DNA of 64,000 nt, from the NCBI GenBank assembly GCA_014860445.1, contig JACZJT010000052.1:124001-188000 (forward strand), written 5' to 3'. Each line of letters starts with the position of its first letter. Position 1 is the stretch's first letter. Origin of the DNA: Burkholderiales bacterium. GTDB taxonomy: Bacteria; Pseudomonadota; Gammaproteobacteria; Burkholderiales; SG8-39. Below the pieces are notes generated by a model, which did not search any database, had not been told where the DNA came from, and was given only the letters and a program-made list of their open reading frames with translations. Made by a program: the position numbers and the translations under genes. Of the stretch, positions 1-64,000 are shown piece after piece.

Positions 1-1316
1 TCCTTGATTTTAATATAACCGTCGGGCTGCATTACCGCGAGGTCGCCCGAATGAAACCAGCCGCCCGCGAAGGCTTCCGTCGTCGCCTTTGGATTTTTCA
101 GATAGCCCTTCATGGTGATATTGCCGCGAAACATGATTTCGCCCATGGTCTCACCGTCCGCGGGCACCGGCTGCATCGTTTCTCCGTCCATCACCGCGAG
201 GCCGTCCTCCATCAGATAGCGCACGCCCTGGCGGCCGTTGCGCTCGGCGCGTTTGCCGACATCCAGCGCATTCCACTCATCGTGTTTCGCGCACACCGTC
301 GCCGGCCCGTAGGTTTCGGTAAGGCCGTAGACGTGCACCAGGTCGAAACCGATCTGTTCCATGCCCTCTATCATCGCCGCCGGCGGCGCCGCGCCCGCCA
401 CCATGGCAGACACTTTGTGCGTGATGCCTTCGCGCAGCTTCGCGTCCGCATTGATCAGCGCACTGTGCACGATGGGCGCACCGCAGTAATGCGTGACGCC
501 ATGTTTCTTGATCAGCCCGAAGATCAGCACCGGATCGACCTTGCGCAAGCATACGTTGACGCCGGCATTCGCGGCCATGGTCCAGGGAAAACACCAGCCG
601 TTGCAATGAAACATCGGCAGCGTCCACAGATACACCGCATGCTGCGGCATGCCCCAGGTGACGATATTGCACACGGCGTTCAGATAGGCGCCGCGATGGT
701 GATACACCACGCCCTTGGGGTTCCCGGTTGTGCCGGAGGTGTAATTGAGCGATATCGCATTCCACTCGTCGGCCGGCGGCTGCCAGGCGTAGTCGGGGTC
801 GCCTCCGGAGAGAAATGCCTCGTAGTCCTTTTCTCCCAGGCGCTCGCCCGCGCCCGTATATTCCGAATCGTCGATGTCGATGACCAGCGGACGCTGCTCC
901 ATTTTCGCCAGTGCCTGCGCGACTGTCGCTGAGAACTCGCGGTCGGCGATCAGCACTTTCGCCCCGCCGTGATTCAGCATGAACGCAATCGCCTCCGCAT
1001 CGAGACGGGTGTTCAGCGTGTTGAGCACCGCACCCAGCATGGGGACACCGAAGTGGCACTCATACATTTCCGGCGTGTTGGACCCCATCACCGCGACCGT
1101 ATCGCCGATGCCTATGCCGCGCGCCGCCAGCGCCGAAGCCAGGCGGCGGCTGCGCGCATAGGTCTCTTTCCAGGTGTAACGCCTTGCGCCATGCACCACA
1201 GCGATCCGTTCCGGATAAACATAAGCCGCGCGCTCGATAAAACTGAGCGGCGTCAACGGAGCGTAATTGGCGGGGCTGCGGTCCAGGTCGGTTTCGAAGG
1301 CGTTGGCGTGGTCCAT
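1..1316 (-). CDS. AMP-forming acyl-CoA synthetase (3' part beyond the window)
   Basis: Adenylate-forming enzyme that activates a carboxylic acid to its CoA thioester via an acyl-AMP. The reverse strand reads openly from about 1316 to the window edge, giving about 438 of the expected ~545 residues. The AMP-binding signature YTSGTTGNPKG is present, followed by GAPIVHSALIN, VYGLTETYGPA and a late GGWFHSGDLAV motif. The N-terminus MDHANAFETDLDRSPANY resembles the DmdB/fatty-acyl ligase branch. An in-frame ATG 21 nt upstream (1337) is an alternative start, and neither has a strong ribosome site. The substrate cannot be read from sequence. A role in activating a carboxylated aromatic is only suggested by the nearby operon and is weakly supported, because the branch looks like aliphatic or aryl-alkanoate ligases. 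The C-terminal lid with the catalytic lysine lies outside the window. Confidence 0.9.
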   Translation of the reverse strand, partial: MDHANAFETDLDRSPANYAPLTPLSFIERAAYVYPERIAVVHGARRYTWKETYARSRRLASALAARGIGIGDTVAVMGSNTPEMYECHFGVPMLGAVLNTLNTRLDAEAIAFMLNHGGAKVLIADREFSATVAQALAKMEQRPLVIDIDDSEYTGAGERLGEKDYEAFLSGGDPDYAWQPPADEWNAISLNYTSGTTGNPKGVVYHHRGAYLNAVCNIVTWGMPQHAVYLWTLPMFHCNGWCFPWTMAANAGVNVCLRKVDPVLIFGLIKKHGVTHYCGAPIVHSALINADAKLREGITHKVSAMVAGAAPPAAMIEGMEQIGFDLVHVYGLTETYGPATVCAKHDEWNALDVGKRAERNGRQGVRYLMEDGLAVMDGETMQPVPADGETMGEIMFRGNITMKGYLKNPKATTEAFAGGWFHSGDLAVMQPDGYIKIK

Positions 1317-1673
1317 GGGGTCCCAAAGGCGGTGCATGAGCTGCGGATCAATCTACCACAACTCCAGCCTGAGCTATACAACGCGCCTCCCCCGACGCAC
1401 AAGCGCTGCGCTCTTTCTCGTTTCGTTAAATTGCTATTTTTGATAATCGCATTGGCGCGTAAGCGGCTCCGAATCTACCATCCGTGAAACTAATCCTGAA
1501 CAATTAGTCTCGCTCGCCGGGCTCCAGGAGGGGCACAAGCACGCAAGTGCGGCATTTGTGCAGGCAACACGCGGTCCATGTTTACCGACCGCCTGATGCT
1601 CGGTGGGTGGTTCAGAACGAAGCGAAGCGGCCACACGAGGAACCAACGGCCAAACCGCTTGAGACTGCCGCGT
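1317..1673. other. Intergenic region, no gene seen
   Basis: About 350 bases between the start of the acyl-CoA synthetase gene and the end of the HAD gene, both on the minus strand. It should carry the synthetase promoter, but no convincing -35/-10 pair stands out. A small inverted repeat ACTAAT(8)ATTAGT lies at 1489-1508, a plausible operator-like dyad. Short open frames here lack ribosome sites and family resemblance. Confidence 0.5.
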
Positions 1674-2363
1674 TCAACTCCCATCAATAAGCGCGACGAG
1701 TTCGTCCAGTTGCGAAATCACGTAGCTGGGCGGGATATCGGCGAAGGCGGTCTCATCACACTCCCCTCCCCGGATGATAGCTACCTGCATGCCGGCGGCC
1801 CGCGCGCCGAGTACGTCGGCTCGACTGTCGCCAACGAACAGCGCGTCGCCGGCCTTGATGCGCCAGTCCGAAAGCACGCGCATTATTCCCTCCGCGTTGG
1901 GCTTCATGTACGTCACCTCGTCGCGGGTTACGACCGGGGATAGACAGCGGGCGAAATCGAAACGGTTTAGCGCTTTGGTGAGCGCATTGCGCCCCACGTT
2001 GCTGACCATGCCCACGCGCGTACCCCCGGCCGCGAGCCGGCAGAGCAGTTCCGCCGCCCCGGGTCGCGGCGTCCATCTGGTCAGGGCGTCGAAATCCCAG
2101 CGGTCGTAGATAGGACACAGGGCCTGGCGCAGTTCTGCCATGCGTCCTTGCTGCGCTAACAAGTCGGCCGCCGCATTCCACATGCCGGCGTAATTGCATT
2201 TGGTGAACTTGTCGCCGCCAAACCCAAGTGCGGCGAAGGCCAGGCGCAGTTCGTCTTCGGCCGGCTTGAGCTGCCATTGGAAATCGACCAAGGTGCCTTC
2301 GAAGTCGAATATGGCCGCCGTATATGCCTGAGCCGTAGTAGGGGATAAGAGATCGGGCCGCAC
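1674..2363 (-). CDS. HAD-superfamily hydrolase, phosphoglycolate-phosphatase-like
   Basis: A 229-residue HAD hydrolase with all four motifs in order: motif I FDFEGTLVD (nucleophile D20), motif II VSN, motif III lysine in TYMKPN, and motif IV GDSRADVLGARAAG. The region between motifs I and II is the helical cap typical of subfamily IA phosphatases. Motif I is odd. The usual second Asp (DxD), which acts as general acid/base, is Glu22 here. The start is GTG with a distant GGAAG. It lies near an operon that handles phosphorylated aromatics, and the Thauera phenylphosphate carboxylase delta subunit is also a HAD protein. However, this protein is larger, carries a full cap and is transcribed away from that operon, so identity with that subunit is not claimed. 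The substrate is unknown. Confidence 0.8.
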   Translation of the reverse strand: MRPDLLSPTTAQAYTAAIFDFEGTLVDFQWQLKPAEDELRLAFAALGFGGDKFTKCNYAGMWNAAADLLAQQGRMAELRQALCPIYDRWDFDALTRWTPRPGAAELLCRLAAGGTRVGMVSNVGRNALTKALNRFDFARCLSPVVTRDEVTYMKPNAEGIMRVLSDWRIKAGDALFVGDSRADVLGARAAGMQVAIIRGGECDETAFADIPPSYVISQLDELVALIDGS

Positions 2364-2536
2364 GGACTGAAGTATCTTCCGTCATACGCTGATGCGCAAC
2401 GGACTATTCTTGGAGCATAATTCACCAGCGCGCCACGCATGCGTGATATTGGGTGATCAGGGCGCAGCGCCTAACAGTCGGCCCAGCGCGCTCGTGCGGT
2501 GCGCTACGGACCGCTGTCCACCAGGAAGAACCTCAG

Positions 2537-2821
2537 ATGCAGCGGAATTATTATATTTATTACCGGGTCGCTCCGTCCGATACGGCGCGTGTGCGCAGCG
2601 TGGTCGAGGCAGTGCAGTCGGCGCTGGCGCAGGAAATAGGCATACAGGGCCGTTTGCTGCGACGCGATGATGAATCGTCCACCTGGATGGAAATATACGA
2701 AAGTGTCGCCGATCCGCTGCGCTTCGAGGCGGCGCTCGAGCGCGTGTTGGCGCTGCACGACTTCAATGGGTGCCTGGCAGCGGATTCGCGCCGCCACACC
2801 GAACGCTTCACCACTTTCTGA
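2537..2821 (+). CDS. DUF4936 family protein
   Basis: A 94-residue protein beginning MQRNYYIYYRVAP, with the conserved stretch GRLLRRDDESSTWMEIYE typical of the small DUF4936 family found mainly in Betaproteobacteria. AGGA lies 10 to 14 nt before the ATG, and an upstream in-frame extension has no family similarity, so this start is preferred. It is a single ferredoxin-like (beta-alpha-beta) sized domain without signal peptide or membrane segment. The function is not known. It stands alone, divergent from the HAD gene and convergent with the PNPOx-like gene. Confidence 0.8.
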   Translation: MQRNYYIYYRVAPSDTARVRSVVEAVQSALAQEIGIQGRLLRRDDESSTWMEIYESVADPLRFEAALERVLALHDFNGCLAADSRRHTERFTTF

Positions 2822-2849
2822 CGCGCATCCGGCCGATGGGTGAGGCAGG

Positions 2850-3323
2850 CTAGGAACCACCAGTGCGCAACTCGATTTCCTTGCGCTGGCCGAAGCCTGC
2901 TGAATTGTCGATAAAGTAAAGCCGCTCTGGTACGAGTTTGTACCAGCGCACCTTGGCCAGAGCCTTGATTATCGACGCCGGGGCCCGCCCGAGCTTGCCG
3001 ACAATCGGAAACTTCGCGCCATAGCGGCTGCGGGCCTCTTCTTCCTCCTTGCCGGCAAGCATGGAGACGACGCCCTCCATTTGTACGCCTTTGATTTCCC
3101 TCCAGTCCGCGTAATCCGCTTGAATCGAGGCCGACGCCCGCGGGTTCCCGGCAAGGTTGCGACCGTGCCGGCTGGATGGCGAGGACAGGAAGTAAAACGC
3201 AAACTCTTCATTTGCGTAGAACACCGCTGCCGCCCAGACACCTTCCTCGCCGTGGCTGGCCAGCGTCATTACGTGGTGTTGGCGCAGGTAGCGCTGCGCC
3301 TGTTCGCGTAACCCAGCCTGCAT
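2850..3323 (-). CDS. Pyridoxamine 5'-phosphate oxidase-fold protein (YhbP/UPF0306-like)
   Basis: A 157-residue protein with a split-barrel FMN-binding fold. The start is [13 protein letters not shown], followed by MTLASHGEEGVWAAAVFY, the SSPSSRHGRNL loop and ASASIQADYADWREIKGVQ, a pattern shared with PNPOx-like/YhbP proteins that bind FMN, F420 or heme. The ATG at 3323 overlaps the stop of the sigma-54 activator gene (TGATG), so translation is probably coupled. An upstream in-frame extension is out-of-frame activator sequence and is rejected. Coupling to an aromatic-responsive regulator suggests a redox or flavin-related accessory role in the same pathway, but this is inference. It could equally be a general detoxification protein. 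Confidence 0.75.
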   Translation of the reverse strand: MQAGLREQAQRYLRQHHVMTLASHGEEGVWAAAVFYANEEFAFYFLSSPSSRHGRNLAGNPRASASIQADYADWREIKGVQMEGVVSMLAGKEEEEARSRYGAKFPIVGKLGRAPASIIKALAKVRWYKLVPERLYFIDNSAGFGQRKEIELRTGGS

Positions 3324-5068
3324 CAGGGGTGTAGGTTGAAGGAATCCGTGGTGGCCGCCGCGCTGATGTCCGCGGCTCTCGGCCCGCTCTCGTGCAGGCG
3401 TTTGAGCCGGTAGGCGAGCTGCGGGCGCGTCAGGCCGAGCATCCGGGCCGCGGACGAAAGATTGCCGCGCGCTTTGTCTACAGCCGTTTCGAGCAGCATG
3501 GCCTCGACCTGATCCAGCGTCAGCACCCCATTGAACACCGCGTCGCACAAGTTCTTGCTGCTCTCGGCGCGATTAGCTCCGGGTGCACCGTTGGTATCCA
3601 GGCCGAACTCCCGCGCGTGCTCTTCGGAGCACGGGGAGAACAGGTGGTTTACCTCGATGCGGGTTCCGCTCGGCGTCAGGATCACGCCGCGCTCGACCAT
3701 GTTCTGCAACTCGCGTATGTTGCCCGGCCATTCGTAAGTGAGCAGCGCCCGCTTTGCTTTGTCGGTGAATCCGCGTAGCTTCTTCGCATGTACCACCGAA
3801 TACTTCGCCAGGAAGCGCTTGGCCAGCAGCGCGACGTCAGCTTTGCGTTCCCGCAGCGGCGGGATTTCGATCTGGTAGGCGTTGAGCCGGTAGTACAGGT
3901 CGGATCGCAGCTTGCGTTCCTTGACCAGCTGCTGCAGATCGCAGTTGGTCGCCGCCACCAGGCGCACGTTGATCTTGCGCGTCTTCTGGTCGCCCAGACG
4001 CTCGAGCTCGCCTTCCTGCAGCACGCGCAGCAGTTTGCTCTGGGCCGCGAGCGGGAGGTCACCGATTTCGTCGAGAAACAGCGTGCCGCCGTCTGCCCGC
4101 TCGAAACGGCCCGGGCGGGAAACGAGTGCGCCGGTGTAGGCGCCTTTTTCGACGCCGAATAGTTCCGACTCCACCAGGTTGGGGGGGATGGCGGCGCAGT
4201 TGATGGCGACGAAAGGCGCGTCGCGGCGCGGACCCATGTCGTGCAGGGAGCGCGCGAACAATTCCTTGCCGACACCTGTCTCGCCGAGCAGCAGCACGGT
4301 GATCAAGTTATCCGCAGCCCGCTTGAGCAATTCGTAGGCGGCGCGAAAGTTGGGCGAATCTCCGATCATATCCGCCGGCAGTTTCTCCTTCTCCCCTATG
4401 CTGGAGCGCAACTGCACCACCTGGGTCTGCAAATCGAACAACTGGTCGGCGATCGATTCGCGATTGGAGAAATGCCTGTATTCCGTGGCGTCTTCCCACT
4501 CCTCAATGGGTTTGCCGACGATCCTGCAGTTACCGTGTCCCATGCCCACGCACTCGACTTCTTTGTAAAGGATGGGCCGACCCATGAAAGCCGAGGTGTA
4601 GCCGCAGGCGTAGCCGATCTGGGTCCAGCACACCGGCTCGGTGTGAATGCCATAGTAGTGCCGGTGCCACTGGCCCTCCCAGGAGTTTTCCCACAGGAAC
4701 TCGCCGTAGAATTTTCCGGCGACGCGATCCAGTTCCAGCCTGATCGGCGTAACCTGTACGATGCCCTCCAGGGTGTGCAACTGCGGGCCCGTCATGAATG
4801 CCTCCATGTCGCTGGAGTTCTGCGCACGGATGCGTGCGAGTTCGGCGTCGCGTACGCCAGATGCGTAACCCATGCGCGAAAACAGCCCCTGGGCGCGCTC
4901 CATGCCGAGGGTATCCACGAGTTCTTTGCGCAGGGATGCCTGCGCCTCCGCGTGAACCAGAAGCATGCGGTGTTCGTGCAGCCAGATCTGACCGGTCTCT
5001 GCACAAAAATGTACGCGCGCACGCAGATCGTCGCTATCTGCGGACGTGACGCTACGAAGCTTGACCAT
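3323..5068 (-). CDS. Sigma-54-dependent activator, DmpR/XylR/PoxR type
   Basis: A 581-residue enhancer-binding protein. The N-terminal XylR_N effector domain (about 10-120: [22 protein letters not shown], then DAELAR) and V4R domain (about 135-200, ending [17 protein letters not shown]) match the aromatic-sensing half of DmpR. Next come a linker, an AAA+ domain with Walker [10 protein letters not shown], the sigma-54 contact loop GAYTGA (F to Y variant of GAFTGA), Walker [11 protein letters not shown], and a C-terminal Fis-type helix-turn-helix [25 protein letters not shown] sits 8 nt before the ATG at 5068, and an upstream in-frame ATG (5125) lacks one. It is divergent from the phenylphosphate synthase-like operon, whose -24/-12 promoter it most likely activates when bound to a phenol-like effector. 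Confidence 0.93.
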
Positions 5069-5124
5069 GGTCGAGCCCTCCTCTCTCTCAGTACCGATTG
5101 ACTGCTTCCAAAATGCGCTTTGCA

Positions 5125-5138
5125 TTGATCCAGATCAA
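5125..5138. promoter_or_regulatory. Candidate activator-binding dyad (UAS 1)
   Basis: The inverted repeat TTGATC-CA-GATCAA resembles the TTGATCAA-type half sites bound by XylR/DmpR regulators. It lies 57 bp before the activator gene and about 270 bp upstream of the -24/-12 promoter. It could serve both activation of the operon and autoregulation of the regulator. Binding is inferred only. Confidence 0.5.
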
Positions 5139-5198
5139 ACAAAAATGTAGTGGACGCTGATTTTCGCGGCGCGCCCGGTTTCGCGGCGGTTCACCATA

Positions 5199-5204
5199 TG
5201 ATCA
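5199..5204. promoter_or_regulatory. Candidate activator-binding half dyad (UAS 2)
   Basis: TGATCA within ATATGATCAATTT shares the GATCAA core of the dyad centred 70 bp away. Pairs of such sites are typical of XylR/DmpR enhancers. Being short, it could also be chance. Confidence 0.35.
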
Positions 5205-5407
5205 ATTTCCTCGTTTCATCCACTGCCAAATTACGAAAAGAACAAGTGCCGGTTCAGCGCTGCGGCGCCAGCTGACCCTGACCACGCACTACTAAGGGTC
5301 TTTTTTTGCGCAGGCGCATCAAACCTTGGTTTGGCCTGCTCCAGCCGGATTGCGGACGATTCCAGCGTATCAAACAACGTGGTTTTGTTGCGTTGCGCAA
5401 CAGCCGC

Positions 5408-5422
5408 TGGCACAAGGCTTGC
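5408..5422 (+). promoter_or_regulatory. Sigma-54 (-24/-12) promoter of the phenylphosphate synthase-like operon
   Basis: TGGCAC-AAGGC-TTGC matches the RpoN consensus TGGCAC-N5-TTGC exactly, with the invariant GG and GC separated by 10 bases. Transcription should begin around 5434, leaving a leader of about 70 nt before the ATG at 5506. A perfect 10-bp palindrome GTTGCGCAAC (5392-5401) lies just upstream. Confidence 0.88.
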
Positions 5423-5505
5423 GAAGCAGATGCACATACTGTCGGGCGCAAAGTACGCCTTGGCAATACACGGGAGCATCCACGAATCCGAGGAGGAGAC
5501 ACCAA

Positions 5506-7341
5506 ATGAAATTTCCAGTCCCACACGACATCAAGGCCAAAACTATTCCCGGTACCGAAGGCTGGGAGCGCATGTATCCATACCAATATCAGTTCGTCAC
5601 CGACGATCCGGTGCGCAACCAGTACGAAAAGGAAACATTCTGGTTCTACGACGGCCTGCACTATCCCGAGCCGCTGTATCCCTTCGACACCATCTGGGAC
5701 GAAGCCTGGTTTCTGGCCCTGTCCCAGTTCAACAACCGAATATTCATGGTGCCACCGGTGCGCGGCGTCGACCACCGCATGATCAACGGTTATCCGTACA
5801 TCTCGCCGGTGCCGGTCAAGGACCCGGCGGAAATCGGCAGCCGCGTGCCCAACTTCATGGAGCGCGCAGGCTACTACTACAAGAACTGGGATGCGCTCGA
5901 AGCCAAATGGAAAGTAAAGATGGAAGCCACAATCCGCGAGCTTGAGGCGCTGCAGATTCCGCGACTCGCCGAGATGGAAGACATAGCTGTGGTAACCGAC
6001 GCCATCGGCGAATCGAAAGGCTATCACCTGCTGAAGAACTACGACGATCTAATCAACCTTGGCATCAAGTGCTGGCAATACCACTTCGAGTTTCTCAATC
6101 TCGGTTACGCGGCCTACGTCTTTTTCCTCGACTTTGCGCAGAAGCTGTTCCCGAGCATTCCGCCGCAGCGCGTGACGCAGATGATATCCGGCATTGACGT
6201 GATCATGTATCAGCCGGATGAGGAACTGAAAAAACTCGCCCGGAGAGCGGTTGAACTGGGCGTGGACTCGGTGATCACTTTCAGCCCGGAGTGGACGGTG
6301 GTCGAAGCAGCGCTTAAAAAACTGCCCAAGGGCGTGGAGTGGCTGACCTCGCTCTCCCTGGCGCGCGAGCCCTGGTTCAACATTTCCACCGGCACCGGCT
6401 GGTTTCACCACGACCGTTCGTGGAACGACCAGATGAACGTGCCGCTATCGGGCATCGCCACCTACATCGGGAAGGTGAAACAGGGGATTTCCCTGGACCG
6501 GCCGACCGAAAAAGTGCGCGCGGAGCGCGATCGCATCACCGCCGAATATCGCGACCTGATCGAGAAAGACGAGGATCGCAAGCAGTTCGACGAACTGCTC
6601 GGCTGCGCCAAGACGGTGTTCCCTTACGTGGAAAATCACCTGTTCTACGTCGAGCACTGGTTCCACTCGGTGTTCTGGAACAAGATGCGCGAGGTCGGCG
6701 TCATCATGAAGGAACATGGCGTGATCAAGGAGGTCGAAGACATCTGGCTGCTGCGCCGCGACGAAATCAAGTCGGCGCTATGGGACATCGTCACGGCTTG
6801 GGCGACCGGCGTCACGCCGCGCGGCACCATGACCTGGCCGAAGGAAATCCTCTGGCGCAAGGGCGTGATGCAGAAGTTCAAGGAATGGAGCCCGCCGCCC
6901 GCCATCGGCACTGCGCCGGAAGTGATCCAGGAGCCGTTCACCATCGTGCTCTGGGGGGTGACCAACAAGTCGCTGGCCGACTGGGCGTCGGTGCAGGATG
7001 TCAAGGATCCGAGCAGCATCACCGAGCTGAAGGGCTTTGCCGGCAGTCCCGGCATCGTCGAAGGCAAGGCGCGCGTATGCAGGACGGTGAGCGAGGTCGG
7101 ACAGTTGCAGGAGGGAGAAATTCTGGTGGCGCCGACGACTTCGCCGTCCTGGGCACCGGCTTTTGCCAAGATCGGGGCCTGCGTTACCGATGTCGGCGGG
7201 GTCATGAGCCACGCCGCCATCGTATGCCGCGAGTACGGCATGCCGGCGGTGGTCGGCACCGGGCATGCGACCAAGATCATCAAGACCGGCATGATGATCC
7301 GCGTTGACGGATCGACCGGCGCCATTACCATCGCGCGCTGA
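5506..7341 (+). CDS. ppsA: Phenylphosphate synthase-like subunit 1 (phosphohistidine subunit)
   Basis: A 611-residue (~70 kDa) protein matching in size and architecture protein 1 of Thauera aromatica phenylphosphate synthase, which resembles the central part of PEP synthase. The C-terminal PEP-utiliser mobile domain carries the phosphoryl-accepting histidine (H569) in GGVMSHAAIVCREYGMPAV. The long helical N-terminal part is specific to the aromatic kinase group. AGGAGGAG precedes the ATG by 8 nt, and the open frame upstream is leader. In the known enzyme, ATP phosphorylates this histidine pyro-wise and the phosphoryl group then moves to phenol, yielding phenylphosphate, AMP and phosphate. It is the first gene behind the -24/-12 promoter. 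The name ppsA should not be confused with PEP synthase. The true substrate (phenol or another hydroxyarene) is inferred. Confidence 0.85.
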   Translation: MKFPVPHDIKAKTIPGTEGWERMYPYQYQFVTDDPVRNQYEKETFWFYDGLHYPEPLYPFDTIWDEAWFLALSQFNNRIFMVPPVRGVDHRMINGYPYISPVPVKDPAEIGSRVPNFMERAGYYYKNWDALEAKWKVKMEATIRELEALQIPRLAEMEDIAVVTDAIGESKGYHLLKNYDDLINLGIKCWQYHFEFLNLGYAAYVFFLDFAQKLFPSIPPQRVTQMISGIDVIMYQPDEELKKLARRAVELGVDSVITFSPEWTVVEAALKKLPKGVEWLTSLSLAREPWFNISTGTGWFHHDRSWNDQMNVPLSGIATYIGKVKQGISLDRPTEKVRAERDRITAEYRDLIEKDEDRKQFDELLGCAKTVFPYVENHLFYVEHWFHSVFWNKMREVGVIMKEHGVIKEVEDIWLLRRDEIKSALWDIVTAWATGVTPRGTMTWPKEILWRKGVMQKFKEWSPPPAIGTAPEVIQEPFTIVLWGVTNKSLADWASVQDVKDPSSITELKGFAGSPGIVEGKARVCRTVSEVGQLQEGEILVAPTTSPSWAPAFAKIGACVTDVGGVMSHAAIVCREYGMPAVVGTGHATKIIKTGMMIRVDGSTGAITIAR

Positions 7342-7353
7342 TCGGTGGTGCAG

Positions 7354-8481
<1,128 letters not shown>

Positions 8482-8520
8482 CAAGCGATTTCAACCACCA
8501 CTCGTAAAGACGGAGCCCAC

Positions 8521-10035
8521 ATGAATGCACGTACCGAAGTCAGACCCATCGACGATCTGCGCAGCTACATCTCTGCGCTGGAAGCCAACGGCCAGTTGCA
8601 CCGCATCAAGTCCGAAGTGGACTGGAAGTTCGAGCTAAGTCATGTCGCCAATGTGAACGAGGAGCAGCGCGGCCCGGCGCTGATGTTCGAGAACGTCAAG
8701 GATTACGACATCCCGGTGTTTACCAGCGCGTTCACGACGCCGCAGCGCATGGCGATCTCGCTCGAGCAGGATCCGTCGCTTTCGATGAGCCAACTGTCGA
8801 AGAAGTGGATGCAACTGACCACCCAGAAAATGATCAAGCCGGTGTTCGTCGACAATCCGCCGGTGATGGAAAACGTCATCGAAGGCGACGCAGTCGACAT
8901 CACGAAATTTCCCTCGCCCTGGTTTTATCCGGATGACGGCGGTCCCTTCTTTGTCACCTCCGGTTTTCTGGTGACAAATGACCCGGACACCGGCTGGACC
9001 AACCTCGGCACCTACCGTTCACAGGTGCTGGGCAAGGATATCCTCGGTTCGCAGATCATCAAGGGCAAACACGGCGACATGCACATGAAGAAGTACGCGG
9101 AACGGGGCGAGTTGATGCCCGCGGCCTATGTGGTCGGCTGCGACCCGGTACTGTTCCTCGCCTCTTCGACCATGGTCAGCGCCAACGTGGACGAATACGA
9201 TATTGCCGGCTCGCTGCGCGGCCGCCCGGTGCAGGTGTTCAAGTCCGATCTCACAGGGCTCACCCTGCCGGCCGGCGCCGAGATCATCGCCGAGGGCTTC
9301 ATCGACCCGAATGAACTGATGGAGGAAGGCCCGTTCGGCGAATATACCGGCTATTACTCGGGCAACAAGGGCAAGGACTATCCCAAACCGGTATTGCGCA
9401 TCAAGCGCATCCTCCACCGCAACAAGCCGGTCATGTGGGCCACCACGGTGGGCAAGCCGATCAACGACATCCACATGATCCAGTCGCTCAATCGCACGGC
9501 CACGCTGTGGCACGACCTGGAAACCATGAAGGTTCCCGGTATCCAGAGCGTCTATACGCCGCCCGAGGCCTGCGGGCGCTTCTGGGTGGTGGTGTCGGTG
9601 AAGCAGATGTACCCGGGGCACTCGAACCACGTCGGCAACGCAGTGATTGCGAGTACCACGGGGCATTACGGGGTGAAGGGCGTGATCACAGTCGATCACG
9701 ATATTGCCGCCGACGACTGGGACCGGATCTGGTGGGCGCTAGCCACCCGCTTCGATCCGAAGCGCTGCACGCAGATCATCGACCGCGGCCGCTCGACCCC
9801 GCTCAATCCGGCGACGCCGATGGACGCGCGCGATATCACCAGCCGCGTCATTCTCGACGCCTGCACGCCCTACGAGTGGACCAACAAGCCCAAGGAAATC
9901 TTCATGGACCGCGCCGTGCTGCAGAAGGTGTCCGGCCGCTGGAACGAATACGGCTTCAAGGGCGCCAGCCCGGTGGCCGACATGATCGATCGCCTGACGC
10001 GCCCCGAGGTGAAAAAGACCGCGGGCGGCAAGTAG
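8521..10035 (+). CDS. UbiD-family prenylated-FMN (de)carboxylase, phenylphosphate carboxylase-like
   Basis: A 504-residue UbiD-family enzyme. Residues matching the catalytic set of characterised UbiD/Fdc proteins are present: N161 and R166 in TNLGTYR (N-x4-R), and E269 and E274 in EEGPFGEYTGYY (E-x4-E), so prenylated-FMN chemistry is expected. GGAG precedes the ATG. In Thauera, two UbiD-like subunits with small gamma and delta subunits carboxylate phenylphosphate to 4-hydroxybenzoate. Here only one UbiD protein is encoded, and the flanking UbiX can supply the cofactor. Function as a carboxylase of the phosphorylated product of the preceding kinase is the natural inference, but decarboxylation of an aromatic acid cannot be excluded. 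Confidence 0.88.
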   Translation: MNARTEVRPIDDLRSYISALEANGQLHRIKSEVDWKFELSHVANVNEEQRGPALMFENVKDYDIPVFTSAFTTPQRMAISLEQDPSLSMSQLSKKWMQLTTQKMIKPVFVDNPPVMENVIEGDAVDITKFPSPWFYPDDGGPFFVTSGFLVTNDPDTGWTNLGTYRSQVLGKDILGSQIIKGKHGDMHMKKYAERGELMPAAYVVGCDPVLFLASSTMVSANVDEYDIAGSLRGRPVQVFKSDLTGLTLPAGAEIIAEGFIDPNELMEEGPFGEYTGYYSGNKGKDYPKPVLRIKRILHRNKPVMWATTVGKPINDIHMIQSLNRTATLWHDLETMKVPGIQSVYTPPEACGRFWVVVSVKQMYPGHSNHVGNAVIASTTGHYGVKGVITVDHDIAADDWDRIWWALATRFDPKRCTQIIDRGRSTPLNPATPMDARDITSRVILDACTPYEWTNKPKEIFMDRAVLQKVSGRWNEYGFKGASPVADMIDRLTRPEVKKTAGGK

Positions 10036-10077
10036 TGTGCAGGGGCAGTCCAGCTGGAAGGCGGAGGTAAGCGCAGG

Positions 10078-11337
10078 ATGAGCGTCAAGAAAGGCATCGT
10101 CATCGTCTGCAACCTGGACACCCGCGGCGAGGACATCGTCTTCGTCAAGGATCTCATTGCCGGCCGCGGCCATGATGCCATCCTGCTCGACTTCAGCATG
10201 GAAGAGCCACCGCCCTTTGCCGGCGACATCCGCACCGAGGACGTCGCGGCGCGGGGCGGGCTGCCGATCGAAGTGGTGCGCGAGAAATACCGTTCCGACC
10301 GCGATGCCGCCACCAACAATCAGATCAGGGGCGCAGCGGCGATCGTCGATGAACTGGTCGCACAAGGCCGCGTGCACGGCATCATCGGCATCGGCGGCGG
10401 CACTGCGACGCTGGTCGCGACCTCGATCATGAAGCAGCTGCCCTTCGGCATGCCGAAACTGATGGCTTCGCCGATGGCGGCGCACCCGGCATACATCGAC
10501 AAATACGTAGGCACGCGCGATATCACCATGCACCACACGGTTCTCGATATCGTGAAAATGAACCCCTTGCTGAAGGCCCAGATCATCAACGCGGTCGGCG
10601 CCATCTGCGGCATGGTCGAGATGACTCAGGGGACGAACATCAGCTTCGACAAACCCTGCGTGGCCATCTCTTCGTTCGGCTTCGGCGAAATGGCGGTGCA
10701 GTCGGCCATGGGCATGCTGGAGGAAGCGGGCTTCATCCCCATTGTGTGCCATGCGCAGGGCAAGGGCGACAGGGCGATGGAAGAGATGATCCGCGACGGC
10801 GCCTTCCACGGCGTACTGGACATCTGCATCGGTGGCGTCATGGAACACCTGTTCAAGGGCAACCGCGACCCCGGGCCCGGCCGGTTGATGGCCGCGGTGG
10901 AGACCGGCATCCCCATGGTGCTGGCGCCCTGCGGCCTGGACATCCTGTCCTACGGCGGCCGCGCCGACATGCTGGCACAGACCAGGGACCGGGTGCAGTA
11001 CGTGCAGGATGCGCTGCGCGTGCAGGTCCGCACCACCGCCGACGAGTTGCGCCAGGCCGCGGACGCAATCGCGGAACGGCTGAACCGCGCCAGGGGACCA
11101 TGGACCTTTCTGGTTCCGCTGCGAGGCTGGTCGTCGCTGGACAAGGAAGGCCGTCCCATCTACGACCCGGCCGCCGACGCGGCCTTCGTCGCGCGCCTGC
11201 AGGACAAACTCAGCGACCGCAGCCGGGTCAAGGAGGTGGATCTGCACCTTTATACGCCCGAGTTCGCGCGCGTTGCCGTCGACGAGTTCCTGCGGCTGTA
11301 CAAGTCGGCAAAGGCGCCCGCGCGCGCGGTGGCATGA
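10078..11337 (+). CDS. Tm-1-like ATP-binding domain protein (UPF0261)
   Basis: A 419-residue member of the UPF0261 family, related to the N-terminal ATP-binding domain of tomato Tm-1. Visible hallmarks are the N-terminal IVIVCNLDTRGEDIVFVKD, the glycine-rich IIGIGGGTATLVAT, KLMASPMAAHPAYIDKYVGTRDI, and a C-terminal GPWTFLVPLRGWSSLD. It is soluble, with no signal peptide. GGAGG lies 9 nt before the ATG. It is 42 nt downstream of the UbiD gene and clearly part of the operon. Biochemical function in bacteria is unknown to me. Location between the carboxylase and the third kinase subunit suggests an ATP-dependent step or regulatory role on the aromatic substrate or the UbiD enzyme. This is inference. 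It has no counterpart in the described Thauera phenol operon as I know it. Confidence 0.85.
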   Translation: MSVKKGIVIVCNLDTRGEDIVFVKDLIAGRGHDAILLDFSMEEPPPFAGDIRTEDVAARGGLPIEVVREKYRSDRDAATNNQIRGAAAIVDELVAQGRVHGIIGIGGGTATLVATSIMKQLPFGMPKLMASPMAAHPAYIDKYVGTRDITMHHTVLDIVKMNPLLKAQIINAVGAICGMVEMTQGTNISFDKPCVAISSFGFGEMAVQSAMGMLEEAGFIPIVCHAQGKGDRAMEEMIRDGAFHGVLDICIGGVMEHLFKGNRDPGPGRLMAAVETGIPMVLAPCGLDILSYGGRADMLAQTRDRVQYVQDALRVQVRTTADELRQAADAIAERLNRARGPWTFLVPLRGWSSLDKEGRPIYDPAADAAFVARLQDKLSDRSRVKEVDLHLYTPEFARVAVDEFLRLYKSAKAPARAVA

Positions 11338-11338
11338 G

Positions 11339-11449
11339 ATGAATACCACGGTGCGCGCTTTCCGGCAGACGTTAGCAGCGGCGCTGGCGCATGGCCGCAC
11401 GCCCGCCGGCGAACTACGGCGCACATTTGCAAAGGAGCAGCGGCGATGA
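11339..11449 (+). CDS. Possible 36-residue coupled small ORF
   Basis: ATG one base after the Tm-1-like stop (TGA-G-ATG) opens a 36-codon frame, MNTTVRAFRQTLAAALAHG..., whose TGA overlaps the ATG of the CBS gene by 4 nt (ATGA). The product would be basic and helical. About two thirds of third positions are G or C, lower than I would expect for neighbouring genes, and there is no clear ribosome site. It fills a 108-nt gap exactly, so it may simply be a translational bridge or a chance frame. It is too short to be the ~10-kDa carboxylase gamma subunit. Confidence 0.3.
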   Translation: MNTTVRAFRQTLAAALAHGRTPAGELRRTFAKEQRR

Positions 11450-12129
11450 TCGTGCGCAACTGGATGCAGACCAACCCGAGGACCATTCCCAGTGACATGC
11501 TCGTGTCCGAGGCCAAGCGCCTGCTCAGCGAAAATAACCTGCACGCGCTGCCGGTCGTCGATGACGGTAAGCTTCGCGGCCTTGTGACGCGCGCCAACCT
11601 GCTGCGCATGGGCCACTTCGTTCTGCGAACGCAAAATCCCGACGAATTCAATTTCTTCGTCACCCGCCTCAAGGTCAAGGACGTCATGGTGCGCAACCCC
11701 GCGACCGTGGAGGCCAACGAAACCATGGAGCAATGTCTGTTGAGGGGCCAGGAACTGGGTATCGCGCAATTCCCGGTCGTCGATGGCAAGCAGGTGGTTG
11801 GCGTGATCTCCGCCAACGAGATTTTTCAGCTTGCGGCGCACTGCCTGGGCGCCTGGGAGAGACGCAGCGGCGTGACGCTTGCACCGTTGGAACTCGGTCC
11901 AGGCGTGCTGGGTCGGATCGCCGACGCGGTCGAAAGCGCGGGAGCGGTGCTGCAGGCGCTTTATCCCATCGGTCGGCATGACGACCACGCCGATGCCGGC
12001 TACTTGAAGAAGAAGGTCATCATACGTTTCCACGCCAACGAGTTGCGACAAGTCGTATCTGCGCTGGAAGCCGCGGGATTTGCGGTCATCGAGTCGGTCG
12101 AGACGCATCGACCCGCGCTGGCCGCGTGA
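11446..12129 (+). CDS. ppsC: CBS-domain protein, phenylphosphate synthase-like subunit 3
   Basis: A 227-residue (~25 kDa) protein with two CBS motifs (about 5-60 and 78-130: LHALPVVDDGKLRGLVTRANL and AQFPVVDGKQVVGVISANEI) and a C-terminal ACT-like stretch (KKKVIIRFHANELRQVVSALEAAGFAV). Size and CBS content match protein 3 (24 kDa) of Thauera phenylphosphate synthase, which stimulates the kinase. AAGGAG lies 8 nt before the ATG. CBS pairs usually bind adenine nucleotides, so sensing AMP/ATP, products and substrates of the kinase, is plausible. It is unusual that this subunit is separated from subunits 1 and 2 by the UbiD and Tm-1-like genes. Confidence 0.82.
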   Translation: MIVRNWMQTNPRTIPSDMLVSEAKRLLSENNLHALPVVDDGKLRGLVTRANLLRMGHFVLRTQNPDEFNFFVTRLKVKDVMVRNPATVEANETMEQCLLRGQELGIAQFPVVDGKQVVGVISANEIFQLAAHCLGAWERRSGVTLAPLELGPGVLGRIADAVESAGAVLQALYPIGRHDDHADAGYLKKKVIIRFHANELRQVVSALEAAGFAVIESVETHRPALAA

Positions 12130-12163
12130 CGACGGGTTGGAAAACAACAACAGGAGCGAAGCT

Positions 12164-12769
12164 ATGAGTCTGCCGTTGGTGGTTGCAATCACTGGTGCCT
12201 CAGGAGTGATCTACGGCGTCGAGTTGCTGCGCGCACTGAAGACACTGGGACAGGAAACGCACCTGATTCTGAGCGAAGCCGCCGGCCTGAACCTCGCCAT
12301 CGAGACCGATTTCGACCTGGACTACGTCAAAAGCCTGGCGAATGCGGTCTACAAGAACAAGGACGTCGGCGCGACCGTTGCCAGCGGCTCGTTCCGTACA
12401 CGAGGCATGATCGTCGCACCGTGCTCTGTGAAGACACTCTCGGCCATCGCCAATTCATTCAACCATAATCTGATCGTGCGGGCCGCCGACGTGACACTGA
12501 AGGAGCGCAGGCCGCTGGTGCTCATGGTGCGCGAGACGCCCTTGCACAAAGGACACCTCGATCTTATGACTCGGGCAGCCGACTACGGCGCTGTGATCCT
12601 TCCGCCGATGCCCGCCTTTTACCACAAGCCGGAATCGATCATGGATATCATCCACCAGAGCATCGGCAAAGCGCTGGACCAGGTTGGGGTCGAGCATACG
12701 CTGTTCAAACGTTGGGCGGGACACGACAAGAAAGAACCGGGCAAGGAGCCGCTGCGCGCCGTCGATTGA
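12164..12769 (+). CDS. ubiX: UbiX-family flavin prenyltransferase
   Basis: A 201-residue flavoprotein that links a dimethylallyl group to FMN to make the prenylated FMN needed by UbiD enzymes. Typical motifs are VAITGASGVIYGVELL at the N-terminus, APCSVKTLSAIANSFNHNLIVRAADVTLKERRPLVLMVRETP, and LPPMPAFYHKP. CAGGAG precedes the ATG, and the in-frame upstream extension overlaps the CBS gene and has no family similarity. As last gene of the operon it most likely matures the UbiD protein encoded upstream. A dedicated UbiX gene is also found at the end of known phenol-carboxylation clusters. Confidence 0.92.
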   Translation: MSLPLVVAITGASGVIYGVELLRALKTLGQETHLILSEAAGLNLAIETDFDLDYVKSLANAVYKNKDVGATVASGSFRTRGMIVAPCSVKTLSAIANSFNHNLIVRAADVTLKERRPLVLMVRETPLHKGHLDLMTRAADYGAVILPPMPAFYHKPESIMDIIHQSIGKALDQVGVEHTLFKRWAGHDKKEPGKEPLRAVD

Positions 12770-13290
12770 ATCAGCATACGGCTTGTGGCCATCGGACATC
12801 CACGGCCGCTTCAGAAGACGCGAGAGGCGGTTCAGGGTCGAAAGTACCAGATCGCTTTGTTGGAATCCGGCCTTTGCGCCGAAATTCGATGTACTGCGGG
12901 TGTCGGCGGCAGATGGCGGCCACAGGAGCGGACTATCGAGAACTTCCTCGATAGCCGTCGTTCGAGGCTTCGCGCGCTGACCCAAAGCGGTCACGCCAGG
13001 TGACTGTTAATCTAGATCCATGGTTCAAGCCCTAGTCGGGGAGCCGACCAGGGCTCGTACCTCTCATCTGACTAAACTGAATTTCCTCGCGCCAATAGTG
13101 CTTGTCGCAGCAGGTAGCCGACGGTCTTGCGTTCGTCTTCCTGCCGATTTCCCTTTCCCTTCGATGACTGTTCCTGCAATTTCCGCCAATGGCGGTTACG
13201 GAGCCGCCGTCAATGTCGGCTCGACAGCGGCGCAGACCTGAATTAACCTCTTACGCTGCGCCCGACCCCACAGGGCGCCGGGAGAGGAAT
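12770..13290. other. 520-base gene-free stretch with hairpins
   Basis: No convincing gene. It contains an 8-bp perfect hairpin CTATCGAG(6)CTCGATAG at 12933-12954 and a larger imperfect dyad at 13028-13055 (AGCCCT..GTCGG-GGAG-CCGAC..AGGGCT). Neither is followed by a T tract, so neither is a standard intrinsic terminator. The section around 12800-12960 resembles decayed intergenic repeat sequence seen in many proteobacteria, from memory and not verified. The operon must end somewhere here. Confidence 0.45.
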
Positions 13291-14139
13291 ATGGCCAAAG
13301 GACGTTGCCTGTGCGGTGCGCTGAACTACGAATTGGACGGACCGTTCGTTGCGATGATGCACTGCCATTGCTCGATGTGCCGCAAGCAACACGGCACCGG
13401 TTTCGCCACCTTCGCCATCGGGCCGATTGCAGGATTTCGCTGGATTTCAGGAGAAGACCGGCTGGTTCGCTACCAGTCCTCGCCCAAGGGGACGCGCAGT
13501 TTCTGCAGCATCTGCGGCTCGGCGGGTCCGGCGGCGATGCCCGAATACGGCGTTGCCGCCGCACCGGCGGCGAGCCTCTCAGGAGAACTCGACATCAAGC
13601 CGCAGAGCCATATATTCGTCGGCTCAAAAGCGCCCTGGTACACCATCACCGACACGCTGCCGCTGCACGACGCCTATCCCCCCGGGGTCGGCGCTGAGGG
13701 CGTGAATCGCCCGGCGGTGACGCCGCGCCCGGGGATCACCGAGGGCAGTTGCCTGTGCGGAGACATTGCCTACGAAATTACCGGTACGCCTGCGCGAATG
13801 ATGAACTGCCACTGCAGCCGCTGCCGCCTCGGCCGCGCTGCGGCACATGCCTCGAATGTGTTCTACAAGCTCGACCAGTTCCGCTGGGTGCGCGGCGCTG
13901 AGAAAGTGACCGAATACAAAGTACCCGATGCAAAATTTCACGCTGTGGCGTTCTGCTCGCGTTGCGGCTCCAAGGTGCCCAGGCCATCGCCCGAGCGGGG
14001 TATCGTCGTGGTCCCGGCCGGATCGCTGGACACCGACCCGGGCATACGCGCGCAAGCGCATATTTTTACCGCGGACAAAGCGCCCTGGTTCGACATCACC
14101 GGGGCGACGCCGCAGTTTGCGGCGATGCCGCCGGCCTAG
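13291..14139 (+). CDS. Tandem GFA/CENP-V domain protein
   Basis: A 282-residue protein made of two glutathione-dependent formaldehyde-activating (GFA)-type zinc domains. Each repeat starts with a CLCG motif (GRCLCGALNYEL; GSCLCGDIAYEI), followed by CHCSMCRKQHG or CHCSRCRLGRA and a later CSICGS or CSRCGS, and ends with a conserved HIFVGSKAPWY/HIFTADKAPWF. GGGAGAGGA precedes the ATG, and an upstream in-frame ATG is less likely. Family members bind zinc, and most have no proven enzymatic role. The internal duplication is evident by eye. The stop overlaps that of convergent dnaQ by 4 nt. A functional link to the aromatic operon is not evident. Confidence 0.85.
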   Translation: MAKGRCLCGALNYELDGPFVAMMHCHCSMCRKQHGTGFATFAIGPIAGFRWISGEDRLVRYQSSPKGTRSFCSICGSAGPAAMPEYGVAAAPAASLSGELDIKPQSHIFVGSKAPWYTITDTLPLHDAYPPGVGAEGVNRPAVTPRPGITEGSCLCGDIAYEITGTPARMMNCHCSRCRLGRAAAHASNVFYKLDQFRWVRGAEKVTEYKVPDAKFHAVAFCSRCGSKVPRPSPERGIVVVPAGSLDTDPGIRAQAHIFTADKAPWFDITGATPQFAAMPPA

Positions 14140-14858
14140 GGGCTGGCTGGCTCGCCATCGAGGGCGAGCCAGACGCACTTGCCCTTGCTTTGCTCCTGTA
14201 TGCCTTGCAGCACCGCGGCATGCTCGGCCAGCTCTTCTGGGCTGGCGGAAAGCACCGTCAGCGCAGGGCGTTCGACGGGTGCGCCGGACACCGCATCCGT
14301 CGCCGCCGGTTCAGGCTCCAGTTCCATCACCAGACTCTCCTGACCGCGGGTCATTGCGAGATAGACCTCGGCCAGCAGTTCGGCATCGAGCAGCGCGCCG
14401 TGCAGCGTGCGGTGGGTATTGTTCACGCCGTAGCGCTCGCACAATGCATCGAGTGAATTCTTCTTGCCCGGATGCAGCTCTTTCGCCAGCTTGAGCGTGT
14501 CCTTCACGCCGGCGCAGTGCTGCGCCAGCGGCGGCAATTTCGCCAGCGCCAGTTCCTGCTCCAGAAACTCGACGTCGAACGGTGCGTTGTGAATGACCAG
14601 TTCCGCGTCGCGGATGTATTCGATGAACTCTGCGGCGATCTCGCGAAACCGGGGCTTGTCCAGCAGGAATTCGTCGCTGATGCCGTGAACTTTCAACGCC
14701 CCCTCTTCGCTCGCGCGTTCGGGATTGAGATAGTGATGGAAGTGGTTTCCTGTGGGACGACGGTTGAGCAGTTCGAGGCAGCCGATTTCGATCACGCGGT
14801 CCCCGAGCTTGGCGTTGAGGCCGGTGGTCTCTGTATCCAGTACGATCTGGCGCGTCAT
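14136..14858 (-). CDS. dnaQ: DNA polymerase III epsilon subunit (3'-5' proofreading exonuclease)
   Basis: A 240-residue DEDDh exonuclease that proofreads in the replicative polymerase. Exo I VLDTETTG, Exo II HNAPFDVEFLEQEL and Exo III HGALLDAELLAEVYL are all present with catalytic D, E, D and H/D residues. The C-terminal ~50 residues form the tail that contacts the polymerase subunit. The ATG overlaps the stop of the outer-membrane channel gene (ATGA), so it is the last gene of the RND cassette transcript unless an internal promoter exists. In enterobacteria dnaQ lies beside rnhA. Here the efflux genes separate them. Confidence 0.95.
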   Translation of the reverse strand: MTRQIVLDTETTGLNAKLGDRVIEIGCLELLNRRPTGNHFHHYLNPERASEEGALKVHGISDEFLLDKPRFREIAAEFIEYIRDAELVIHNAPFDVEFLEQELALAKLPPLAQHCAGVKDTLKLAKELHPGKKNSLDALCERYGVNNTHRTLHGALLDAELLAEVYLAMTRGQESLVMELEPEPAATDAVSGAPVERPALTVLSASPEELAEHAAVLQGIQEQSKGKCVWLALDGEPASP

Positions 14859-16303
14859 TTGCTCTCTGTGCTCCGAGAAGGGGTGATTGAATCCTGCATG
14901 ACTTGCGCAGACCAGCCGCCGCCCAGGGACTTCATCAGGTCCACGCTGGCAACCAGGCGGGATTGCCGGTTGCGCAGGAACGCCAGGTCGGCGTCGTTGG
15001 CCGTGCGCTGTGCATCCAGCACTTCGAGATAAGCAGAATAGCCGGATTCATAGCGCAGCTTCGCGAGGCGCAATGCATTGCCTGCGGCTTTCGCGCGGAG
15101 ATGCAATTCCCGTTCCGAGGCCGCGGTCTGCTGCAAGCCGGTGAGCGCGTCGGCGACCTCGCGAAACGCCGTTTCCACGACCTTTTGGTAATTCCCCACC
15201 GAAACACGCTGGCGCGCCTCTGCGGCTTGCGTGCGCGCAGCATAACGCCCTGCATCGAATATCGGCAGTGCCAGGCCGAAGCCCAAGGACCAGATACGCG
15301 CACCATTCGAAAGCACGGTGGAAAGCGCGGCGCTCTGGCCGCCGTAGCTGGAGGTAAGCGAGACCGTGGGGAACATCGCCGCCCGCGCAATGCCGATCTG
15401 CGCATTGGCCGCAACCAGTTGCTGCTCGGCCTGCAGGATGTCCGGGCGGCGCTGCAATAGCGTGGATGGCAAACCTGCCGGCGGCTGGGGCGGGAGCGGC
15501 AGGGTGAGCAGTTCTCCGGGCGCGAGCCGCATATTCAGGTTGCCGCTGAGGACTCCGAGCTGATGCTCGGCCAGCGCACGTTGCCGCTGCAGATCGGCAA
15601 GCTGGGCGGCGGCGTCGGCCCTGGCGGCCTCGGCCTGACTGGATTCCATATCGGATGCGATACCCCCGCGCACCCGGCTGTGCACCAGTTCCAGAGACTG
15701 CCGGCGCGCATCCAGGGTTACACGCATCAAGCTGATCTGCGCGTCCAGCGAACGCAGCGAGAAATAGGCCTGCGTAGTCAAGCCGGCAACCGACAGGCTG
15801 ACCACCTCCTTGGCATAGCGCGAGCTCAGCGCGAGCGCGCGCGTTGCCTCGATCGCGCGGCGCAGCTTCCCCCAGAAATCGATCTCGAAGGAGGTGCCCA
15901 GCGAAAGGCGAACGTCGTTTCGCACCAGCGGTACGGTGGACGGTATCGGCGTCGCAGTCCTTGAACTGATGCGCGAACGATTCGGCGCCGCGCTCAGACC
16001 GACTTCCGGCAGGAATGCAGCACCCGCTTCGCGCAGATTGGCGTCCGCCTCCTCGATGCGCGCCACCGCGACGCGCAGATCGGCGTTGTGCTCGAGCGCT
16101 CCGGCGACGAGTTCATCGAGCCTGCTATCTCCATACAGCGTCCACCATTGCGCATGAACGCCCTCGGTGCCGCCGGTCTCAACGGCAGTATCGGGATAGG
16201 CACCCGGCAGTTCGATTGCCGGACGCCGGTAATCGGGTCCGACCGCGGCGCAAGCGCCCAACAGCAGCACGACAATCGGAATGATCGCGCAGCGCCGCTT
16301 CAC
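14855..16303 (-). CDS. RND outer-membrane channel lipoprotein, OprM/NodT type
   Basis: A 482-residue outer-membrane factor forming the trimeric exit duct of a tripartite efflux pump. An N-terminal lipoprotein signal ends in the lipobox LLGAC, followed by AVGPDYRRP, a classic start for OprM-like proteins. Two repeats of the OEP domain follow (QWWTLYGDSRLDELVAGAL... and RRPDILQAEQQLVAANAQIGIARA). The GTG start overlaps the stop of the pump gene (GTGA). An open frame extends further upstream only as pump-gene shadow. The C-terminus runs past the final helix to TESK. Confidence 0.92.
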   Translation of the reverse strand: MKRRCAIIPIVVLLLGACAAVGPDYRRPAIELPGAYPDTAVETGGTEGVHAQWWTLYGDSRLDELVAGALEHNADLRVAVARIEEADANLREAGAAFLPEVGLSAAPNRSRISSRTATPIPSTVPLVRNDVRLSLGTSFEIDFWGKLRRAIEATRALALSSRYAKEVVSLSVAGLTTQAYFSLRSLDAQISLMRVTLDARRQSLELVHSRVRGGIASDMESSQAEAARADAAAQLADLQRQRALAEHQLGVLSGNLNMRLAPGELLTLPLPPQPPAGLPSTLLQRRPDILQAEQQLVAANAQIGIARAAMFPTVSLTSSYGGQSAALSTVLSNGARIWSLGFGLALPIFDAGRYAARTQAAEARQRVSVGNYQKVVETAFREVADALTGLQQTAASERELHLRAKAAGNALRLAKLRYESGYSAYLEVLDAQRTANDADLAFLRNRQSRLVASVDLMKSLGGGWSAQVMQDSITPSRSTESK

Positions 16304-19300
16304 GAGGCCGTCTCCTGCGCCGATTCCGCGATGTCGTGTTTCGCCTTGCGCCGCCCGAGCACGGTGAAGAACAGAGGAACGAACAGCGTGGCAACGAAGG
16401 TCGCGACCAGCATGCCGCCGAACACACCCGTGCCCATGGAGCGGCGCGCCGCCGCGCCCGCGCCGGTCGCGAGTGCGAGCGGCAGGACCCCGAACATGAA
16501 AGCGAGCGAGGTCATGACAATCGGACGGAAGCGCTGGCGTGCCGCCTCGATTGCAGCGGTCGTCACGTCCATGCCGGCATCCACGTTCTGCGTCGCGAAT
16601 TCCACGATCAGGATCGCATTCTTCGCCGCCAGGCCGATCAGCGTGACCAGGCCTATCTGGAAGTAGATGTCGTTGCTCATGCCCAGCGCAAGCACGGCGA
16701 GCAAGGCGCCAAGCACCGCGAATGGCACGGCAAGCAGCACGGCGACCGGGAGCGACCAACGCTCGTATTGCGCCGCAAGGATCAGGAAAACCATCACCAG
16801 CGCAAAGATGAACGCGATGGTCGAGGCCTGGCCCGCGCGTTTCTCCTGAAAGGCCTGGCCGGTCCATGCGAGGTAATAGCCCTGCGGCAGGGCCTCGGTG
16901 GCAACCTCCTCAACCGCGCGGATGGCGTCGCCCGAACTGATGCCGGGAGCCGATCCGCCCAGGACTTTCGCCGCAATGAAGCCGTTGAAGCGTGCCAACT
17001 GGTCGGGCCCGACGATGCCTTTGGTTTTGATCAGTGACTTCACCGGCACCATGTCGCCCGCCACCGAGCGCACATAGACATTGCCCAGGTCCTCGGGCCG
17101 CGAGCGGTAGGGCGCGTCGGCCTGGATCTGCACGCGGTAGGTGCGGCCAAACTTATTGAAGTCGTTGACGTACAGCGCGCCCATCGTGCTTTGCAGCGCG
17201 TCGAACACGTCGCTCAGCGGGACGCCGAGCGCGAGCGCTCTTTCGCGATCGACTTCGACGAACAGCTGCGGCACACTCGGCCGGTAGAAGGTGTTGACCC
17301 CGGCCAGTTCCGGGCGCTTGCGCAGCGCTTCAACAAACCGCTGCACCGCGGCCTCCAGCATCTTTGCGTCCCCGCCCCCGCGGCTCTGAACATAGGCTTC
17401 GAATCCACCCGCCGTGCCCAGGCCGCGGATCGGCGGTGCATTGAACGCGAATACCAGACCATCCCGGGAAGCGGCGCCTTGCGTCGACATGTACTTCACC
17501 ATGTCCGCCGCGGACTCCTTGCGCTGGTCCCAGGGCTTGAGGGCGACGAACATGGTCGCGGCGCTGGTCTTGTTGCCCCCGCCGATCAGGTCGAAGCCAT
17601 TCACCACGAAGACGTGCTCGACCGAAGGGTGTTTCACCATGGTTTGCTGAACCGACGCGCCCAGCGCCCCGGTGCGCGCCAGCGACGCGCCGTCCGGCAT
17701 CACGACTGCACCGTAAAAATAGCCGGAGTCTTCGACCGGCACCAGACTCCCCGGTATGACCCGGAGCAGTCCGATGCAGGCCGCGATCACCAGCGCAAAT
17801 GCGATCAAGCTGAGCCACATGTGCGCAATCGCGAGTCGCACGCCCTTGATGTACACCGAGGTGATCCACGAAAAAGCGACGTTGAATGGATGGAAGAAAT
17901 GCGGCTCCTTGTGCGAGGGCTTGAGCAGGATTGCGCACAGGGCCGGTGTCAGCGTGAGCGCAAGGACACCGGAGATGGTCACCGCGGTGGCGACCGTGAC
18001 GGCGAACTGCTTGTACAACTGGCCCGCGAGGCCGCCGAGAAAAGCCACCGGCACGAACACTGCCAGCAGCACCAGTTCGATCGCGATAATCGCCGTGGTT
18101 ACCTCGGTCATGGATTCGAACGCCGCCTGCCGCGGCGTAAGATCGCGCTCGGCCATCAGGCGCTCGACGTTCTCCAGCACCACGATCGCGTCGTCGACGA
18201 CGATGCCGGTCGCGAGCACGATTGCGAAGAGCGTCAGCGTGTTGATGGAAAAACCGAACAGGAACAGGCCGGCGAACGCGCCGATCAGCGACACCGGCAC
18301 CGCGATGAACGGGATCAGCGCGGCGCGCCAACTCTGCAGAAACACGAACACCACCACCAGCACCAGCGCCGCGGCGATGAACAGCGTGTGGATGACCTCC
18401 TCGATCGAGGCATCGACCACGCGCGTCGTATCGTAGGGAAAAATGTAGCTGATACCCTGCGGAAAGGGTTTCGACAGTTCGGTCATGGCGGCGCGAACGG
18501 AATTCGCGACCTGGAGCGCGTTGGCGCCCGATTGCAGGAAGATCGCGATCCCCATGGTCGGCTTTCCGTCCACGGTGGTGAACTGGTCGTAGTTCTGCGC
18601 GCCGAGTTCGATGCGCGCAATGTCCTTGATGCGCAGCACGCCGCCGGGCCCGCTGGCGCGCAGGATGATGTTGCCGAACTCTTCCGGTTCCACCAGCCGC
18701 CCGCGCGCCGTCACCGTATACACCAGCGGCTGCCCTGGGAGCGCCGGGTCCTGGCCGATCTTGCCGGCCGCGTACTGGTTGTTCTGCACACGGATGGCGC
18801 TGGCGACATCGGTGGTGGTGATGCCCAGCTGCGCCATGCGGTCGGGGCGCAGCCACACGCGCATCGAGTAGTCGCGCGCGCCGAAGATATAGGCGTCGGC
18901 CACCCCCGGCACGCGCTTGAGCTGGTCGAGCACGTTGACGGTGAGATAGTTGCTCAGATAGAGCGTGTCGTAGCGCGCGTCGCTGGAGGTCGTCGCCACC
19001 ACCATCAGGATATCGCGGGTGCGTTTTTGCACCACCACCCCGCCGCGGCGCACTTCCTCGGGCAGCCGCGGCAGCGCGATCTGGACGCGATTGTTGACCT
19101 GGATGGTGGCGTTGTTGATGTCGGTGCCGACTTCGAAGGTGACGGTGATGTTGAGCGTCCCATTCGAGGATGCGGTGGAATCGTAATAGATCAGGTTTTC
19201 GACGCCCGAGAGCTGCTCTTCGATCGGGGCAGCGACCGTCTTCGCCAGCGTTTCGGCGCTTGCGCCCGGATAGGCCGCGGTGATGGCAACGGTGGGCGGT

Positions 19301-19419
19301 GCAATCTCCGGGTATTGGGCGATCGGCAATACCTGCGACGCGACCAGGCCCGCAATGGTGATGATGATCGCGATCACCCCCGCGAATATCGGCCTGCGTA
19401 TGAAAAAATGCGAGAGCAC
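16300..19419 (-). CDS. RND efflux pump, AcrB/MexB-type (HAE1 family)
   Basis: A 1039-residue inner-membrane proton-driven drug pump. It begins VLSHFFIRRPIFAGVIAI, has two large periplasmic loops and about twelve membrane helices, and carries the proton-relay Asp pair in ATGIVVDDAIVVLENVERLM (TM4). The second half contains LIGLAAKNAILIVEFA with the relay Lys. GSGYFYGAVVMPDGAS-type and FRPIVMTSLAFMFGVLPLA motifs are typical of HAE1. The start is taken as GTG 19419, 13 nt after the membrane fusion protein stop. An upstream in-frame ATG (19476) overlaps that gene. Substrates are likely hydrophobic toxicants, possibly including solvents or phenolics, by analogy only. No local TetR-type repressor is encoded. 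Confidence 0.93.
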   Translation of the reverse strand: MLSHFFIRRPIFAGVIAIIITIAGLVASQVLPIAQYPEIAPPTVAITAAYPGASAETLAKTVAAPIEEQLSGVENLIYYDSTASSNGTLNITVTFEVGTDINNATIQVNNRVQIALPRLPEEVRRGGVVVQKRTRDILMVVATTSSDARYDTLYLSNYLTVNVLDQLKRVPGVADAYIFGARDYSMRVWLRPDRMAQLGITTTDVASAIRVQNNQYAAGKIGQDPALPGQPLVYTVTARGRLVEPEEFGNIILRASGPGGVLRIKDIARIELGAQNYDQFTTVDGKPTMGIAIFLQSGANALQVANSVRAAMTELSKPFPQGISYIFPYDTTRVVDASIEEVIHTLFIAAALVLVVVFVFLQSWRAALIPFIAVPVSLIGAFAGLFLFGFSINTLTLFAIVLATGIVVDDAIVVLENVERLMAERDLTPRQAAFESMTEVTTAIIAIELVLLAVFVPVAFLGGLAGQLYKQFAVTVATAVTISGVLALTLTPALCAILLKPSHKEPHFFHPFNVAFSWITSVYIKGVRLAIAHMWLSLIAFALVIAACIGLLRVIPGSLVPVEDSGYFYGAVVMPDGASLARTGALGASVQQTMVKHPSVEHVFVVNGFDLIGGGNKTSAATMFVALKPWDQRKESAADMVKYMSTQGAASRDGLVFAFNAPPIRGLGTAGGFEAYVQSRGGGDAKMLEAAVQRFVEALRKRPELAGVNTFYRPSVPQLFVEVDRERALALGVPLSDVFDALQSTMGALYVNDFNKFGRTYRVQIQADAPYRSRPEDLGNVYVRSVAGDMVPVKSLIKTKGIVGPDQLARFNGFIAAKVLGGSAPGISSGDAIRAVEEVATEALPQGYYLAWTGQAFQEKRAGQASTIAFIFALVMVFLILAAQYERWSLPVAVLLAVPFAVLGALLAVLALGMSNDIYFQIGLVTLIGLAAKNAILIVEFATQNVDAGMDVTTAAIEAARQRFRPIVMTSLAFMFGVLPLALATGAGAAARRSMGTGVFGGMLVATFVATLFVPLFFTVLGRRKAKHDIAESAQETAS

Positions 19420-19432
19420 GGCGTTCAGCGCC

Positions 19433-20641
19433 CTATTTGCCCGTCGCCGCACCTGGCGCAGCGCGTTCACCTGCACCGGTCTCGGACGGCTTTGCCTTGC
19501 CCGTCTCCACCGCGCTCACCTGCGACCCCGGACGCAGTTTGAGCAGGTTGTCGACAATCACGCTGTCCCCTTTTGCAAGGCCGTCGAGGACCATCCAGTC
19601 CGAACCGATCCAGTCACCCATCTGCACCGGCCGCAGCGCCGCCTTGCCTTCCTTGTCCAAGACAAACACGACATGACCCGACTCCACCTCCATGACCGCC
19701 GTCTGGGGGACGAGGAACACATTTTCGCGATATCCGGCGACCAGGTGCACGCGCACGAATTGTCCCGGCAGCAGTTGCCCTTTCGCATTGTCGAATTCCG
19801 CACGCAGTTGCTGCGTGCCCAGCCTGGTATCGATCTGGGTGGCCGCAAAATTGATGCGCCCCTTGGCCGGATACGCTTTGCCCTCCGGCAGGATCAGGCT
19901 GACTTCGGTCTGTGCGCCGCGAACCAGCCGCCGCTGCGGCAGTTTCGCCAGATCGGATCCGGCGAGGCTGAAGCGCACCCAGATGGGATCCACCTGGCTG
20001 ATCGTGGTGAGCAGACTGTCTGCGCCGGCGGTTATCAGACTACCCTCGGAGCGCAGCGCCCGCCCACTCACCCCCGATACCGGCGCCGCGACATCCGTGT
20101 AGGACAGATTGAGTTCCGCCTGGCGCACATTCGCCTGCGCAATTTGCAGCGAGGCATTGGAGAGTTTCAGCGCCGAACCGGCATCGTCGAATTCCCTCTG
20201 GCTGATCGCCCTCTCCTCAACCAGCTGCTTCAGTCGCACCGATTCGCGCCGCGCCTGCTCGTTGCGCGCCTGCTCCTGCGCAAGTTGCGCCTTAGCCTGC
20301 GCCAGCGCAATCTCGAACGGCGCCCGGTCGATCTTGAACATGGGCGTGCCCGCGCGCACCAGCGCGCCCTCGGCGTACAGGCGCTTTAGCAGGATGCCCG
20401 AAACACGCGCCCTGATTTCCACCTCCTTGGAACCTTCGATCTGGCCGACGGCCTCGACTTCGATCGGGACACGGCGCGGCTCGACCTGCAGCACGGCCGC
20501 CGGCACCGATTTTGCCGCGGCAGGCGCGGCGTGGGCGGATTCCACCTGATCATTACCGCAGCCGGAAATCAGCACAGCGAGCGACAGCCAGGCGAACGCC
20601 GGACGATAGCGCCGGGCCGCGGCGCGAAGCACGGAAAACAT
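19433..20641 (-). CDS. RND periplasmic adaptor (membrane fusion lipoprotein)
   Basis: A 402-residue AcrA/MexA-type adaptor linking pump and channel. A signal peptide with lipobox LISGC is followed by a barrel-sandwich lipoyl domain (VPIEVEAVGQIEGSKEVEIRARVSG), a long alpha hairpin rich in Gln, Ala and Arg (about 110-170), the second lipoyl half (LSYTDVAAPVSGVSG), beta-barrel and membrane-proximal domains. The start is uncertain. ATG 20641 gives a 28-residue signal peptide, and ATG 20671 would add ten residues. It is the first gene of the efflux cassette. A much longer open frame upstream overlaps rnhA in another frame and is not coding. Confidence 0.9.
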   Translation of the reverse strand: MFSVLRAAARRYRPAFAWLSLAVLISGCGNDQVESAHAAPAAAKSVPAAVLQVEPRRVPIEVEAVGQIEGSKEVEIRARVSGILLKRLYAEGALVRAGTPMFKIDRAPFEIALAQAKAQLAQEQARNEQARRESVRLKQLVEERAISQREFDDAGSALKLSNASLQIAQANVRQAELNLSYTDVAAPVSGVSGRALRSEGSLITAGADSLLTTISQVDPIWVRFSLAGSDLAKLPQRRLVRGAQTEVSLILPEGKAYPAKGRINFAATQIDTRLGTQQLRAEFDNAKGQLLPGQFVRVHLVAGYRENVFLVPQTAVMEVESGHVVFVLDKEGKAALRPVQMGDWIGSDWMVLDGLAKGDSVIVDNLLKLRPGSQVSAVETGKAKPSETGAGERAAPGAATGK

Positions 20642-20781
20642 TTCACGCAAGAAGATCAGCTGCATCTGCATGGTAGGAAAAGTCCAGTGAAAAAGGGGAA
20701 CGGCCGTGAACTCGCGGATTATATCGAATTGACCGGGCAGCAACCTTCGGCGACCGCCGCGTAAATCGCTAGTTCTACCTT

Positions 20782-21222
20782 TCAGCGGCCGCCGCGCGAG
20801 GCCTCGATGCCGCGGTTGGCCAGGAGGTCGGCGCGCTCGTTCTCGATGTGACCCGCATGGCCTTTTACCCAATGCCAGCGGATGTCGTGCGCGCCGGCGA
20901 GCCGGTCCAATTCCAGCCACAGGTCGATATTCTTGACCGGCTTCTTGTCTGCCGTTTTCCAGCCGCGCCGTTTCCACGTCGCGACCCACTCGCTGATCCC
21001 CTTCTGCACGTACTGCGAGTCGGTGTAAAGATCGATTTCGCAGGACCGCTTCAGCGCCTCCAGCGCGCGAATCACCGCGGTGAGCTCCATGCGATTGTTT
21101 GTGGTGTCGGGCTCGCCTCCATACAACTCTTTCTCGCGGCCGTCGAACTGCATCAGCGCGCCCCAGCCACCCGGGCCGGGGTTGCCCTTGCATGCGCCAT
21201 CGGTGTAGATGCGCACCCGCAC
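20782..21222 (-). CDS. rnhA: Ribonuclease HI
   Basis: A 146-residue endonuclease that cuts RNA in RNA:DNA hybrids. It has the catalytic tetrad: Asp in [17 protein letters not shown], Glu in [15 protein letters not shown], Asp in [12 protein letters not shown], and Asp in [12 protein letters not shown], with the flexible-loop His in [11 protein letters not shown] 21222 is used, but TTG 21243, which overlaps the methyltransferase stop, is also possible. Translational coupling to the methyltransferase is likely. In the usual neighbourhood dnaQ would follow directly. Confidence 0.94.
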
Positions 21223-21239
21223 CGGACTCTGCGCAGCAC

Positions 21240-21974
21240 TCAACCTTCGGTCCCGGTGCGGTGATGGTTGTGCTGCGTCACGGTCGAAAGGCTTTGCGCC
21301 GCGGCTTTCCGGCTGCGCCAGTTGGGCATGACCAGGCGCATGCCTATCGTGCGCTTGACCGCGCGAACGACGTAGACGCCGCCCGCAATCGGCCACCAGC
21401 GATCTCCGGCCTTCTCCATGAACGCTGAGCGCTCCAGCCAGCGTGTTTGCGAAAACGGCGGCGCGTAACAGCCGAAACGGCCGCCGTTCAGCTCGAAACT
21501 CAGCAGCTGCAACCAATCCTTCAGGCGCAATAGGCTGATGAAGCGGCCACACCAAGGATAGTCGTTGCGGTTCAATCCCAATGCGCGCTTGAGCCCCCAA
21601 AGACTGATCGGGTTGAAACCCGAGATCACGATCTGGCCGTCGGGCATCAGCACACGCTCGGCCTCGCGCAGTATCCGGTGCGGATGCGCGCTGAATTCGA
21701 GCACATGCGGCAGAACCACCAGATCGATACTGCCGCTGGCCAGGGGCAATGCGCCGCTGTCGGCAAGGAGTTCGCTGGCAGGCTCTAGTCCGAGGTGAGT
21801 GCGCAGGGCGATGCGGTTCCTGCGCAGCAGATCGATCCCCGGCATTCCGATCTGGATTGCATTGAAACCGAACACGTCCTCCACCGCGCTGTCGAACTGC
21901 GCCTGCTCCCAGCGCAGGACATATTCGCCATGGGGCGTGGTAAACCAGTCGGACAGAGTTGACTTTTTCGACAC
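21240..21974 (-). CDS. SAM-dependent methyltransferase (YafS-like)
   Basis: A class I methyltransferase of about 245 residues with the post-motif II segment [19 protein letters not shown] and motif III-like [18 protein letters not shown]. Motif I is poorly conserved. It occupies the position of yafS between gloB and rnhA in enterobacteria, and its substrate is unknown. The start is uncertain. ATG 21995 would share bases with the divergent gloB ATG, while GTG 21974 gives [20 protein letters not shown], similar in onset to homologues. No membrane segment or signal peptide is visible. Confidence 0.82.
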
Positions 21975-21993
21975 TTCCACGAAAACTAGCCCC

Positions 21994-22773
21994 ATGTCCG
22001 ATAAAAATGCATTTGAAGTCGTCCCGCTGCGCGCGTTCAGAGATAACTACATCTGGACGCTGCGCAACGACCGTTATGCCGCGGTCGTCGATCCGGGCGA
22101 CGCGCAGCCCGTGCTCGACTATCTTGAGCATGAGCGGCTGGAACTGTGCGCCATTCTCGCCACCCACCACCATCCCGACCACGTCGGTGGCGTCGCCGAC
22201 TTGCTCGCGCACCGTCAAATCCCCGTGTACGGGCCCCGCGGCGAGCCCATCCCCACTCTTACACGCGCGGTCAATGACGGCGACGAGGTCGAGATTCCTG
22301 ACTTGGGATTGCGCTTCAGCGTACTTGGCATACCCGGACACACCCGAGCACACATCGCTTATTATGGCGCAAATTCGCTGTTCTGCGGTGATACGCTGTT
22401 CGCCTGCGGCTGCGGGCGCTTGTTTGAAGGCACGGTGCAGCAGATGGCTGCGTCCCTCGCGAAACTCGCCGCGCTACCGGACGAAACACTGGTGTACTGC
22501 GGCCACGAGTACACGCTGGCCAACATCGAGTTCGCGCGCGCGGTCGAGCCCGGCAATGCAGAACTCAATGCACGCGCTGCCAGCGACGCCGACAAGCGCA
22601 GGAGCGACCACCCCACCCTGCCTTCGACCATCGCTCGCGAGAAGCAAACCAATCCTTTTTTACGCTGTACGCAGCCTGCGGTCATCGCGTCGGCGAACAA
22701 GTACCTCGGTGCGCGCGCCGGTAATCCCGAGCAGGTTTTCGCGGCCCTGCGGCAGTGGAAGAACGAGTTCTGA
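21994..22773 (+). CDS. gloB: Hydroxyacylglutathione hydrolase (glyoxalase II)
   Basis: A 259-residue metallo-beta-lactamase-fold hydrolase that splits S-lactoylglutathione to lactate and glutathione, completing methylglyoxal detoxification. Metal ligands are seen in [39 protein letters not shown] and [14 protein letters not shown]. The C-terminal glutathione-site region [22 protein letters not shown] is complete. Its ATG forms CATG with the possible start of the divergent methyltransferase gene, leaving little or no space for promoters unless the methyltransferase starts downstream. Confidence 0.95.
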
Positions 22774-22833
22774 GTACAGTGCGCAGCCCGTTCTGAAAAA
22801 CCGCGATAAGACGTTATTTTTCCATGTCTTTCC

Positions 22834-22862
22834 TTGACCTGACTGAGTCGGTCCGATAACAT
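22834..22862 (+). promoter_or_regulatory. Candidate sigma-70 promoter of mltD
   Basis: TTGACC, a 17-base spacer, then TAACAT, located 30 bases before the mltD GTG start. Good -35 and spacing, moderate -10. Confidence 0.45.
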
Positions 22863-22891
22863 CGTCAGTTGTCGTTCGGGAAGGAGAACCG

Positions 22892-24412
22892 GTGTCGGTA
22901 TTGCGCCTAGTCACGGCCATTGTGTTTGCGGCGCTCACTTCAGCTTGCGCCCTGGCGCCGCAGCAGACCGATGTCTCCACCGGCAGCAAATCAGCAGCAG
23001 ATACGCCATCCGCAACCGTTGATCCGACATCGGACGGCTCGGCGTCAAACCGGGGTTCCGCAGCCGCGCCAAGATCCTCTGCGCCCCCTCCGCGTATCCA
23101 GGCGCTGCCGAGTCCCACGGCGCGAGAAGTCGAAGACAAGCTGCGCGTAATCCCCACCATCGACCTGACGGCGGTGCCGCCCGATCTTTGGGACCGCATC
23201 CGTACCGGCTTTTCCATGCCGAATCTATCCAGCCCGCTGGTTCAGGAGCGGCAGATCTGGTATGCGAGCCAGCCGAGCTACGTGAAGCGCATGGTCGAGC
23301 GCAGCAAGCGCTACCTCTACTACATCGTCGAGGAACTGGAGAAGCGCGGCATGCCCACCGAACTCGCGCTGCTGCCCATGGTGGAAAGCGCCTTCAATCC
23401 CATGGCCTATTCGCGTTCGCACGCCTCGGGGCTGTGGCAATTCATCCCCTCGACGGGCAAGAATTACAATCTCGAGCAGAACTCTTGGTACGACGGACGG
23501 CGCGACATCGTCGCATCGACTAGCGCCGCCCTCGATTATTTGCAGTTTCTGTACCAAATGCACGGCGACTGGCATCTCGCGCTCGCTTCCTACAACTGGG
23601 GCGAGAACGCCGTGGCCCGGGCGATCGAAAAGAACCGGGCGAAAGGGCTGCCCACCGATTACCTCAGCCTCAGCATGCCCGCGGAAACGCGTTACTACGT
23701 GCCCAAGCTGCAGGCATTGAAAAACATCATTGCGAATCCGCACAGCTTCGGTGTCGATCTGGAGCCCGTGCCAAACACGCCCTATTTCGTCACGATCGAG
23801 CGAACCCGCGACATCGATGTGCGCCTTGCAGCCAAGCTGGCGGACATGCCGCTCGACGAGTTTCTGGCGCTCAATCCCGGCCACAACCGACCGGTGATCA
23901 TAGCCAATGGCAGCACCGAACTGGTGCTGCCCGCGGACAAGGCGAAGATCTTCCTTGCCAATCTGCAAGAGCACGATGCGCCCCTGGTCTCCTGGCAGAC
24001 CTATACGCTGAAGCGCGGAGACTCGCTGCAACACCTTGCTTCAAAGCACGGCATCTCCCTGGCGAGCCTCAAGCAGATCAACGGAATCGGACGACGCACC
24101 AGGGTCGGTCCGGGCTATCAGGTGCTGCTGCCGCTGAAAGGGGCGTCGATCGAGCCCTTGCCAGTCAGTTTCCGCCCGCCGGCTGCGGCGCAATCGCGCA
24201 CATCGGCGCGAAAAATCAGCTACACGGTAAAGCGCGGCGACACACTCAGCGAAATCGCCGACCGCTACAAGGTCAGCATCGACGATCTGCGCAGGTGGAA
24301 CAAGATCGGGCGTCTGAACGCCGGCCAGCGTCTGACCATCGAAACGAATCAGCAGGCGCCGAAAACGAGCGGCAGGTCCGCAAAAAAAAGACGCACCGCC
24401 CGCCATAAATAG
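22892..24412 (+). CDS. mltD: Membrane-bound lytic murein transglycosylase D
   Basis: A 506-residue lipoprotein (lipobox LTSAC) that cleaves peptidoglycan with formation of 1,6-anhydromuramyl ends. The SLT domain (about 130-250) shows the catalytic Glu in LLPMVESAFNPMAYS, then SGLWQFIPSTGKNYNL and LASYNWGENAVARAI. Two LysM peptidoglycan-binding domains follow (YTLKRGDSLQHLASKHGIS and YTVKRGDTLSEIADRYKVS), and the tail is basic. AAGGAG lies just before the GTG start. Residues 25-80 are a low-complexity Ser/Ala/Pro linker. The mltD-gloB adjacency matches enterobacteria. Confidence 0.95.
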   Translation: MSVLRLVTAIVFAALTSACALAPQQTDVSTGSKSAADTPSATVDPTSDGSASNRGSAAAPRSSAPPPRIQALPSPTAREVEDKLRVIPTIDLTAVPPDLWDRIRTGFSMPNLSSPLVQERQIWYASQPSYVKRMVERSKRYLYYIVEELEKRGMPTELALLPMVESAFNPMAYSRSHASGLWQFIPSTGKNYNLEQNSWYDGRRDIVASTSAALDYLQFLYQMHGDWHLALASYNWGENAVARAIEKNRAKGLPTDYLSLSMPAETRYYVPKLQALKNIIANPHSFGVDLEPVPNTPYFVTIERTRDIDVRLAAKLADMPLDEFLALNPGHNRPVIIANGSTELVLPADKAKIFLANLQEHDAPLVSWQTYTLKRGDSLQHLASKHGISLASLKQINGIGRRTRVGPGYQVLLPLKGASIEPLPVSFRPPAAAQSRTSARKISYTVKRGDTLSEIADRYKVSIDDLRRWNKIGRLNAGQRLTIETNQQAPKTSGRSAKKRRTARHK

Positions 24413-24424
24413 CCTGCGTGCGAT

Positions 24425-26458
24425 TCAACCAGCCTGCGGGCGGTAGAGCAGGCAATTCACTTCGTGGTTTTCGCCAATGCGGATTGCGGCAGGGTAGTCC
24501 AGCTTGCATTCATCCATCGCTTGCGGGCAGCGCGGATGGAAATGGCATCCAGAAGGTGGATTGGCCGGAGACGGCAACTCGCCACGCAGCCGTATTACAG
24601 CGCGCTCACCCGCCGGCTCGAGCGTCGGAACCGCCGATAGCAGTGCCTGGGTATAGGGATGGCGTGGCGTGCGCAATACCGCATCGACTGTGCCGCGCTC
24701 GACTATCCTTCCCAGGTACATCACCGCCACCTCGTGCGCGAGATATTCCACCACCGCGATGTTGTGCGTGATAAACAGATAGCCAAGCTTGAGGTCGCGC
24801 TGCAACTGCTTCAGCAGATTAAGGATCTGCGCCTGCACGGAAACATCGAGTGCGCTGGTGGGTTCGTCGCAGACGATCAGTTTGGGGGCCACCGCAAGTG
24901 CGCGCGCAATGGCGATCCGCTGGCGCTGCCCGCCTGAAAACTCATGCGGATAGCGCAGTTTGGCCTCCGTATTCAAGCCCACCTGCGCGAGCATCCGGTC
25001 CATGCGCGCTTCGCGCGCTGCGACCGTATCCGCGACCCCCAGCGCCTGCATGCCCTCGGACAGAATGTCCGTGACGCGCATGCGCGGATTGAGCGAGGAA
25101 TACGGGTCCTGGAAAATGAGCTGAAAATCGGCGCGCCGCTCGCGCAGCGCCCGGCCGCGCAGGCGCGTCAATTCCTCGCCATCGAACTTCACGCTGCCTG
25201 CGCTGGGACGGATCAACTGCAGAATGGCCTTGCCCGCCGTCGTCTTGCCGCAACCGGACTCCCCGACCAGGGCCAGCGTCCTGCCAGCAGCGATATCAAA
25301 CGACATGCCGTCGACCGCCCTCACCTGCCCCACCGTGCGCTTGAACAAACCTTTTCGAATGGCAAAATGCACTTTCAGGCCTTGCACGCTCAATAAGGCC
25401 GCGCCCTGCTGCGCTGGCTGAACGGCGTCGGAGCGCTCATCCACGACCGGCTCAGGTGTCGGGCTCGCTTGCTCCCGCGTCCGCGTTTGCGCGTCGTCAT
25501 ACAAATGGCAGCGCACGCCATGCCCCTCGTCGCCACCGGAACTAAAGCCAGGTACCTCGGCGTGACAGCGCTCCCAGGCCGAATCACAGCGATCGGCGAA
25601 GCGACAGCCGCGGAAATCGGTGGTCAGCGGAGGGACTTGCCCCCTGATCACCGCCAGTTCTCCGCCGCGACGTTCGCTGCCGGGCAGCGCTTCGAACAGC
25701 TTGCGCGAGTAAGGATGCCGCGGCGTGCGGAAAAACTGCTCGCGCGTCGCGACCTCGATGATCTGGCCGGCATACATCACGGCAACCTTGTGCGCCATTC
25801 GCGCCACTACGCCCAGATCGTGGGTAATCAGCAGAATCGCCATGCCGCTGTCGCGCTGCAATCCCGAGAGCAAATCGAGGACTTGTGCCTGAATGGTGAC
25901 GTCGAGGGCGGTGGTCGGCTCATCGGCGATCAGCAGATCGGGCTCGGCCGCCAGCGCCACGGCAATCATGACGCGCTGTTTCATGCCGCCCGACAGCTGA
26001 AAGGAATATTCATCCAGGCGCCGCAATGGATCAGGAATGCCGACGGCCTGCAGCAATTCGAGCATGCGTTTGCGCATCGCCGCTCCGCGCAGCGCAGTAT
26101 GCCGCTCCAGCACTTCGGCGATCTGCCGGCCGACGGTCATCACCGGATTGAGACTGGTGGCAGGTTCCTGAAAAATCATGGCGATGCGGCGGCCGCGCAC
26201 GCCGCGCATGGACGCCTCCGGCAAGCGAAGCAGATCTTCATCCCCGAGCAGCACCGAACCGCCGACAACCTGCCCCGCTTCGGGCAGCAGGCGCAGCACC
26301 GACAGCGCCGTCATGGACTTGCCGCAACCGGATTCGCCGACGATTGCGAAGGTTTCGCCGCGCGCCACCTCGAAGCTGATGCCGTCTATGGCGCGTACGG
26401 TCCCGCCGGAACTGTCCAGCCAGGTCTTGAGATCCCGGATATCGAGCAGCGCACTCAT
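24425..26458 (-). CDS. Dipeptide/oligopeptide ABC importer ATPase, fused double (YejF type)
   Basis: A 677-residue protein containing two complete ABC ATPase domains in one chain. Each has Walker A ([22 protein letters not shown]), a signature ([18 protein letters not shown]), Walker B ([18 protein letters not shown]) and the C-terminal oligopeptide-transporter extension with cysteines (GCRFADRC...C; GCHFHPRC...C) that in OppD/DppD-type proteins can bind an iron-sulfur cluster. About 40 linker residues lie between halves. The ATG overlaps the stop of the permease gene upstream (ATGA). It is the last gene of a four-gene importer operon. Domain fusion matches YejF of the microcin C/oligopeptide transporter. 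Confidence 0.93.
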
Positions 26459-27936
26459 GCTTCAGCGCGCGCAAAGCGCAGTTTTCTGATGCCGACGCGC
26501 ACGCGCGGATCGAAGGCGTCGCGTACGGCATCGGCGAACAGATTCGCCGCCAGCACCAGCGCCAGCATGAATACGAACGCGCTCGCCAGCGACCACCACA
26601 CCATGGGCTCGCGTCCCATTTCCAGGCGCGCCGCGTTGATCATGGTGCCGAAGCTGATCATGGACGGATCGACGCCGACGCCGACGTATGACAGCACCGC
26701 CTCCGCGAGCACCAGCCCGGAAAAATCCATCACCACGGCGATCAGCACGATATGCATCACATTGGGCAGAATATGGCGCGACATGATGCGCCACTGGGAT
26801 ACCCCGAACGCCTGCGCCGCCTGCACGTATTCCAGTTCGCGCAACTTGAGCGTCTCTCCGCGCAGCAGGCGGCAAAGCCCGGTCCAGCTCGTAATGCCGA
26901 GGATAATGCACAGCCACAGCAGGCGAAAATCAGCGCGCTGCGCCGAGGTCGGAAACAGATCGGGATGGGTTTCGATATACACCTGCAGCACCAGCACCCC
27001 GGCCGCGATCAGCAGCACGCCCGGAATCGAACTCAGCGTGGTATAGAAATACTGGATGATGTCGTCCACGACGCCTCGCAGGTAGCCCGCCATGATGCCG
27101 AGCAGTACGGAGAATGGCAGCATGACCAGCGTAGTCAGGGTGCCGATGACCAGTGCCGTGCGCACACTCTTCAGCGATAGATAGAGCACGTCCAGCCCGA
27201 CCTTGTCGGTCCCGAGCACGTGGTAGTGGCGCGAAAGCAAGGCCACCGGAAGCACGAGGAGCAATAGCAGCGCCAGCGTGATCAGAATCGCGCGCCAGGG
27301 TACTTCTGTTTTGCCACTCCATAGCGCGTGCCAGAAAGCGCGCGAGGCAAGCTGCTCAGCGGAGGTGCAGGCCGCGACCAGCATGATCGAGACAAGCAGC
27401 CATAGCGGAATCGCCAACGCCACGCCGCGAAAGCCGGTGAGCAGCACATCGGCCTGCCTGTCGCGCTGCGGATCGCGCAAATGCGCGCCGCCGTACTTGA
27501 GGCGAGGATAGTCGCGTATCTGCGTGCCCGGTCCGCCCCCCGTCCCAGGACGTTCGACCATCTCCTTCGCGTAGGCATGCGTGGCGAGCGGGGCGGAATA
27601 GGTGCGCTCCGGCCGATCCGCAATGGACGCGAGCAGCAGGTCGAGCACGCTTTTTACGTCGACCGCATAGGCGACGTTGCGGCCTGCGGTCCTGTCGGTC
27701 TGTGTTCCCGGTGCGGCCGGTAGGGCCAGCCTGAAATGCACGGAATCGAGCAGACCGACGATTATGAAGACCGCAAGCACCACCAGCGCGCTCATCGCCG
27801 CCGGGGTCTGCGCCACTCGCCACCAGGGCGCGCGCAAGTGCTCATGACGGCGCACATACCAGACGAAACCCGCGATTGCCGCCAACAGCAGAAAAATCAG
27901 CGCGTCGGTCCAGAGGATGATCGGCAGCAGAGGCAT
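26455..27936 (-). CDS. ABC importer permease, DppC/YejE-like, enlarged
   Basis: A 493-residue inner-membrane permease. The C-terminal half has the BPD_transp_1 core with the EAA-type motif ELEYVQAAQAFGVSQWRIMSRHILPNVM and the start motif GTDKVGLDVLYLSL. The N-terminal ~230 residues are larger than usual. They contain two helices near the start, a ~110-residue polar, presumably periplasmic loop (about 70-150, rich in Pro, Thr, Arg), then two more helices before the core. Typical DppC/YejE proteins are about 300-340 residues. It overlaps the previous permease stop by one base and the following ATPase gene by 4. Confidence 0.88.
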   Translation of the reverse strand: MPLLPIILWTDALIFLLLAAIAGFVWYVRRHEHLRAPWWRVAQTPAAMSALVVLAVFIIVGLLDSVHFRLALPAAPGTQTDRTAGRNVAYAVDVKSVLDLLLASIADRPERTYSAPLATHAYAKEMVERPGTGGGPGTQIRDYPRLKYGGAHLRDPQRDRQADVLLTGFRGVALAIPLWLLVSIMLVAACTSAEQLASRAFWHALWSGKTEVPWRAILITLALLLLLVLPVALLSRHYHVLGTDKVGLDVLYLSLKSVRTALVIGTLTTLVMLPFSVLLGIMAGYLRGVVDDIIQYFYTTLSSIPGVLLIAAGVLVLQVYIETHPDLFPTSAQRADFRLLWLCIILGITSWTGLCRLLRGETLKLRELEYVQAAQAFGVSQWRIMSRHILPNVMHIVLIAVVMDFSGLVLAEAVLSYVGVGVDPSMISFGTMINAARLEMGREPMVWWSLASAFVFMLALVLAANLFADAVRDAFDPRVRVGIRKLRFARAEA

Positions 27937-28913
27937 TACTCGAACCTCACGCGCGGATCCACCAGCGTATAGGAAATATCAGTGAGAAGCAGGCCCAGGA
28001 TGTAGAGCGCCGAGCCGATGAACACCATGGAGCGCACCACGGCAAAGTCCTGCGACTGAATCGCTTCGATGGTATAGCTGCCCAGGCCCGGTATCCCGAA
28101 GAACGATTCTGCGATCAGGCTGCCCATGAACAAGAGCGGAATCGCCACCACGGCACCGGTCAGAATCGGAATCAGCGCGTTCCTGAGGATATGGCGAAAA
28201 AACACCACGACTTCGGACAGACCCTTGGCGCGCGCCGTCCTGACGTAATCCTTGCCGACTTCCTCCAGAAAAATCGTTCGATACCAGCGCGCGCCGCTGC
28301 CTATGCCGCCGATCACCCCCACAGCCACCGGCAGCGCCAGGAACTTCAGCGCGTCGAACCCACCCGCATAGCCCGATATCGGCACCAGGTTCCACAGCTT
28401 GGAAATCAGATATTGTCCGCCGATGATGTAGAACAGGCCGGATATCGACATCATGACCACGCACAGCACCACGCCCCAGAAGTCGATATAGGTGGCGCGG
28501 AAGAATGCCATCATCAACGCGAACGTGATCTGCAAGAGCATGCCGACCAGAAACACCGGCACCGCCAAAGCCAGGCTGGGCCACATGCGCGTGCTGATTT
28601 CATAGGCGATGTCGCGCCCGTCGTCCGCGCGGCCGAAGTTGAAACGGAACATTTCCACCGACTTCTCGAAATAAATGGTGTCGGTGAACTTGTGCCTGCC
28701 GGTTGCCGTTCCATCGTACAAAAGCGGCTTGTCGTAGCCGCGCTCTGCCTTCCACTTCGCGATCGCTTCGGGCGTGACATACTTCACGCCGAGTTGCAGG
28801 CGCGCCATGTCGTCGGGCGTGTTCACCTTGAAAAACAGCGCGAAGGTGATCAGATTGACACCGATGAGGATGAAGACTGCGTAGATCGCGCGACGGACGA
28901 TGTAGGCGGACAT
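27936..28913 (-). CDS. ABC importer permease, DppB/YejB-like
   Basis: A 325-residue inner-membrane permease starting MSAYIVRRAIYAVFILIGVNLITFALF, typical of DppB/OppB. The BPD_transp_1 domain includes the coupling motif DYVRTARAKGLSEVVVFFRHILRNALIPI and a GIPGLGSYTIEAIQSQDF segment. The first periplasmic loop carries substrate-path residues. It starts 2 bases after the stop of the binding-protein gene, and an upstream in-frame extension belongs to that gene's shadow. Confidence 0.92.
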   Translation of the reverse strand: MSAYIVRRAIYAVFILIGVNLITFALFFKVNTPDDMARLQLGVKYVTPEAIAKWKAERGYDKPLLYDGTATGRHKFTDTIYFEKSVEMFRFNFGRADDGRDIAYEISTRMWPSLALAVPVFLVGMLLQITFALMMAFFRATYIDFWGVVLCVVMMSISGLFYIIGGQYLISKLWNLVPISGYAGGFDALKFLALPVAVGVIGGIGSGARWYRTIFLEEVGKDYVRTARAKGLSEVVVFFRHILRNALIPILTGAVVAIPLLFMGSLIAESFFGIPGLGSYTIEAIQSQDFAVVRSMVFIGSALYILGLLLTDISYTLVDPRVRFE

Positions 28914-28915
28914 TG

Positions 28916-31087
28916 CTAAGCCTTCGCCAGTTCGCGCGCGCGCCAACTGCGCAGCGCAGGCAGGGTGCCCGCGATCAGCAGTAGCAGCAGCAGCAACGCC
29001 GGCCAGACCACCGGCCGGTTCCATTCGGCGCGTTTCACCTCGCGCAGTGCCGGGTCCAGGCGGTAGAACTTGAGGCCGTTTCGCGCCATCAGATTCGGCT
29101 TCACGTTGTAGAGCCAGGCGTGATACAGGCTGTAGTCTTTCGGATGGTAGGCCCAGACCCAGGGCGCATCCCGGCGTAACACCGCCACCATGCGGTCGAT
29201 GATCGCCTGGCGCTCGGGCCCGTTCTCCATGTTCTTCATCTGCTCGAACAAGCGATCGAACTCGTCGTTGGAATAGTTCGCCTTGTTCTCCCCCCCCAGC
29301 TTCACCGCGCCCTGTGGCCCGTGCAGCAAGAACATGAAATTCTCCGGGTCCGGATAATCAGCGTTCCAGCCCAGGAAGAACATCTGCGTGTTGCCCTTGC
29401 GAATTTTCTCCTGGAAGCGGTTCCAGTCACTGGTGCGAAACTCGAGTTGGACATCGATCTTCTGGAACTGCTTGCGGTACCAGTCCAGGCGCGCCTTGCC
29501 GCCGGGCCCGCCGCCGGTCGTGTCCAGATACAGCACCAGCGGCGCGCCGCTGCCGGCATCGCGTCCGTTTGGATAGCCTGCCTCCGCCAGGAGTTTTTTT
29601 GCCTGCGCTATCGATTTTCTGTGCCAGGCGCCGCCCGTCTTCTCATAGACCGCAGGGTTATAGCCGTCGTCGCCCTCGCGGTAGCCGAAAATGCCCGGCG
29701 GGACCGGACCCTGTCCCGGGACGCCTCGACCATTGGCAAATATGGATATGAATTCTTCGTTGTCGATGGCGATGGAAATCGCCTGGCGCAGCTTGCGCGC
29801 GCGCGCCTGCCGTGCCGCGTCGCCCTGCCCTCCCACGACGGGGTCGAGCCAGTTGAACGAGAGGTAGTAGACCGAGGTCGCAACCGAAGTCTTGAGCCGG
29901 ATGCCGCGCCTCGCCATCTCGGGCGACAGCGCCGCGTCCCCCTCTATGCCGACCCGCACCGCGCTGTCGAAATTGTCGTTGCTGATCCCGGACTGGTCGT
30001 AATAACCCTGCATGAATTTGTTCCAGTACGGAATGCTCTCCTTCTCGCGCGTGAATACGACGGCATCGATGAACGGCGCTGTCTTGCCGGCATCGGCAAG
30101 CAGTCCTTCCGCCGCGTCCTCGGTTTCGCCCGAGGACGGATAGATCTCGCCCCGGAAATTCGGATTGCGGGCGAGCACCATGCGCGCATTCGGATTATTT
30201 TCCGTGAGCATGTACGGGCCGGTGCCCACTGGATACCAGTCGAGACTGAAATTCTTCTCAGCCATGCCGGGCTGGGCGTAGAAACGGTCGGCTTCCGGCG
30301 GCACCGGCGCGAAGAAAGGCATGGCCAGCCAATAGACGAACTGCGGGTACCTGCCGCGCACCTTGATGCGATAGGTGTAACGATCCACGACCTGGACGCC
30401 GGCGATCTCGTGCTTTGCAAGACTGGGCCAGATCTGCGGCTTAACCCCGGGTTGCGCCGGCTGCAGCGCCTTGTCCTCCTGCTCGATCAGTGCCGCATAC
30501 TCCTTCAGGCCGACAATGTACCCGCTCATATGCCCGAGGATGGGCGAGTGTATGCGCGGATGCGCAAGGCGTTTGATCTGGTAGACATAGTCCGCCGCGA
30601 CCAGTTCGCGGCTTCCGCTCGCTGGAAAATCCGCGATGCCGAATTTATCGCGCAAATCGTCCGGCTTGAGATTCAGATACAGGCTGCGGCCGGCCGCATC
30701 CTTCGCAAACGCGGGATGTGGCTGATAAAGAATGCCGGGCTTGATGCGTATCTCGTAGACGCTGTAGTCAACCTCTGCCGCGCTGGCCGGCAGTTCCTTG
30801 CCGCTGCTGTCGAAATAGCGCGGGCTGGGAATATCGGCCGCAGTCGCCGGAATCAGTGTGTAGGGCCGCTTGAGATAGTGATACTGCAGCGGCGGCTCGT
30901 ACACCTGCGCGATAAAATCGTGCTCGTCCGAAGCGTAGGCTTGCGCGGGATCGAGATGCTTGGGACGCTCGGAAAAGGAAGCGTAGAGGATATTCTTGCC
31001 GGACTGGCTCGCAGGATAAGGATCGTTCCACACTTTGCCGCAGCCGGCGAGCAGGAGCAGACAAGCAAGCACTGTGTGCAAACGCAT
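28916..31087 (-). CDS. Solute-binding lipoprotein family 5 with C-terminal membrane helix
   Basis: A 723-residue extracytoplasmic binding protein. Lipoprotein signal with lipobox LLAGC, then a full SBP_bac_5 domain: FSERPKHLDPAQAYASDE, WYPVGTGPYMLTENNPNARMVLARNP and NADYPDPENFMFLLHG. It is longer than usual (DppA/OppA about 530 residues). Unusually, the C-terminus has a strong hydrophobic helix PVVWPALLLLLLLIAGTLPAL followed by RSWRARELAKA, so it may be anchored at both ends. It starts a four-gene importer operon, divergent from fabI. Likely substrates are peptides or peptide-like compounds, by family only. Confidence 0.9.
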   Translation of the reverse strand: MRLHTVLACLLLLAGCGKVWNDPYPASQSGKNILYASFSERPKHLDPAQAYASDEHDFIAQVYEPPLQYHYLKRPYTLIPATAADIPSPRYFDSSGKELPASAAEVDYSVYEIRIKPGILYQPHPAFAKDAAGRSLYLNLKPDDLRDKFGIADFPASGSRELVAADYVYQIKRLAHPRIHSPILGHMSGYIVGLKEYAALIEQEDKALQPAQPGVKPQIWPSLAKHEIAGVQVVDRYTYRIKVRGRYPQFVYWLAMPFFAPVPPEADRFYAQPGMAEKNFSLDWYPVGTGPYMLTENNPNARMVLARNPNFRGEIYPSSGETEDAAEGLLADAGKTAPFIDAVVFTREKESIPYWNKFMQGYYDQSGISNDNFDSAVRVGIEGDAALSPEMARRGIRLKTSVATSVYYLSFNWLDPVVGGQGDAARQARARKLRQAISIAIDNEEFISIFANGRGVPGQGPVPPGIFGYREGDDGYNPAVYEKTGGAWHRKSIAQAKKLLAEAGYPNGRDAGSGAPLVLYLDTTGGGPGGKARLDWYRKQFQKIDVQLEFRTSDWNRFQEKIRKGNTQMFFLGWNADYPDPENFMFLLHGPQGAVKLGGENKANYSNDEFDRLFEQMKNMENGPERQAIIDRMVAVLRRDAPWVWAYHPKDYSLYHAWLYNVKPNLMARNGLKFYRLDPALREVKRAEWNRPVVWPALLLLLLLIAGTLPALRSWRARELAKA

Positions 31088-31160
31088 CGCGGGAGTTTAA
31101 CGGAACGCGCAAGCAGCGTCACGCCGGTATAATTCCATGGTCATTTGCTCTGGAGTCGCC

Positions 31161-31949
31161 ATGGGTTTTCTCGCAGGAAAGCGTATTCTCATCACCGGTT
31201 TGCTCAGCAACCGTTCGATCGCCCATGGCGTCGCCGGCGCCTGTCGCCGCGAAGGCGCCGAACTCGCGTTCACCTATCAGAACGAGCGCTTCAAGGAGCG
31301 CGTCACCAAGATGGCTGCCGAATTCGGCAGCGAATTGGTATTTCCATGCGACGTGGCCAGCGACGCGGAGATCACCGGCCTGTTCGCCGAACTGGGCAAA
31401 CACTGGGACGGTCTGGAAGGGCTGGTCCACTCCATCGCCTACGCGCCGCGCGAAGCGATCGAAGGCGATTTTCTCGAAGGGATCACGCGCGAAGCGTTCC
31501 ACATCGCACACGACGTATCCAGCTACAGCTTCGCCGCGCTCGCAAAGGCGGCGCTGCCGATGATGCAGGGTCGGCAGGCGGCGCTATTGACTCTGAGCTA
31601 CCTTGGCGCGGTACGCACCATGCCGAACTACAATGTGATGGGTCTGGCCAAGGCCAGTCTGGAGGCGGCGGTGCGCTATATGGCCGCGAGCCTCGGACCG
31701 AAAGGCATACGCGTGAATGCGGTTTCCGCGGGGCCGATCAAGACGCTCGCGGCGTCGGGAATCGCCAGCTTCGGAAAGCTGCTCGCCTACAACGCCAAGC
31801 AGGCGCCGCTGCGGCGCAATGTCACCACTGAAGAAGTCGGAAATGCCGCCGCATTCCTGTGCAGTGACCTGGCCAGCGGCATCACCGGCGAGGTGACCTA
31901 CGTCGACGGCGGATTCAACACCACCGCGCTGGGAACAACGGACATCTGA
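31161..31949 (+). CDS. fabI: Enoyl-[acyl-carrier-protein] reductase (NADH)
   Basis: A 262-residue short-chain dehydrogenase performing the last reduction of each fatty-acid elongation round. It has the FabI-specific N-terminus [24 protein letters not shown], the NAD segment [26 protein letters not shown], the catalytic Tyr-Lys pair in [18 protein letters not shown], and a C-terminal [13 protein letters not shown] lies 6 nt before the ATG. It is convergent with ppiD. Confidence 0.96.
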
Positions 31950-31998
31950 CTTCGAAGCCTAGACAATCCGGCGATGCGCGCGTTTGCCGCCGGGCGCG

Positions 31999-33897
31999 CT
32001 AGCCGCCTTTCTTCTCCAGATTGGAGCGGTTGATTTCTATCTTGGCAGCAGCCCTGAGACTCTCGATATAGGCCGCCGAACCCTCCTGCGCTGCCTGCCG
32101 CTCAAGCTGCGCCTGTATCTCCTTTCTATGCGCGGCATCCGGCGGCGGCGCGTCGATCACGCGTGATATCCGGTAGAGGCCATAGCCCTGGTCGCGCAGT
32201 TCCACGCCCACATAGACCGGCAGCTTGCTGACGTCCGCACGGAATATCGCCTTCAGGCCGTCCGGATGCACCGCCGGCTTTCCTTGACGGCTCACCGTCT
32301 TGGCTGCGCTCCATTTCAATCCGGCGTCTTTTCCCTGCTGCAGTTCGGCATACTTGGCCGCCCCGCTCTTCAGCGCCAGATCCATTGCTTCCTGGTCGGT
32401 CAACTTCTTCGCGATCTCCGCCTTCACTTCGTCCAGCGGTCTGGGCGCGGCAGGTTTGTGCTCGATGATGCGCGCGACGATCAGCGTATCCGGGCCGGCA
32501 TCCACCACCTCGGTATTGCGCTTGTTCTTGAGCGAATCCGGCGAGAACAGGGCATCCAGTATTTTCTGGTTATTGAGGGCGCCGGCAGCTGCATTTGCCT
32601 CGCGCGTGACCCATCCGGACTTCTGCAGTTTCAGCTTGAATTTGTCCGCAACCGGTTGCAGGGTGTCCGGCTGCTCGTAGGCGAGATTGCTGAAGGTTTC
32701 CGCAGCCTCCGCAAATTTCTTGCCCATGCGCTGCCGCTTCAACTCCTTTTCGATATCGGCGCGCATCGTCTGAAAATCCCCTACCGCGGGCGGTGCAGTG
32801 ATCAGAATATGGCTGGCCTGACGCTCTTCGGGCTCGCCGTTCTTGGCCGGCTTGATCCCGGTCAGCTTGATGATGTGGAAACCGAAACTGGACTCGACGA
32901 TGCCGCTCATCTGCCCCTGATTGAGTTTGAACACCGCATCCTCGAACGGCTTCACCATTGCGCCGCGCGCGAAATAGCCGAGGTCGCCGCCATTGTCTTT
33001 GGAGCCGGGGTCCTGCGAATACTGCTTGGCCAGTTCGCCGAATTTCGCCGGTGCGGCGCGCAGTTGCGCGAGCAGTTCCTCGGCCTTCTTCTTCGCGGCG
33101 GCGCGCTCCTCGAATTTCGGGAGCACTTTGCTGTCGTACAGACTGCGCGCGTCCGCCTCGCTCACCGTTTCCAGGGCGGCCAGCGTGTCCACATTGAGCA
33201 CCGCAAACTCGGCGCGCACCTGCTCGGGCACCACGAATTCGCCAGGATGCTTGTCGTAGTAGGCCTGGACTGCGTCCGGCGCCAGTTTGACCTGGCTCGC
33301 AAACTGCTCGATCGACAGCACCGCTTCGGACACTTCCCGCTCCTGCCCCTGAATGGCCAGAATCCGCTCTGCCAGTGATTTGCTTACCAGGCTGGAATCG
33401 GCCACCGCGCCGTTCAATTGCTGCAGTTCGACGTCCCTGCGCAGCCTGGACTCGAATACCACGTCATTCATTCCCTGCGCTCGTAGCATGGCGTCATATC
33501 GCGCCTTGGAAAACTGGCCGTTTTCCTGAAATGCCGGGAGCGCGATGATGATCTCGCGCAACTGTGCGTCCGTCACCACCAGATTGCTTCGTATCGCGTG
33601 CACTGCGAGCAGGCGCTGCTGGATCAATTGATCGAGGAGTTCGGCCCGCTGCTCCGGCGTATCCAGCAACGTAGCGTCGAAATTGCTGCCCAGCAGCGCG
33701 CGCAGACGATCCTGCTGGTCACGCTGTGCGCGGCTGAAATCCTGCAGCGTGATCTTCTGGCCCGCGACTTCCGCGAGATCCTGCGCCGTGCTTGCGCCGC
33801 GCCGGTATGAATCAACGCCCCAGAACGCGAACGGCAACACCATGAGCGCCAGAAGCACCTGCACCAGCCTTTTGTTCTTGTGTATCAGATCAAACAT
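31999..33897 (-). CDS. ppiD: Periplasmic folding chaperone PpiD (SurA-N/parvulin)
   Basis: A 632-residue inner-membrane-anchored chaperone of the envelope. A short cytoplasmic start MFDLIHKNKRLVQ is followed by one membrane helix (VLLALMVLPFAFWGV), a SurA-like N-terminal domain, and a parvulin domain (about 225-360) with AKQYSQDPGSKDNGGDLGYFARGAMVKPFEDAVF and SFGFHIIKLTGI. The long C-terminal domain is chaperone-like. It lies directly downstream of the tRNA pair and their terminator. It helps outer-membrane and secreted proteins leaving the Sec channel. Confidence 0.94.
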   Translation of the reverse strand: MFDLIHKNKRLVQVLLALMVLPFAFWGVDSYRRGASTAQDLAEVAGQKITLQDFSRAQRDQQDRLRALLGSNFDATLLDTPEQRAELLDQLIQQRLLAVHAIRSNLVVTDAQLREIIIALPAFQENGQFSKARYDAMLRAQGMNDVVFESRLRRDVELQQLNGAVADSSLVSKSLAERILAIQGQEREVSEAVLSIEQFASQVKLAPDAVQAYYDKHPGEFVVPEQVRAEFAVLNVDTLAALETVSEADARSLYDSKVLPKFEERAAAKKKAEELLAQLRAAPAKFGELAKQYSQDPGSKDNGGDLGYFARGAMVKPFEDAVFKLNQGQMSGIVESSFGFHIIKLTGIKPAKNGEPEERQASHILITAPPAVGDFQTMRADIEKELKRQRMGKKFAEAAETFSNLAYEQPDTLQPVADKFKLKLQKSGWVTREANAAAGALNNQKILDALFSPDSLKNKRNTEVVDAGPDTLIVARIIEHKPAAPRPLDEVKAEIAKKLTDQEAMDLALKSGAAKYAELQQGKDAGLKWSAAKTVSRQGKPAVHPDGLKAIFRADVSKLPVYVGVELRDQGYGLYRISRVIDAPPPDAAHRKEIQAQLERQAAQEGSAAYIESLRAAAKIEINRSNLEKKGG

Positions 33898-33914
33898 GAA
33901 ATTACGCTCTCAAG

Positions 33915-33945
33915 TAAAAAAGGCGAACCCTGTCTGGGTTCGCCT
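33915..33945 (-). terminator. Intrinsic terminator of the tRNA-Val/tRNA-Asp transcript
   Basis: On the minus strand a perfect 10-bp stem AGGCGAACCC/GGGTTCGCCT with a 5-base loop is followed by six T. It lies 9 bases after the CCA end of tRNA-Asp and before the ppiD start, so it should end tRNA transcription and shield ppiD. Confidence 0.85.
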
Positions 33946-33953
33946 TTCGTTGT

Positions 33954-34030
33954 TGGCGGAGTGGACGGGACTCGAACCCGCGACCTCTGCCGTGACAGGG
34001 CAGCATTCTAACCAACTGAACTACCACTCC
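33954..34030 (-). tRNA. tRNA-Asp (GTC)
   Basis: 77 bases including encoded CCA. Acceptor GGAGTGG pairs with CCACTCC. The D-arm reads TAGTTCAGTTGGTTAGA. The anticodon stem CTGCC/GGCAG holds loop CTGTCAC (anticodon GTC), and the T-arm reads GCGGGTTCGAGTCCCGT. The second of two tandem tRNAs. Confidence 0.97.
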
Positions 34031-34047
34031 AGCAATACGGAACACCC

Positions 34048-34123
34048 TGGTGGGTGCTGAGAGGCTCGAACTCCCGACATTCGCCGTGTAAAGGCGACGC
34101 TCTACCAACTGAGCTAAGCACCC
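34048..34123 (-). tRNA. tRNA-Val (TAC)
   Basis: 76 bases including encoded CCA. Acceptor GGGTGCT pairs with AGCACCC. D-arm TAGCTCAGTTGGTAGAGC, anticodon loop TTTACAC (TAC) on stem TCGCC/GGCGA, T-arm GGGAGTTCGAGCCTCTC. It precedes tRNA-Asp by 17 bases on the same transcript and follows hupB. Confidence 0.97.
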
Positions 34124-34168
34124 TCTTGGACAGATTGATACGCGGGGCGCTCTGGTCCAAAAAGGGCG

Positions 34169-34441
34169 TCAGTTTAACGCATCTTTCAGCGCTTTACCAG
34201 CGCGGAATTTGGGAACACGAGCCGCTTTGATCTTGATGCTCGCGCCGGTGCGCGGATTGCGTCCGTTGCGTGCCGCGCGCTTGCCAACGTAGAACGTTCC
34301 AAACCCGACCAGCGTCACCATGCCGCCTTTTTTCATCGCAGTCTTGATCGCCGTTACGGTCGCGTCCAGCGCACGACCCGCCGCAGCCTTGGATACGTCC
34401 GCGGACTTCGCGATTTGATCAATCATTTCGGATTTGTTCAC
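34169..34441 (-). CDS. hupB: DNA-binding protein HU-beta
   Basis: A 90-residue nucleoid protein. N-terminal dimer helices [27 protein letters not shown], signature [21 protein letters not shown], and the DNA-binding arm with the Pro-containing tip [28 protein letters not shown]. The length is canonical. It lies downstream of lon in the conserved order lon-hupB-(tRNAs)-ppiD and has its own good promoter. Confidence 0.97.
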
Positions 34442-34542
34442 GTTGAACCCCCTGTTCGTGTTTGGTGGAATTTTGCGATGAAAAATGAGATCTGGAGAAA
34501 TGGCAATGGCGGCCAGCGTGAACTTGCGCCCGCTATGTGATT

Positions 34543-34572
34543 GTTATAGCAAGCGCCATTCACGCATGTCAA
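34543..34572 (-). promoter_or_regulatory. Sigma-70 promoter of hupB
   Basis: On the minus strand TTGACA (34572-34567), 18-base spacer, TATAAC (34548-34543). It sits between lon and hupB, about 100 bases before the hupB ATG. A perfect -35 and near-perfect -10 fit the abundance of HU. Confidence 0.82.
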
Positions 34573-34600
34573 GTGCTTTTCCGCAGCATTCGATCCGTGC

Positions 34601-37012
<2,412 letters not shown>

Positions 37013-37042
37013 GGCTATACCTCAGCAGGACGTGTTATTGGT

Positions 37043-37070
37043 AGATGGGGACGGGGGACATAAGTTCAAC
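37043..37070 (-). promoter_or_regulatory. Candidate sigma-32 (heat shock) promoter of lon
   Basis: On the minus strand GTTGAAC, a 13-base spacer, then CCCCATCT. This is close to the RpoH consensus CTTGAAA / CCCCATNT with normal spacing. It lies 31-58 bases before the lon ATG, in the short gap after clpX. Confidence 0.72.
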
Positions 37071-37083
37071 CCCGCCGGCGTCC

Positions 37084-38352
37084 TCAGGAAAGAGAACCTG
37101 CGACCTTGGGCGGGTCGGAATAGATCAGCAGCGGCTTGCCCTCGCCAAGGACAGTCGGCTCGTCGATGACCACTTTGCTGACATTTTCCATGGTCGGCAG
37201 TTCATACATCGTGTCGAGCAGCACCTGCTCGATAATCGAGCGCAAACCGCGGGCTCCGGTCTTGCGCGCAAGCGCTTTCTGCGCAATGGCCGAAAGCGCC
37301 GGAAGGCGCACTTCCAGTTCCGCCCCTTCCATTTCGAAGAGGCGCTGGTACTGCTTGATCAGCGCGTTCTTAGGTGTCGTAAGAATTTGAATCAGCGCCG
37401 CCTCGTCCAGTTCTTCGAGCGTCGCGATCACCGGCATGCGTCCTACGAATTCTGGAATCAGGCCGTATTTGATCAGATCTTCCGGTTCCACCGCGCGCAG
37501 CACCGCGGTGATGTCCTTGCTGTCCTTGAGACTGCGCACCTCGGCTCCGAAGCCGATGCCGCTCTTCTCCGAGCGGTTGCGGATGATTTTCTCGAGGCCG
37601 TCGAAAGCGCCGCCGCAGACGAACAGGATATTGGTCGTATCCACCTGCACAAAATCCTGATTGGGATGCTTGCGCCCGCCCTGCGGCGGCACCGAGGCGA
37701 CCGTCCCCTCAATCAGTTTCAACAGCGCCTGCTGCACGCCCTCCCCCGACACGTCGCGGGTAATCGAGGGGTTGTCCGATTTCCTCGAAATCTTGTCGAT
37801 CTCGTCGATGTAGACGATGCCGCGCTTGGCTTTATCCACGTCGTAATCGCAGTTCTGCAGCAATTTCTGGATGATGTTCTCGACATCCTCGCCAACGTAA
37901 CCCGCCTCGGTCAGTGTGGTCGCGTCGGCGATCACAAACGGCACGTTCAGCAACCGCGCCAGCGTCTGCGCGAGCAGGGTCTTGCCGGAACCCGTCGGTC
38001 CGATCAGCAGAATATTGGACTTCGACAGTTCGATCTCATCGCTTTTCGACAGGTGTTTGAGCCGCTTGTAGTGGTTGTACACCGCGACTGAAAGGATCCG
38101 TTTTGCCGATCCCTGTCCGATTACGTATTCGTCGAGGATGTCGCAAATTTCCTTCGGAGTCGGCAGATCTGACTTGGTCGTCTTGCCCGACTTGTCGGTA
38201 CTGGTTTCCTCGCGAATGATGTCATTGCACAGTTCGATGCATTCGTCGCAGATGAAGACCGAAGGCCCGGCGATAAGCTTCCTTACCTCGTGCTGGCTCT
38301 TGCCGCAGAAGGAACAGTAGAGGAGCTTTTCACCGGTGGTTTTCTCGGTCAT
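37084..38352 (-). CDS. clpX: ATP-dependent Clp protease ATP-binding subunit ClpX
   Basis: A 422-residue AAA+ unfoldase that feeds ClpP. The N-terminal zinc domain has four cysteines ([14 protein letters not shown]...[10 protein letters not shown]). Walker [13 protein letters not shown], pore motif [10 protein letters not shown], Walker [11 protein letters not shown], the ClpP-contact loop and the arginine-rich RKH-type segment are recognisable. It starts 7 bases after clpP ends. Confidence 0.97.
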
Positions 38353-38359
38353 TGATGCC

Positions 38360-39031
38360 TCATTTTTGTGCGTCGGCGCGGTTGCTCAGTACATTGTCCA
38401 CCAAACCGTACTTTACCGCTTCTTCCGCAGACATGAAGTTGTCCCGGTCGGTGTCGTGCGCGATGGTCTCGACGCTCTTGCCGGTATGCAGCGCCAGCAT
38501 CTCGTTCAAGCGGCCGCGCAGATACAGAATTTCCTTCGCGTGAATCTCGATGTCCGACGCCTGCCCCTGGAAACCGCCCATCGGCTGATGGATCATGATG
38601 CGCGAATTGGGCAGGCAAAAACGCTTGCCCTTGGTCCCCGCTGCGAGCAGAAATGAGCCCATGCTCGCGGCCTGCCCCACGCACAGCGTACTGACATCGG
38701 GTTTGATGAACTGCATGGTGTCGTATATGGCGAGTCCGGCTGAGACCGAGCCGCCCGGCGAATTGATGTAGAAAGAGATGTCCTTGTCGGGATTTTCCGA
38801 CTCCAGGAACAATAGTTGCGCGACGATCAGGTTGGCGGTCATCTCGTTCACCACGCCAACCAGGAAAACGACCCGCTCCTTGAGCAGCCGCGAGTAGATA
38901 TCGTAGGCGCGCTCGCCGCGACCGCTCTGCTCAATGACCATGGGAATCAGGCCCAGGCCCTGCGGTCCCTGCAATTCAGCCTGCGGCTGCGTCCATCCCG
39001 CCATTTGCGGCTTCCAGCCCGGCTGCATCAT
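38360..39031 (-). CDS. clpP: ATP-dependent Clp protease proteolytic subunit ClpP
   Basis: A 223-residue serine protease subunit. Catalytic Ser in [14 protein letters not shown], His in [11 protein letters not shown], Asp in [14 protein letters not shown]. The N-terminal extension ([20 protein letters not shown]) is longer than in E. coli and may include a processed propeptide. The ATG overlaps the tig stop, and the true start may be a few codons downstream. Confidence 0.96.
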
Positions 39032-40338
39032 GCCGATTTCCCCATAAATTCATCGAAATTCACCGCTTTGTCCTCCACCTTGGCCTGCGAGAGCACCCAA
39101 GTGACGACATTGTCTTCCAGCGCCAGACTCTCCATCTCGGACAAGCGCTGCGGCTGTGAATAAAGCCATTTTACCACCTCATCCGGCTGCTCGTAGCTCT
39201 CGGCCTGCTCCTGCACCAGTGCGCGCACCTGCTCCGGCTTGGCGGAAAGTCCGTGCACTTTGACCAATTCTGCGATGATCAAGCCCAGGGACACGCGCCG
39301 TTGCGCCTGCTGCTCGAACATCTCCGGGCCTATGGGCAACTGCTCCATTTTCATGCCGCGCGCTTCCAGGTCGGCCCGCGTAGTCTGCACCAGATGCTGC
39401 GTTTCCATCTCGATCAATGCCTTGGGCAAATCGATCTTGGTGGCATCCAGCAGTATCTGCATCGCCTTATTTTTGATATCGGCCTGGGTGCGCTTCTTCA
39501 CTTCGCGCTCGATATTCGCCTTGATCTCCGCACGCATCTTGCCCAGGTCGCCGTCACTGACGCCCAGCGAACGCGCGAATTCGGCGTCGACTTCGGGAAG
39601 GTGCGCCTCCTCCACTTTCTTGATCGTCAACTCGAAACTCGCAGTCTTTCCCGCCACGTCCTTGCCGTGATAATCCGCCGGAAATGTCAGATCGAAAGTC
39701 TTGCTCGCGCCGACCGCCAGACCTAGGGCGTTGGCCTCAAATTCCGGCAGCATCTGCTTTTCGCCCAATACAAAGACAAAATCGCTGGCCTTTCCGCCCG
39801 CAAATTCCACGCCGTCGATCTTGCCCAGAAAATCTGCCGTCACCCGATCGCCCGACGCGACCGGCCGCTCCACATCGTGAAAATGCTGGCGTTGCTTGCG
39901 CAGGACTTCCATGGTCTTGTCGACCTCCGCGTCACCCACCGTGAGCGCGGCACGCTCGAGCTTGCTCTCGCGTATGTCGCCCAAAACCACGTCAGGATAG
40001 ATCTCGAAAGTCGCGCTGAATTCGAAATTCTTGGCGTCGGCCTCGCCTGTTTTCGGTTCGATTCGCGGGTAGCCGGCCACCTTGAGGTTCTGCTCGCGCA
40101 CCGCATCGCTGAAGGCCTTTTGCACTGCGTCGCCGATGACCTCGGAACGCACCTGCGGTCCGTACTGCTGGGCCACCAGTTTAAGCGGCACCTTGCCTGG
40201 CCGGAAACCCGCCATGCGCAAGGTTTTCGAAAGCTTTTTCAGACGCTCGTCGACTTGTTTTTCGATATCCTCAACCGGAACCGTCATGCTCAGGCGACGC
40301 TCAAGCGAGCCCAGGTTTTCCAAACTTGTTTGCATCAA
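39028..40338 (-). CDS. tig: Trigger factor (ribosome-associated chaperone)
   Basis: A 436-residue chaperone with peptidyl-prolyl isomerase activity. The N-terminal ribosome-binding domain shows the signature [17 protein letters not shown]. The FKBP-type domain begins near residue 165 ([24 protein letters not shown]), and the helical C-terminal arm domains are complete. It heads the conserved tig-clpP-clpX-lon group. Confidence 0.96.
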
Positions 40339-40425
40339 TCAAATTCCCTCAAAGTCCGCATCTAAACCGGGGAATCGAAAGGAAGCTCTGCTCTTTTCGT
40401 CACCCACTCATGAAACTGCATGGCA

Positions 40426-40510
40426 TGGTGCCCAGGAAGGGACTCGAACCCCCACACCTTGCGGCGGCAGGACCTAAACCTGCTGCGTCTACCAATTCCG
40501 CCACCTGGGC
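40426..40510 (-). tRNA. tRNA-Leu (TAG)
   Basis: 85 bases including CCA. Acceptor GCCCAGG pairs with CCTGGGC. D-arm TGGCGGAATTGGTAGAC, anticodon loop TTTAGGT (TAG) on stem GCAGG/CCTGC, a long class II variable arm CCGCCGCAAGGTG, and T-arm GGGGGTTCGAGTCCCTT. It lies upstream of tig on the same strand. Confidence 0.96.
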
Positions 40511-40550
40511 GCTTCACTGGCGGATACTACCGAAAAAATAAACGCGTATT

Positions 40551-40591
40551 GGACTCAAACCGCCCGCGTTGACCAATTCCACCATCTGCGC
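40551..40591 (-). pseudogene. Truncated tRNA-Leu-like relic
   Basis: On the minus strand the 5' end GCGCAGATGGTGGAATTGG continues into an acceptor, D-arm and anticodon-5' half. It matches the intact tRNA-Leu 41 bases away at 21 of the first 26 positions. After a GGTTTGAGTCC segment the similarity stops, and there is no variable arm, T-arm or CCA. It is most likely the remains of a second leucine tRNA gene broken by deletion or by excision of an integrated element. Confidence 0.6.
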
Positions 40592-40676
40592 ACGAGTGCA
40601 ATTTTACGCGATTTCAACCTATACTGTCAGCCCAAGTTCGCCAAAGTTTTGCCAATTCCTCAAGAATTTCAAGCTA

Positions 40677-41486
40677 ATGACCGTAGGCCACTACGAGAAC
40701 TTCCCTGTCGCTTCGGTCCTGCTGCCGAAAGCGTTTCGCTATCCGATCTCGGTCATCTACCGTTTTGCGCGCACGGCGGACGATTTCGCGGATGAAGGCG
40801 ATCTGCCTGCCGCGGCGCGGCTCGCGCAGTTGGATGCTTATCGCCATGAACTCGGGCAACTGAAGGCAGGTGCCCTGTCGGCCCAGCCTCTTTTCGATGA
40901 ACTCCGGCAGATCGTGCAGCGTTACCACCTGCCGCTGCAGCTGTTTCACGACCTAATCGACGCATTTGCGCAGGACGTAGTCAAAAACCGCTACGCCGAC
41001 TATGCCGAACTGATGGATTACTGCCGCCGCTCGGCCAATCCTGTCGGCCGCCTGCTGCTGCACGTGTTCGATGCCGCGACGGATGACAATCTGCAGCGGT
41101 CGGATGCGATCTGCACCAGTCTGCAGCTGATCAACTTCTGGCAGGACGTGGCGATAGACTGGCGCAAAGACCGAGTCTACCTGCCTCAGGACGAGATGCG
41201 GCGATTTGGCGTGACCGAGCGCGCGATCGCGAATGGCGAGGTTTCCGGACAATGGCGGGCGCTGATGCGATATCAGATCGAGCGCGCCCGTGCGCTGATG
41301 ATTTCCGGCGCGCCCCTGGGGCGCGCGCTGCCCGGCCGCGTCGGCCTGGAGATCCGCACCATCGTACAGGGCGGTCTGCGCATACTGGAAAAAATAGACA
41401 AGGTGGAGGGCGACGTCTACCATCACCGTCCAGTGTTGCGCGCATATGACTGGCCCTTGATGATGGCGAGGGCGATTGCATCCTAG
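40677..41486 (+). CDS. hpnC: Squalene synthesis protein HpnC (hydroxysqualene synthase)
   Basis: A 269-residue trans-isoprenyl diphosphate synthase family protein. In the HpnCDE route it turns presqualene diphosphate into hydroxysqualene. The first Asp-rich motif is RTADDFADE and the second QLINFWQDVAIDWRKDRVYLP. ATG 40677 gives MTVGHYENFPVASVLLPKAFR, matching the family onset. An in-frame extension upstream runs through the tRNA relic and is rejected. It is the first of a hpnC-hpnD-hpnE series. Confidence 0.92.
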   Translation: MTVGHYENFPVASVLLPKAFRYPISVIYRFARTADDFADEGDLPAAARLAQLDAYRHELGQLKAGALSAQPLFDELRQIVQRYHLPLQLFHDLIDAFAQDVVKNRYADYAELMDYCRRSANPVGRLLLHVFDAATDDNLQRSDAICTSLQLINFWQDVAIDWRKDRVYLPQDEMRRFGVTERAIANGEVSGQWRALMRYQIERARALMISGAPLGRALPGRVGLEIRTIVQGGLRILEKIDKVEGDVYHHRPVLRAYDWPLMMARAIAS

Positions 41487-41540
41487 TGGCGGCGCGTAAC
41501 GGGATTTGAAGCGCGACGAATTGAGATTCTTGATACCGAA

Positions 41541-42380
41541 ATGGCCGTGAATCCAGACGAATACTGTCAACAGATGGCGGCGCAGAGCGGATCGAGTTTC
41601 TACTACTCCTTCCTGTTTCTTCCGCCGGAGCGCCGCCGCGCGATCACTGCGCTTTACGCCTTTTGCCGCGAGGTCGACGACATCGTCGATGAATGCACCG
41701 ACGGCAGTGTGGCGCGCACCAAGCTCGACTGGTGGAGGCAGGAGCTCGCGCGCCTTTACGCCGGCGAGCCGCAGCATCCCGTGGCGCGCGCGCTGCAACC
41801 GGCTATTCATCCTTTTGGCATCAAGCACGAATACCTGGTCGAGATCATCGACGGCATGGAAATGGACTTGAGCCAGAACCGCTACCCGGACTTTGCCGCA
41901 CTGGAACTGTATTGCCACCGCGTTGCCGGCGTGGTGGGCCTGCTTGCGGCAAGCATCTTCGGCTACAGCGACGAGCGCACGCTGGCGTACGCCCACACCC
42001 TGGGTCTGGCATTTCAATTGACGAATATCATCCGCGACGTCGGCGAGGACAGCCGCAAGGATCGCATCTATCTTCCCCTCTCCGAACTCCAGCAGTTCCA
42101 GGTGAGCGCGGCCGACATCCTGCACGGTCGCCAGACGGAGAACTTCGTCCGGCTGATGGCGTTTCAGATTGAGCGCGCTGAGCGCTACTACGCCGCTGCA
42201 TTCGAGCAATTGCCGCAAGCGGACCGCAAGGCGCAGCGTCCCGGGTTGATCATGGCGGCGATCTACCGCACGCTGCTCGGGGAAATAGCAGACGATGGCT
42301 GCAGGGTGCTCAAACAACGCACAGCGCTGACACCCGTGCGCAAACTGTGGATCGCATGGAAGACCTGGATCACGGCGTGA
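41541..42380 (+). CDS. hpnD: Presqualene diphosphate synthase HpnD
   Basis: A 279-residue enzyme joining two farnesyl diphosphates to presqualene diphosphate. Motifs YAFCREVDDIVDEC and LTNIIRDVGEDSRKDRIYLP are the paired Mg2+-binding Asp sites. SGSSFYYSFLFLPPERR at the N-terminus is typical of the HpnD branch. It is 54 bases downstream of hpnC and overlaps hpnE. Confidence 0.94.
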   Translation: MAVNPDEYCQQMAAQSGSSFYYSFLFLPPERRRAITALYAFCREVDDIVDECTDGSVARTKLDWWRQELARLYAGEPQHPVARALQPAIHPFGIKHEYLVEIIDGMEMDLSQNRYPDFAALELYCHRVAGVVGLLAASIFGYSDERTLAYAHTLGLAFQLTNIIRDVGEDSRKDRIYLPLSELQQFQVSAADILHGRQTENFVRLMAFQIERAERYYAAAFEQLPQADRKAQRPGLIMAAIYRTLLGEIADDGCRVLKQRTALTPVRKLWIAWKTWITA

Positions 42381-43654
42381 ACGTCGCCATCATCGGCGCC
42401 GGCTGGGCGGGCATGGCCGCGGCGGTGACGCTGGCACAGGCAAACATTCGTGTCAGCGTGTTTGAAGCAGCCCGGCACCTGGGCGGACGCGCGCGCGCGG
42501 TAGAGATCGAAGGCGTGACGCTCGACAACGGACAGCATGTCCTGATCGGCGCATACCGGGAGACCCTGCGCCTGATGCAGACAGTCGGCGCCGATCCGGG
42601 TCTGCTGCTCGACCGCCTGCCCCTCACCATCGAATATCCGGGCAAGTTCAGCCTGTGCGTGCCGCGTCGCCCCGCACCTCTGCATCTTGCCGAAGCCCTG
42701 CTGACGGCGACAGGCATATCCTGGGGCGAGCGCCTGGCCGCCGTGCGTTTCATCAAGGCCATGCGCGGCAAGGCTTATCGAATTCCGCAGGACATGCCGG
42801 TCGCCGCACTGCTCAAGCAACACAGGCAAACAGGGGCGCTGGCCCGCTATTTGTGGGAACCCCTGTGCGTGTCCGCCCTCAATACGCCGGCCACATCGGC
42901 CTCGGCGCAGACCTTTCTGAACGTCGTGCGCGACGGACTGGACGGTGCGCGCGAGGCGAGTGATCTTCTGCTACCGCGCGCCGACCTCGGCAAGCTGTTC
43001 CCCGAGCCGGCCGCCGCATTCGTGCGTGCGAATGCCGGCACGGTGAACATCGGGGCACCGGTACGGTCTCTTGAAAAAACCGCAGAAGGATTCGCACTGA
43101 ATGCGGACCCGGAGCGCTACAGCCACGTCATCCTTGCGGTGGGACCGCACCAGATCGACACCCTGATCGATCGCTTCGACACACTCGCGCCATTGCGACA
43201 GTGCGTGGCCGCGCTGGCCTACGAGCCGATTTACACCTGCTATCTGCAATACCCGTCGCATGTCTCGATGCCGCAGTCGATGACGGGTTTCGAGGGCGGC
43301 AGCATCCAGTGGATATTCGACCGCGGCCGGCTGAACGGAGTGGCGGGACTGCTCGCAGCCGTGATCAGCGCGAGAGGCACGCATCAGGACAGCAACCAGG
43401 ACGAACTTGCCAACGCCATCCACCGCGAATTGTCCGCATTCCTGCCACGCTTGCCCTCGCCCCTGTGGTCGCGCGTGATCGCGGAAAAGCGCGCCACCTT
43501 TTCCTGCCGACCCGGTCTTGCACGGCCGGCGAACCGGACTGCGGTCGCACATCTCTACCTGGCGGGCGACTATACCGCAAGTGACTATCCCGCCACGCTG
43601 GAGTCAGCCGTGCGCAGCGGCGTCCACGCGGCCAGCCTGGTCATGCAAGGCTAG
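42377..43654 (+). CDS. hpnE: Hydroxysqualene dehydroxylase HpnE
   Basis: A 425-residue FAD-dependent amine-oxidase-fold enzyme that reduces hydroxysqualene to squalene. The Rossmann motif VAIIGAGWAGMAAAVTLA lies at the very start, GGRARAVEIEGVTLDNGQHVLIGAY follows, and the C-terminal FAD motif is YLAGDYTASDYPATLESAVRSG. The GTG start overlaps the hpnD stop (GTGA). ATG 42356 is an alternative. It completes squalene synthesis from farnesyl diphosphate, but no squalene-hopene cyclase is in the window. It is convergent with radA, with a 4-base overlap. Confidence 0.93.
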   Translation: MNVAIIGAGWAGMAAAVTLAQANIRVSVFEAARHLGGRARAVEIEGVTLDNGQHVLIGAYRETLRLMQTVGADPGLLLDRLPLTIEYPGKFSLCVPRRPAPLHLAEALLTATGISWGERLAAVRFIKAMRGKAYRIPQDMPVAALLKQHRQTGALARYLWEPLCVSALNTPATSASAQTFLNVVRDGLDGAREASDLLLPRADLGKLFPEPAAAFVRANAGTVNIGAPVRSLEKTAEGFALNADPERYSHVILAVGPHQIDTLIDRFDTLAPLRQCVAALAYEPIYTCYLQYPSHVSMPQSMTGFEGGSIQWIFDRGRLNGVAGLLAAVISARGTHQDSNQDELANAIHRELSAFLPRLPSPLWSRVIAEKRATFSCRPGLARPANRTAVAHLYLAGDYTASDYPATLESAVRSGVHAASLVMQG

Positions 43655-45003
43655 CGCAGACGCGCTACCGCATCCTCTACCCGGTCGCAGGCGACGATAT
43701 CCAGGCCGTTTATCGAATGCCTGGGCATATTGGCTTTGGGGATGATCGCGTGGGTGAAGCCCAGTTTGGCGGCTTCGCGCAAGCGGTCCTGTCCTCGCGG
43801 CGCCGGTCGGATTTCCCCCGCCAGGCCCACCTCGCCGAACACCACGAGTTTTTCCGCCAATGGCACTGCGCGCAGCGAGGATACGATTGCGAGCAACACG
43901 GCCAGGTCGGCGGCCGGTTCGCTGATTTTTACTCCGCCGACCGCATTGACGAACACATCCTGGTCGAAACAAGCAATGCCGGCGTGCCGGTGCAACACAG
44001 CCAGCAGCATGGCCAGTCGGTTCTGCTCGAGGCCGACCGAGAGACGCCGCGGATTGGGGGAGTGCGCCGCGTCTACCAACGCCTGAATCTCTACCAGCAA
44101 GGGGCGCGTACCTTCCTGCGTGGCCAGTACGCAGGAACCCGGCACCTGACCGTCATGCTGTGACAGGAACAGCGCCGAAGGATTCGACACGCCTTTCAGG
44201 CCCTTTTCGGTCATCGCGAACACGCCCAGTTCGTTCACCGCGCCGAAGCGGTTCTTGAACGCGCGGATCAGGCGAAAGCTCTGGTGCGTATCCCCCTCGA
44301 AGTAGAGCACGGTATCGACGATGTGTTCGAGCACCCGCGGTCCGGCGAGCGCGCCTTCCTTGGTCACGTGTCCGATAAAGACGATGGTGGTGCCGGTCTG
44401 CTTGGCGAGGCGTGCCAGCTGCGCGGCGCATTCCCGGACCTGCGCCACCGAACCCGGCGCCGAAGACAGCGCATCGGAATAGAGCGTCTGGATGGAATCG
44501 ATGACCACGATTTCCGGCTTCGCCTCGCCGAGCACGGTCTGGATTCTTTCGAGATTGATCTCGGCGAGCAATTGCAGGCCTTCGGAGTCCAGGCCCAGGC
44601 GGGTGGAACGCAGCGCGACCTGCTCGGCCGACTCTTCCCCGCTTACGTAGACCGCCAGGTGTGCCGCGCTCATCGCCGCCAGCGCCTGCAACAGCAAGGT
44701 CGACTTGCCGATGCCGGGGTCGCCGCCGATCAACACCACCTGCCCCGCAACCAGTCCGCCGCCCAGCACGCGGTCGAATTCGGCCACCCCCGTGCTCATG
44801 CGCGGCGCTTCGCGCGCACTCACCTCGGCCAATTTCTGCAGCCTGGATGCGGCCGCGACGCTCTTGTAGCGGTGCGTCGATGCCGCCTCGGCTGCGGATT
44901 CGATGAGCGTGTTCCAGGCCGCGCAACTCGGGCACTGTCCCTGCCATTTCGGCGCGCTGCCCCCGCACTCGGTGCAGGTGTACACGGATTTCGTCTTTGC
45001 CAA
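43651..45003 (-). CDS. radA: DNA repair protein RadA
   Basis: A 450-residue RecA-like branch-migration ATPase for recombinational repair. N-terminal C4 zinc finger CTECGGSAPKWQGQCPSC, Walker A GGDPGIGKSTLLLQ, RadA-specific KNRFG motif in RAFKNRFGAVNELG, and a C-terminal Lon-protease-like domain (GGVKISEPAADLAVLLAI...). The start is taken as TTG 45003 (LAKTKSVYTCTEC), two bases after the alr stop. An upstream in-frame start would overlap alr. Confidence 0.94.
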   Translation of the reverse strand: MAKTKSVYTCTECGGSAPKWQGQCPSCAAWNTLIESAAEAASTHRYKSVAAASRLQKLAEVSAREAPRMSTGVAEFDRVLGGGLVAGQVVLIGGDPGIGKSTLLLQALAAMSAAHLAVYVSGEESAEQVALRSTRLGLDSEGLQLLAEINLERIQTVLGEAKPEIVVIDSIQTLYSDALSSAPGSVAQVRECAAQLARLAKQTGTTIVFIGHVTKEGALAGPRVLEHIVDTVLYFEGDTHQSFRLIRAFKNRFGAVNELGVFAMTEKGLKGVSNPSALFLSQHDGQVPGSCVLATQEGTRPLLVEIQALVDAAHSPNPRRLSVGLEQNRLAMLLAVLHRHAGIACFDQDVFVNAVGGVKISEPAADLAVLLAIVSSLRAVPLAEKLVVFGEVGLAGEIRPAPRGQDRLREAAKLGFTHAIIPKANMPRHSINGLDIVACDRVEDAVARLR

Positions 45004-45005
45004 GA

Positions 45006-46088
45006 TTATTCGGCTTCCAGTTGTGGCACTCGCGCAGCGAGGGCGCATAGCAATTCGTAACTAATCGTGCCGGCGCTGGCGGCGACTTCATCCGCCGGCA
45101 AGCCCTCGCCCCACAGGATGACCGGACTGCCGACCCGCGCTTGCGGGATGTCACTCAGGTCCACGCATAGCATATCCATGGATACGCGTCCGACCGTATG
45201 CGTGCGCACGCCCGCGGCGACGACCGGCGTATTGTCGTCGATCGTGCCGGGGGCATGGCGTGGATAGCCATCGGCGTAACCACAGGCAACTACGCCGATG
45301 CGCATGGATCGCGGCGCCACGAACGTCCCGCCATAGCCAACGCGGTCGCCGCTGTCGATGTTCTGCAGTGCGATGATCTCGCTCGCCACGGTCATCACGG
45401 GTTTCAATTCCTGCGCTTCGGCACTCAGATCGGCGAATGGCGAACATCCGTAGAGCATGATGCCCGGCCGCACCCAATCCGCATGGGTCTCGGGATAGCG
45501 CAGCACTGCGGCGGAGTTGGCCAGGCTGCGTTCACCGCCAAGTCCGGCGGTCCATTCAGTGAAACGCGCAAGCTGAGCGGTGACGCCGATGACGCCGTCC
45601 GCATCGGCGAAGTGGGACATCAGCGATATCGCCGCAACCCGGCCGCTCGCCTGCAAGCGATCGTAAGCTGCGCGAAGCTGCGCGCCCGTCAATCCCAGCC
45701 GATTCATGCCCGTGTTGAGTTTGAGAAACACCGCGACCGGCGCCGACATGCGTACACGCTCCAGCATCGATATCTGTTCCAGCGCATGCAGCACCGGTGT
45801 CAGCCGGTATCGATCGACAAGTTCCAGGTCCGCCGCCTGGAAGACCCCCTCCAGCAACATGATCGGCTTGATCACCCCGGCCTCGCGCAGGCGTACCGCC
45901 TCGTTGAGATCGAGCAGCGCATAGCCATCGGCATCGGACAGTGCCTGGGCGACGCGCAGCAATCCGTGTCCGTAGGCATTGGCCTTTACCACGGCCCAGA
46001 TCCTGGACTTAGGCGCCCTGCGGCGCACGATCCCGAGGTTGTGCCGCAGGGCGGATAGCCTGAAACGGGCGTGTATCGGGCGCGGCAT
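45006..46088 (-). CDS. alr: Alanine racemase
   Basis: A 360-residue PLP enzyme interconverting L- and D-alanine for peptidoglycan. PLP lysine in AVVKANAYGHGLLRVA, catalytic Tyr in DRVGYGGTFVAPR, and conserved RVSMDMLCVDLSD and LWGEGLPADEVAA at the C-terminus. Length is normal. Cotranscribed with radA (gap of two bases). Confidence 0.96.
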   Translation of the reverse strand: MPRPIHARFRLSALRHNLGIVRRRAPKSRIWAVVKANAYGHGLLRVAQALSDADGYALLDLNEAVRLREAGVIKPIMLLEGVFQAADLELVDRYRLTPVLHALEQISMLERVRMSAPVAVFLKLNTGMNRLGLTGAQLRAAYDRLQASGRVAAISLMSHFADADGVIGVTAQLARFTEWTAGLGGERSLANSAAVLRYPETHADWVRPGIMLYGCSPFADLSAEAQELKPVMTVASEIIALQNIDSGDRVGYGGTFVAPRSMRIGVVACGYADGYPRHAPGTIDDNTPVVAAGVRTHTVGRVSMDMLCVDLSDIPQARVGSPVILWGEGLPADEVAASAGTISYELLCALAARVPQLEAE

Positions 46089-46125
46089 TTAATTTGCCGA
46101 ACAGCCGAAAGAACGCGTCACCCGC

Positions 46126-47031
46126 TCAGCCCTTGACGGAGTTCTTGAGCTTGCTCTTGGAAAATTCGACAAAGCCGGAGACCAGGCGCGAGCGGAATTT
46201 TTCCTTCGGATAGACCAGCGAAAGCGTGCGCGTGAGCCTGGGCGAAAGCGGCAAAGCCACCAGCACCCCCAGCTGCTTTTCCTTGGCCACGATCACCTTG
46301 GACATGACCGCGAACCCCAGGCCGGTTTCCACCACGCCCTTGATCGCGTCCGGGCTGCCCAGTTCCATGACCGGGCTTATCTGCTCCGCCGAAAACCCGG
46401 CCTGCTCGAAGTAAGCGTCAGTCACGGCGCGCGTACCGGAACCGGGTTCGCGGCTGATATAGGCGTGCTGCACCAGTTGCTTGGGCGTCACGGACTTGAG
46501 TTTGGCCAACGGATGCTTCGGGGAACACACCACCTGCAGTTCGTCCTCGCAGCAATCCTCGGTGGAAAGACTGGAAAGATGCGAAGGCGCTTCGATCAAC
46601 CCTATGTCAAGGCTGTGCGCTGCCACGCCGTGCTCGATGGTCTCGGAGTTTGCCACCGTAAGCCGCGCTTTTACCCCGGGATAGGCGCTCTTGAACTCCC
46701 CCAGCACACGCGGCAGCATGAATTCGGCTATGGTCATGCTCGCCCCTATCAGCAGCAGCCCCTGGATCTCGCCCGTCAGTTCGCTCACGCGCGTATCGAG
46801 TTCGGCCGAGAGCGAAAGGATGCGCTCTGCATATTCCAGCACCACTTCACCCGCGGCGGTAAGCGAGATTTTGCCGTGTCCCCGGTCAAACAATCGCGTG
46901 TTGAAATGCTCCTCGAGCTGCTTGATCTGGAACGTCACGGCCGGCTGCGTCATGAACAACGTCTCGGCCGCCTTTGTGAAGCTGCTCTGTTTGGCCACCG
47001 CATGAAATACCTGCAATCGTCTGTCTGCCAT
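46126..47031 (-). CDS. LysR-family transcriptional regulator
   Basis: A 301-residue regulator. The N-terminal winged helix-turn-helix RRLQVFHAVAKQSSFTKAAETLFMTQPAVTFQIKQLEEHF is followed by a PBP2-type effector domain (GLLLIGASMTIAEFMLPRVL...). The sequence style resembles the CbbR/YeiE branch, but the effector cannot be told. ATG 47031 (MADRRLQVF) is preferred over 47046. It is divergent from lplT with a 162-base gap that likely holds its operator, although lplT need not be a target. Confidence 0.9.
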   Translation of the reverse strand: MADRRLQVFHAVAKQSSFTKAAETLFMTQPAVTFQIKQLEEHFNTRLFDRGHGKISLTAAGEVVLEYAERILSLSAELDTRVSELTGEIQGLLLIGASMTIAEFMLPRVLGEFKSAYPGVKARLTVANSETIEHGVAAHSLDIGLIEAPSHLSSLSTEDCCEDELQVVCSPKHPLAKLKSVTPKQLVQHAYISREPGSGTRAVTDAYFEQAGFSAEQISPVMELGSPDAIKGVVETGLGFAVMSKVIVAKEKQLGVLVALPLSPRLTRTLSLVYPKEKFRSRLVSGFVEFSKSKLKNSVKG

Positions 47032-47193
47032 ATCCCGCCTGCCCAATCAAATGTTTGCTGTATTATCCTTGCTTATTCAACCATAAATTGCGTCTAAAGC
47101 ATAGTTGATGACCATTTATCCGCTTACTCGCCGGGCCGTGGTATAAAGCGGCCTGCCCACGATTACAACAACAGATTCAACCATTTCCCATAG

Positions 47194-48489
47194 ATGAACC
47201 GCGGTTTCTACACCGTCATGGCGGCGCAGTTTTTTTCGTCGCTGGCGGACAACGCCCTGCTCATTGCAGCGATCGCCCTGCTGATCGACCTGCAGGGACC
47301 GGCGTGGATGACGCCGCTGCTGAAATTTTTCTTCACCGTCTCTTACGTGGTACTCGCTGCCTTCGTCGGCACCTTCGCCGACTCCATGCCCAAGGGCAAG
47401 GTGATGTTCGTCACCAATACCGTCAAGCTTGCCGGCTGCGCGCTGATGTTTTTTTACGATTACGTTGCGCCGCTCGGAATCAGCGCGCACTTCATCGTGC
47501 TCGCCTCCTATGCAGTGGTCGGCCTGGGTGCGGCGGCTTACTCACCCGCCAAGTACGGCATTCTGACCGAGATGCTGCCGCCGCGGAAGCTGGTGATCGC
47601 GAACGGCTGGATCGAAGGCCTGACGGTCGCCTCCATTATCATCGGCACCATGCTGGGCGGTGCGCTCATCACACCGCGCGTCTCCTCCGTATTGCTATCG
47701 ATCGATGTGCCGAGCATAGATACGGGCATCGATACCCCGCCGGAAGCGGCGATACTGGTGATCTCCCTGTTCTACTTCATCGCCGCGGCGTTCAATCTGC
47801 GCATTCCCGATACCGGTGCCCGCTACCACCATCAGCCGCGCAATCCGCTGGTCATGGTCAGGGATTTCGCCGAATGCTTCGTCACCTTGTGGCGCGACAA
47901 ACTGGGGCAGATTTCGCTCGCCGTCACCACGCTGTTCTGGGGCGCGGGCGCAACGCTGCAGTTCATCGTGCTGAAGTGGGCGGAACGCAGTCTCGAAATG
48001 CCGCTGAGCCGGGGGGCGATTCTGCAGGGCATCGTCGCAGTGGGGGTTGCGCTCGGAGCAGTGCTCGCCGGGCGCCTCGTGCCGCTCAAGAAGTCGTTGC
48101 AGGTGCTGCCGGTCGGCGTGGCCATGGGCTTCGCGGTCATGTCGCTGATCTTTGTCACCTGGATGCCGCTGGTCTATTTCCTGCTCATCCTGGTCGGCGC
48201 ACTGGCCGGCTTTTTCGTCGTTCCGATGAATGCGCTGCTACAGCACCGCGGCCATGTGCTGCTGTCTGCCGGTCATTCCATCGCCGTGCAGAACTTCAAT
48301 GAAAACCTGAATATCCTGCTGATGCTGGCGCTGTATGCGCTAATGATACGCGCGGACTTCGGCATCAATACCATCATCGTTCTGTTCGGCACCTTCGTAT
48401 CGCTGACCATGCTGATGGTGATCAGGCTGCACAAACACAACCAGAGCCGCGAAGATTCGCTGCACCTCATCGGGATAGAGAAGCGCTAG
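47194..48489 (+). CDS. lplT: Lysophospholipid transporter LplT
   Basis: A 431-residue major-facilitator protein with about 12 membrane helices that flips lysophospholipids inward for reacylation. N-terminus FYTVMAAQFFSSLADNALLIAAIALL and the conserved SPAKYGILTEMLPPRKLVIANGWIEGLTV are typical. The usual partner acyltransferase (aas) is not adjacent. The last base of its stop codon is the first base of the downstream inverted-repeat element, so that element was either inserted at, or contributed, the gene end. Confidence 0.92.
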   Translation: MNRGFYTVMAAQFFSSLADNALLIAAIALLIDLQGPAWMTPLLKFFFTVSYVVLAAFVGTFADSMPKGKVMFVTNTVKLAGCALMFFYDYVAPLGISAHFIVLASYAVVGLGAAAYSPAKYGILTEMLPPRKLVIANGWIEGLTVASIIIGTMLGGALITPRVSSVLLSIDVPSIDTGIDTPPEAAILVISLFYFIAAAFNLRIPDTGARYHHQPRNPLVMVRDFAECFVTLWRDKLGQISLAVTTLFWGAGATLQFIVLKWAERSLEMPLSRGAILQGIVAVGVALGAVLAGRLVPLKKSLQVLPVGVAMGFAVMSLIFVTWMPLVYFLLILVGALAGFFVVPMNALLQHRGHVLLSAGHSIAVQNFNENLNILLMLALYALMIRADFGINTIIVLFGTFVSLTMLMVIRLHKHNQSREDSLHLIGIEKR

Positions 48490-48820
48490 GGGCTGTTGAC
48501 ATTCACCGCATGAGACGCGTTGCCTCCAAACGCGGATGACTGCAAGGCGCGCGACGAAGCCAAGGGTGGTTCCCTTGGCGAGGAGCGCAACACCGCAGGC
48601 GCCGCATTTGGAGGCAACCCGAAGGGACGGGGGATACAGCGCAACGGCTGCCGCCGTTGCGCTCCATCCGGGGCACACGCGCAGGCGCAAGCGCCTGCGC
48701 CGTGGGCGCAGCACGGCGTTGCTCGTCGCTTGTTTGGAATGACCAAACGGCGCTCCTCGCGCCCTGTGCTGCATCCCAAATTACCCCCGTCGCGCTCATG
48801 TGCTGAATGTCAACAGCCCC
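48489..48820. mobile_element. 332-bp MITE-like element with 17-bp perfect terminal inverted repeats
   Basis: The left end GGGGCTGTTGACATTCA (48489-48505) is the exact reverse complement of the right end (48804-48820). Similarity continues imperfectly for about 30 bases. Inside are several hairpins: TTGCCTCCAAA (48520-48530) with TTTGGAGGCAA (48607-48617), GCCAAGGG/CCCTTGGC (48559-48579), GCGCAACGGC/GCCGTTGCGC (48639-48662), and GCGCAGGCGC/GCGCCTGCGC (48679-48700). No coding frame resembles a transposase, and no clear target duplication is seen. It is most likely a non-autonomous miniature element or large dispersed repeat. A structured RNA is an alternative. Confidence 0.7.
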
Positions 48821-48897
48821 TTGACCAGCCCCGCTCCGGCTCGCGACCGGAGCAAAGGGTTTCACGGGCTTTGCATCTCGCGCGGCAAGCGCCGCGC

Positions 48898-50184
48898 CTA
48901 CTTGACCTCTTGCGCGATCTCGACGCTCATGCCGGTGGTTCCCGGGTGCACCGGCTTGCTCACGCCCTCCAGATCGCCTGCCTGCGGCACGACGTTGCCT
49001 GACTTCGAGACGCGCGCAGCCACGACCACCTCGGCGAAATCGGAAAGCTTGGCCCCGGCACTCATGGCCATCGAGTCGTCGAAGGAAAACTTGAGCGGCA
49101 GGTCTTTGACGGTCACACGCACGGCCGCCAGCGGCATACGCGAGCCCTGCGCCGGACGCGCCAGCACGAACACCGTATCCTCGGGTGCGGCGCGAGCGGC
49201 AAGCGCCGGCGCCAGGTTAATGGTTCCGGTGAGACGCGCATCCTTGCCGGCGGCCGTCGCGGGCGCTTCCGGTGCCTTTTCCTTTCCGCCCGGCGCTGCT
49301 TTGGCCATCGGCGCCGGCGAACCGGGCATACCGCCCTGTTTGTCTTCCGCTTCCTTGATGCTGGCGCGCACCGAATTGCCCATTTCCGAATCAGGCGGCA
49401 ACAGCGGCAGGATGCGCTTCCAGTACTCGGCCGCTTTGGCAAAATCCTGTTTTTCGAATTCCACAGATCCCGCCAAAGCCAGCGCTTTCAGATTGTTGCC
49501 GTCCGCCTTCAGCGCCCGCTGAATCAGCGCTTCCGGCTTACCTTTAAGAGTTTGCCCCTGGGCCATGGCAAGGCTGTCGGCATAGTCGGCCAGGAGTTGT
49601 GCATTCGTCGGAAACCTGGCCTCGGCCTTGCCGAAAGCATTCGCGGCCTCGTTAAAACGTCCCAAGGCCGTGTAGGTACGCGCAAGCATGACCCAACCTT
49701 CCACGTCGTCCGGATTCGATTCCAAACGCGTCGCCAGGCTCGAAACCATGGCTTCGATCTGATCCTGCGATAGTTCGTGCGGTGCGCCCTGCGCCTGCGC
49801 GCTTGCCCGGGCTGGATTCAATCCCTGCGGACTGCCCAGCACCAGGTATATCCCCACCGCCATGATCGGTACGGCGGCAGCAACGACGAATGCCGTCACC
49901 CCGGAGCGCGCTACGTGCTCAGTCTTGCTGACTTCAGCCGCGCCGGTGTCTTCCAGCAATCCGCGCTGCAAGTCGGCTCGCGCCGCCTCCCATTGCTCCT
50001 GACCAATGGTGCCCGACGCCAGGTCGGCATCGAGTTCAGCCAACTGATCGCGAAACACCGACAAACTAGAAGCCTCGCGCGAAATTGACGCGCTGCTCCT
50101 GCTGCGGTTGCGCACCAGGGGGGCAACGAGAATCGCGAGCGCGAATGCGGTCAGCATCGCCGCATACACCCAGAACATGGTCAT
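48898..50184 (-). CDS. ccmI: Cytochrome c biogenesis protein CcmI (CycH)
   Basis: A 428-residue membrane protein that chaperones apocytochrome c to the heme ligase. Two N-terminal membrane helices (MFWVYAAMLTAFALAILVAPLV and VTAFVVAAAVPIMAVGIYLVLG) enclose a leucine-rich cytoplasmic loop. A periplasmic TPR region follows (DDVEGWVMLARTYTALGRFNEAANAFGKAEARFP), then a C-terminal domain (LTGTINLAPALAARAAPEDTVFVLARP). It overlaps ccmH by 4 bases. Last gene of the ccm operon. Confidence 0.93.
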   Translation of the reverse strand: MTMFWVYAAMLTAFALAILVAPLVRNRSRSSASISREASSLSVFRDQLAELDADLASGTIGQEQWEAARADLQRGLLEDTGAAEVSKTEHVARSGVTAFVVAAAVPIMAVGIYLVLGSPQGLNPARASAQAQGAPHELSQDQIEAMVSSLATRLESNPDDVEGWVMLARTYTALGRFNEAANAFGKAEARFPTNAQLLADYADSLAMAQGQTLKGKPEALIQRALKADGNNLKALALAGSVEFEKQDFAKAAEYWKRILPLLPPDSEMGNSVRASIKEAEDKQGGMPGSPAPMAKAAPGGKEKAPEAPATAAGKDARLTGTINLAPALAARAAPEDTVFVLARPAQGSRMPLAAVRVTVKDLPLKFSFDDSMAMSAGAKLSDFAEVVVAARVSKSGNVVPQAGDLEGVSKPVHPGTTGMSVEIAQEVK

Positions 50185-50654
50185 GATCGCTCCTCGGGCG
50201 CATCGAGCAGGGAGCGCACGCGCGCCTGCTCGGCATCAGTCAAATCCTGCACCGGCGCAGACCGCCGCCGCTGCGCGATGTAGTAAAACAACCCCCCAAG
50301 CGCCGCGAGCAGCAGCGCAAATGGTCCGATCCACAATGGCAGCGTCGTCGCCTTTACCGGAGGACGGTAGAGTACGAAATCCCCGTAGCGCGCCACCATG
50401 TAGTCGATGATCTGCGCTTCGTTCATGCCGCCTTTCATTTTCTCGCGAATCTGGTTCTTCAGGTCTACCGCGAGATCTGCATGCGAATCGGCAATGGTCT
50501 GGTTCTGGCACACCAGACAACGCAATTCAACCGCCAGCGCCATGACGCGCTTTTCCAGCACGGGATCGGCTGCGACGGTCGGCGCTTCCTTCGCGAGCAC
50601 AGCGCCGGCAAGGATGAGCCCAAGCAGCAGGGTGAGCAATTTACCCATTTCCAT
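50181..50654 (-). CDS. ccmH: Cytochrome c maturation protein CcmH (CycL)
   Basis: A 157-residue thiol-redox protein. Signal peptide, then the redox motif LRCLVCQNQTIADS that reduces or holds apocytochrome cysteines, and a C-terminal membrane helix (LPLWIGPFALLLAALGGLFYYIA). The start overlaps ccmG by 14 bases. Confidence 0.95.
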   Translation of the reverse strand: MEMGKLLTLLLGLILAGAVLAKEAPTVAADPVLEKRVMALAVELRCLVCQNQTIADSHADLAVDLKNQIREKMKGGMNEAQIIDYMVARYGDFVLYRPPVKATTLPLWIGPFALLLAALGGLFYYIAQRRRSAPVQDLTDAEQARVRSLLDAPEERS

Positions 50655-51177
50655 TCAACTCCTTCACCAGCGGCAGGATTTTGTCGCGCACGATTTCCGG
50701 GGTGACGATGCCGATGCGCTTGTAGCGAATTACGCCGGCCTTGTCGATGAGGTAGGTTTCGGGGACGCCGTAGACGCCGTAATCAATGCCTATGCGGCCG
50801 TCCCGATCATAGGCCGCAACCTTGTAAGGGTTACCGAAGCGCGCCAGCCAGGCGATCCCGTCGGCGCGCTCATCCTTGTAATTCAGGCCGTAGATCGGCA
50901 CCACGCCGCTGCGTGAAAGTTCCATCAAGTGAGGGTGTTCCTCGCGGCAGGCCACGCACCAGGATGCGAACACATTCAGCATCCACACCTGTCCCAGCAT
51001 CTCTTTCTGGGAGAAGGTCTTGTCCGGCGCGTGCAATTGCGGCAATACGAACGGCGGCGCCGGTTTGTCGATCAAGGGCGATGGCACTTCACGCGGATCC
51101 AGCCTGAGCCCGATGCCCAGGAAGACCACCATCACCAGAAACAGCGCAAGCGGGATCAGAAAACGTGCGCGCAGCAT
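50641..51177 (-). CDS. ccmG: Thiol:disulfide interchange protein CcmG (DsbE)
   Basis: A 178-residue membrane-anchored thioredoxin. N-terminal helix LIPLALFLVMVVFLGIGL, active site FASWCVACREEHP, and the conserved YGVYGVPETYLID loop. It keeps apocytochrome heme-binding cysteines reduced in the periplasm. Three bases separate it from ccmF. Confidence 0.95.
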   Translation of the reverse strand: MLRARFLIPLALFLVMVVFLGIGLRLDPREVPSPLIDKPAPPFVLPQLHAPDKTFSQKEMLGQVWMLNVFASWCVACREEHPHLMELSRSGVVPIYGLNYKDERADGIAWLARFGNPYKVAAYDRDGRIGIDYGVYGVPETYLIDKAGVIRYKRIGIVTPEIVRDKILPLVKELNGNG

Positions 51178-51180
51178 AGG

Positions 51181-53172
51181 TTAGCGCGCCGGCGAGGGCT
51201 TTAGACCCACGGTACTGGCCGCCGGAGCGGAATCAGCGCGCGTCCTGACACGATAGCGTCGGTCGATGGCCGCAAGCAGGCCGCCGAAACCCATCAACAG
51301 GCAACCCAACCAGATCCAGCTGATATACGGCTTGTAGTACAGACGTACGATCCATGCCTTCGGGCCGACCGACTCGCCCAGCGCGACATACAAATGGCGC
51401 GTCATGCCGTAGTCGATCGCGGCCTCGGTCATAGGCATGTTCTGAACCGTGTACACCCGTTTTTCCGGATGCAGCGTCGTCACCGGTTTGCCGTCCTGGG
51501 TTACTTCGATGGTGCCGCGGGTGGCGGTGTAATTTGGACCCGGCACCTCCTTGATGTCCGTCAGCTTGAAACCGTAGCCGGATAGATGCGAGCTATCCCC
51601 CACCTCCATGCGCACGTCGTTTTCGACCTGGTAGCCGCTCACCAGCGTCACGCCGACGACAAATACCGCCACGCCGAGGTGCGCAAACAGCATACCGTAG
51701 TAGCTGCTCGGCAATTTGACCAGCCGTGCGCCTAACCTTTCATTGGGCAATAGCGCGAGCCGCGCCCGGAGACTGACCACGCAAGTCGCCGCGATCCAGG
51801 TCGCGAGCAGGATGCCGAAACTAACCATGGTGCTCCAGTTTCCCATGGCAAAAGGCACGATGACCGCAACCACGAAACTCACCGCCAGTGCCCAGCGCAG
51901 GCGCACCGCGAGCTCGGGCACGCTCGCCTGTTTCCAGCGCGCCAGCGGACCGACGCCCATCAGGAACAGCGCCGGCGCCAGCAAGGGCACGAACACGGTG
52001 TCGAAATAAGGCGGTCCGACTGAAATCTTGCCCATTCCAAGCGCGTCAAGAATCAGCGGATAGAGCGTGCCTAGCAATACAGCGCCGGCAGCCACCAGCA
52101 GCAGCGCGTTATTGGTAAGCAGCAACGATTCGCGCGAAACCAGGGCGAAGCGCCCGCCCAGCCCCACCTTGGACGCGCGCCAGGCGAACAGCGTGAGCGA
52201 AGTACCCACGACCACGGCGAGGAAGATCAGAATGAATATACCGCGCTTCGGGTCGGTGGCAAATGCATGCACCGAGGTGAGCACGCCGGAGCGCACGAGG
52301 AAGGTCCCCAGCAGGCTCAGCGAGAAGGCGGTGATCGCCAGAAACACGGTCCAGATCCTGAATGCACCGCGCTTCTCCGTCACCGCCAGCGAATGGATCA
52401 ATGCCGTCCCAATCAGCCAGGGCATGAACGAGGCGTTCTCCACCGGGTCCCAGAACCACCACCCGCCCCAGCCCAATTCATAGTAGGCCCAGTAGCTGCC
52501 CAGCGCGATACCGAGCGTGAGAAACATCCACGCGACCGTGGTCCAGGGGCGCGACCAGCGCGCCCAGGCCGCATCAAGCCGGCCATCGAGCAGCGCTGCC
52601 ATGGCGAACGCAAATGCCACGGAAAAGCCGACATAGCCCATGTACAACATGGGTGGATGAAACACCATGCCCGGATCCTGCAGCAGCGGATTGAGGTCGC
52701 GCCCGTCCGCTGCCCCCGGCAGCAGGCGGTCAAACGGATTGGAGGCAAACAGCATGAACACGAGGAAACCGACGCTGATCAGCCCCATGATGCCGAGCAC
52801 GCGCGCCACCATCTCCTCGGGCAGGGTGCGGCTGAAAACGCTCACGGCAAACATCCACACGCCCAGCATCAGAGTCCACAGCAGCAGCGAACCCTCGTGT
52901 CCGCCCCACACCCCGGCGACGCGGTATTCCAGCGGCAGCCGCGAATTGGAGTGCTGCGCCACATAGGTCACTGAGAAATCGTTGGTCACAAAGGCATAGG
53001 TCAGGCAGCCGAAAGCGAAGGCAATGAACAGGAGTTGACCCTGCGCCGCCGGCCGCGCGACTGCCATCCAGGCGGCATTGCCGCGCGCCGCGCCGATCAG
53101 CGGCAGCGTGCTCTGCACCAGCGCGATGCAAAGCGTCAGGATCACGGCAAAATTACCGAGTTCGGGCGCCAT
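51181..53172 (-). CDS. ccmF: Heme lyase subunit CcmF
   Basis: A 663-residue multi-helix membrane protein that ligates heme to apocytochrome c together with CcmH/I. The tryptophan-rich heme-handling WWD segment GWGGWWFWDPVENASFMPWL is present with flanking histidines, and the C-terminal periplasmic domain (YQVENDVRMEVGDSSHLSGYGFKL) is complete. Confidence 0.96.
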   Translation of the reverse strand: MAPELGNFAVILTLCIALVQSTLPLIGAARGNAAWMAVARPAAQGQLLFIAFAFGCLTYAFVTNDFSVTYVAQHSNSRLPLEYRVAGVWGGHEGSLLLWTLMLGVWMFAVSVFSRTLPEEMVARVLGIMGLISVGFLVFMLFASNPFDRLLPGAADGRDLNPLLQDPGMVFHPPMLYMGYVGFSVAFAFAMAALLDGRLDAAWARWSRPWTTVAWMFLTLGIALGSYWAYYELGWGGWWFWDPVENASFMPWLIGTALIHSLAVTEKRGAFRIWTVFLAITAFSLSLLGTFLVRSGVLTSVHAFATDPKRGIFILIFLAVVVGTSLTLFAWRASKVGLGGRFALVSRESLLLTNNALLLVAAGAVLLGTLYPLILDALGMGKISVGPPYFDTVFVPLLAPALFLMGVGPLARWKQASVPELAVRLRWALAVSFVVAVIVPFAMGNWSTMVSFGILLATWIAATCVVSLRARLALLPNERLGARLVKLPSSYYGMLFAHLGVAVFVVGVTLVSGYQVENDVRMEVGDSSHLSGYGFKLTDIKEVPGPNYTATRGTIEVTQDGKPVTTLHPEKRVYTVQNMPMTEAAIDYGMTRHLYVALGESVGPKAWIVRLYYKPYISWIWLGCLLMGFGGLLAAIDRRYRVRTRADSAPAASTVGLKPSPAR

Positions 53173-53642
53173 TATTTTCCTTTCTCCGCGACCGCCATCG
53201 ACTCCGCCGCTTTCTTGGCGGTCGCCTGATTGAGCGCATCCTGGGCCGCCGGCGGCATGTAATTTTCGTCGTGCTTCGCCAGCACTTCGTCGGCGCTGAA
53301 GGTGCCGTCTGGCCCGATCTTGCCCTGGGTCACGACGCCTTTGCCTTCCTTGAACAGGTCGGGCAGTATGCCGCGGTAGACCACCGGTATGCTCTTGGCG
53401 GTATCGGTCACCACGAACTTCACGCTGACCCCGTCGGCCTCGCGTTTCACGCTGCCTTTTTCCACCAGGCCGCCGATGCGAAAGCTCTTGCCCACCGGCG
53501 CCTCGTTGGCGGCAACCTGGGTCGGTGTGTAAAAGAACACCAGGTTCTTCTGGAATGCCGAAAGCACCAGCCCGGCGGATAGCGCAAGCCCGGCTACGCC
53601 AGCGCCGACTAGAACAAATCGTTTATGTCTTGGTTTCATCAT
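53172..53642 (-). CDS. ccmE: Periplasmic heme chaperone CcmE
   Basis: A 156-residue single-span protein with OB-fold. The heme-attaching His lies in [11 protein letters not shown] (HxxxY type). The N-terminus [26 protein letters not shown] forms the anchor. It overlaps ccmF by one base and the end of ccmD by 20. Confidence 0.96.
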
Positions 53643-53814
53643 TCCTCCTGCGTGCCGCGTAATATTTGGCGAGTTGTGCGATAACGCCGCGCCGGCGCGT
53701 AGTCAGCGCGACGATCTCGGCAATAAGCACGATTAAGGTAACTGCATAGGAACCCCATACGTAGAGCCCATAGCCACCCATGGCGAAAAAATTCTGCCAG
53801 CTTCCCCAGTTCAT
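53623..53814 (-). CDS. ccmD: Heme exporter protein CcmD
   Basis: A 63-residue single-helix protein ([42 protein letters not shown]) with the typical FAMGGYGxYVWxSY motif and a basic cytoplasmic tail. It releases holo-CcmE from the CcmABCD complex. The ATG overlaps the ccmC stop by 4 bases. The longer open frame around it is a ccmC shadow. Confidence 0.92.
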
Positions 53815-54563
53815 GTTTGTCCGCCTATTTCCGCCGCCACCCAGTCGGTATGGCGTTCGCGTTCGAGAATCACGCAGCGCACCCGCGCCAGCGTAGCGGC
53901 GATGCTGTACATCCAGAAACCCAGCGCCATAATCAGCATGCCGAGTAGCATGGTCTTGGCCATGGTCGGCGCGCTGGTCATGCTCACGGAAGCGCCCTGG
54001 TGCAGGGTGCTCCACCACTTCACCGAGAAATAGATGATGGGAATATTGATCACGCCGACCAGGGCGAGAACCGCGCCCGCTTTGTCGGCGCGCCGCTGAT
54101 CGTCGATCGCAGCCTGCAGCGCCATGAAACCGATGTACAGGAACAGCAGGATCAACTCGGAAGTCAGGCGCGCGTCCCAGACCCACCAGGTTCCCCAGGT
54201 GGGCTTGCCCCACAAGGCGCCGGTCCATAGCGCGATGAACGTAAACAGCGCGCCCGTCGGGGCAAGCGCGGTCGCCACCATCGACGACAAGCGCGTATTG
54301 AGCACCAATCCGACGCCCGACCAGAAGCCCATCACCAGATAGAGAAACATCGACATCCATGCAGCCGGAACGTGGATGAATATGATGCGATACGACTCGC
54401 CTTGCTGCGCATCCGTGGGCGCGACGAAAAAGCTGATGTAAAGGCCGACCGCGCAAAGAACCGCGGCCAAAGCAGCGAACCACGGCTGCAGCGTGCCGGC
54501 GAGCGGATAGAAGCTCTGCGGCGACGAAAAGTAATACCAGCTGAATCTCCCCTTTTTGCTCAT
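53811..54563 (-). CDS. ccmC: Heme exporter subunit CcmC
   Basis: A 250-residue six-helix membrane protein that attaches heme to CcmE. WWD motif WGTWWVWDARLTSELILLFLY and the histidine in FIHVPAAWMSM are visible. GAGGG precedes two consecutive ATGs at 54566 and 54563. The open frame upstream of these belongs to a ccmB shadow. Confidence 0.95.
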   Translation of the reverse strand: MSKKGRFSWYYFSSPQSFYPLAGTLQPWFAALAAVLCAVGLYISFFVAPTDAQQGESYRIIFIHVPAAWMSMFLYLVMGFWSGVGLVLNTRLSSMVATALAPTGALFTFIALWTGALWGKPTWGTWWVWDARLTSELILLFLYIGFMALQAAIDDQRRADKAGAVLALVGVINIPIIYFSVKWWSTLHQGASVSMTSAPTMAKTMLLGMLIMALGFWMYSIAATLARVRCVILERERHTDWVAAEIGGQT

Positions 54564-54570
54564 CATTCCC

Positions 54571-55239
54571 TCATTCCATCGCAATGCGCAGTGCCGCGGC
54601 ACTCGCCCAGGGCGCCAGCACCAGGGCCAGCGCCAGAAAACCACCCAGCAGCATCAGGTGCGCTTCGGCACCGGTGCCGGTCGCAACCGCGCCCACCGAG
54701 CCTGCGCCGAAAATCAATACCGGCACATACAAAGGCAGCACCAGCAGCGCCACCAGCACACCGCTGCCGCGCACACCCAAGGTCAGCGCCGCCCCGACCG
54801 CCCCGATCAGACTCAGCACCGGCGTGCCAATCAGCAGCGACAGGCACAATACCGCAAGCGCATCGCCGGGAAGATCGAACTGCAGGCCCAGCAGCGGCGC
54901 GATCAGCACCAGCGGCAAACCCGACATCAGCCAATGCGCCAAAACCTTGCCCATCACCAACACGACCAGCGGCTCACCCGCGAGCAACATCTGCTCCAGC
55001 GTTCCGTCCTGGTGGTCGGGCGCGTACAAGCGCGCCAGCGACAGCATGCAGGCGAGCAGCGCCGCAACCCACAGTACGCCTGGCGCCATATTTCGCAACT
55101 GGCTGGCTTCCGGACCGACACCGAGCGGAAACAGGCTTACCACAATGACAAAAAACACGAGCGCGTTGACCACGTCGCCGCGACGCCGAAATGCAAGCAG
55201 CAGGTCACGCCGCAGCACCCACCCCAGGGCCCTGATCAT
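54571..55239 (-). CDS. ccmB: Heme exporter subunit CcmB
   Basis: A 222-residue membrane protein of about six helices, partner of the CcmA ATPase. Conserved LYAPDHQDGTLEQMLLAGEPLVVLVMGKVLAHW and the GTPVLSLIGAVGAALTLGVRGSG region match the family. It overlaps ccmA by 4 bases. Confidence 0.95.
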   Translation of the reverse strand: MIRALGWVLRRDLLLAFRRRGDVVNALVFFVIVVSLFPLGVGPEASQLRNMAPGVLWVAALLACMLSLARLYAPDHQDGTLEQMLLAGEPLVVLVMGKVLAHWLMSGLPLVLIAPLLGLQFDLPGDALAVLCLSLLIGTPVLSLIGAVGAALTLGVRGSGVLVALLVLPLYVPVLIFGAGSVGAVATGTGAEAHLMLLGGFLALALVLAPWASAAALRIAME

Positions 55240-55880
55240 GCGGCCCGCAATGCCGTGGTGTGCAGATCGAGGTCGACGCGCAATATCGCATGGGCCACCA
55301 CCTGCACTTCCTGGTGCGTCGTCAGCACCACCATACCGCCGGAGGCGAGATGCGAGGCAAGCATGCGCTCCAGTTCCACCACTGCTCCGACATCGAGGGC
55401 GGAAAATGGTTCATCCAGAATCCACAATGGTACCGCAGGCGAGAGCACCAGCCGGGCCAGCGCCGCGCGGCGCCTTTGACCCTGGGAAAGCACTTTTGCG
55501 GGCAACTCGGCGCAATGCGCGATGCCAAAGCGATCGAGCGCGGCGAGCGCGCTTCCGGCATCGGCGGGCATGCCGCTCAGCGCGGCCGCGCACTGCAGGT
55601 TTTCAAGCGCCGTAAGATCATCCTTTAGCGCGTTCAGGTGGCCGATAAACAGCAGATTCCTGGAATACTCCTCGCGATCAGCGCGTATCGGCCGCCCGTC
55701 CCAGAACAACTCCCCGGCACTGGGCAGTACCAAGCCGCACATGATGCGCAACAGGCTGGTCTTGCCGCTACCGTTGGCTCCCGCGAGGCGCAGGAGTTGA
55801 CCGCGGTCCAGCTTGAAGCTCAGATTGCTGAAAAGACGCCGGTCACCCCGCGTACACTCGAGTTGTCGCGCTTCAAGCAT
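55236..55880 (-). CDS. ccmA: Heme exporter ATP-binding protein CcmA
   Basis: A 214-residue ABC ATPase. Walker A GANGSGKTSLLRI, signature LSQGQRRRAALARL and Walker B LWILDEPFSALD. ATP hydrolysis drives release of heme-loaded CcmE. First gene of the ccmABCDEFGHI operon, whose members nearly all overlap, implying coupled translation. Confidence 0.95.
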   Translation of the reverse strand: MLEARQLECTRGDRRLFSNLSFKLDRGQLLRLAGANGSGKTSLLRIMCGLVLPSAGELFWDGRPIRADREEYSRNLLFIGHLNALKDDLTALENLQCAAALSGMPADAGSALAALDRFGIAHCAELPAKVLSQGQRRRAALARLVLSPAVPLWILDEPFSALDVGAVVELERMLASHLASGGMVVLTTHQEVQVVAHAILRVDLDLHTTALRAA

Positions 55881-56291
55881 TGCAGCGTACCGTTTCAGGA
55901 TGCCGTTTCACAATATTCTCTTTAATTCGCATCAGTTTAGCTCTGGTCACCTAGTCCGATATTGCGCTGCATCAAGAGTCCCCTACGTTTGATAACGCCC
56001 AAGACCCTGGCTCAGCCGCCGAAATGCGCATCCGTGCTGAGGCATCGCGCGGGCGTGAAACGACTGAAATATCGAGCTTGACGGCACCGGGACTAGCGGC
56101 ATTCAGCGAAGGTCCGTCCGGCGGAAATTATCGCAATGAGCAGGCGGCTGGTGCAGGCCGCGATTATAGGGCGTTTGACGCCTCTGGGAAACGGGGAGAA
56201 TCACTACTTCGAGACGAGTTTGTCTGAATATCTCCATCCGGGCACGTCACCGCGTGCCCCGGCAGCGAATCTGAATCGGCGATGCTTCTAC
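55881..56291. other. 410-base gene-free region
   Basis: Lies upstream of ccmA and downstream of the small lysine-rich gene. It must hold the ccm promoter, but no strong -35/-10 pair is obvious. A 7-bp hairpin GGGCACG(6)CGTGCCC at 56240-56259 could help end the minus-strand transcript of the small gene, although no T run follows. Confidence 0.5.
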
Positions 56292-56462
56292 CTAAGGATT
56301 TTCGGTCTGATCCGTTGCAGGTGCAGGAGCATCGGTCTGAACGACGCCGTCCCCGGCCGCAGGAGCGCTTTTCTCCAGTTTGCGCAGCCGCTTTTCTTCC
56401 TGCTTCTTCTTTTTGGCTAAATCCTTCTGGCGCTTTTCATACTGATAGTTGGGTTTTGCCAC
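56292..56462 (-). CDS. Small lysine-rich conserved-type protein (56 aa)
   Basis: GTG start preceded by AAGGATG at suitable distance. The product begins MAKPNYQYEKRQKDLAKKKK (GTG read as Met), continues with QEEKRLRKLEK, and ends in an Ala/Pro/Asp tail. The charged half should form one long helix. Short proteins starting AKPNYxYEKRQKDLAKKKK are, from memory, widespread in Betaproteobacteria with unknown function. It lies 64 bases after the uracil-DNA glycosylase gene on the same strand, so it may be the last gene of that operon. Confidence 0.75.
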   Translation of the reverse strand: MAKPNYQYEKRQKDLAKKKKQEEKRLRKLEKSAPAAGDGVVQTDAPAPATDQTENP

Positions 56463-56525
56463 TAGTCATCCTTCCAGCTGCTAGGCTTTTGAGTTGAAGA
56501 TTGAAGTATACGGCCAAAGCGACCC

Positions 56526-57275
56526 TCAAAGCGACCCTTTCATGGCGCTGCGGGCATAGCACAGGTCTTCCCATGCCTTCGCCTTGTCCTGCAATGTGCG
56601 CAGAAGGTAAGCGGGATGATAGGTGACGACCAGTGGCACGCCCTGATAGCGGTGTATGCGTCCGCGCAGCGAAGCGATGCTGCTGTCGGTATCGAGCAGC
56701 GACTGGCAGGCGAAGCGTCCCATGGCGAGAATGAGTTTCGGCCGGATCAATTCGACCTGGCGCCTCAGGAAGGGCGCGCACCGCGCAACTTCCGGCTGCT
56801 CCGGGTTGCGATTACCGGGCGGCCGGCACTTGAGCACGTTCGCAATATAGACGTTTTCGCCTCGCTTGAGCGCGATACCTTCGAGCATTGCATCCAGCAA
56901 TTTTCCGGCCTGTCCGACGAAGGGTTCGCCGCGCAGGTCCTCTTCCGCACCCGGCGCCTCACCCACCAGCAGCCAGTCGGCCTGCTCGTCGCCGACTCCG
57001 AACACGGTCTGGGTGCAGGTCTTGCGAAGTCCGCAAGCCGTGCACGCTGCGACAGTCTCCCTTAGCTCCTTCCAGTCCATGCGCGCGATGCGCGCATCGC
57101 GTTCGTCCGTGTCAGTTGCTGCGGATTGCGGCTCCTTGGCAGTTTTGCCGACCAGGGCGGCAGGAAACTGCGGCACTTCCGTCGTCGCCACCCCGCCTTC
57201 CGCCTGCCGGGATCTGGGCCGCCAGAGCGGCGTCAATCCCATTTCTGCGAGCAGCAACTCCCGGCGCGAACTCAT
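56526..57275 (-). CDS. Uracil-DNA glycosylase, family 4-like
   Basis: A 249-residue UDG superfamily protein removing uracil from DNA. The catalytic motif GEAPGAEEDLRGEPFVGQAGKLLD and second motif TYHPAYLLR are present. Four cysteines for an iron-sulfur cluster are seen: CTACGLRKTCTQ early, then the later Cys in NVLKCRPPGNRNP and CAPFLRRQ. The N-terminal ~80 residues are a variable extension of the kind fused in many proteobacterial members. The ATG overlaps the rimI stop (ATGA). Confidence 0.92.
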   Translation of the reverse strand: MSSRRELLLAEMGLTPLWRPRSRQAEGGVATTEVPQFPAALVGKTAKEPQSAATDTDERDARIARMDWKELRETVAACTACGLRKTCTQTVFGVGDEQADWLLVGEAPGAEEDLRGEPFVGQAGKLLDAMLEGIALKRGENVYIANVLKCRPPGNRNPEQPEVARCAPFLRRQVELIRPKLILAMGRFACQSLLDTDSSIASLRGRIHRYQGVPLVVTYHPAYLLRTLQDKAKAWEDLCYARSAMKGSL

Positions 57276-57733
57276 AGTTGCAGACCGAATATCAATGCGT
57301 CTTCGCGGCCTGCATGCGCGGGATAGTAGTCGCGCCGCAATCCGATCCGCTGGAAGCCATTGCGCTCGTACAAGCGCAGAGCCGCAGCATTGGAAGGGCG
57401 CACTTCCAGGAAAAAGAGCCGCGAGCCCCGTTCGCGCGCAATTTCGCACAATTGCGCCAGCAGCTGGCTGCCATAGCCCTGCATTTGCGCGCCGGCGACA
57501 ATGCTCAGATTCAGCAAATGTGATTCGTCCGTTGCATGCATCATGGCGGCATAACCGATCAACTCGCCGTCGCGCTCATACATCCAGCAGCTGTAGCCCG
57601 CGGCCAGCGAATCGCGAAAATTCCCCGGCGTCCAGGGAAAAGCGTAGATCGCATTCTCGACAGGTATCACCGCCGCGAGGTCGGCTTCGACCATCGGACG
57701 CAACACAATCGCAGGTTTGAGTACGGCGCTCAT
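57272..57733 (-). CDS. rimI: Ribosomal protein S18 alanine N-acetyltransferase RimI
   Basis: A 153-residue GNAT acetyltransferase. The acetyl-CoA loop VAGAQMQGYGSQLLAQLCEIARERG and FFLEVRPSNAAALRLYERNGFQRIGLRRDYY are typical of RimI, which acetylates the N-terminus of S18. It overlaps tsaB by 4 bases, an adjacency common across proteobacteria. Confidence 0.93.
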   Translation of the reverse strand: MSAVLKPAIVLRPMVEADLAAVIPVENAIYAFPWTPGNFRDSLAAGYSCWMYERDGELIGYAAMMHATDESHLLNLSIVAGAQMQGYGSQLLAQLCEIARERGSRLFFLEVRPSNAAALRLYERNGFQRIGLRRDYYPAHAGREDALIFGLQL

Positions 57734-58401
57734 CGCTCGCTGGCCTTCAACGCCACTTTGTCACGCACATAAAGCGGTACCGCCAATGCGGCATCGACGC
57801 CCTTCCCCGCTGCAAACACCACCCGCGCAAGCCTCAGCATGGCGGCCGCGTTCGGCACGGCGTCCGCATCGACGCGCGACACGCTGTCCTGGTAGCACTG
57901 CGCCAACGCTGCACCGTGCACGCGAAATCCGCTGCCGCATCCGGTCCAGCCTCCGCCTTCGGCCGCGGGCACCGCATCCGGCCGGTAGAGGCCGGGCGCA
58001 TGAATCTCCAACCATTCACCGCCCCTCCTTTGATACGCCCCATGGTACACCTCACCCATGCGTGCATCGAGGCAGGCGATCACCTTGTCCGCACCGCAAT
58101 TTTCCGCCAGCGCGAGCAGCGTGCCAACACCGGTCACCGGAAGATCGCGCGCCAGTGCCAGCCCCTGCGCCATGCCGCATGCGATGCGCAGGCCCGTAAA
58201 CGAACCCGGCCCCGCGCCGTAGGCGACGGCATCGATGGACGCCATGTCCAGTTCCGCCAGCTGCAGCAATTCGCCCAGCACCGGCAACGCGAGTTCCGAG
58301 TGCCGTTGTCCCGCATGAAAATTGCGCTCGAATAATTCCGCGCCACGCGCTACGGCGAGCGAACAGTACTCGGTGGAGGTTTCCAGCGCGATAAGATTCA
58401 C
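57730..58401 (-). CDS. tsaB: tRNA threonylcarbamoyladenosine biosynthesis protein TsaB
   Basis: A 223-residue ASKHA-fold protein acting with TsaD and TsaE to make t6A37 in ANN-decoding tRNAs. Motifs NLIALETSTEYCSLAV, HSELALPVLGELL, and DAVAYGAGPGSFTGLRIACGMAQGLA are characteristic. GTG 58401 gives the normal length. ATG 58428 or 58455 would add unconserved residues. Confidence 0.93.
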   Translation of the reverse strand: MNLIALETSTEYCSLAVARGAELFERNFHAGQRHSELALPVLGELLQLAELDMASIDAVAYGAGPGSFTGLRIACGMAQGLALARDLPVTGVGTLLALAENCGADKVIACLDARMGEVYHGAYQRRGGEWLEIHAPGLYRPDAVPAAEGGGWTGCGSGFRVHGAALAQCYQDSVSRVDADAVPNAAAMLRLARVVFAAGKGVDAALAVPLYVRDKVALKASER

Positions 58402-58482
58402 GGCATGCAGCACAATGCGACGCCGCATTTTAGCGCATCCGACCTGGTCCTCCACATACCCGACAGTCTTTGACTATCGTCA

Positions 58483-58511
58483 TTGACATCGCGTTGTAGC
58501 AGGCATTAATC
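58483..58511 (+). promoter_or_regulatory. Candidate sigma-70 promoter of the TAXI-TRAP genes
   Basis: TTGACA followed after 17-18 bases by TTAATC/TAATCT, 120 bases before the binding-protein ATG. The -35 is perfect and the -10 moderate. Confidence 0.5.
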
Positions 58512-58630
58512 TCCAAGCTAACATTTTTCAGCAAAACCTTATGCCGCAGCAAATCCACGATCAAAACGCCGCGATCAAAGCGGATTCGTGCAACCATCCA
58601 GTCCGATAAACAACAAGAGGAGAACCAACG

Positions 58631-59590
58631 ATGAAGAAGCTAGCACTAGCAGGAGCTTTGGCCGCCGCATTGTGCGCCAGCGGCGCGGCCACTGCGCAAA
58701 ACAAGCTCAACGTTTCCTGGGGCGGTTCCAACCCCGGTGGCGTGATGTACTACATGGTCGGTTCGGCGGGCACGATCATTTCGGAAAAGCTGCCGCAGTA
58801 CAACATCAACCAGGTCACCACCGGCGGTTCGACCGAGAACGCCAAGCGATTGATCAAGGGTGAACTCGACATGGGCATCGTCTATGGCGCCCACGTTTTC
58901 ATGGCGCAAAAGCCCGAAGGTCCGTTCGCGGGCGGCGCCAAAGGCACGATGCTGCGCGGTGTGGCGAAGGCCTACAGCGGACCGACTTATTTTGTCGCAC
59001 TGCCCGGGTCCGGGATCAGCAAAATGGCTGACCTCAAGGGCAAGAAAGTCGCGCTCGGACCTCCCGGCTCGGGCACCGTCTTCAATTGTTCCAATATTCT
59101 GCGTGCCGTCGGCATGCTGGATGCAATCAAGCCCCAGATGATGACATTCGGCGACGCCGGACGCGCGCTGGGCAACGGCCAGATTGATGCGCTGTGTCAG
59201 TCCTCGGCCCCGGCGGCGGCGGTCAAGGAACTGGCCGAGACGCGTGGCGCCCTGGTGCTGCCCTACAGCGCCGACGACATGAGCAAAATCACGACGACCT
59301 ATCCGTTCTATGTCAAATCCACCATGCCGGCGACCACCTACAAGGGCGTCCCGGCTGTGGACCTGCCTTATCTGGCCGTTTACTGGGTCGCGCATGAACG
59401 CGTGCCGGCCAAAGCGATACAGGACATACTCGAACTGGTCTATCAGCCCGAGATCAAGAAACAACTCGCCGCGGGCCACAAGGCATGGGCACAAATGGAA
59501 CCGGACACCAAGAACTTCCTCAAACTCGGCGCGCCGATGCACCCGGGCGCCGTGGCCTATTACAAGTCCAAAGGCGTGTGGGAGGAGTAG
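58631..59590 (+). CDS. TAXI-family TRAP transporter solute-binding protein
   Basis: A 319-residue periplasmic protein. The signal peptide MKKLALAGALAAALCASGAATA is cleaved before QNKLN. The TAXI core follows: VSWGGSNPGGVMYYMVGSAGTIISEKL, TTGGSTENAKRLIKGELDMGIVY, and KGKKVALGPPGSGTVFNCSNILRAVG. GAGG lies 10 nt before the ATG. TAXI proteins bind organic acids such as glutamate or 2-oxoglutarate, and the ligand here is unknown. The gene is followed by an intrinsic terminator before the permease gene. Confidence 0.93.
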   Translation: MKKLALAGALAAALCASGAATAQNKLNVSWGGSNPGGVMYYMVGSAGTIISEKLPQYNINQVTTGGSTENAKRLIKGELDMGIVYGAHVFMAQKPEGPFAGGAKGTMLRGVAKAYSGPTYFVALPGSGISKMADLKGKKVALGPPGSGTVFNCSNILRAVGMLDAIKPQMMTFGDAGRALGNGQIDALCQSSAPAAAVKELAETRGALVLPYSADDMSKITTTYPFYVKSTMPATTYKGVPAVDLPYLAVYWVAHERVPAKAIQDILELVYQPEIKKQLAAGHKAWAQMEPDTKNFLKLGAPMHPGAVAYYKSKGVWEE

Positions 59591-59609
59591 TCCGGCACCC
59601 CACCCGACA

Positions 59610-59641
59610 GACGCCCCGCACCTCGCGGGGCGTCTTTTTTT
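59610..59641 (+). terminator. Intrinsic terminator between TAXI binding protein and permease
   Basis: A perfect 10-bp GC-rich stem GACGCCCCGC/GCGGGGCGTC with loop ACCTC followed by seven T. It lies 20 bases after the binding-protein stop. Partial termination would give more binding protein than permease, a usual ratio for importers. A second hairpin CGAGGGG(6)CCCCTCG lies at 59699-59718, before the permease start. Confidence 0.85.
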
Positions 59642-59746
59642 CGCTTAGCTAAGAGGCCATTTCGGCATGACCGTTATGGCTCCCGAATTAAGCGAGCGCG
59701 AGGGGAAATATCCCCTCGTATTGTCATAAACCCTAAGGAGTTCGCC

Positions 59747-61675
59747 TTGGCGATCCCGACCCCTCCCCGTCCCGACGAAAGCTGGTTCGCACCGATCATC
59801 TCGGAGAAGCGCAGGCTAGACGGCGCCTATGCGGTGATCTATGCGCTGGTCGCCGCGGCCTTTTCTCTCTGGTATCTCTATACCTCGGGCTTCGGCCTGG
59901 TATCGACCGAGACCAACCGCGGTTTCTACCTGATGTTCACCTCGGTGCTGGTGTTTCTCGCCTTTCCTGCACGGAGGGGTGCGCCCAAGCAACGACCCAG
60001 CGTCATCGACTGGGTCTGCATCGTCCTCACCGTGGTCTCGATCACCTACTGGATGAACCAGTACGTCTCCTATGCGATGTTCCGCGTCAGTTCTCCCAAC
60101 CAGGCGGACCTGATCATGGGACTGACCGCAATCGCGATGATCATGGAGACCAGCCGGCGCGTGCTCGGCCCGGTGATCCCGGCGATATGCCTGGTGTTCC
60201 TCGCACAGCTTTACTACGGCCCGTATCTGCCGGGCAAGCTGAGCCACGACGGCATGAACGTACAACGCATCGTCGAGTTCACCTATTCCACGCAGGAAGC
60301 ACTGTTCGGCGTCATTACCACCACCTTCGCGACCTTCGTCTTCCCGTTCATGATCTTCGGCGCGTTTCTCGAGCGCAGCGGCGCGGGCGCATTTTTCATG
60401 GACCTTGCCACCGCGCTCACCGGTCGCTGGCGCGGCGGGCCGGCAAAGATCGCCGTCGTCAGTTCGGCGCTGTTCGGCTCGATCTCGGGCTCCTCGGTGG
60501 CCAACGTGGTCGCCTCCGGCGTGTTCACCATTCCGCTGATGAAGCGCATCGGTTTCAAGCCGCATCACGCAGGTGCGATCGAGGCCATCGCCTCCACCGG
60601 CGGACAGATCATGCCGCCCGTCATGGGCGCGGGCGTGTTCATCCTGGCGACGCTGACGCAAACCGATTACCTGAGCATCGCCATGATGAACGTGATTCCG
60701 GCGTTGCTGTTTTTTGGATTCGTCGCCCTGATGGTCGACCTCGAGGCCGTGCGCAGCGGCCTGCACGGACTGCCCGCAGATGAAATCCCGCACGCGCGCG
60801 ACGTGTTGCGCCGCGGCTGGCACTTCTTCCTGCCGCTGGTGGCGGTGATCGTGCTGCTGTTCCGAGGCTATTCGCCGGACCTGTGCGCGTTCTGGGGCAT
60901 CGTCCTCGCCATGGGCCTGTCCTGGCTCAAGCCCGAGACCAGGATGGGGCCACGTCGATTTTTCCGCGCCATCGTCGCCGGCGCGCATAGCAACACCTCG
61001 GCCGGCGCGGCAATCGGCAGCCTCGGCATCATCATCGGCGGCATAGTGCTCTCCGGGCTGGGGCTGAAGTTCTCGGCCATCCTGATCGAACTATCCGGCG
61101 GTCATTTGCTGACTACGGTCGGCCTGGTCACGCTGATTTCCATCATTATCGGCATGGGTAGCAGCACCACCGGTTCCTACATCATTCTCTCCGTGGTCGC
61201 GGCGCCGGCCCTGATCCACCTGGGGGTCGCCGAAGTCCCGGCGCACCTGGTCGTGTTCTATGCAGCCTGCCTGTCGAACATCACGCCGCCGGTCTGTGTT
61301 TCCGCCTTTGCCGGAGCGTCGATTGCGGGTGCCGATCCGATGAAAACCGGCTTTGCCGCGCTCAAGTTCGGCGCGACACTGGTGCTGATACCGTTCAGTT
61401 TTGTCTATATGCCGGAACTGCTGCTGCAAGGCACACCACCGGAAATTGCCTATGTGACCATACGCTATGTGATCGGATATGCAGCGCTGGCCATGGGCCT
61501 GCAGAAATGCGAGTTTATCCGCGGGGAATTCGACGCCTGGCGGCGCTGGCCCTTCCTCGCCGCCGCGGCCGGATTGCTGTTCCCGCTGTTTCCGGGTTCC
61601 GAATGGGCAGGCGCGGCGCTGCTCGCAATCATCTGGATAGCGACCGTACGGGCGCGACGCGCCAAAACCGCCTGA
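59747..61675 (+). CDS. TRAP transporter fused permease (DctQM, 4TM/12TM)
   Basis: A 642-residue inner-membrane protein with about 16-17 helices. The N-terminal DctQ-like part (about 1-170) continues into the large DctM channel (FPFMIFGAFLERSGAGAFFMDLATALTGRWRGGPAKIAVVSSALFGSISGSSVANVVASG). The GSISGSS-type and ASTGGQIMPPVMGAGVFILA signatures and SNITPPVCVSAFAGASIAG are typical of TAXI-partner permeases. The start is TTG with AAGGAG 7 bases upstream. It pairs with the preceding binding protein. Confidence 0.92.
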   Translation: MAIPTPPRPDESWFAPIISEKRRLDGAYAVIYALVAAAFSLWYLYTSGFGLVSTETNRGFYLMFTSVLVFLAFPARRGAPKQRPSVIDWVCIVLTVVSITYWMNQYVSYAMFRVSSPNQADLIMGLTAIAMIMETSRRVLGPVIPAICLVFLAQLYYGPYLPGKLSHDGMNVQRIVEFTYSTQEALFGVITTTFATFVFPFMIFGAFLERSGAGAFFMDLATALTGRWRGGPAKIAVVSSALFGSISGSSVANVVASGVFTIPLMKRIGFKPHHAGAIEAIASTGGQIMPPVMGAGVFILATLTQTDYLSIAMMNVIPALLFFGFVALMVDLEAVRSGLHGLPADEIPHARDVLRRGWHFFLPLVAVIVLLFRGYSPDLCAFWGIVLAMGLSWLKPETRMGPRRFFRAIVAGAHSNTSAGAAIGSLGIIIGGIVLSGLGLKFSAILIELSGGHLLTTVGLVTLISIIIGMGSSTTGSYIILSVVAAPALIHLGVAEVPAHLVVFYAACLSNITPPVCVSAFAGASIAGADPMKTGFAALKFGATLVLIPFSFVYMPELLLQGTPPEIAYVTIRYVIGYAALAMGLQKCEFIRGEFDAWRRWPFLAAAAGLLFPLFPGSEWAGAALLAIIWIATVRARRAKTA

Positions 61676-61691
61676 GCGCCCTGCGGCATTG

Positions 61692-62492
61692 CTACTGCTT
61701 GGGTTCGACGTCCAGCCGCACGGCGATTCCCTCCAGTCCCGGCCCGGCCACCGGATAGCGCTGCATCACCAGGGGGTCGTGCCCGGGCACGACCCAGCGA
61801 GGATCGTCGGCGAGTTCGCGCAGCCGCCGGTAACCCTCGACCATAGCCCCGACACTGTGCACGATGGGAAACGGCCGCGTATCGTTCATGTTGGCGTAGA
61901 GGTGTGTGGCATCCGAGGCAAGCACGATCCAGCCGATGCGGGTGTGCACACGCACCGACTGTATGCCCATGGTGTGACCGCCGATGTGATGCACCGACAG
62001 GCCGGGTGCGAGTTCGGCCTCTCCGTCATGGAACACGACCCGCCCCTTGTAGACCTCGCGCACCATGCCCACCACCTCCTCCACCTCGTAGGCGTGCGAA
62101 AAAATCGCCTGCGTCATGTGCCGGCCGGTCGCGAATTGCATCTCGCGATCCTGCAGATGGAAGCGCGCCTTCGGAAACAAGGCGAAATTGCCGACATGGT
62201 CGTAGTGCAGATGGGTGATGATCACGTCGCGCACTTCTGCCGCGTCCACGCCGAGGCGCTTCAGGCCGATGTCAGGTGAAAGCAGCATCTTGCGTCCGCG
62301 GCGTTCGGCCACGCCCCGCTCGAAGCCGGTATCGATGACGAAAGTGCGCGACGGGCTGCGCGCCAGCCAGACGAAATAATCGAGCGGGCTGCCCTCCTCG
62401 TGCGGATCGCCGCCGATGAAATTGTCGGACGCCTTGCGCGCGAGCGTCGCGTATCGGATCGCATAGACTTGATATTCCTCAATGGCAGACAT
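61692..62492 (-). CDS. MBL-fold metallohydrolase, N-acyl-homoserine lactonase-like
   Basis: A 266-residue metallo-beta-lactamase-fold hydrolase. The zinc motif is ITHLHYDHVGN (HxHxDH), with HHIGGHTMGIQSV, ASDATHLY and PGHDPLV supplying other ligands. The N-terminus (PLDYFVWLARSPSRTFVIDTGF) is like AttM/AiiA-group lactonases. AGGAG lies 7 bases before ATG 62492, and longer in-frame extensions lack support. Between the TRAP importer and two hydroxyacid dehydrogenases, it may open a lactone of the imported compound. Quorum-signal hydrolysis is an alternative. Confidence 0.85.
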   Translation of the reverse strand: MSAIEEYQVYAIRYATLARKASDNFIGGDPHEEGSPLDYFVWLARSPSRTFVIDTGFERGVAERRGRKMLLSPDIGLKRLGVDAAEVRDVIITHLHYDHVGNFALFPKARFHLQDREMQFATGRHMTQAIFSHAYEVEEVVGMVREVYKGRVVFHDGEAELAPGLSVHHIGGHTMGIQSVRVHTRIGWIVLASDATHLYANMNDTRPFPIVHSVGAMVEGYRRLRELADDPRWVVPGHDPLVMQRYPVAGPGLEGIAVRLDVEPKQ

Positions 62493-62682
62493 CCATTTCT
62501 CCTTCACGATTGACCGGGCACATCCGCGCGACGCAGGTTGCGCAGCACAATTATGCAGACAGGCCGTACAAGAAACCAGACCCAATAGCGCGATGCAGTA
62601 AAATTCGCGTTAAGCAATCGATATTCTGGAAGCAATCAGTGCGCAAGGAATCCGCATTACCTCCTCTTATTGAAAGGCCATC

Positions 62683-63741
62683 ATGAATCAGCACAGGATC
62701 GCGGTCATCGCCGGTGACGGCATAGGCAAGGAAGTGATGCCGGAAGGGGTGCGCGCGCTCGAAGCCGCGGCACGCAAGTTCGGGCTGTCGCTCACGCTCG
62801 ACCACTACGACTGGAGTTGCGACAACTACGCCAGGCACGGCTGGTGGATGCCGCCGGACTGGAAGGACCAGATAGGCGGCCACGACTGTATTTTCTTCGG
62901 CGCCTGCGGCTGGCCCGCGACAGTCCTCGATCACGTATCGCTCTGGGATTCGCTGATCAAATTCCGGCGCGAATTCGACCAGTACGTCAACCTGCGGCCG
63001 GTGCGCCTGATGCCCGGCGTGCAGTGTCCGCTCGCAGGTCGCAAAGTCGGCGACATCGACTACTTCGTGGTGCGCGAGAACACCGAAGGCGAATACTCCT
63101 CCATGGGGGGACGCCTTTACGAAGGTACCGAGCGCGAGATGGCGCAGCAGATCTCGACGTTCAGCCGCAAGGGCGTGGACCGCATCATGAAGTTCGCGTT
63201 CGAGCTTGCGATGACGCGGCCGCGCAAGGAAATCACCTCGGCCACAAAATCGAACGGCATTTCCATCACCATGCCCTACTGGGACGAACGCTTTGCCGCA
63301 ATGGGGAAACAATATCCGAAGGTTAAGACCAGCCAATACCACATCGACGGGCTCACCATCCAGATGGTGCTCAACCCGCAGCGCTTCGACGTGATCGTGG
63401 GCTCCAACCTGTTCGGCGATATTCTTTCCGACTTGGGCCCTGCGACAGCGGGCACCATCGGAATTGCGCCATCGGGCAACATCAACCCAGAGCGTGCCTT
63501 CCCTTCGCTGTTCGAGCCGGTGCACGGCTCCGCGCCCGATATCTACGGCAGAAAAATCGCCAACCCGATCGGCCAGATCTGGTCGGCCTCGATGATGCTC
63601 GAGCACCTGGGCCACGCCGAGGCCGGTGCGGCAATCATGCGTGCGATTGAAGAAGTGCTGCTGGACGGCCCGCACACGCCGGACCTGGGCGGCAAGGCAA
63701 GCACGGAAGACGTAGGCAAGGCACTGGCCGCGCTTATCTGA
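62683..63741 (+). CDS. Tartrate/D-malate-type dehydrogenase (isopropylmalate DH family)
   Basis: A 352-residue NAD-dependent beta-hydroxyacid oxidative decarboxylase. N-terminal IAVIAGDGIGKEVMPEGVRALE, substrate residues in FRREFDQYVNLRPVRL, DYFVVRENTEGEYSSMGGRLYEGTE, metal-binding Asp residues in GSNLFGDILSDLGPATAGTIGIAPSGNI, and FEPVHGSAPDIYGRKIANP. Closest in style to tartrate dehydrogenase/TtuC or DmlA rather than LeuB. The exact substrate is not decidable here. Followed after 34 bases by a paralogue. Confidence 0.9.
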   Translation: MNQHRIAVIAGDGIGKEVMPEGVRALEAAARKFGLSLTLDHYDWSCDNYARHGWWMPPDWKDQIGGHDCIFFGACGWPATVLDHVSLWDSLIKFRREFDQYVNLRPVRLMPGVQCPLAGRKVGDIDYFVVRENTEGEYSSMGGRLYEGTEREMAQQISTFSRKGVDRIMKFAFELAMTRPRKEITSATKSNGISITMPYWDERFAAMGKQYPKVKTSQYHIDGLTIQMVLNPQRFDVIVGSNLFGDILSDLGPATAGTIGIAPSGNINPERAFPSLFEPVHGSAPDIYGRKIANPIGQIWSASMMLEHLGHAEAGAAIMRAIEEVLLDGPHTPDLGGKASTEDVGKALAALI

Positions 63742-63775
63742 GAACAGTACCGAGCAACCGGAAAAGGGAACGCAA

Positions 63776-64000
63776 TTGAAACAATACCGAATAGCGGCAA
63801 TACCCGGCGACGGCATCGGCAAGGAAGTCATTGCCGAGGGCATCAAAGTATTGAACGTTCTGGCGCGACAATCAAAGCGCTTCAAGTTCAGTTTCAGGCA
63901 GTTTCCCTGGAGCAGCGACTATTACCTGAAGCACGGTTACTACATTCCCGCCGGCGGTTTGGAGCAGTTGAAAACATTCGACGCCATTTTCTTCGGCGCC
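63776..64000 (+). CDS. Second tartrate/isopropylmalate-type dehydrogenase (3' part beyond window)
   Basis: TTG start with GGGA at 9-12 bases upstream. The 75 visible residues begin KQYRIAAIPGDGIGKEVIAEG and continue WSSDYYLKHGYYIPAGG to IFFGA, aligning with the same region of the preceding gene (IAVIAGDGIGKEVMPEG; WSCDNYARHGWWMPPDW). They clearly diverge, about 45% identical by eye. The codon choice looks less GC-biased than in its neighbour. It is truncated by the window end. Confidence 0.88.
   Translation, partial: MKQYRIAAIPGDGIGKEVIAEGIKVLNVLARQSKRFKFSFRQFPWSSDYYLKHGYYIPAGGLEQLKTFDAIFFGA

What the first reader, a model, noticed from the sequence alone, without database searches (positions are those of the whole stretch)
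5408..12769. Variant phenylphosphate synthase/carboxylase operon with one UbiD and a Tm-1-like protein
Three genes match in size and motifs the three phenylphosphate synthase subunits of Thauera aromatica (70-kDa His subunit, 40-kDa ATP subunit, 24-kDa CBS protein). The carboxylase part, however, is one UbiD gene plus UbiX, instead of two UbiD-like subunits with gamma and delta proteins. A UPF0261/Tm-1-like ATP-binding protein is inserted, and the CBS subunit is moved to the far side. This suggests either a minimal, possibly homomeric, phosphoaryl carboxylase that uses the Tm-1-like protein as accessory, or a pathway for another substrate (cresol, catechol, naphthol, aniline-like or ketone-like).
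Basis: partly seen in the sequence, partly recalled or inferred. Interest (0 to 1): 0.85.

Follow-up and report, generated by a model that had tools for sequence, protein, structure and literature searches.

The report
One-UbiD phenol carboxylation operon
This window holds a recurring variant of the bacterial genes for breaking down phenol without oxygen, in which a single carboxylase and an unexplained ATP-binding-type protein stand where the textbook version has a four-part carboxylase.

Summary
In detail: a sigma-54 site, ppsA, ppsB, one ubiD, a UPF0261/Tm-1-like gene, the CBS gene ppsC and ubiX, with a divergent PheR-like activator. It is not a one-off: of 80 loci with a close PpsA, 25 carry the textbook ppcB-D-A-C module (19 of them through ubiX), 34 carry this order as far as the UPF0261 gene (28 through ubiX), and 5 have a CoA ligase instead of it. 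In the window's genome no PpcC was found, no close PpcD, and only one other UbiD, the ubiquinone one. Kinase and regulator match textbook phenol operons, and on a quick PpsA tree the carboxylase type changes at least six times. So the substrate is most likely phenol and this is an alternative phenylphosphate carboxylase. New lead: the nearest solved relative of the Tm-1-like protein is a UPF0261 protein with acetovanillone bound, probably (my inference) the single-component aryl kinase MarK. Three further close paralogues sit beside PpsA/PpsB-like kinases without UbiD. I infer that it moves phosphate to or from phenol; which way is untested. The ligase clade lacks it, so it is not indispensable everywhere. 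Verdict: real, recurring, new variant of a known kind.

The parts
3323..5125 (-). PheR/MobR-like one-component sigma-54 activator (XylR_N, V4R, AAA, Fis HTH)
   Evidence: Pfam and NCBIfam (below the MobR 'exception' cut-off); 68-91% identical regulators in the other operons
5408..5422 (+). sigma-54-type (-24/-12) promoter TGGCACAAGGCTTGC
   Evidence: only match in the window, 0.25 expected, 23 of 100 shuffles have one too; such a site lies within 350 bp of ppsA in 37 of 85 loci against 35 of 4250 random stretches
5506..7341 (+). ppsA, phenylphosphate synthase subunit with Ser568-His569
   Evidence: PF00391; His in VMSHAAIV; 82-98% identity in 80 loci
7345..8481 (+). ppsB, ATP-binding subunit (start GTG 7345 or ATG 7354)
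   Evidence: PF01326 384 bits
8521..10035 (+). ubiD, single PpcB-like prFMN carboxylase
   Evidence: TIGR02724 561 bits, cut-off 469; own clade beside PpcB; Arg and EGPFGE residues kept
10078..11337 (+). UPF0261/Tm-1-like protein, inferred aryl-phosphoryl-transfer protein
   Evidence: PF06792 + PF23189; related to 9mpy, UPF0261 with acetovanillone
11446..12129 (+). ppsC, CBS-domain third subunit of the synthase
   Evidence: two CBS stretches; 58-71% to the CBS subunit of textbook operons
12164..12769 (+). ubiX, flavin prenyltransferase
   Evidence: TIGR00421 and NF004685 above cut-off

Best explanation
This is a 'type II' anaerobic phenol operon. Phenol (via the PheR-like activator and a sigma-54 promoter) switches on PpsA, PpsB and PpsC, which make phenylphosphate from ATP. 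A single PpcB-like UbiD, with prFMN made by UbiX and no alpha, gamma or delta partner, carboxylates the ring in the para position to 4-hydroxybenzoate, which goes on through an HCR-like enzyme and benzoyl-CoA reductase. The UPF0261 protein is a phenol-binding, ATP-dependent phosphoryl-transfer protein of the MarK kind. It either phosphorylates phenol in parallel or, taking over the job of the delta subunit, takes the phosphate off phenylphosphate so that phenolate reaches UbiD. Shown here: gene content, absence of the other subunits, exchange of carboxylase types on the PpsA tree, linkage to kinases. Inferred: substrate, homomeric UbiD, and the role and direction of the UPF0261 protein.
For: Kinase and regulator resemble those of named Aromatoleum and Azoarcus operons. 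Carboxylase type changes 7 times on the PpsA tree, 6 forced by well-supported branches. In 51 genomes: PpcC in 20 of 20 type I and 0 of 31 others; PpcD at 77% or more in 20 of 20 and 0 of 31; type II-clade UbiD in 0 of 20 and 31 of 31. Close UPF0261 in 25 of 25 type II genomes and 0 of 20 type I, and in the window's genome. Three of three other close UPF0261 paralogues (two genomes) next to PpsA/PpsB-like genes. Nearest solved relative binds acetovanillone; a single-component aryl kinase, MarK, starts acetovanillone breakdown in that organism.
Against: Five loci (IIb, one clade on the PpsA tree) have the same UbiD but no UPF0261 gene after it; the four of these whose genomes were searched have none anywhere, though completeness of these MAGs is not known. 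Type I PpsA works without it. In two paralogue operons HD-domain genes stand nearby, so a phosphatase role would be redundant there. Distance correlations did not tie it to UbiD (0.21) or PpsA (0.28). MarK = Saro_1862 is my inference; that paper was not readable. All three HCR-like subunits score below the HCR cut-offs. Three of the 34 type II loci have no ubiX hit although the DNA goes on (L013, L047, L054). No activity is shown.
Confidence: 0.55

Rival explanations
1. The UPF0261 protein is a subunit or stimulator of the PpsAB kinase itself (like PpsC), not part of the carboxylase side.
For: Three of three further close paralogues (two genomes) sit with PpsA/PpsB-like genes and no UbiD on the fetched DNA of 5-20 kb; its highest distance correlations are with the CBS gene, 0.58, and the regulator, 0.57.
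Against: Type I kinases up to 90% identical do without it; apart from IIb it follows the carboxylase type, not the PpsA lineage.
Confidence: 0.22
2. The UPF0261 protein is a maturation or prFMN-loading helper of UbiD, in the role LpdD plays for other UbiDs.
For: It lies between ubiD and ubiX in type II operons; UbiD maturation helpers exist (LpdD, PMC10865409, passages).
Against: Paralogues occur without UbiD nearby; a family member was solved with a phenolic ligand; IIb UbiD does without it.
Confidence: 0.08
3. The operon acts on another hydroxyarene (cresol, catechol, naphthol, aniline, aryl ketone).
For: The whole carboxylase differs from the textbook one; UbiD and kinase specificity cannot be read from sequence with certainty.
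Against: PpsA 81-90% to textbook phenol operons but about 45% to kinases in ketone- or cresol-type clusters; HpeH, CreH and PpsA are about 45% identical to each other (PMC12167813, passage); regulator 68-79% to those of textbook operons; exchanges on the PpsA tree.
Confidence: 0.1
4. A separate phosphatase does the delta step and the UPF0261 protein is marginal: the HAD gene at 1674-2363(-), or the metallophosphoesterase seen downstream in other loci.
For: HAD gene present; metallophosphoesterase beyond ubiX in 10 of 29 type II, 3 of 3 IIb and 4 of 16 type I loci with at least 1.5 kb of room.
Against: The HAD gene is found in only two loci besides the window (L003, L103); the metallophosphoesterase was not found in the window or in the own-genome stretches held and also occurs in type I; the whole genome was not searched for it.
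Confidence: 0.15

Closest known systems
Phenylphosphate synthase/carboxylase ppsABC-ppcBDAC of Thauera, Aromatoleum, Azoarcus (L076, L080, L085)
   Same: PpsA, PpsB, PpsC, regulator, UbiX; UbiD is on the PpcB side of the family
   Different: no PpcA, PpcC, PpcD or third UbiD; UPF0261 gene added; CBS gene moved; UbiD only 52-55% to PpcB and in its own clade
Beta-only phenol clusters of Geobacter metallireducens and Desulfatiglans anilini (PMC6114531, PMC7500099, passages)
   Same: kinase genes with a single ppc-beta in the cluster, no gamma
   Different: D. anilini has an alpha homologue elsewhere and no PpsC in the cluster; here the genome has no second aromatic UbiD. Whether those clusters hold UPF0261 was not testable here
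UPF0261 protein Saro_1862 (PDB 9mpy, acetovanillone bound) and the single-component aryl kinase MarK
   Same: UPF0261 family; phenolic ligand; aryl-phosphate pathway
   Different: about 30% identity; MarK stands in for a dikinase, here the protein stands beside one; MarK = Saro_1862 is inferred
Hpe/Acv and Cre dikinase pathways (HpeHI, AcvAB, CreHI)
   Same: homologous two-component dikinase, about 45%
   Different: biotin carboxylase (Hpe/Acv) or, in the Cre-like plasmid cluster L088, P450 instead of UbiD; dedicated phosphatase HpeD in Hpe

Membership tests
Phenylphosphate synthase PpsABC | PpsA with phospho-accepting His in the mobile domain | tested here: met
   PF00391, Ser568-His569; Ser before the His as stated for PpsA in PMC12167813 (passage)
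Phenylphosphate synthase PpsABC | PpsB ATP-binding protein | tested here: met
   PF01326
Phenylphosphate synthase PpsABC | PpsC two-CBS protein in the operon | tested here: met
Phenylphosphate synthase PpsABC | ATP-dependent phenol phosphorylation | not testable with these tools
   needs enzyme assay
Phenylphosphate carboxylase PpcABCD | beta subunit (UbiD) | tested here: inconclusive
   561 bits over the 469 cut-off, but PpcB of Aromatoleum anaerobium scores 1117 and a UbiD with no kinase or ppc gene nearby scores 500; separate clade
Phenylphosphate carboxylase PpcABCD | alpha subunit (second UbiD) | tested here: not met
   two UbiD-family genes in the genome (PF01977); the other is ubiquinone UbiD (885 bits, cut-off 788) beside ubiA. 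No search with PpcA itself was made
Phenylphosphate carboxylase PpcABCD | gamma subunit | tested here: not met
   0 hits in the genome; 20 of 20 type I genomes positive
Phenylphosphate carboxylase PpcABCD | delta (HAD) subunit | tested here: not met
   one 45% hit, KdsC-like; 20 of 20 type I genomes have 77% or more
UPF0261 with TIM-barrel (TBST) partner | partner gene PF09370 | tested here: not met
   none in the window's genome; 3 of 51 genomes, each beside a generic UPF0261
MarK-type aryl kinase | UPF0261 fold | tested here: met
   Pfam; 9mpy E 5e-49 by sequence; best Foldseek hit, TM 0.54, rmsd 11.7
MarK-type aryl kinase | phosphorylates a phenol with ATP as a single component | not testable with these tools
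   needs assay; MarK paper not held

The most novel reading that the evidence does not exclude
The UPF0261 protein is an aryl kinase run in reverse: it takes the phosphate of phenylphosphate (made by the PpsABC dikinase) onto ADP, or hands phenolate directly to UbiD, replacing the HAD delta subunit. Two unrelated aryl kinases and one UbiD would then form a leaner phenylphosphate carboxylase that recovers part of the activation energy, and UPF0261, long uncharacterised, would be a family of aryl-phosphate enzymes.
Probability: 0.15. Interest if true: 0.85.

Novelty: new variant of a known kind. Interest (0 to 1): 0.6.

Why it matters
Which phenylphosphate carboxylase subunits are needed, and what removes the phosphate, has stayed hard to test because full activity in Thauera needed all four (PMC7500099, passage). 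Here alpha, gamma and delta are absent under nearly the same kinase, and the two forms have been exchanged repeatedly, so a minimal system can be tested directly. The IIb clade, which also lacks the UPF0261 gene, is a natural control. If UPF0261 proteins are aryl kinases, a large uncharacterised family (the tomato Tm-1 resistance domain belongs to it) gains a chemical function. Annotation also benefits: the TIGR02724 'PpcB' model passes at least one UbiD (L095) with no phenol genes around it.

Tried and rejected
Rejected: canonical ppcABCD elsewhere in the genome. Rejected as less likely: aryl-ketone kinase system. Rejected: vestigial Nudix gene in the 11338-11445 spacer; the 36-aa ORF there did not look like the Nudix protein by eye, no alignment was run. 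Rejected as a general answer: the HAD gene as delta substitute (window plus two loci). Inconclusive: distance correlations. Led nowhere: single-sequence fold of the UPF0261 protein (pLDDT 39); literature on UPF0261 with phenol.

Limits: the genome-contig scan keeps the best 80 of 184 matches, so more divergent architectures (Geobacter, Desulfatiglans) were not seen. Many loci are MAGs. The PpsA tree is a quick LG+G4 tree of 79 rows; the 8 loci cut before the carboxylase were dropped, L052 and L109 are the same sequence, and an exchange on it may mean a moved kinase as well as a moved carboxylase. The UbiD tree used a chosen subset and carries long-branch warnings. PF06050 is not specific to benzoyl-CoA reductase (it also rings in the E. 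coli control).
Full report
OBSERVATION. The operon is real and as described: divergent sigma-54 activator 3323-5125(-), sigma-54-type site 5408-5422, ppsA 5506-7341, ppsB 7345-8481, ubiD 8521-10035, UPF0261 10078-11337, CBS/ppsC 11446-12129, ubiX 12164-12769. The site is the only exact TGGCAC-N5-TTGC in the window, but 23 of 100 shuffles also have one. Across loci it is meaningful: within 350 bp of ppsA in 37 of 85, against 35 of 4250 random stretches; 3 loci were too short.

HOW COMMON. A genome-contig scan with PpsA found 184 relatives and kept 80 (L029 and L051 are one assembly). By synteny these 80 are: 25 type I (ppsA-ppsB-CBS-ppcB-ppcD-ppcA-ppcC-UbiD-UbiX; 19 through ubiX, 6 ending earlier); 34 type II, as far as the UPF0261 gene; 5 IIb (an acyl-CoA ligase directly after ubiD; L036 ends inside the ligase); 1 split and duplicated type II (L059/L094); 7 cut off inside a type II ubiD; 8 cut off earlier. 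Of the 34, 28 run through ubiX, 3 end too early, and 3 (L013, L047, L054) have no ubiX hit although the DNA goes on; 5 have a Nudix gene before CBS (L014, L033, L051, L054, L057); in L004 the UPF0261 match is in two pieces. Type I order is confirmed by the annotated plasmid of Azoarcus sp. KH32C (ppcB, ppcD, ppcA, ppcG). Where the record names a class, type II hosts are mostly Betaproteobacteria, with one MAG each named as Xanthobacteraceae and Acetobacteraceae and two as Myxococcia. Within the window's family 14 of 98 genomes have the close UPF0261 gene, own genome included. In even samples of the phylum and class it is 2 of 398 and 1 of 369, own included. I fetched 10 of the 13 other family hits: 9 of 10 have at least part of the type II ubiD on the same contig, the tenth contig begins inside the UPF0261 gene, and one (L109) is the same sequence as L052. 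The other 3 have the coordinates of loci already held (L014, L015, L057).

WHOLE-GENOME TEST. In 50 genomes (20 type I, 25 type II, 4 IIb, L059), plus the window's own: close UPF0261 in 25 of 25 type II and in L059, 0 of 20 type I, 0 of 4 IIb (7 type I genomes have remote 26-31% copies), and 1 in the window's genome. PpcD at 77% or more in 20 of 20 type I and 0 of 31 others; of these 31, 26 have a 34-47% hit, KdsC-like by my label, and 5 none. PpcC 20 of 20 and 0 of 31. UbiD of the type II clade (78% or more) 0 of 20 and 31 of 31. The window's genome (99.5% complete) has two UbiDs; the other is ubiquinone UbiD (885 bits, cut-off 788) beside ubiA. So the aromatic UbiD has no PpcA, PpcC or PpcD partner that these searches could find.

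SAME KINASE, EXCHANGED CARBOXYLASE. PpsA of type I loci is 82-90% identical to the window's, and the Azoarcus plasmid copy is 81%. On a quick tree of 79 PpsA proteins (26 type I, 53 type II/IIb/L059/cut) the label changes 7 times, 6 of them forced by starred branches; shuffles average 22. The tree does not say which type is older, nor whether kinase or carboxylase moved. The UbiDs of the two types form two clades (100* and 99*; 49 rows, a chosen subset, long-branch warnings). The window's UbiD keeps the Arg and the EGPFGE glutamates (alignment; their catalytic role is recalled). TIGR02724 gives it 561 bits; PpcB of Aromatoleum anaerobium gets 1117, and a UbiD with no kinase or ppc gene in its 20-kb stretch (L095) gets 500, over the 469 cut-off, so the 'beta subunit' name is weak evidence.

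SUBSTRATE. The regulator is 68-79% identical to those of type I operons; PheR of A. aromaticum EbN1 answers to phenol and not to p-cresol or p-ethylphenol (PMC10715001, passages). PpsA-like genes beside biotin carboxylase or P450/HD/SDR/ALDH genes on plasmids are only about 45% identical; these resemble Hpe and Cre systems (PMC9618137 passages; PMC12167813 passages). The genome has bcrCBAD and had, all above NCBI cut-offs, and an HCR-like trio whose medium subunit keeps five cysteines aligned with those of 4-hydroxybenzoyl-CoA reductase 1rm6_B. Against this, all three subunits score below the HCR cut-offs (810/995, 283/405, 185/258 bits) and the small one fits a glyceraldehyde dehydrogenase model slightly better (192 bits). 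HcrA is over its cut-off in 32 of 51 genomes, the window's not among them. It also has PobA (670 bits, cut-off 539), so an oxic exit is possible too. PF06050 is found in 49 of 51 genomes; the two misses are type II (L056, L081), and the family is not specific to benzoyl-CoA reductase.

THE UPF0261 PROTEIN. It has both UPF0261 domains. In bacteria 491 of 504 genomes with a TIM-barrel (TBST) gene also have a UPF0261 gene, and the two co-evolve (PMC5028733, passages). Here PF09370 occurs in 3 of 51 genomes, each time beside a generic UPF0261, and not in the window's genome. A 22-sequence AlphaFold model (pLDDT 77) has as best match 9mpy, 'Saro_1862, a UPF0261 domain protein from Novosphingobium aromaticivorans with bound acetovanillone' (30% identity, TM 0.54; sequence E 5e-49). 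[quoted passage not shown] aromaticivorans (PMC13101465, introduction read; reference seen; the MarK paper is not held). That Saro_1862 is MarK is my inference. The three other close paralogues found (63-71%, from two genomes) are all next to PpsA/PpsB-like genes with no UbiD on the fetched DNA. In two of them (L093, L097) the order is Etf, Fe-S protein, PpsA', PpsB', SDR, UPF0261, HD, ALDH-like, HD, with one extra ORF in L097 (HD by Pfam for one ORF of L093 and two of L097; the other names recognised by eye). So the protein goes with aryl-kinase-like genes, and in the phenol setting with the type II UbiD, IIb excepted.

MECHANISM. Most likely: PpsABC makes phenylphosphate; UbiD with prFMN carboxylates phenolate; the UPF0261 protein binds phenol/phenylphosphate and moves the phosphoryl group. 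In Thauera the delta subunit frees phenolate and the alpha-beta-gamma part carboxylates it (as summarised in PMC7500099 and PMC6114531, passages). Without delta something must do this, and the UPF0261 protein is the best-placed candidate. Against an essential role: the IIb clade. A metallophosphoesterase lies beyond ubiX in 10 of 29 type II, 3 of 3 IIb and 4 of 16 type I loci with at least 1.5 kb of room, and could be another answer. Distance correlations among 27 type II operons were inconclusive (UPF0261 with CBS 0.58, regulator 0.57, PpsA 0.28, UbiD 0.21; UbiD correlates poorly with every gene).

NOVELTY. A single ppc-beta in a phenol cluster is known from Geobacter metallireducens and Desulfatiglans anilini; the latter has an alpha homologue elsewhere. 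I found no description of the UPF0261 operon in the open-access library: searches (listings only, plus the passages cited). Most subscription papers are missing from it. I call it a new variant of a known kind.

Noticed in passing
window 1674-2363 (-): HAD-family hydrolase (PF13419) between a CoA ligase and the regulator, motif I DFEGT; a possible phosphatase, found in only two other loci held (L003, L103).
   Followed up: partly
window 1-1337 (-), gene continues left of the window: 554-aa acyl-CoA synthetase (PRK08162 988 bits); its part in L083 is 44% to the ligase that stands in the UPF0261 place of IIb operons; possible 4-hydroxybenzoate-CoA ligase.
   Followed up: partly
L093 102-12647, L097 7433-19902: Operon with Etf, Fe-S protein, PpsA'/PpsB'-like kinase, SDR, UPF0261, HD, ALDH-like, HD in two different genomes: perhaps an oxygen-independent cresol-type pathway through phosphorylation.
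   Followed up: partly
L039 8216-9103 and 21 other loci: Calcineurin-like metallophosphoesterase near type I, II and IIb phenol operons.
   Followed up: partly
L014 15774-16319; L081 15875-16498: Two different Nudix hydrolases recur in phenol operons: one between UPF0261 and CBS, one (NUD2) in 13 type I and 6 type II loci.
   Followed up: partly
L094 3352-19984 (genome of L059): Two kinase sets (ppsAB 87/79% with CBS, and ppsAB 69/61% with ubiD-ubiX) around one UPF0261 gene and two activators.
   Followed up: no
L095 8578-10041, L096 8723-10186: UbiDs with no kinase or ppc genes on the 20-kb stretch, 63% and 53% to the window's, next to what look (by eye) like tripartite-transporter binding proteins; L095 passes the NCBI 'PpcB' cut-off, L096 just misses it.
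   Followed up: no
L080 17559-18902: Textbook operons carry a third UbiD (448 aa) of unknown role before ubiX; no counterpart was seen in type II operons.
   Followed up: no
window 11339-11449: 36-aa ORF overlapping the CBS start between the UPF0261 and CBS genes; L007 and others have a shorter gap there, five loci a Nudix gene.
   Followed up: no
window 14136-21193: DnaQ and RND efflux genes (NodT-type outer membrane protein, MFP adaptor) downstream; ordinary.
   Followed up: no
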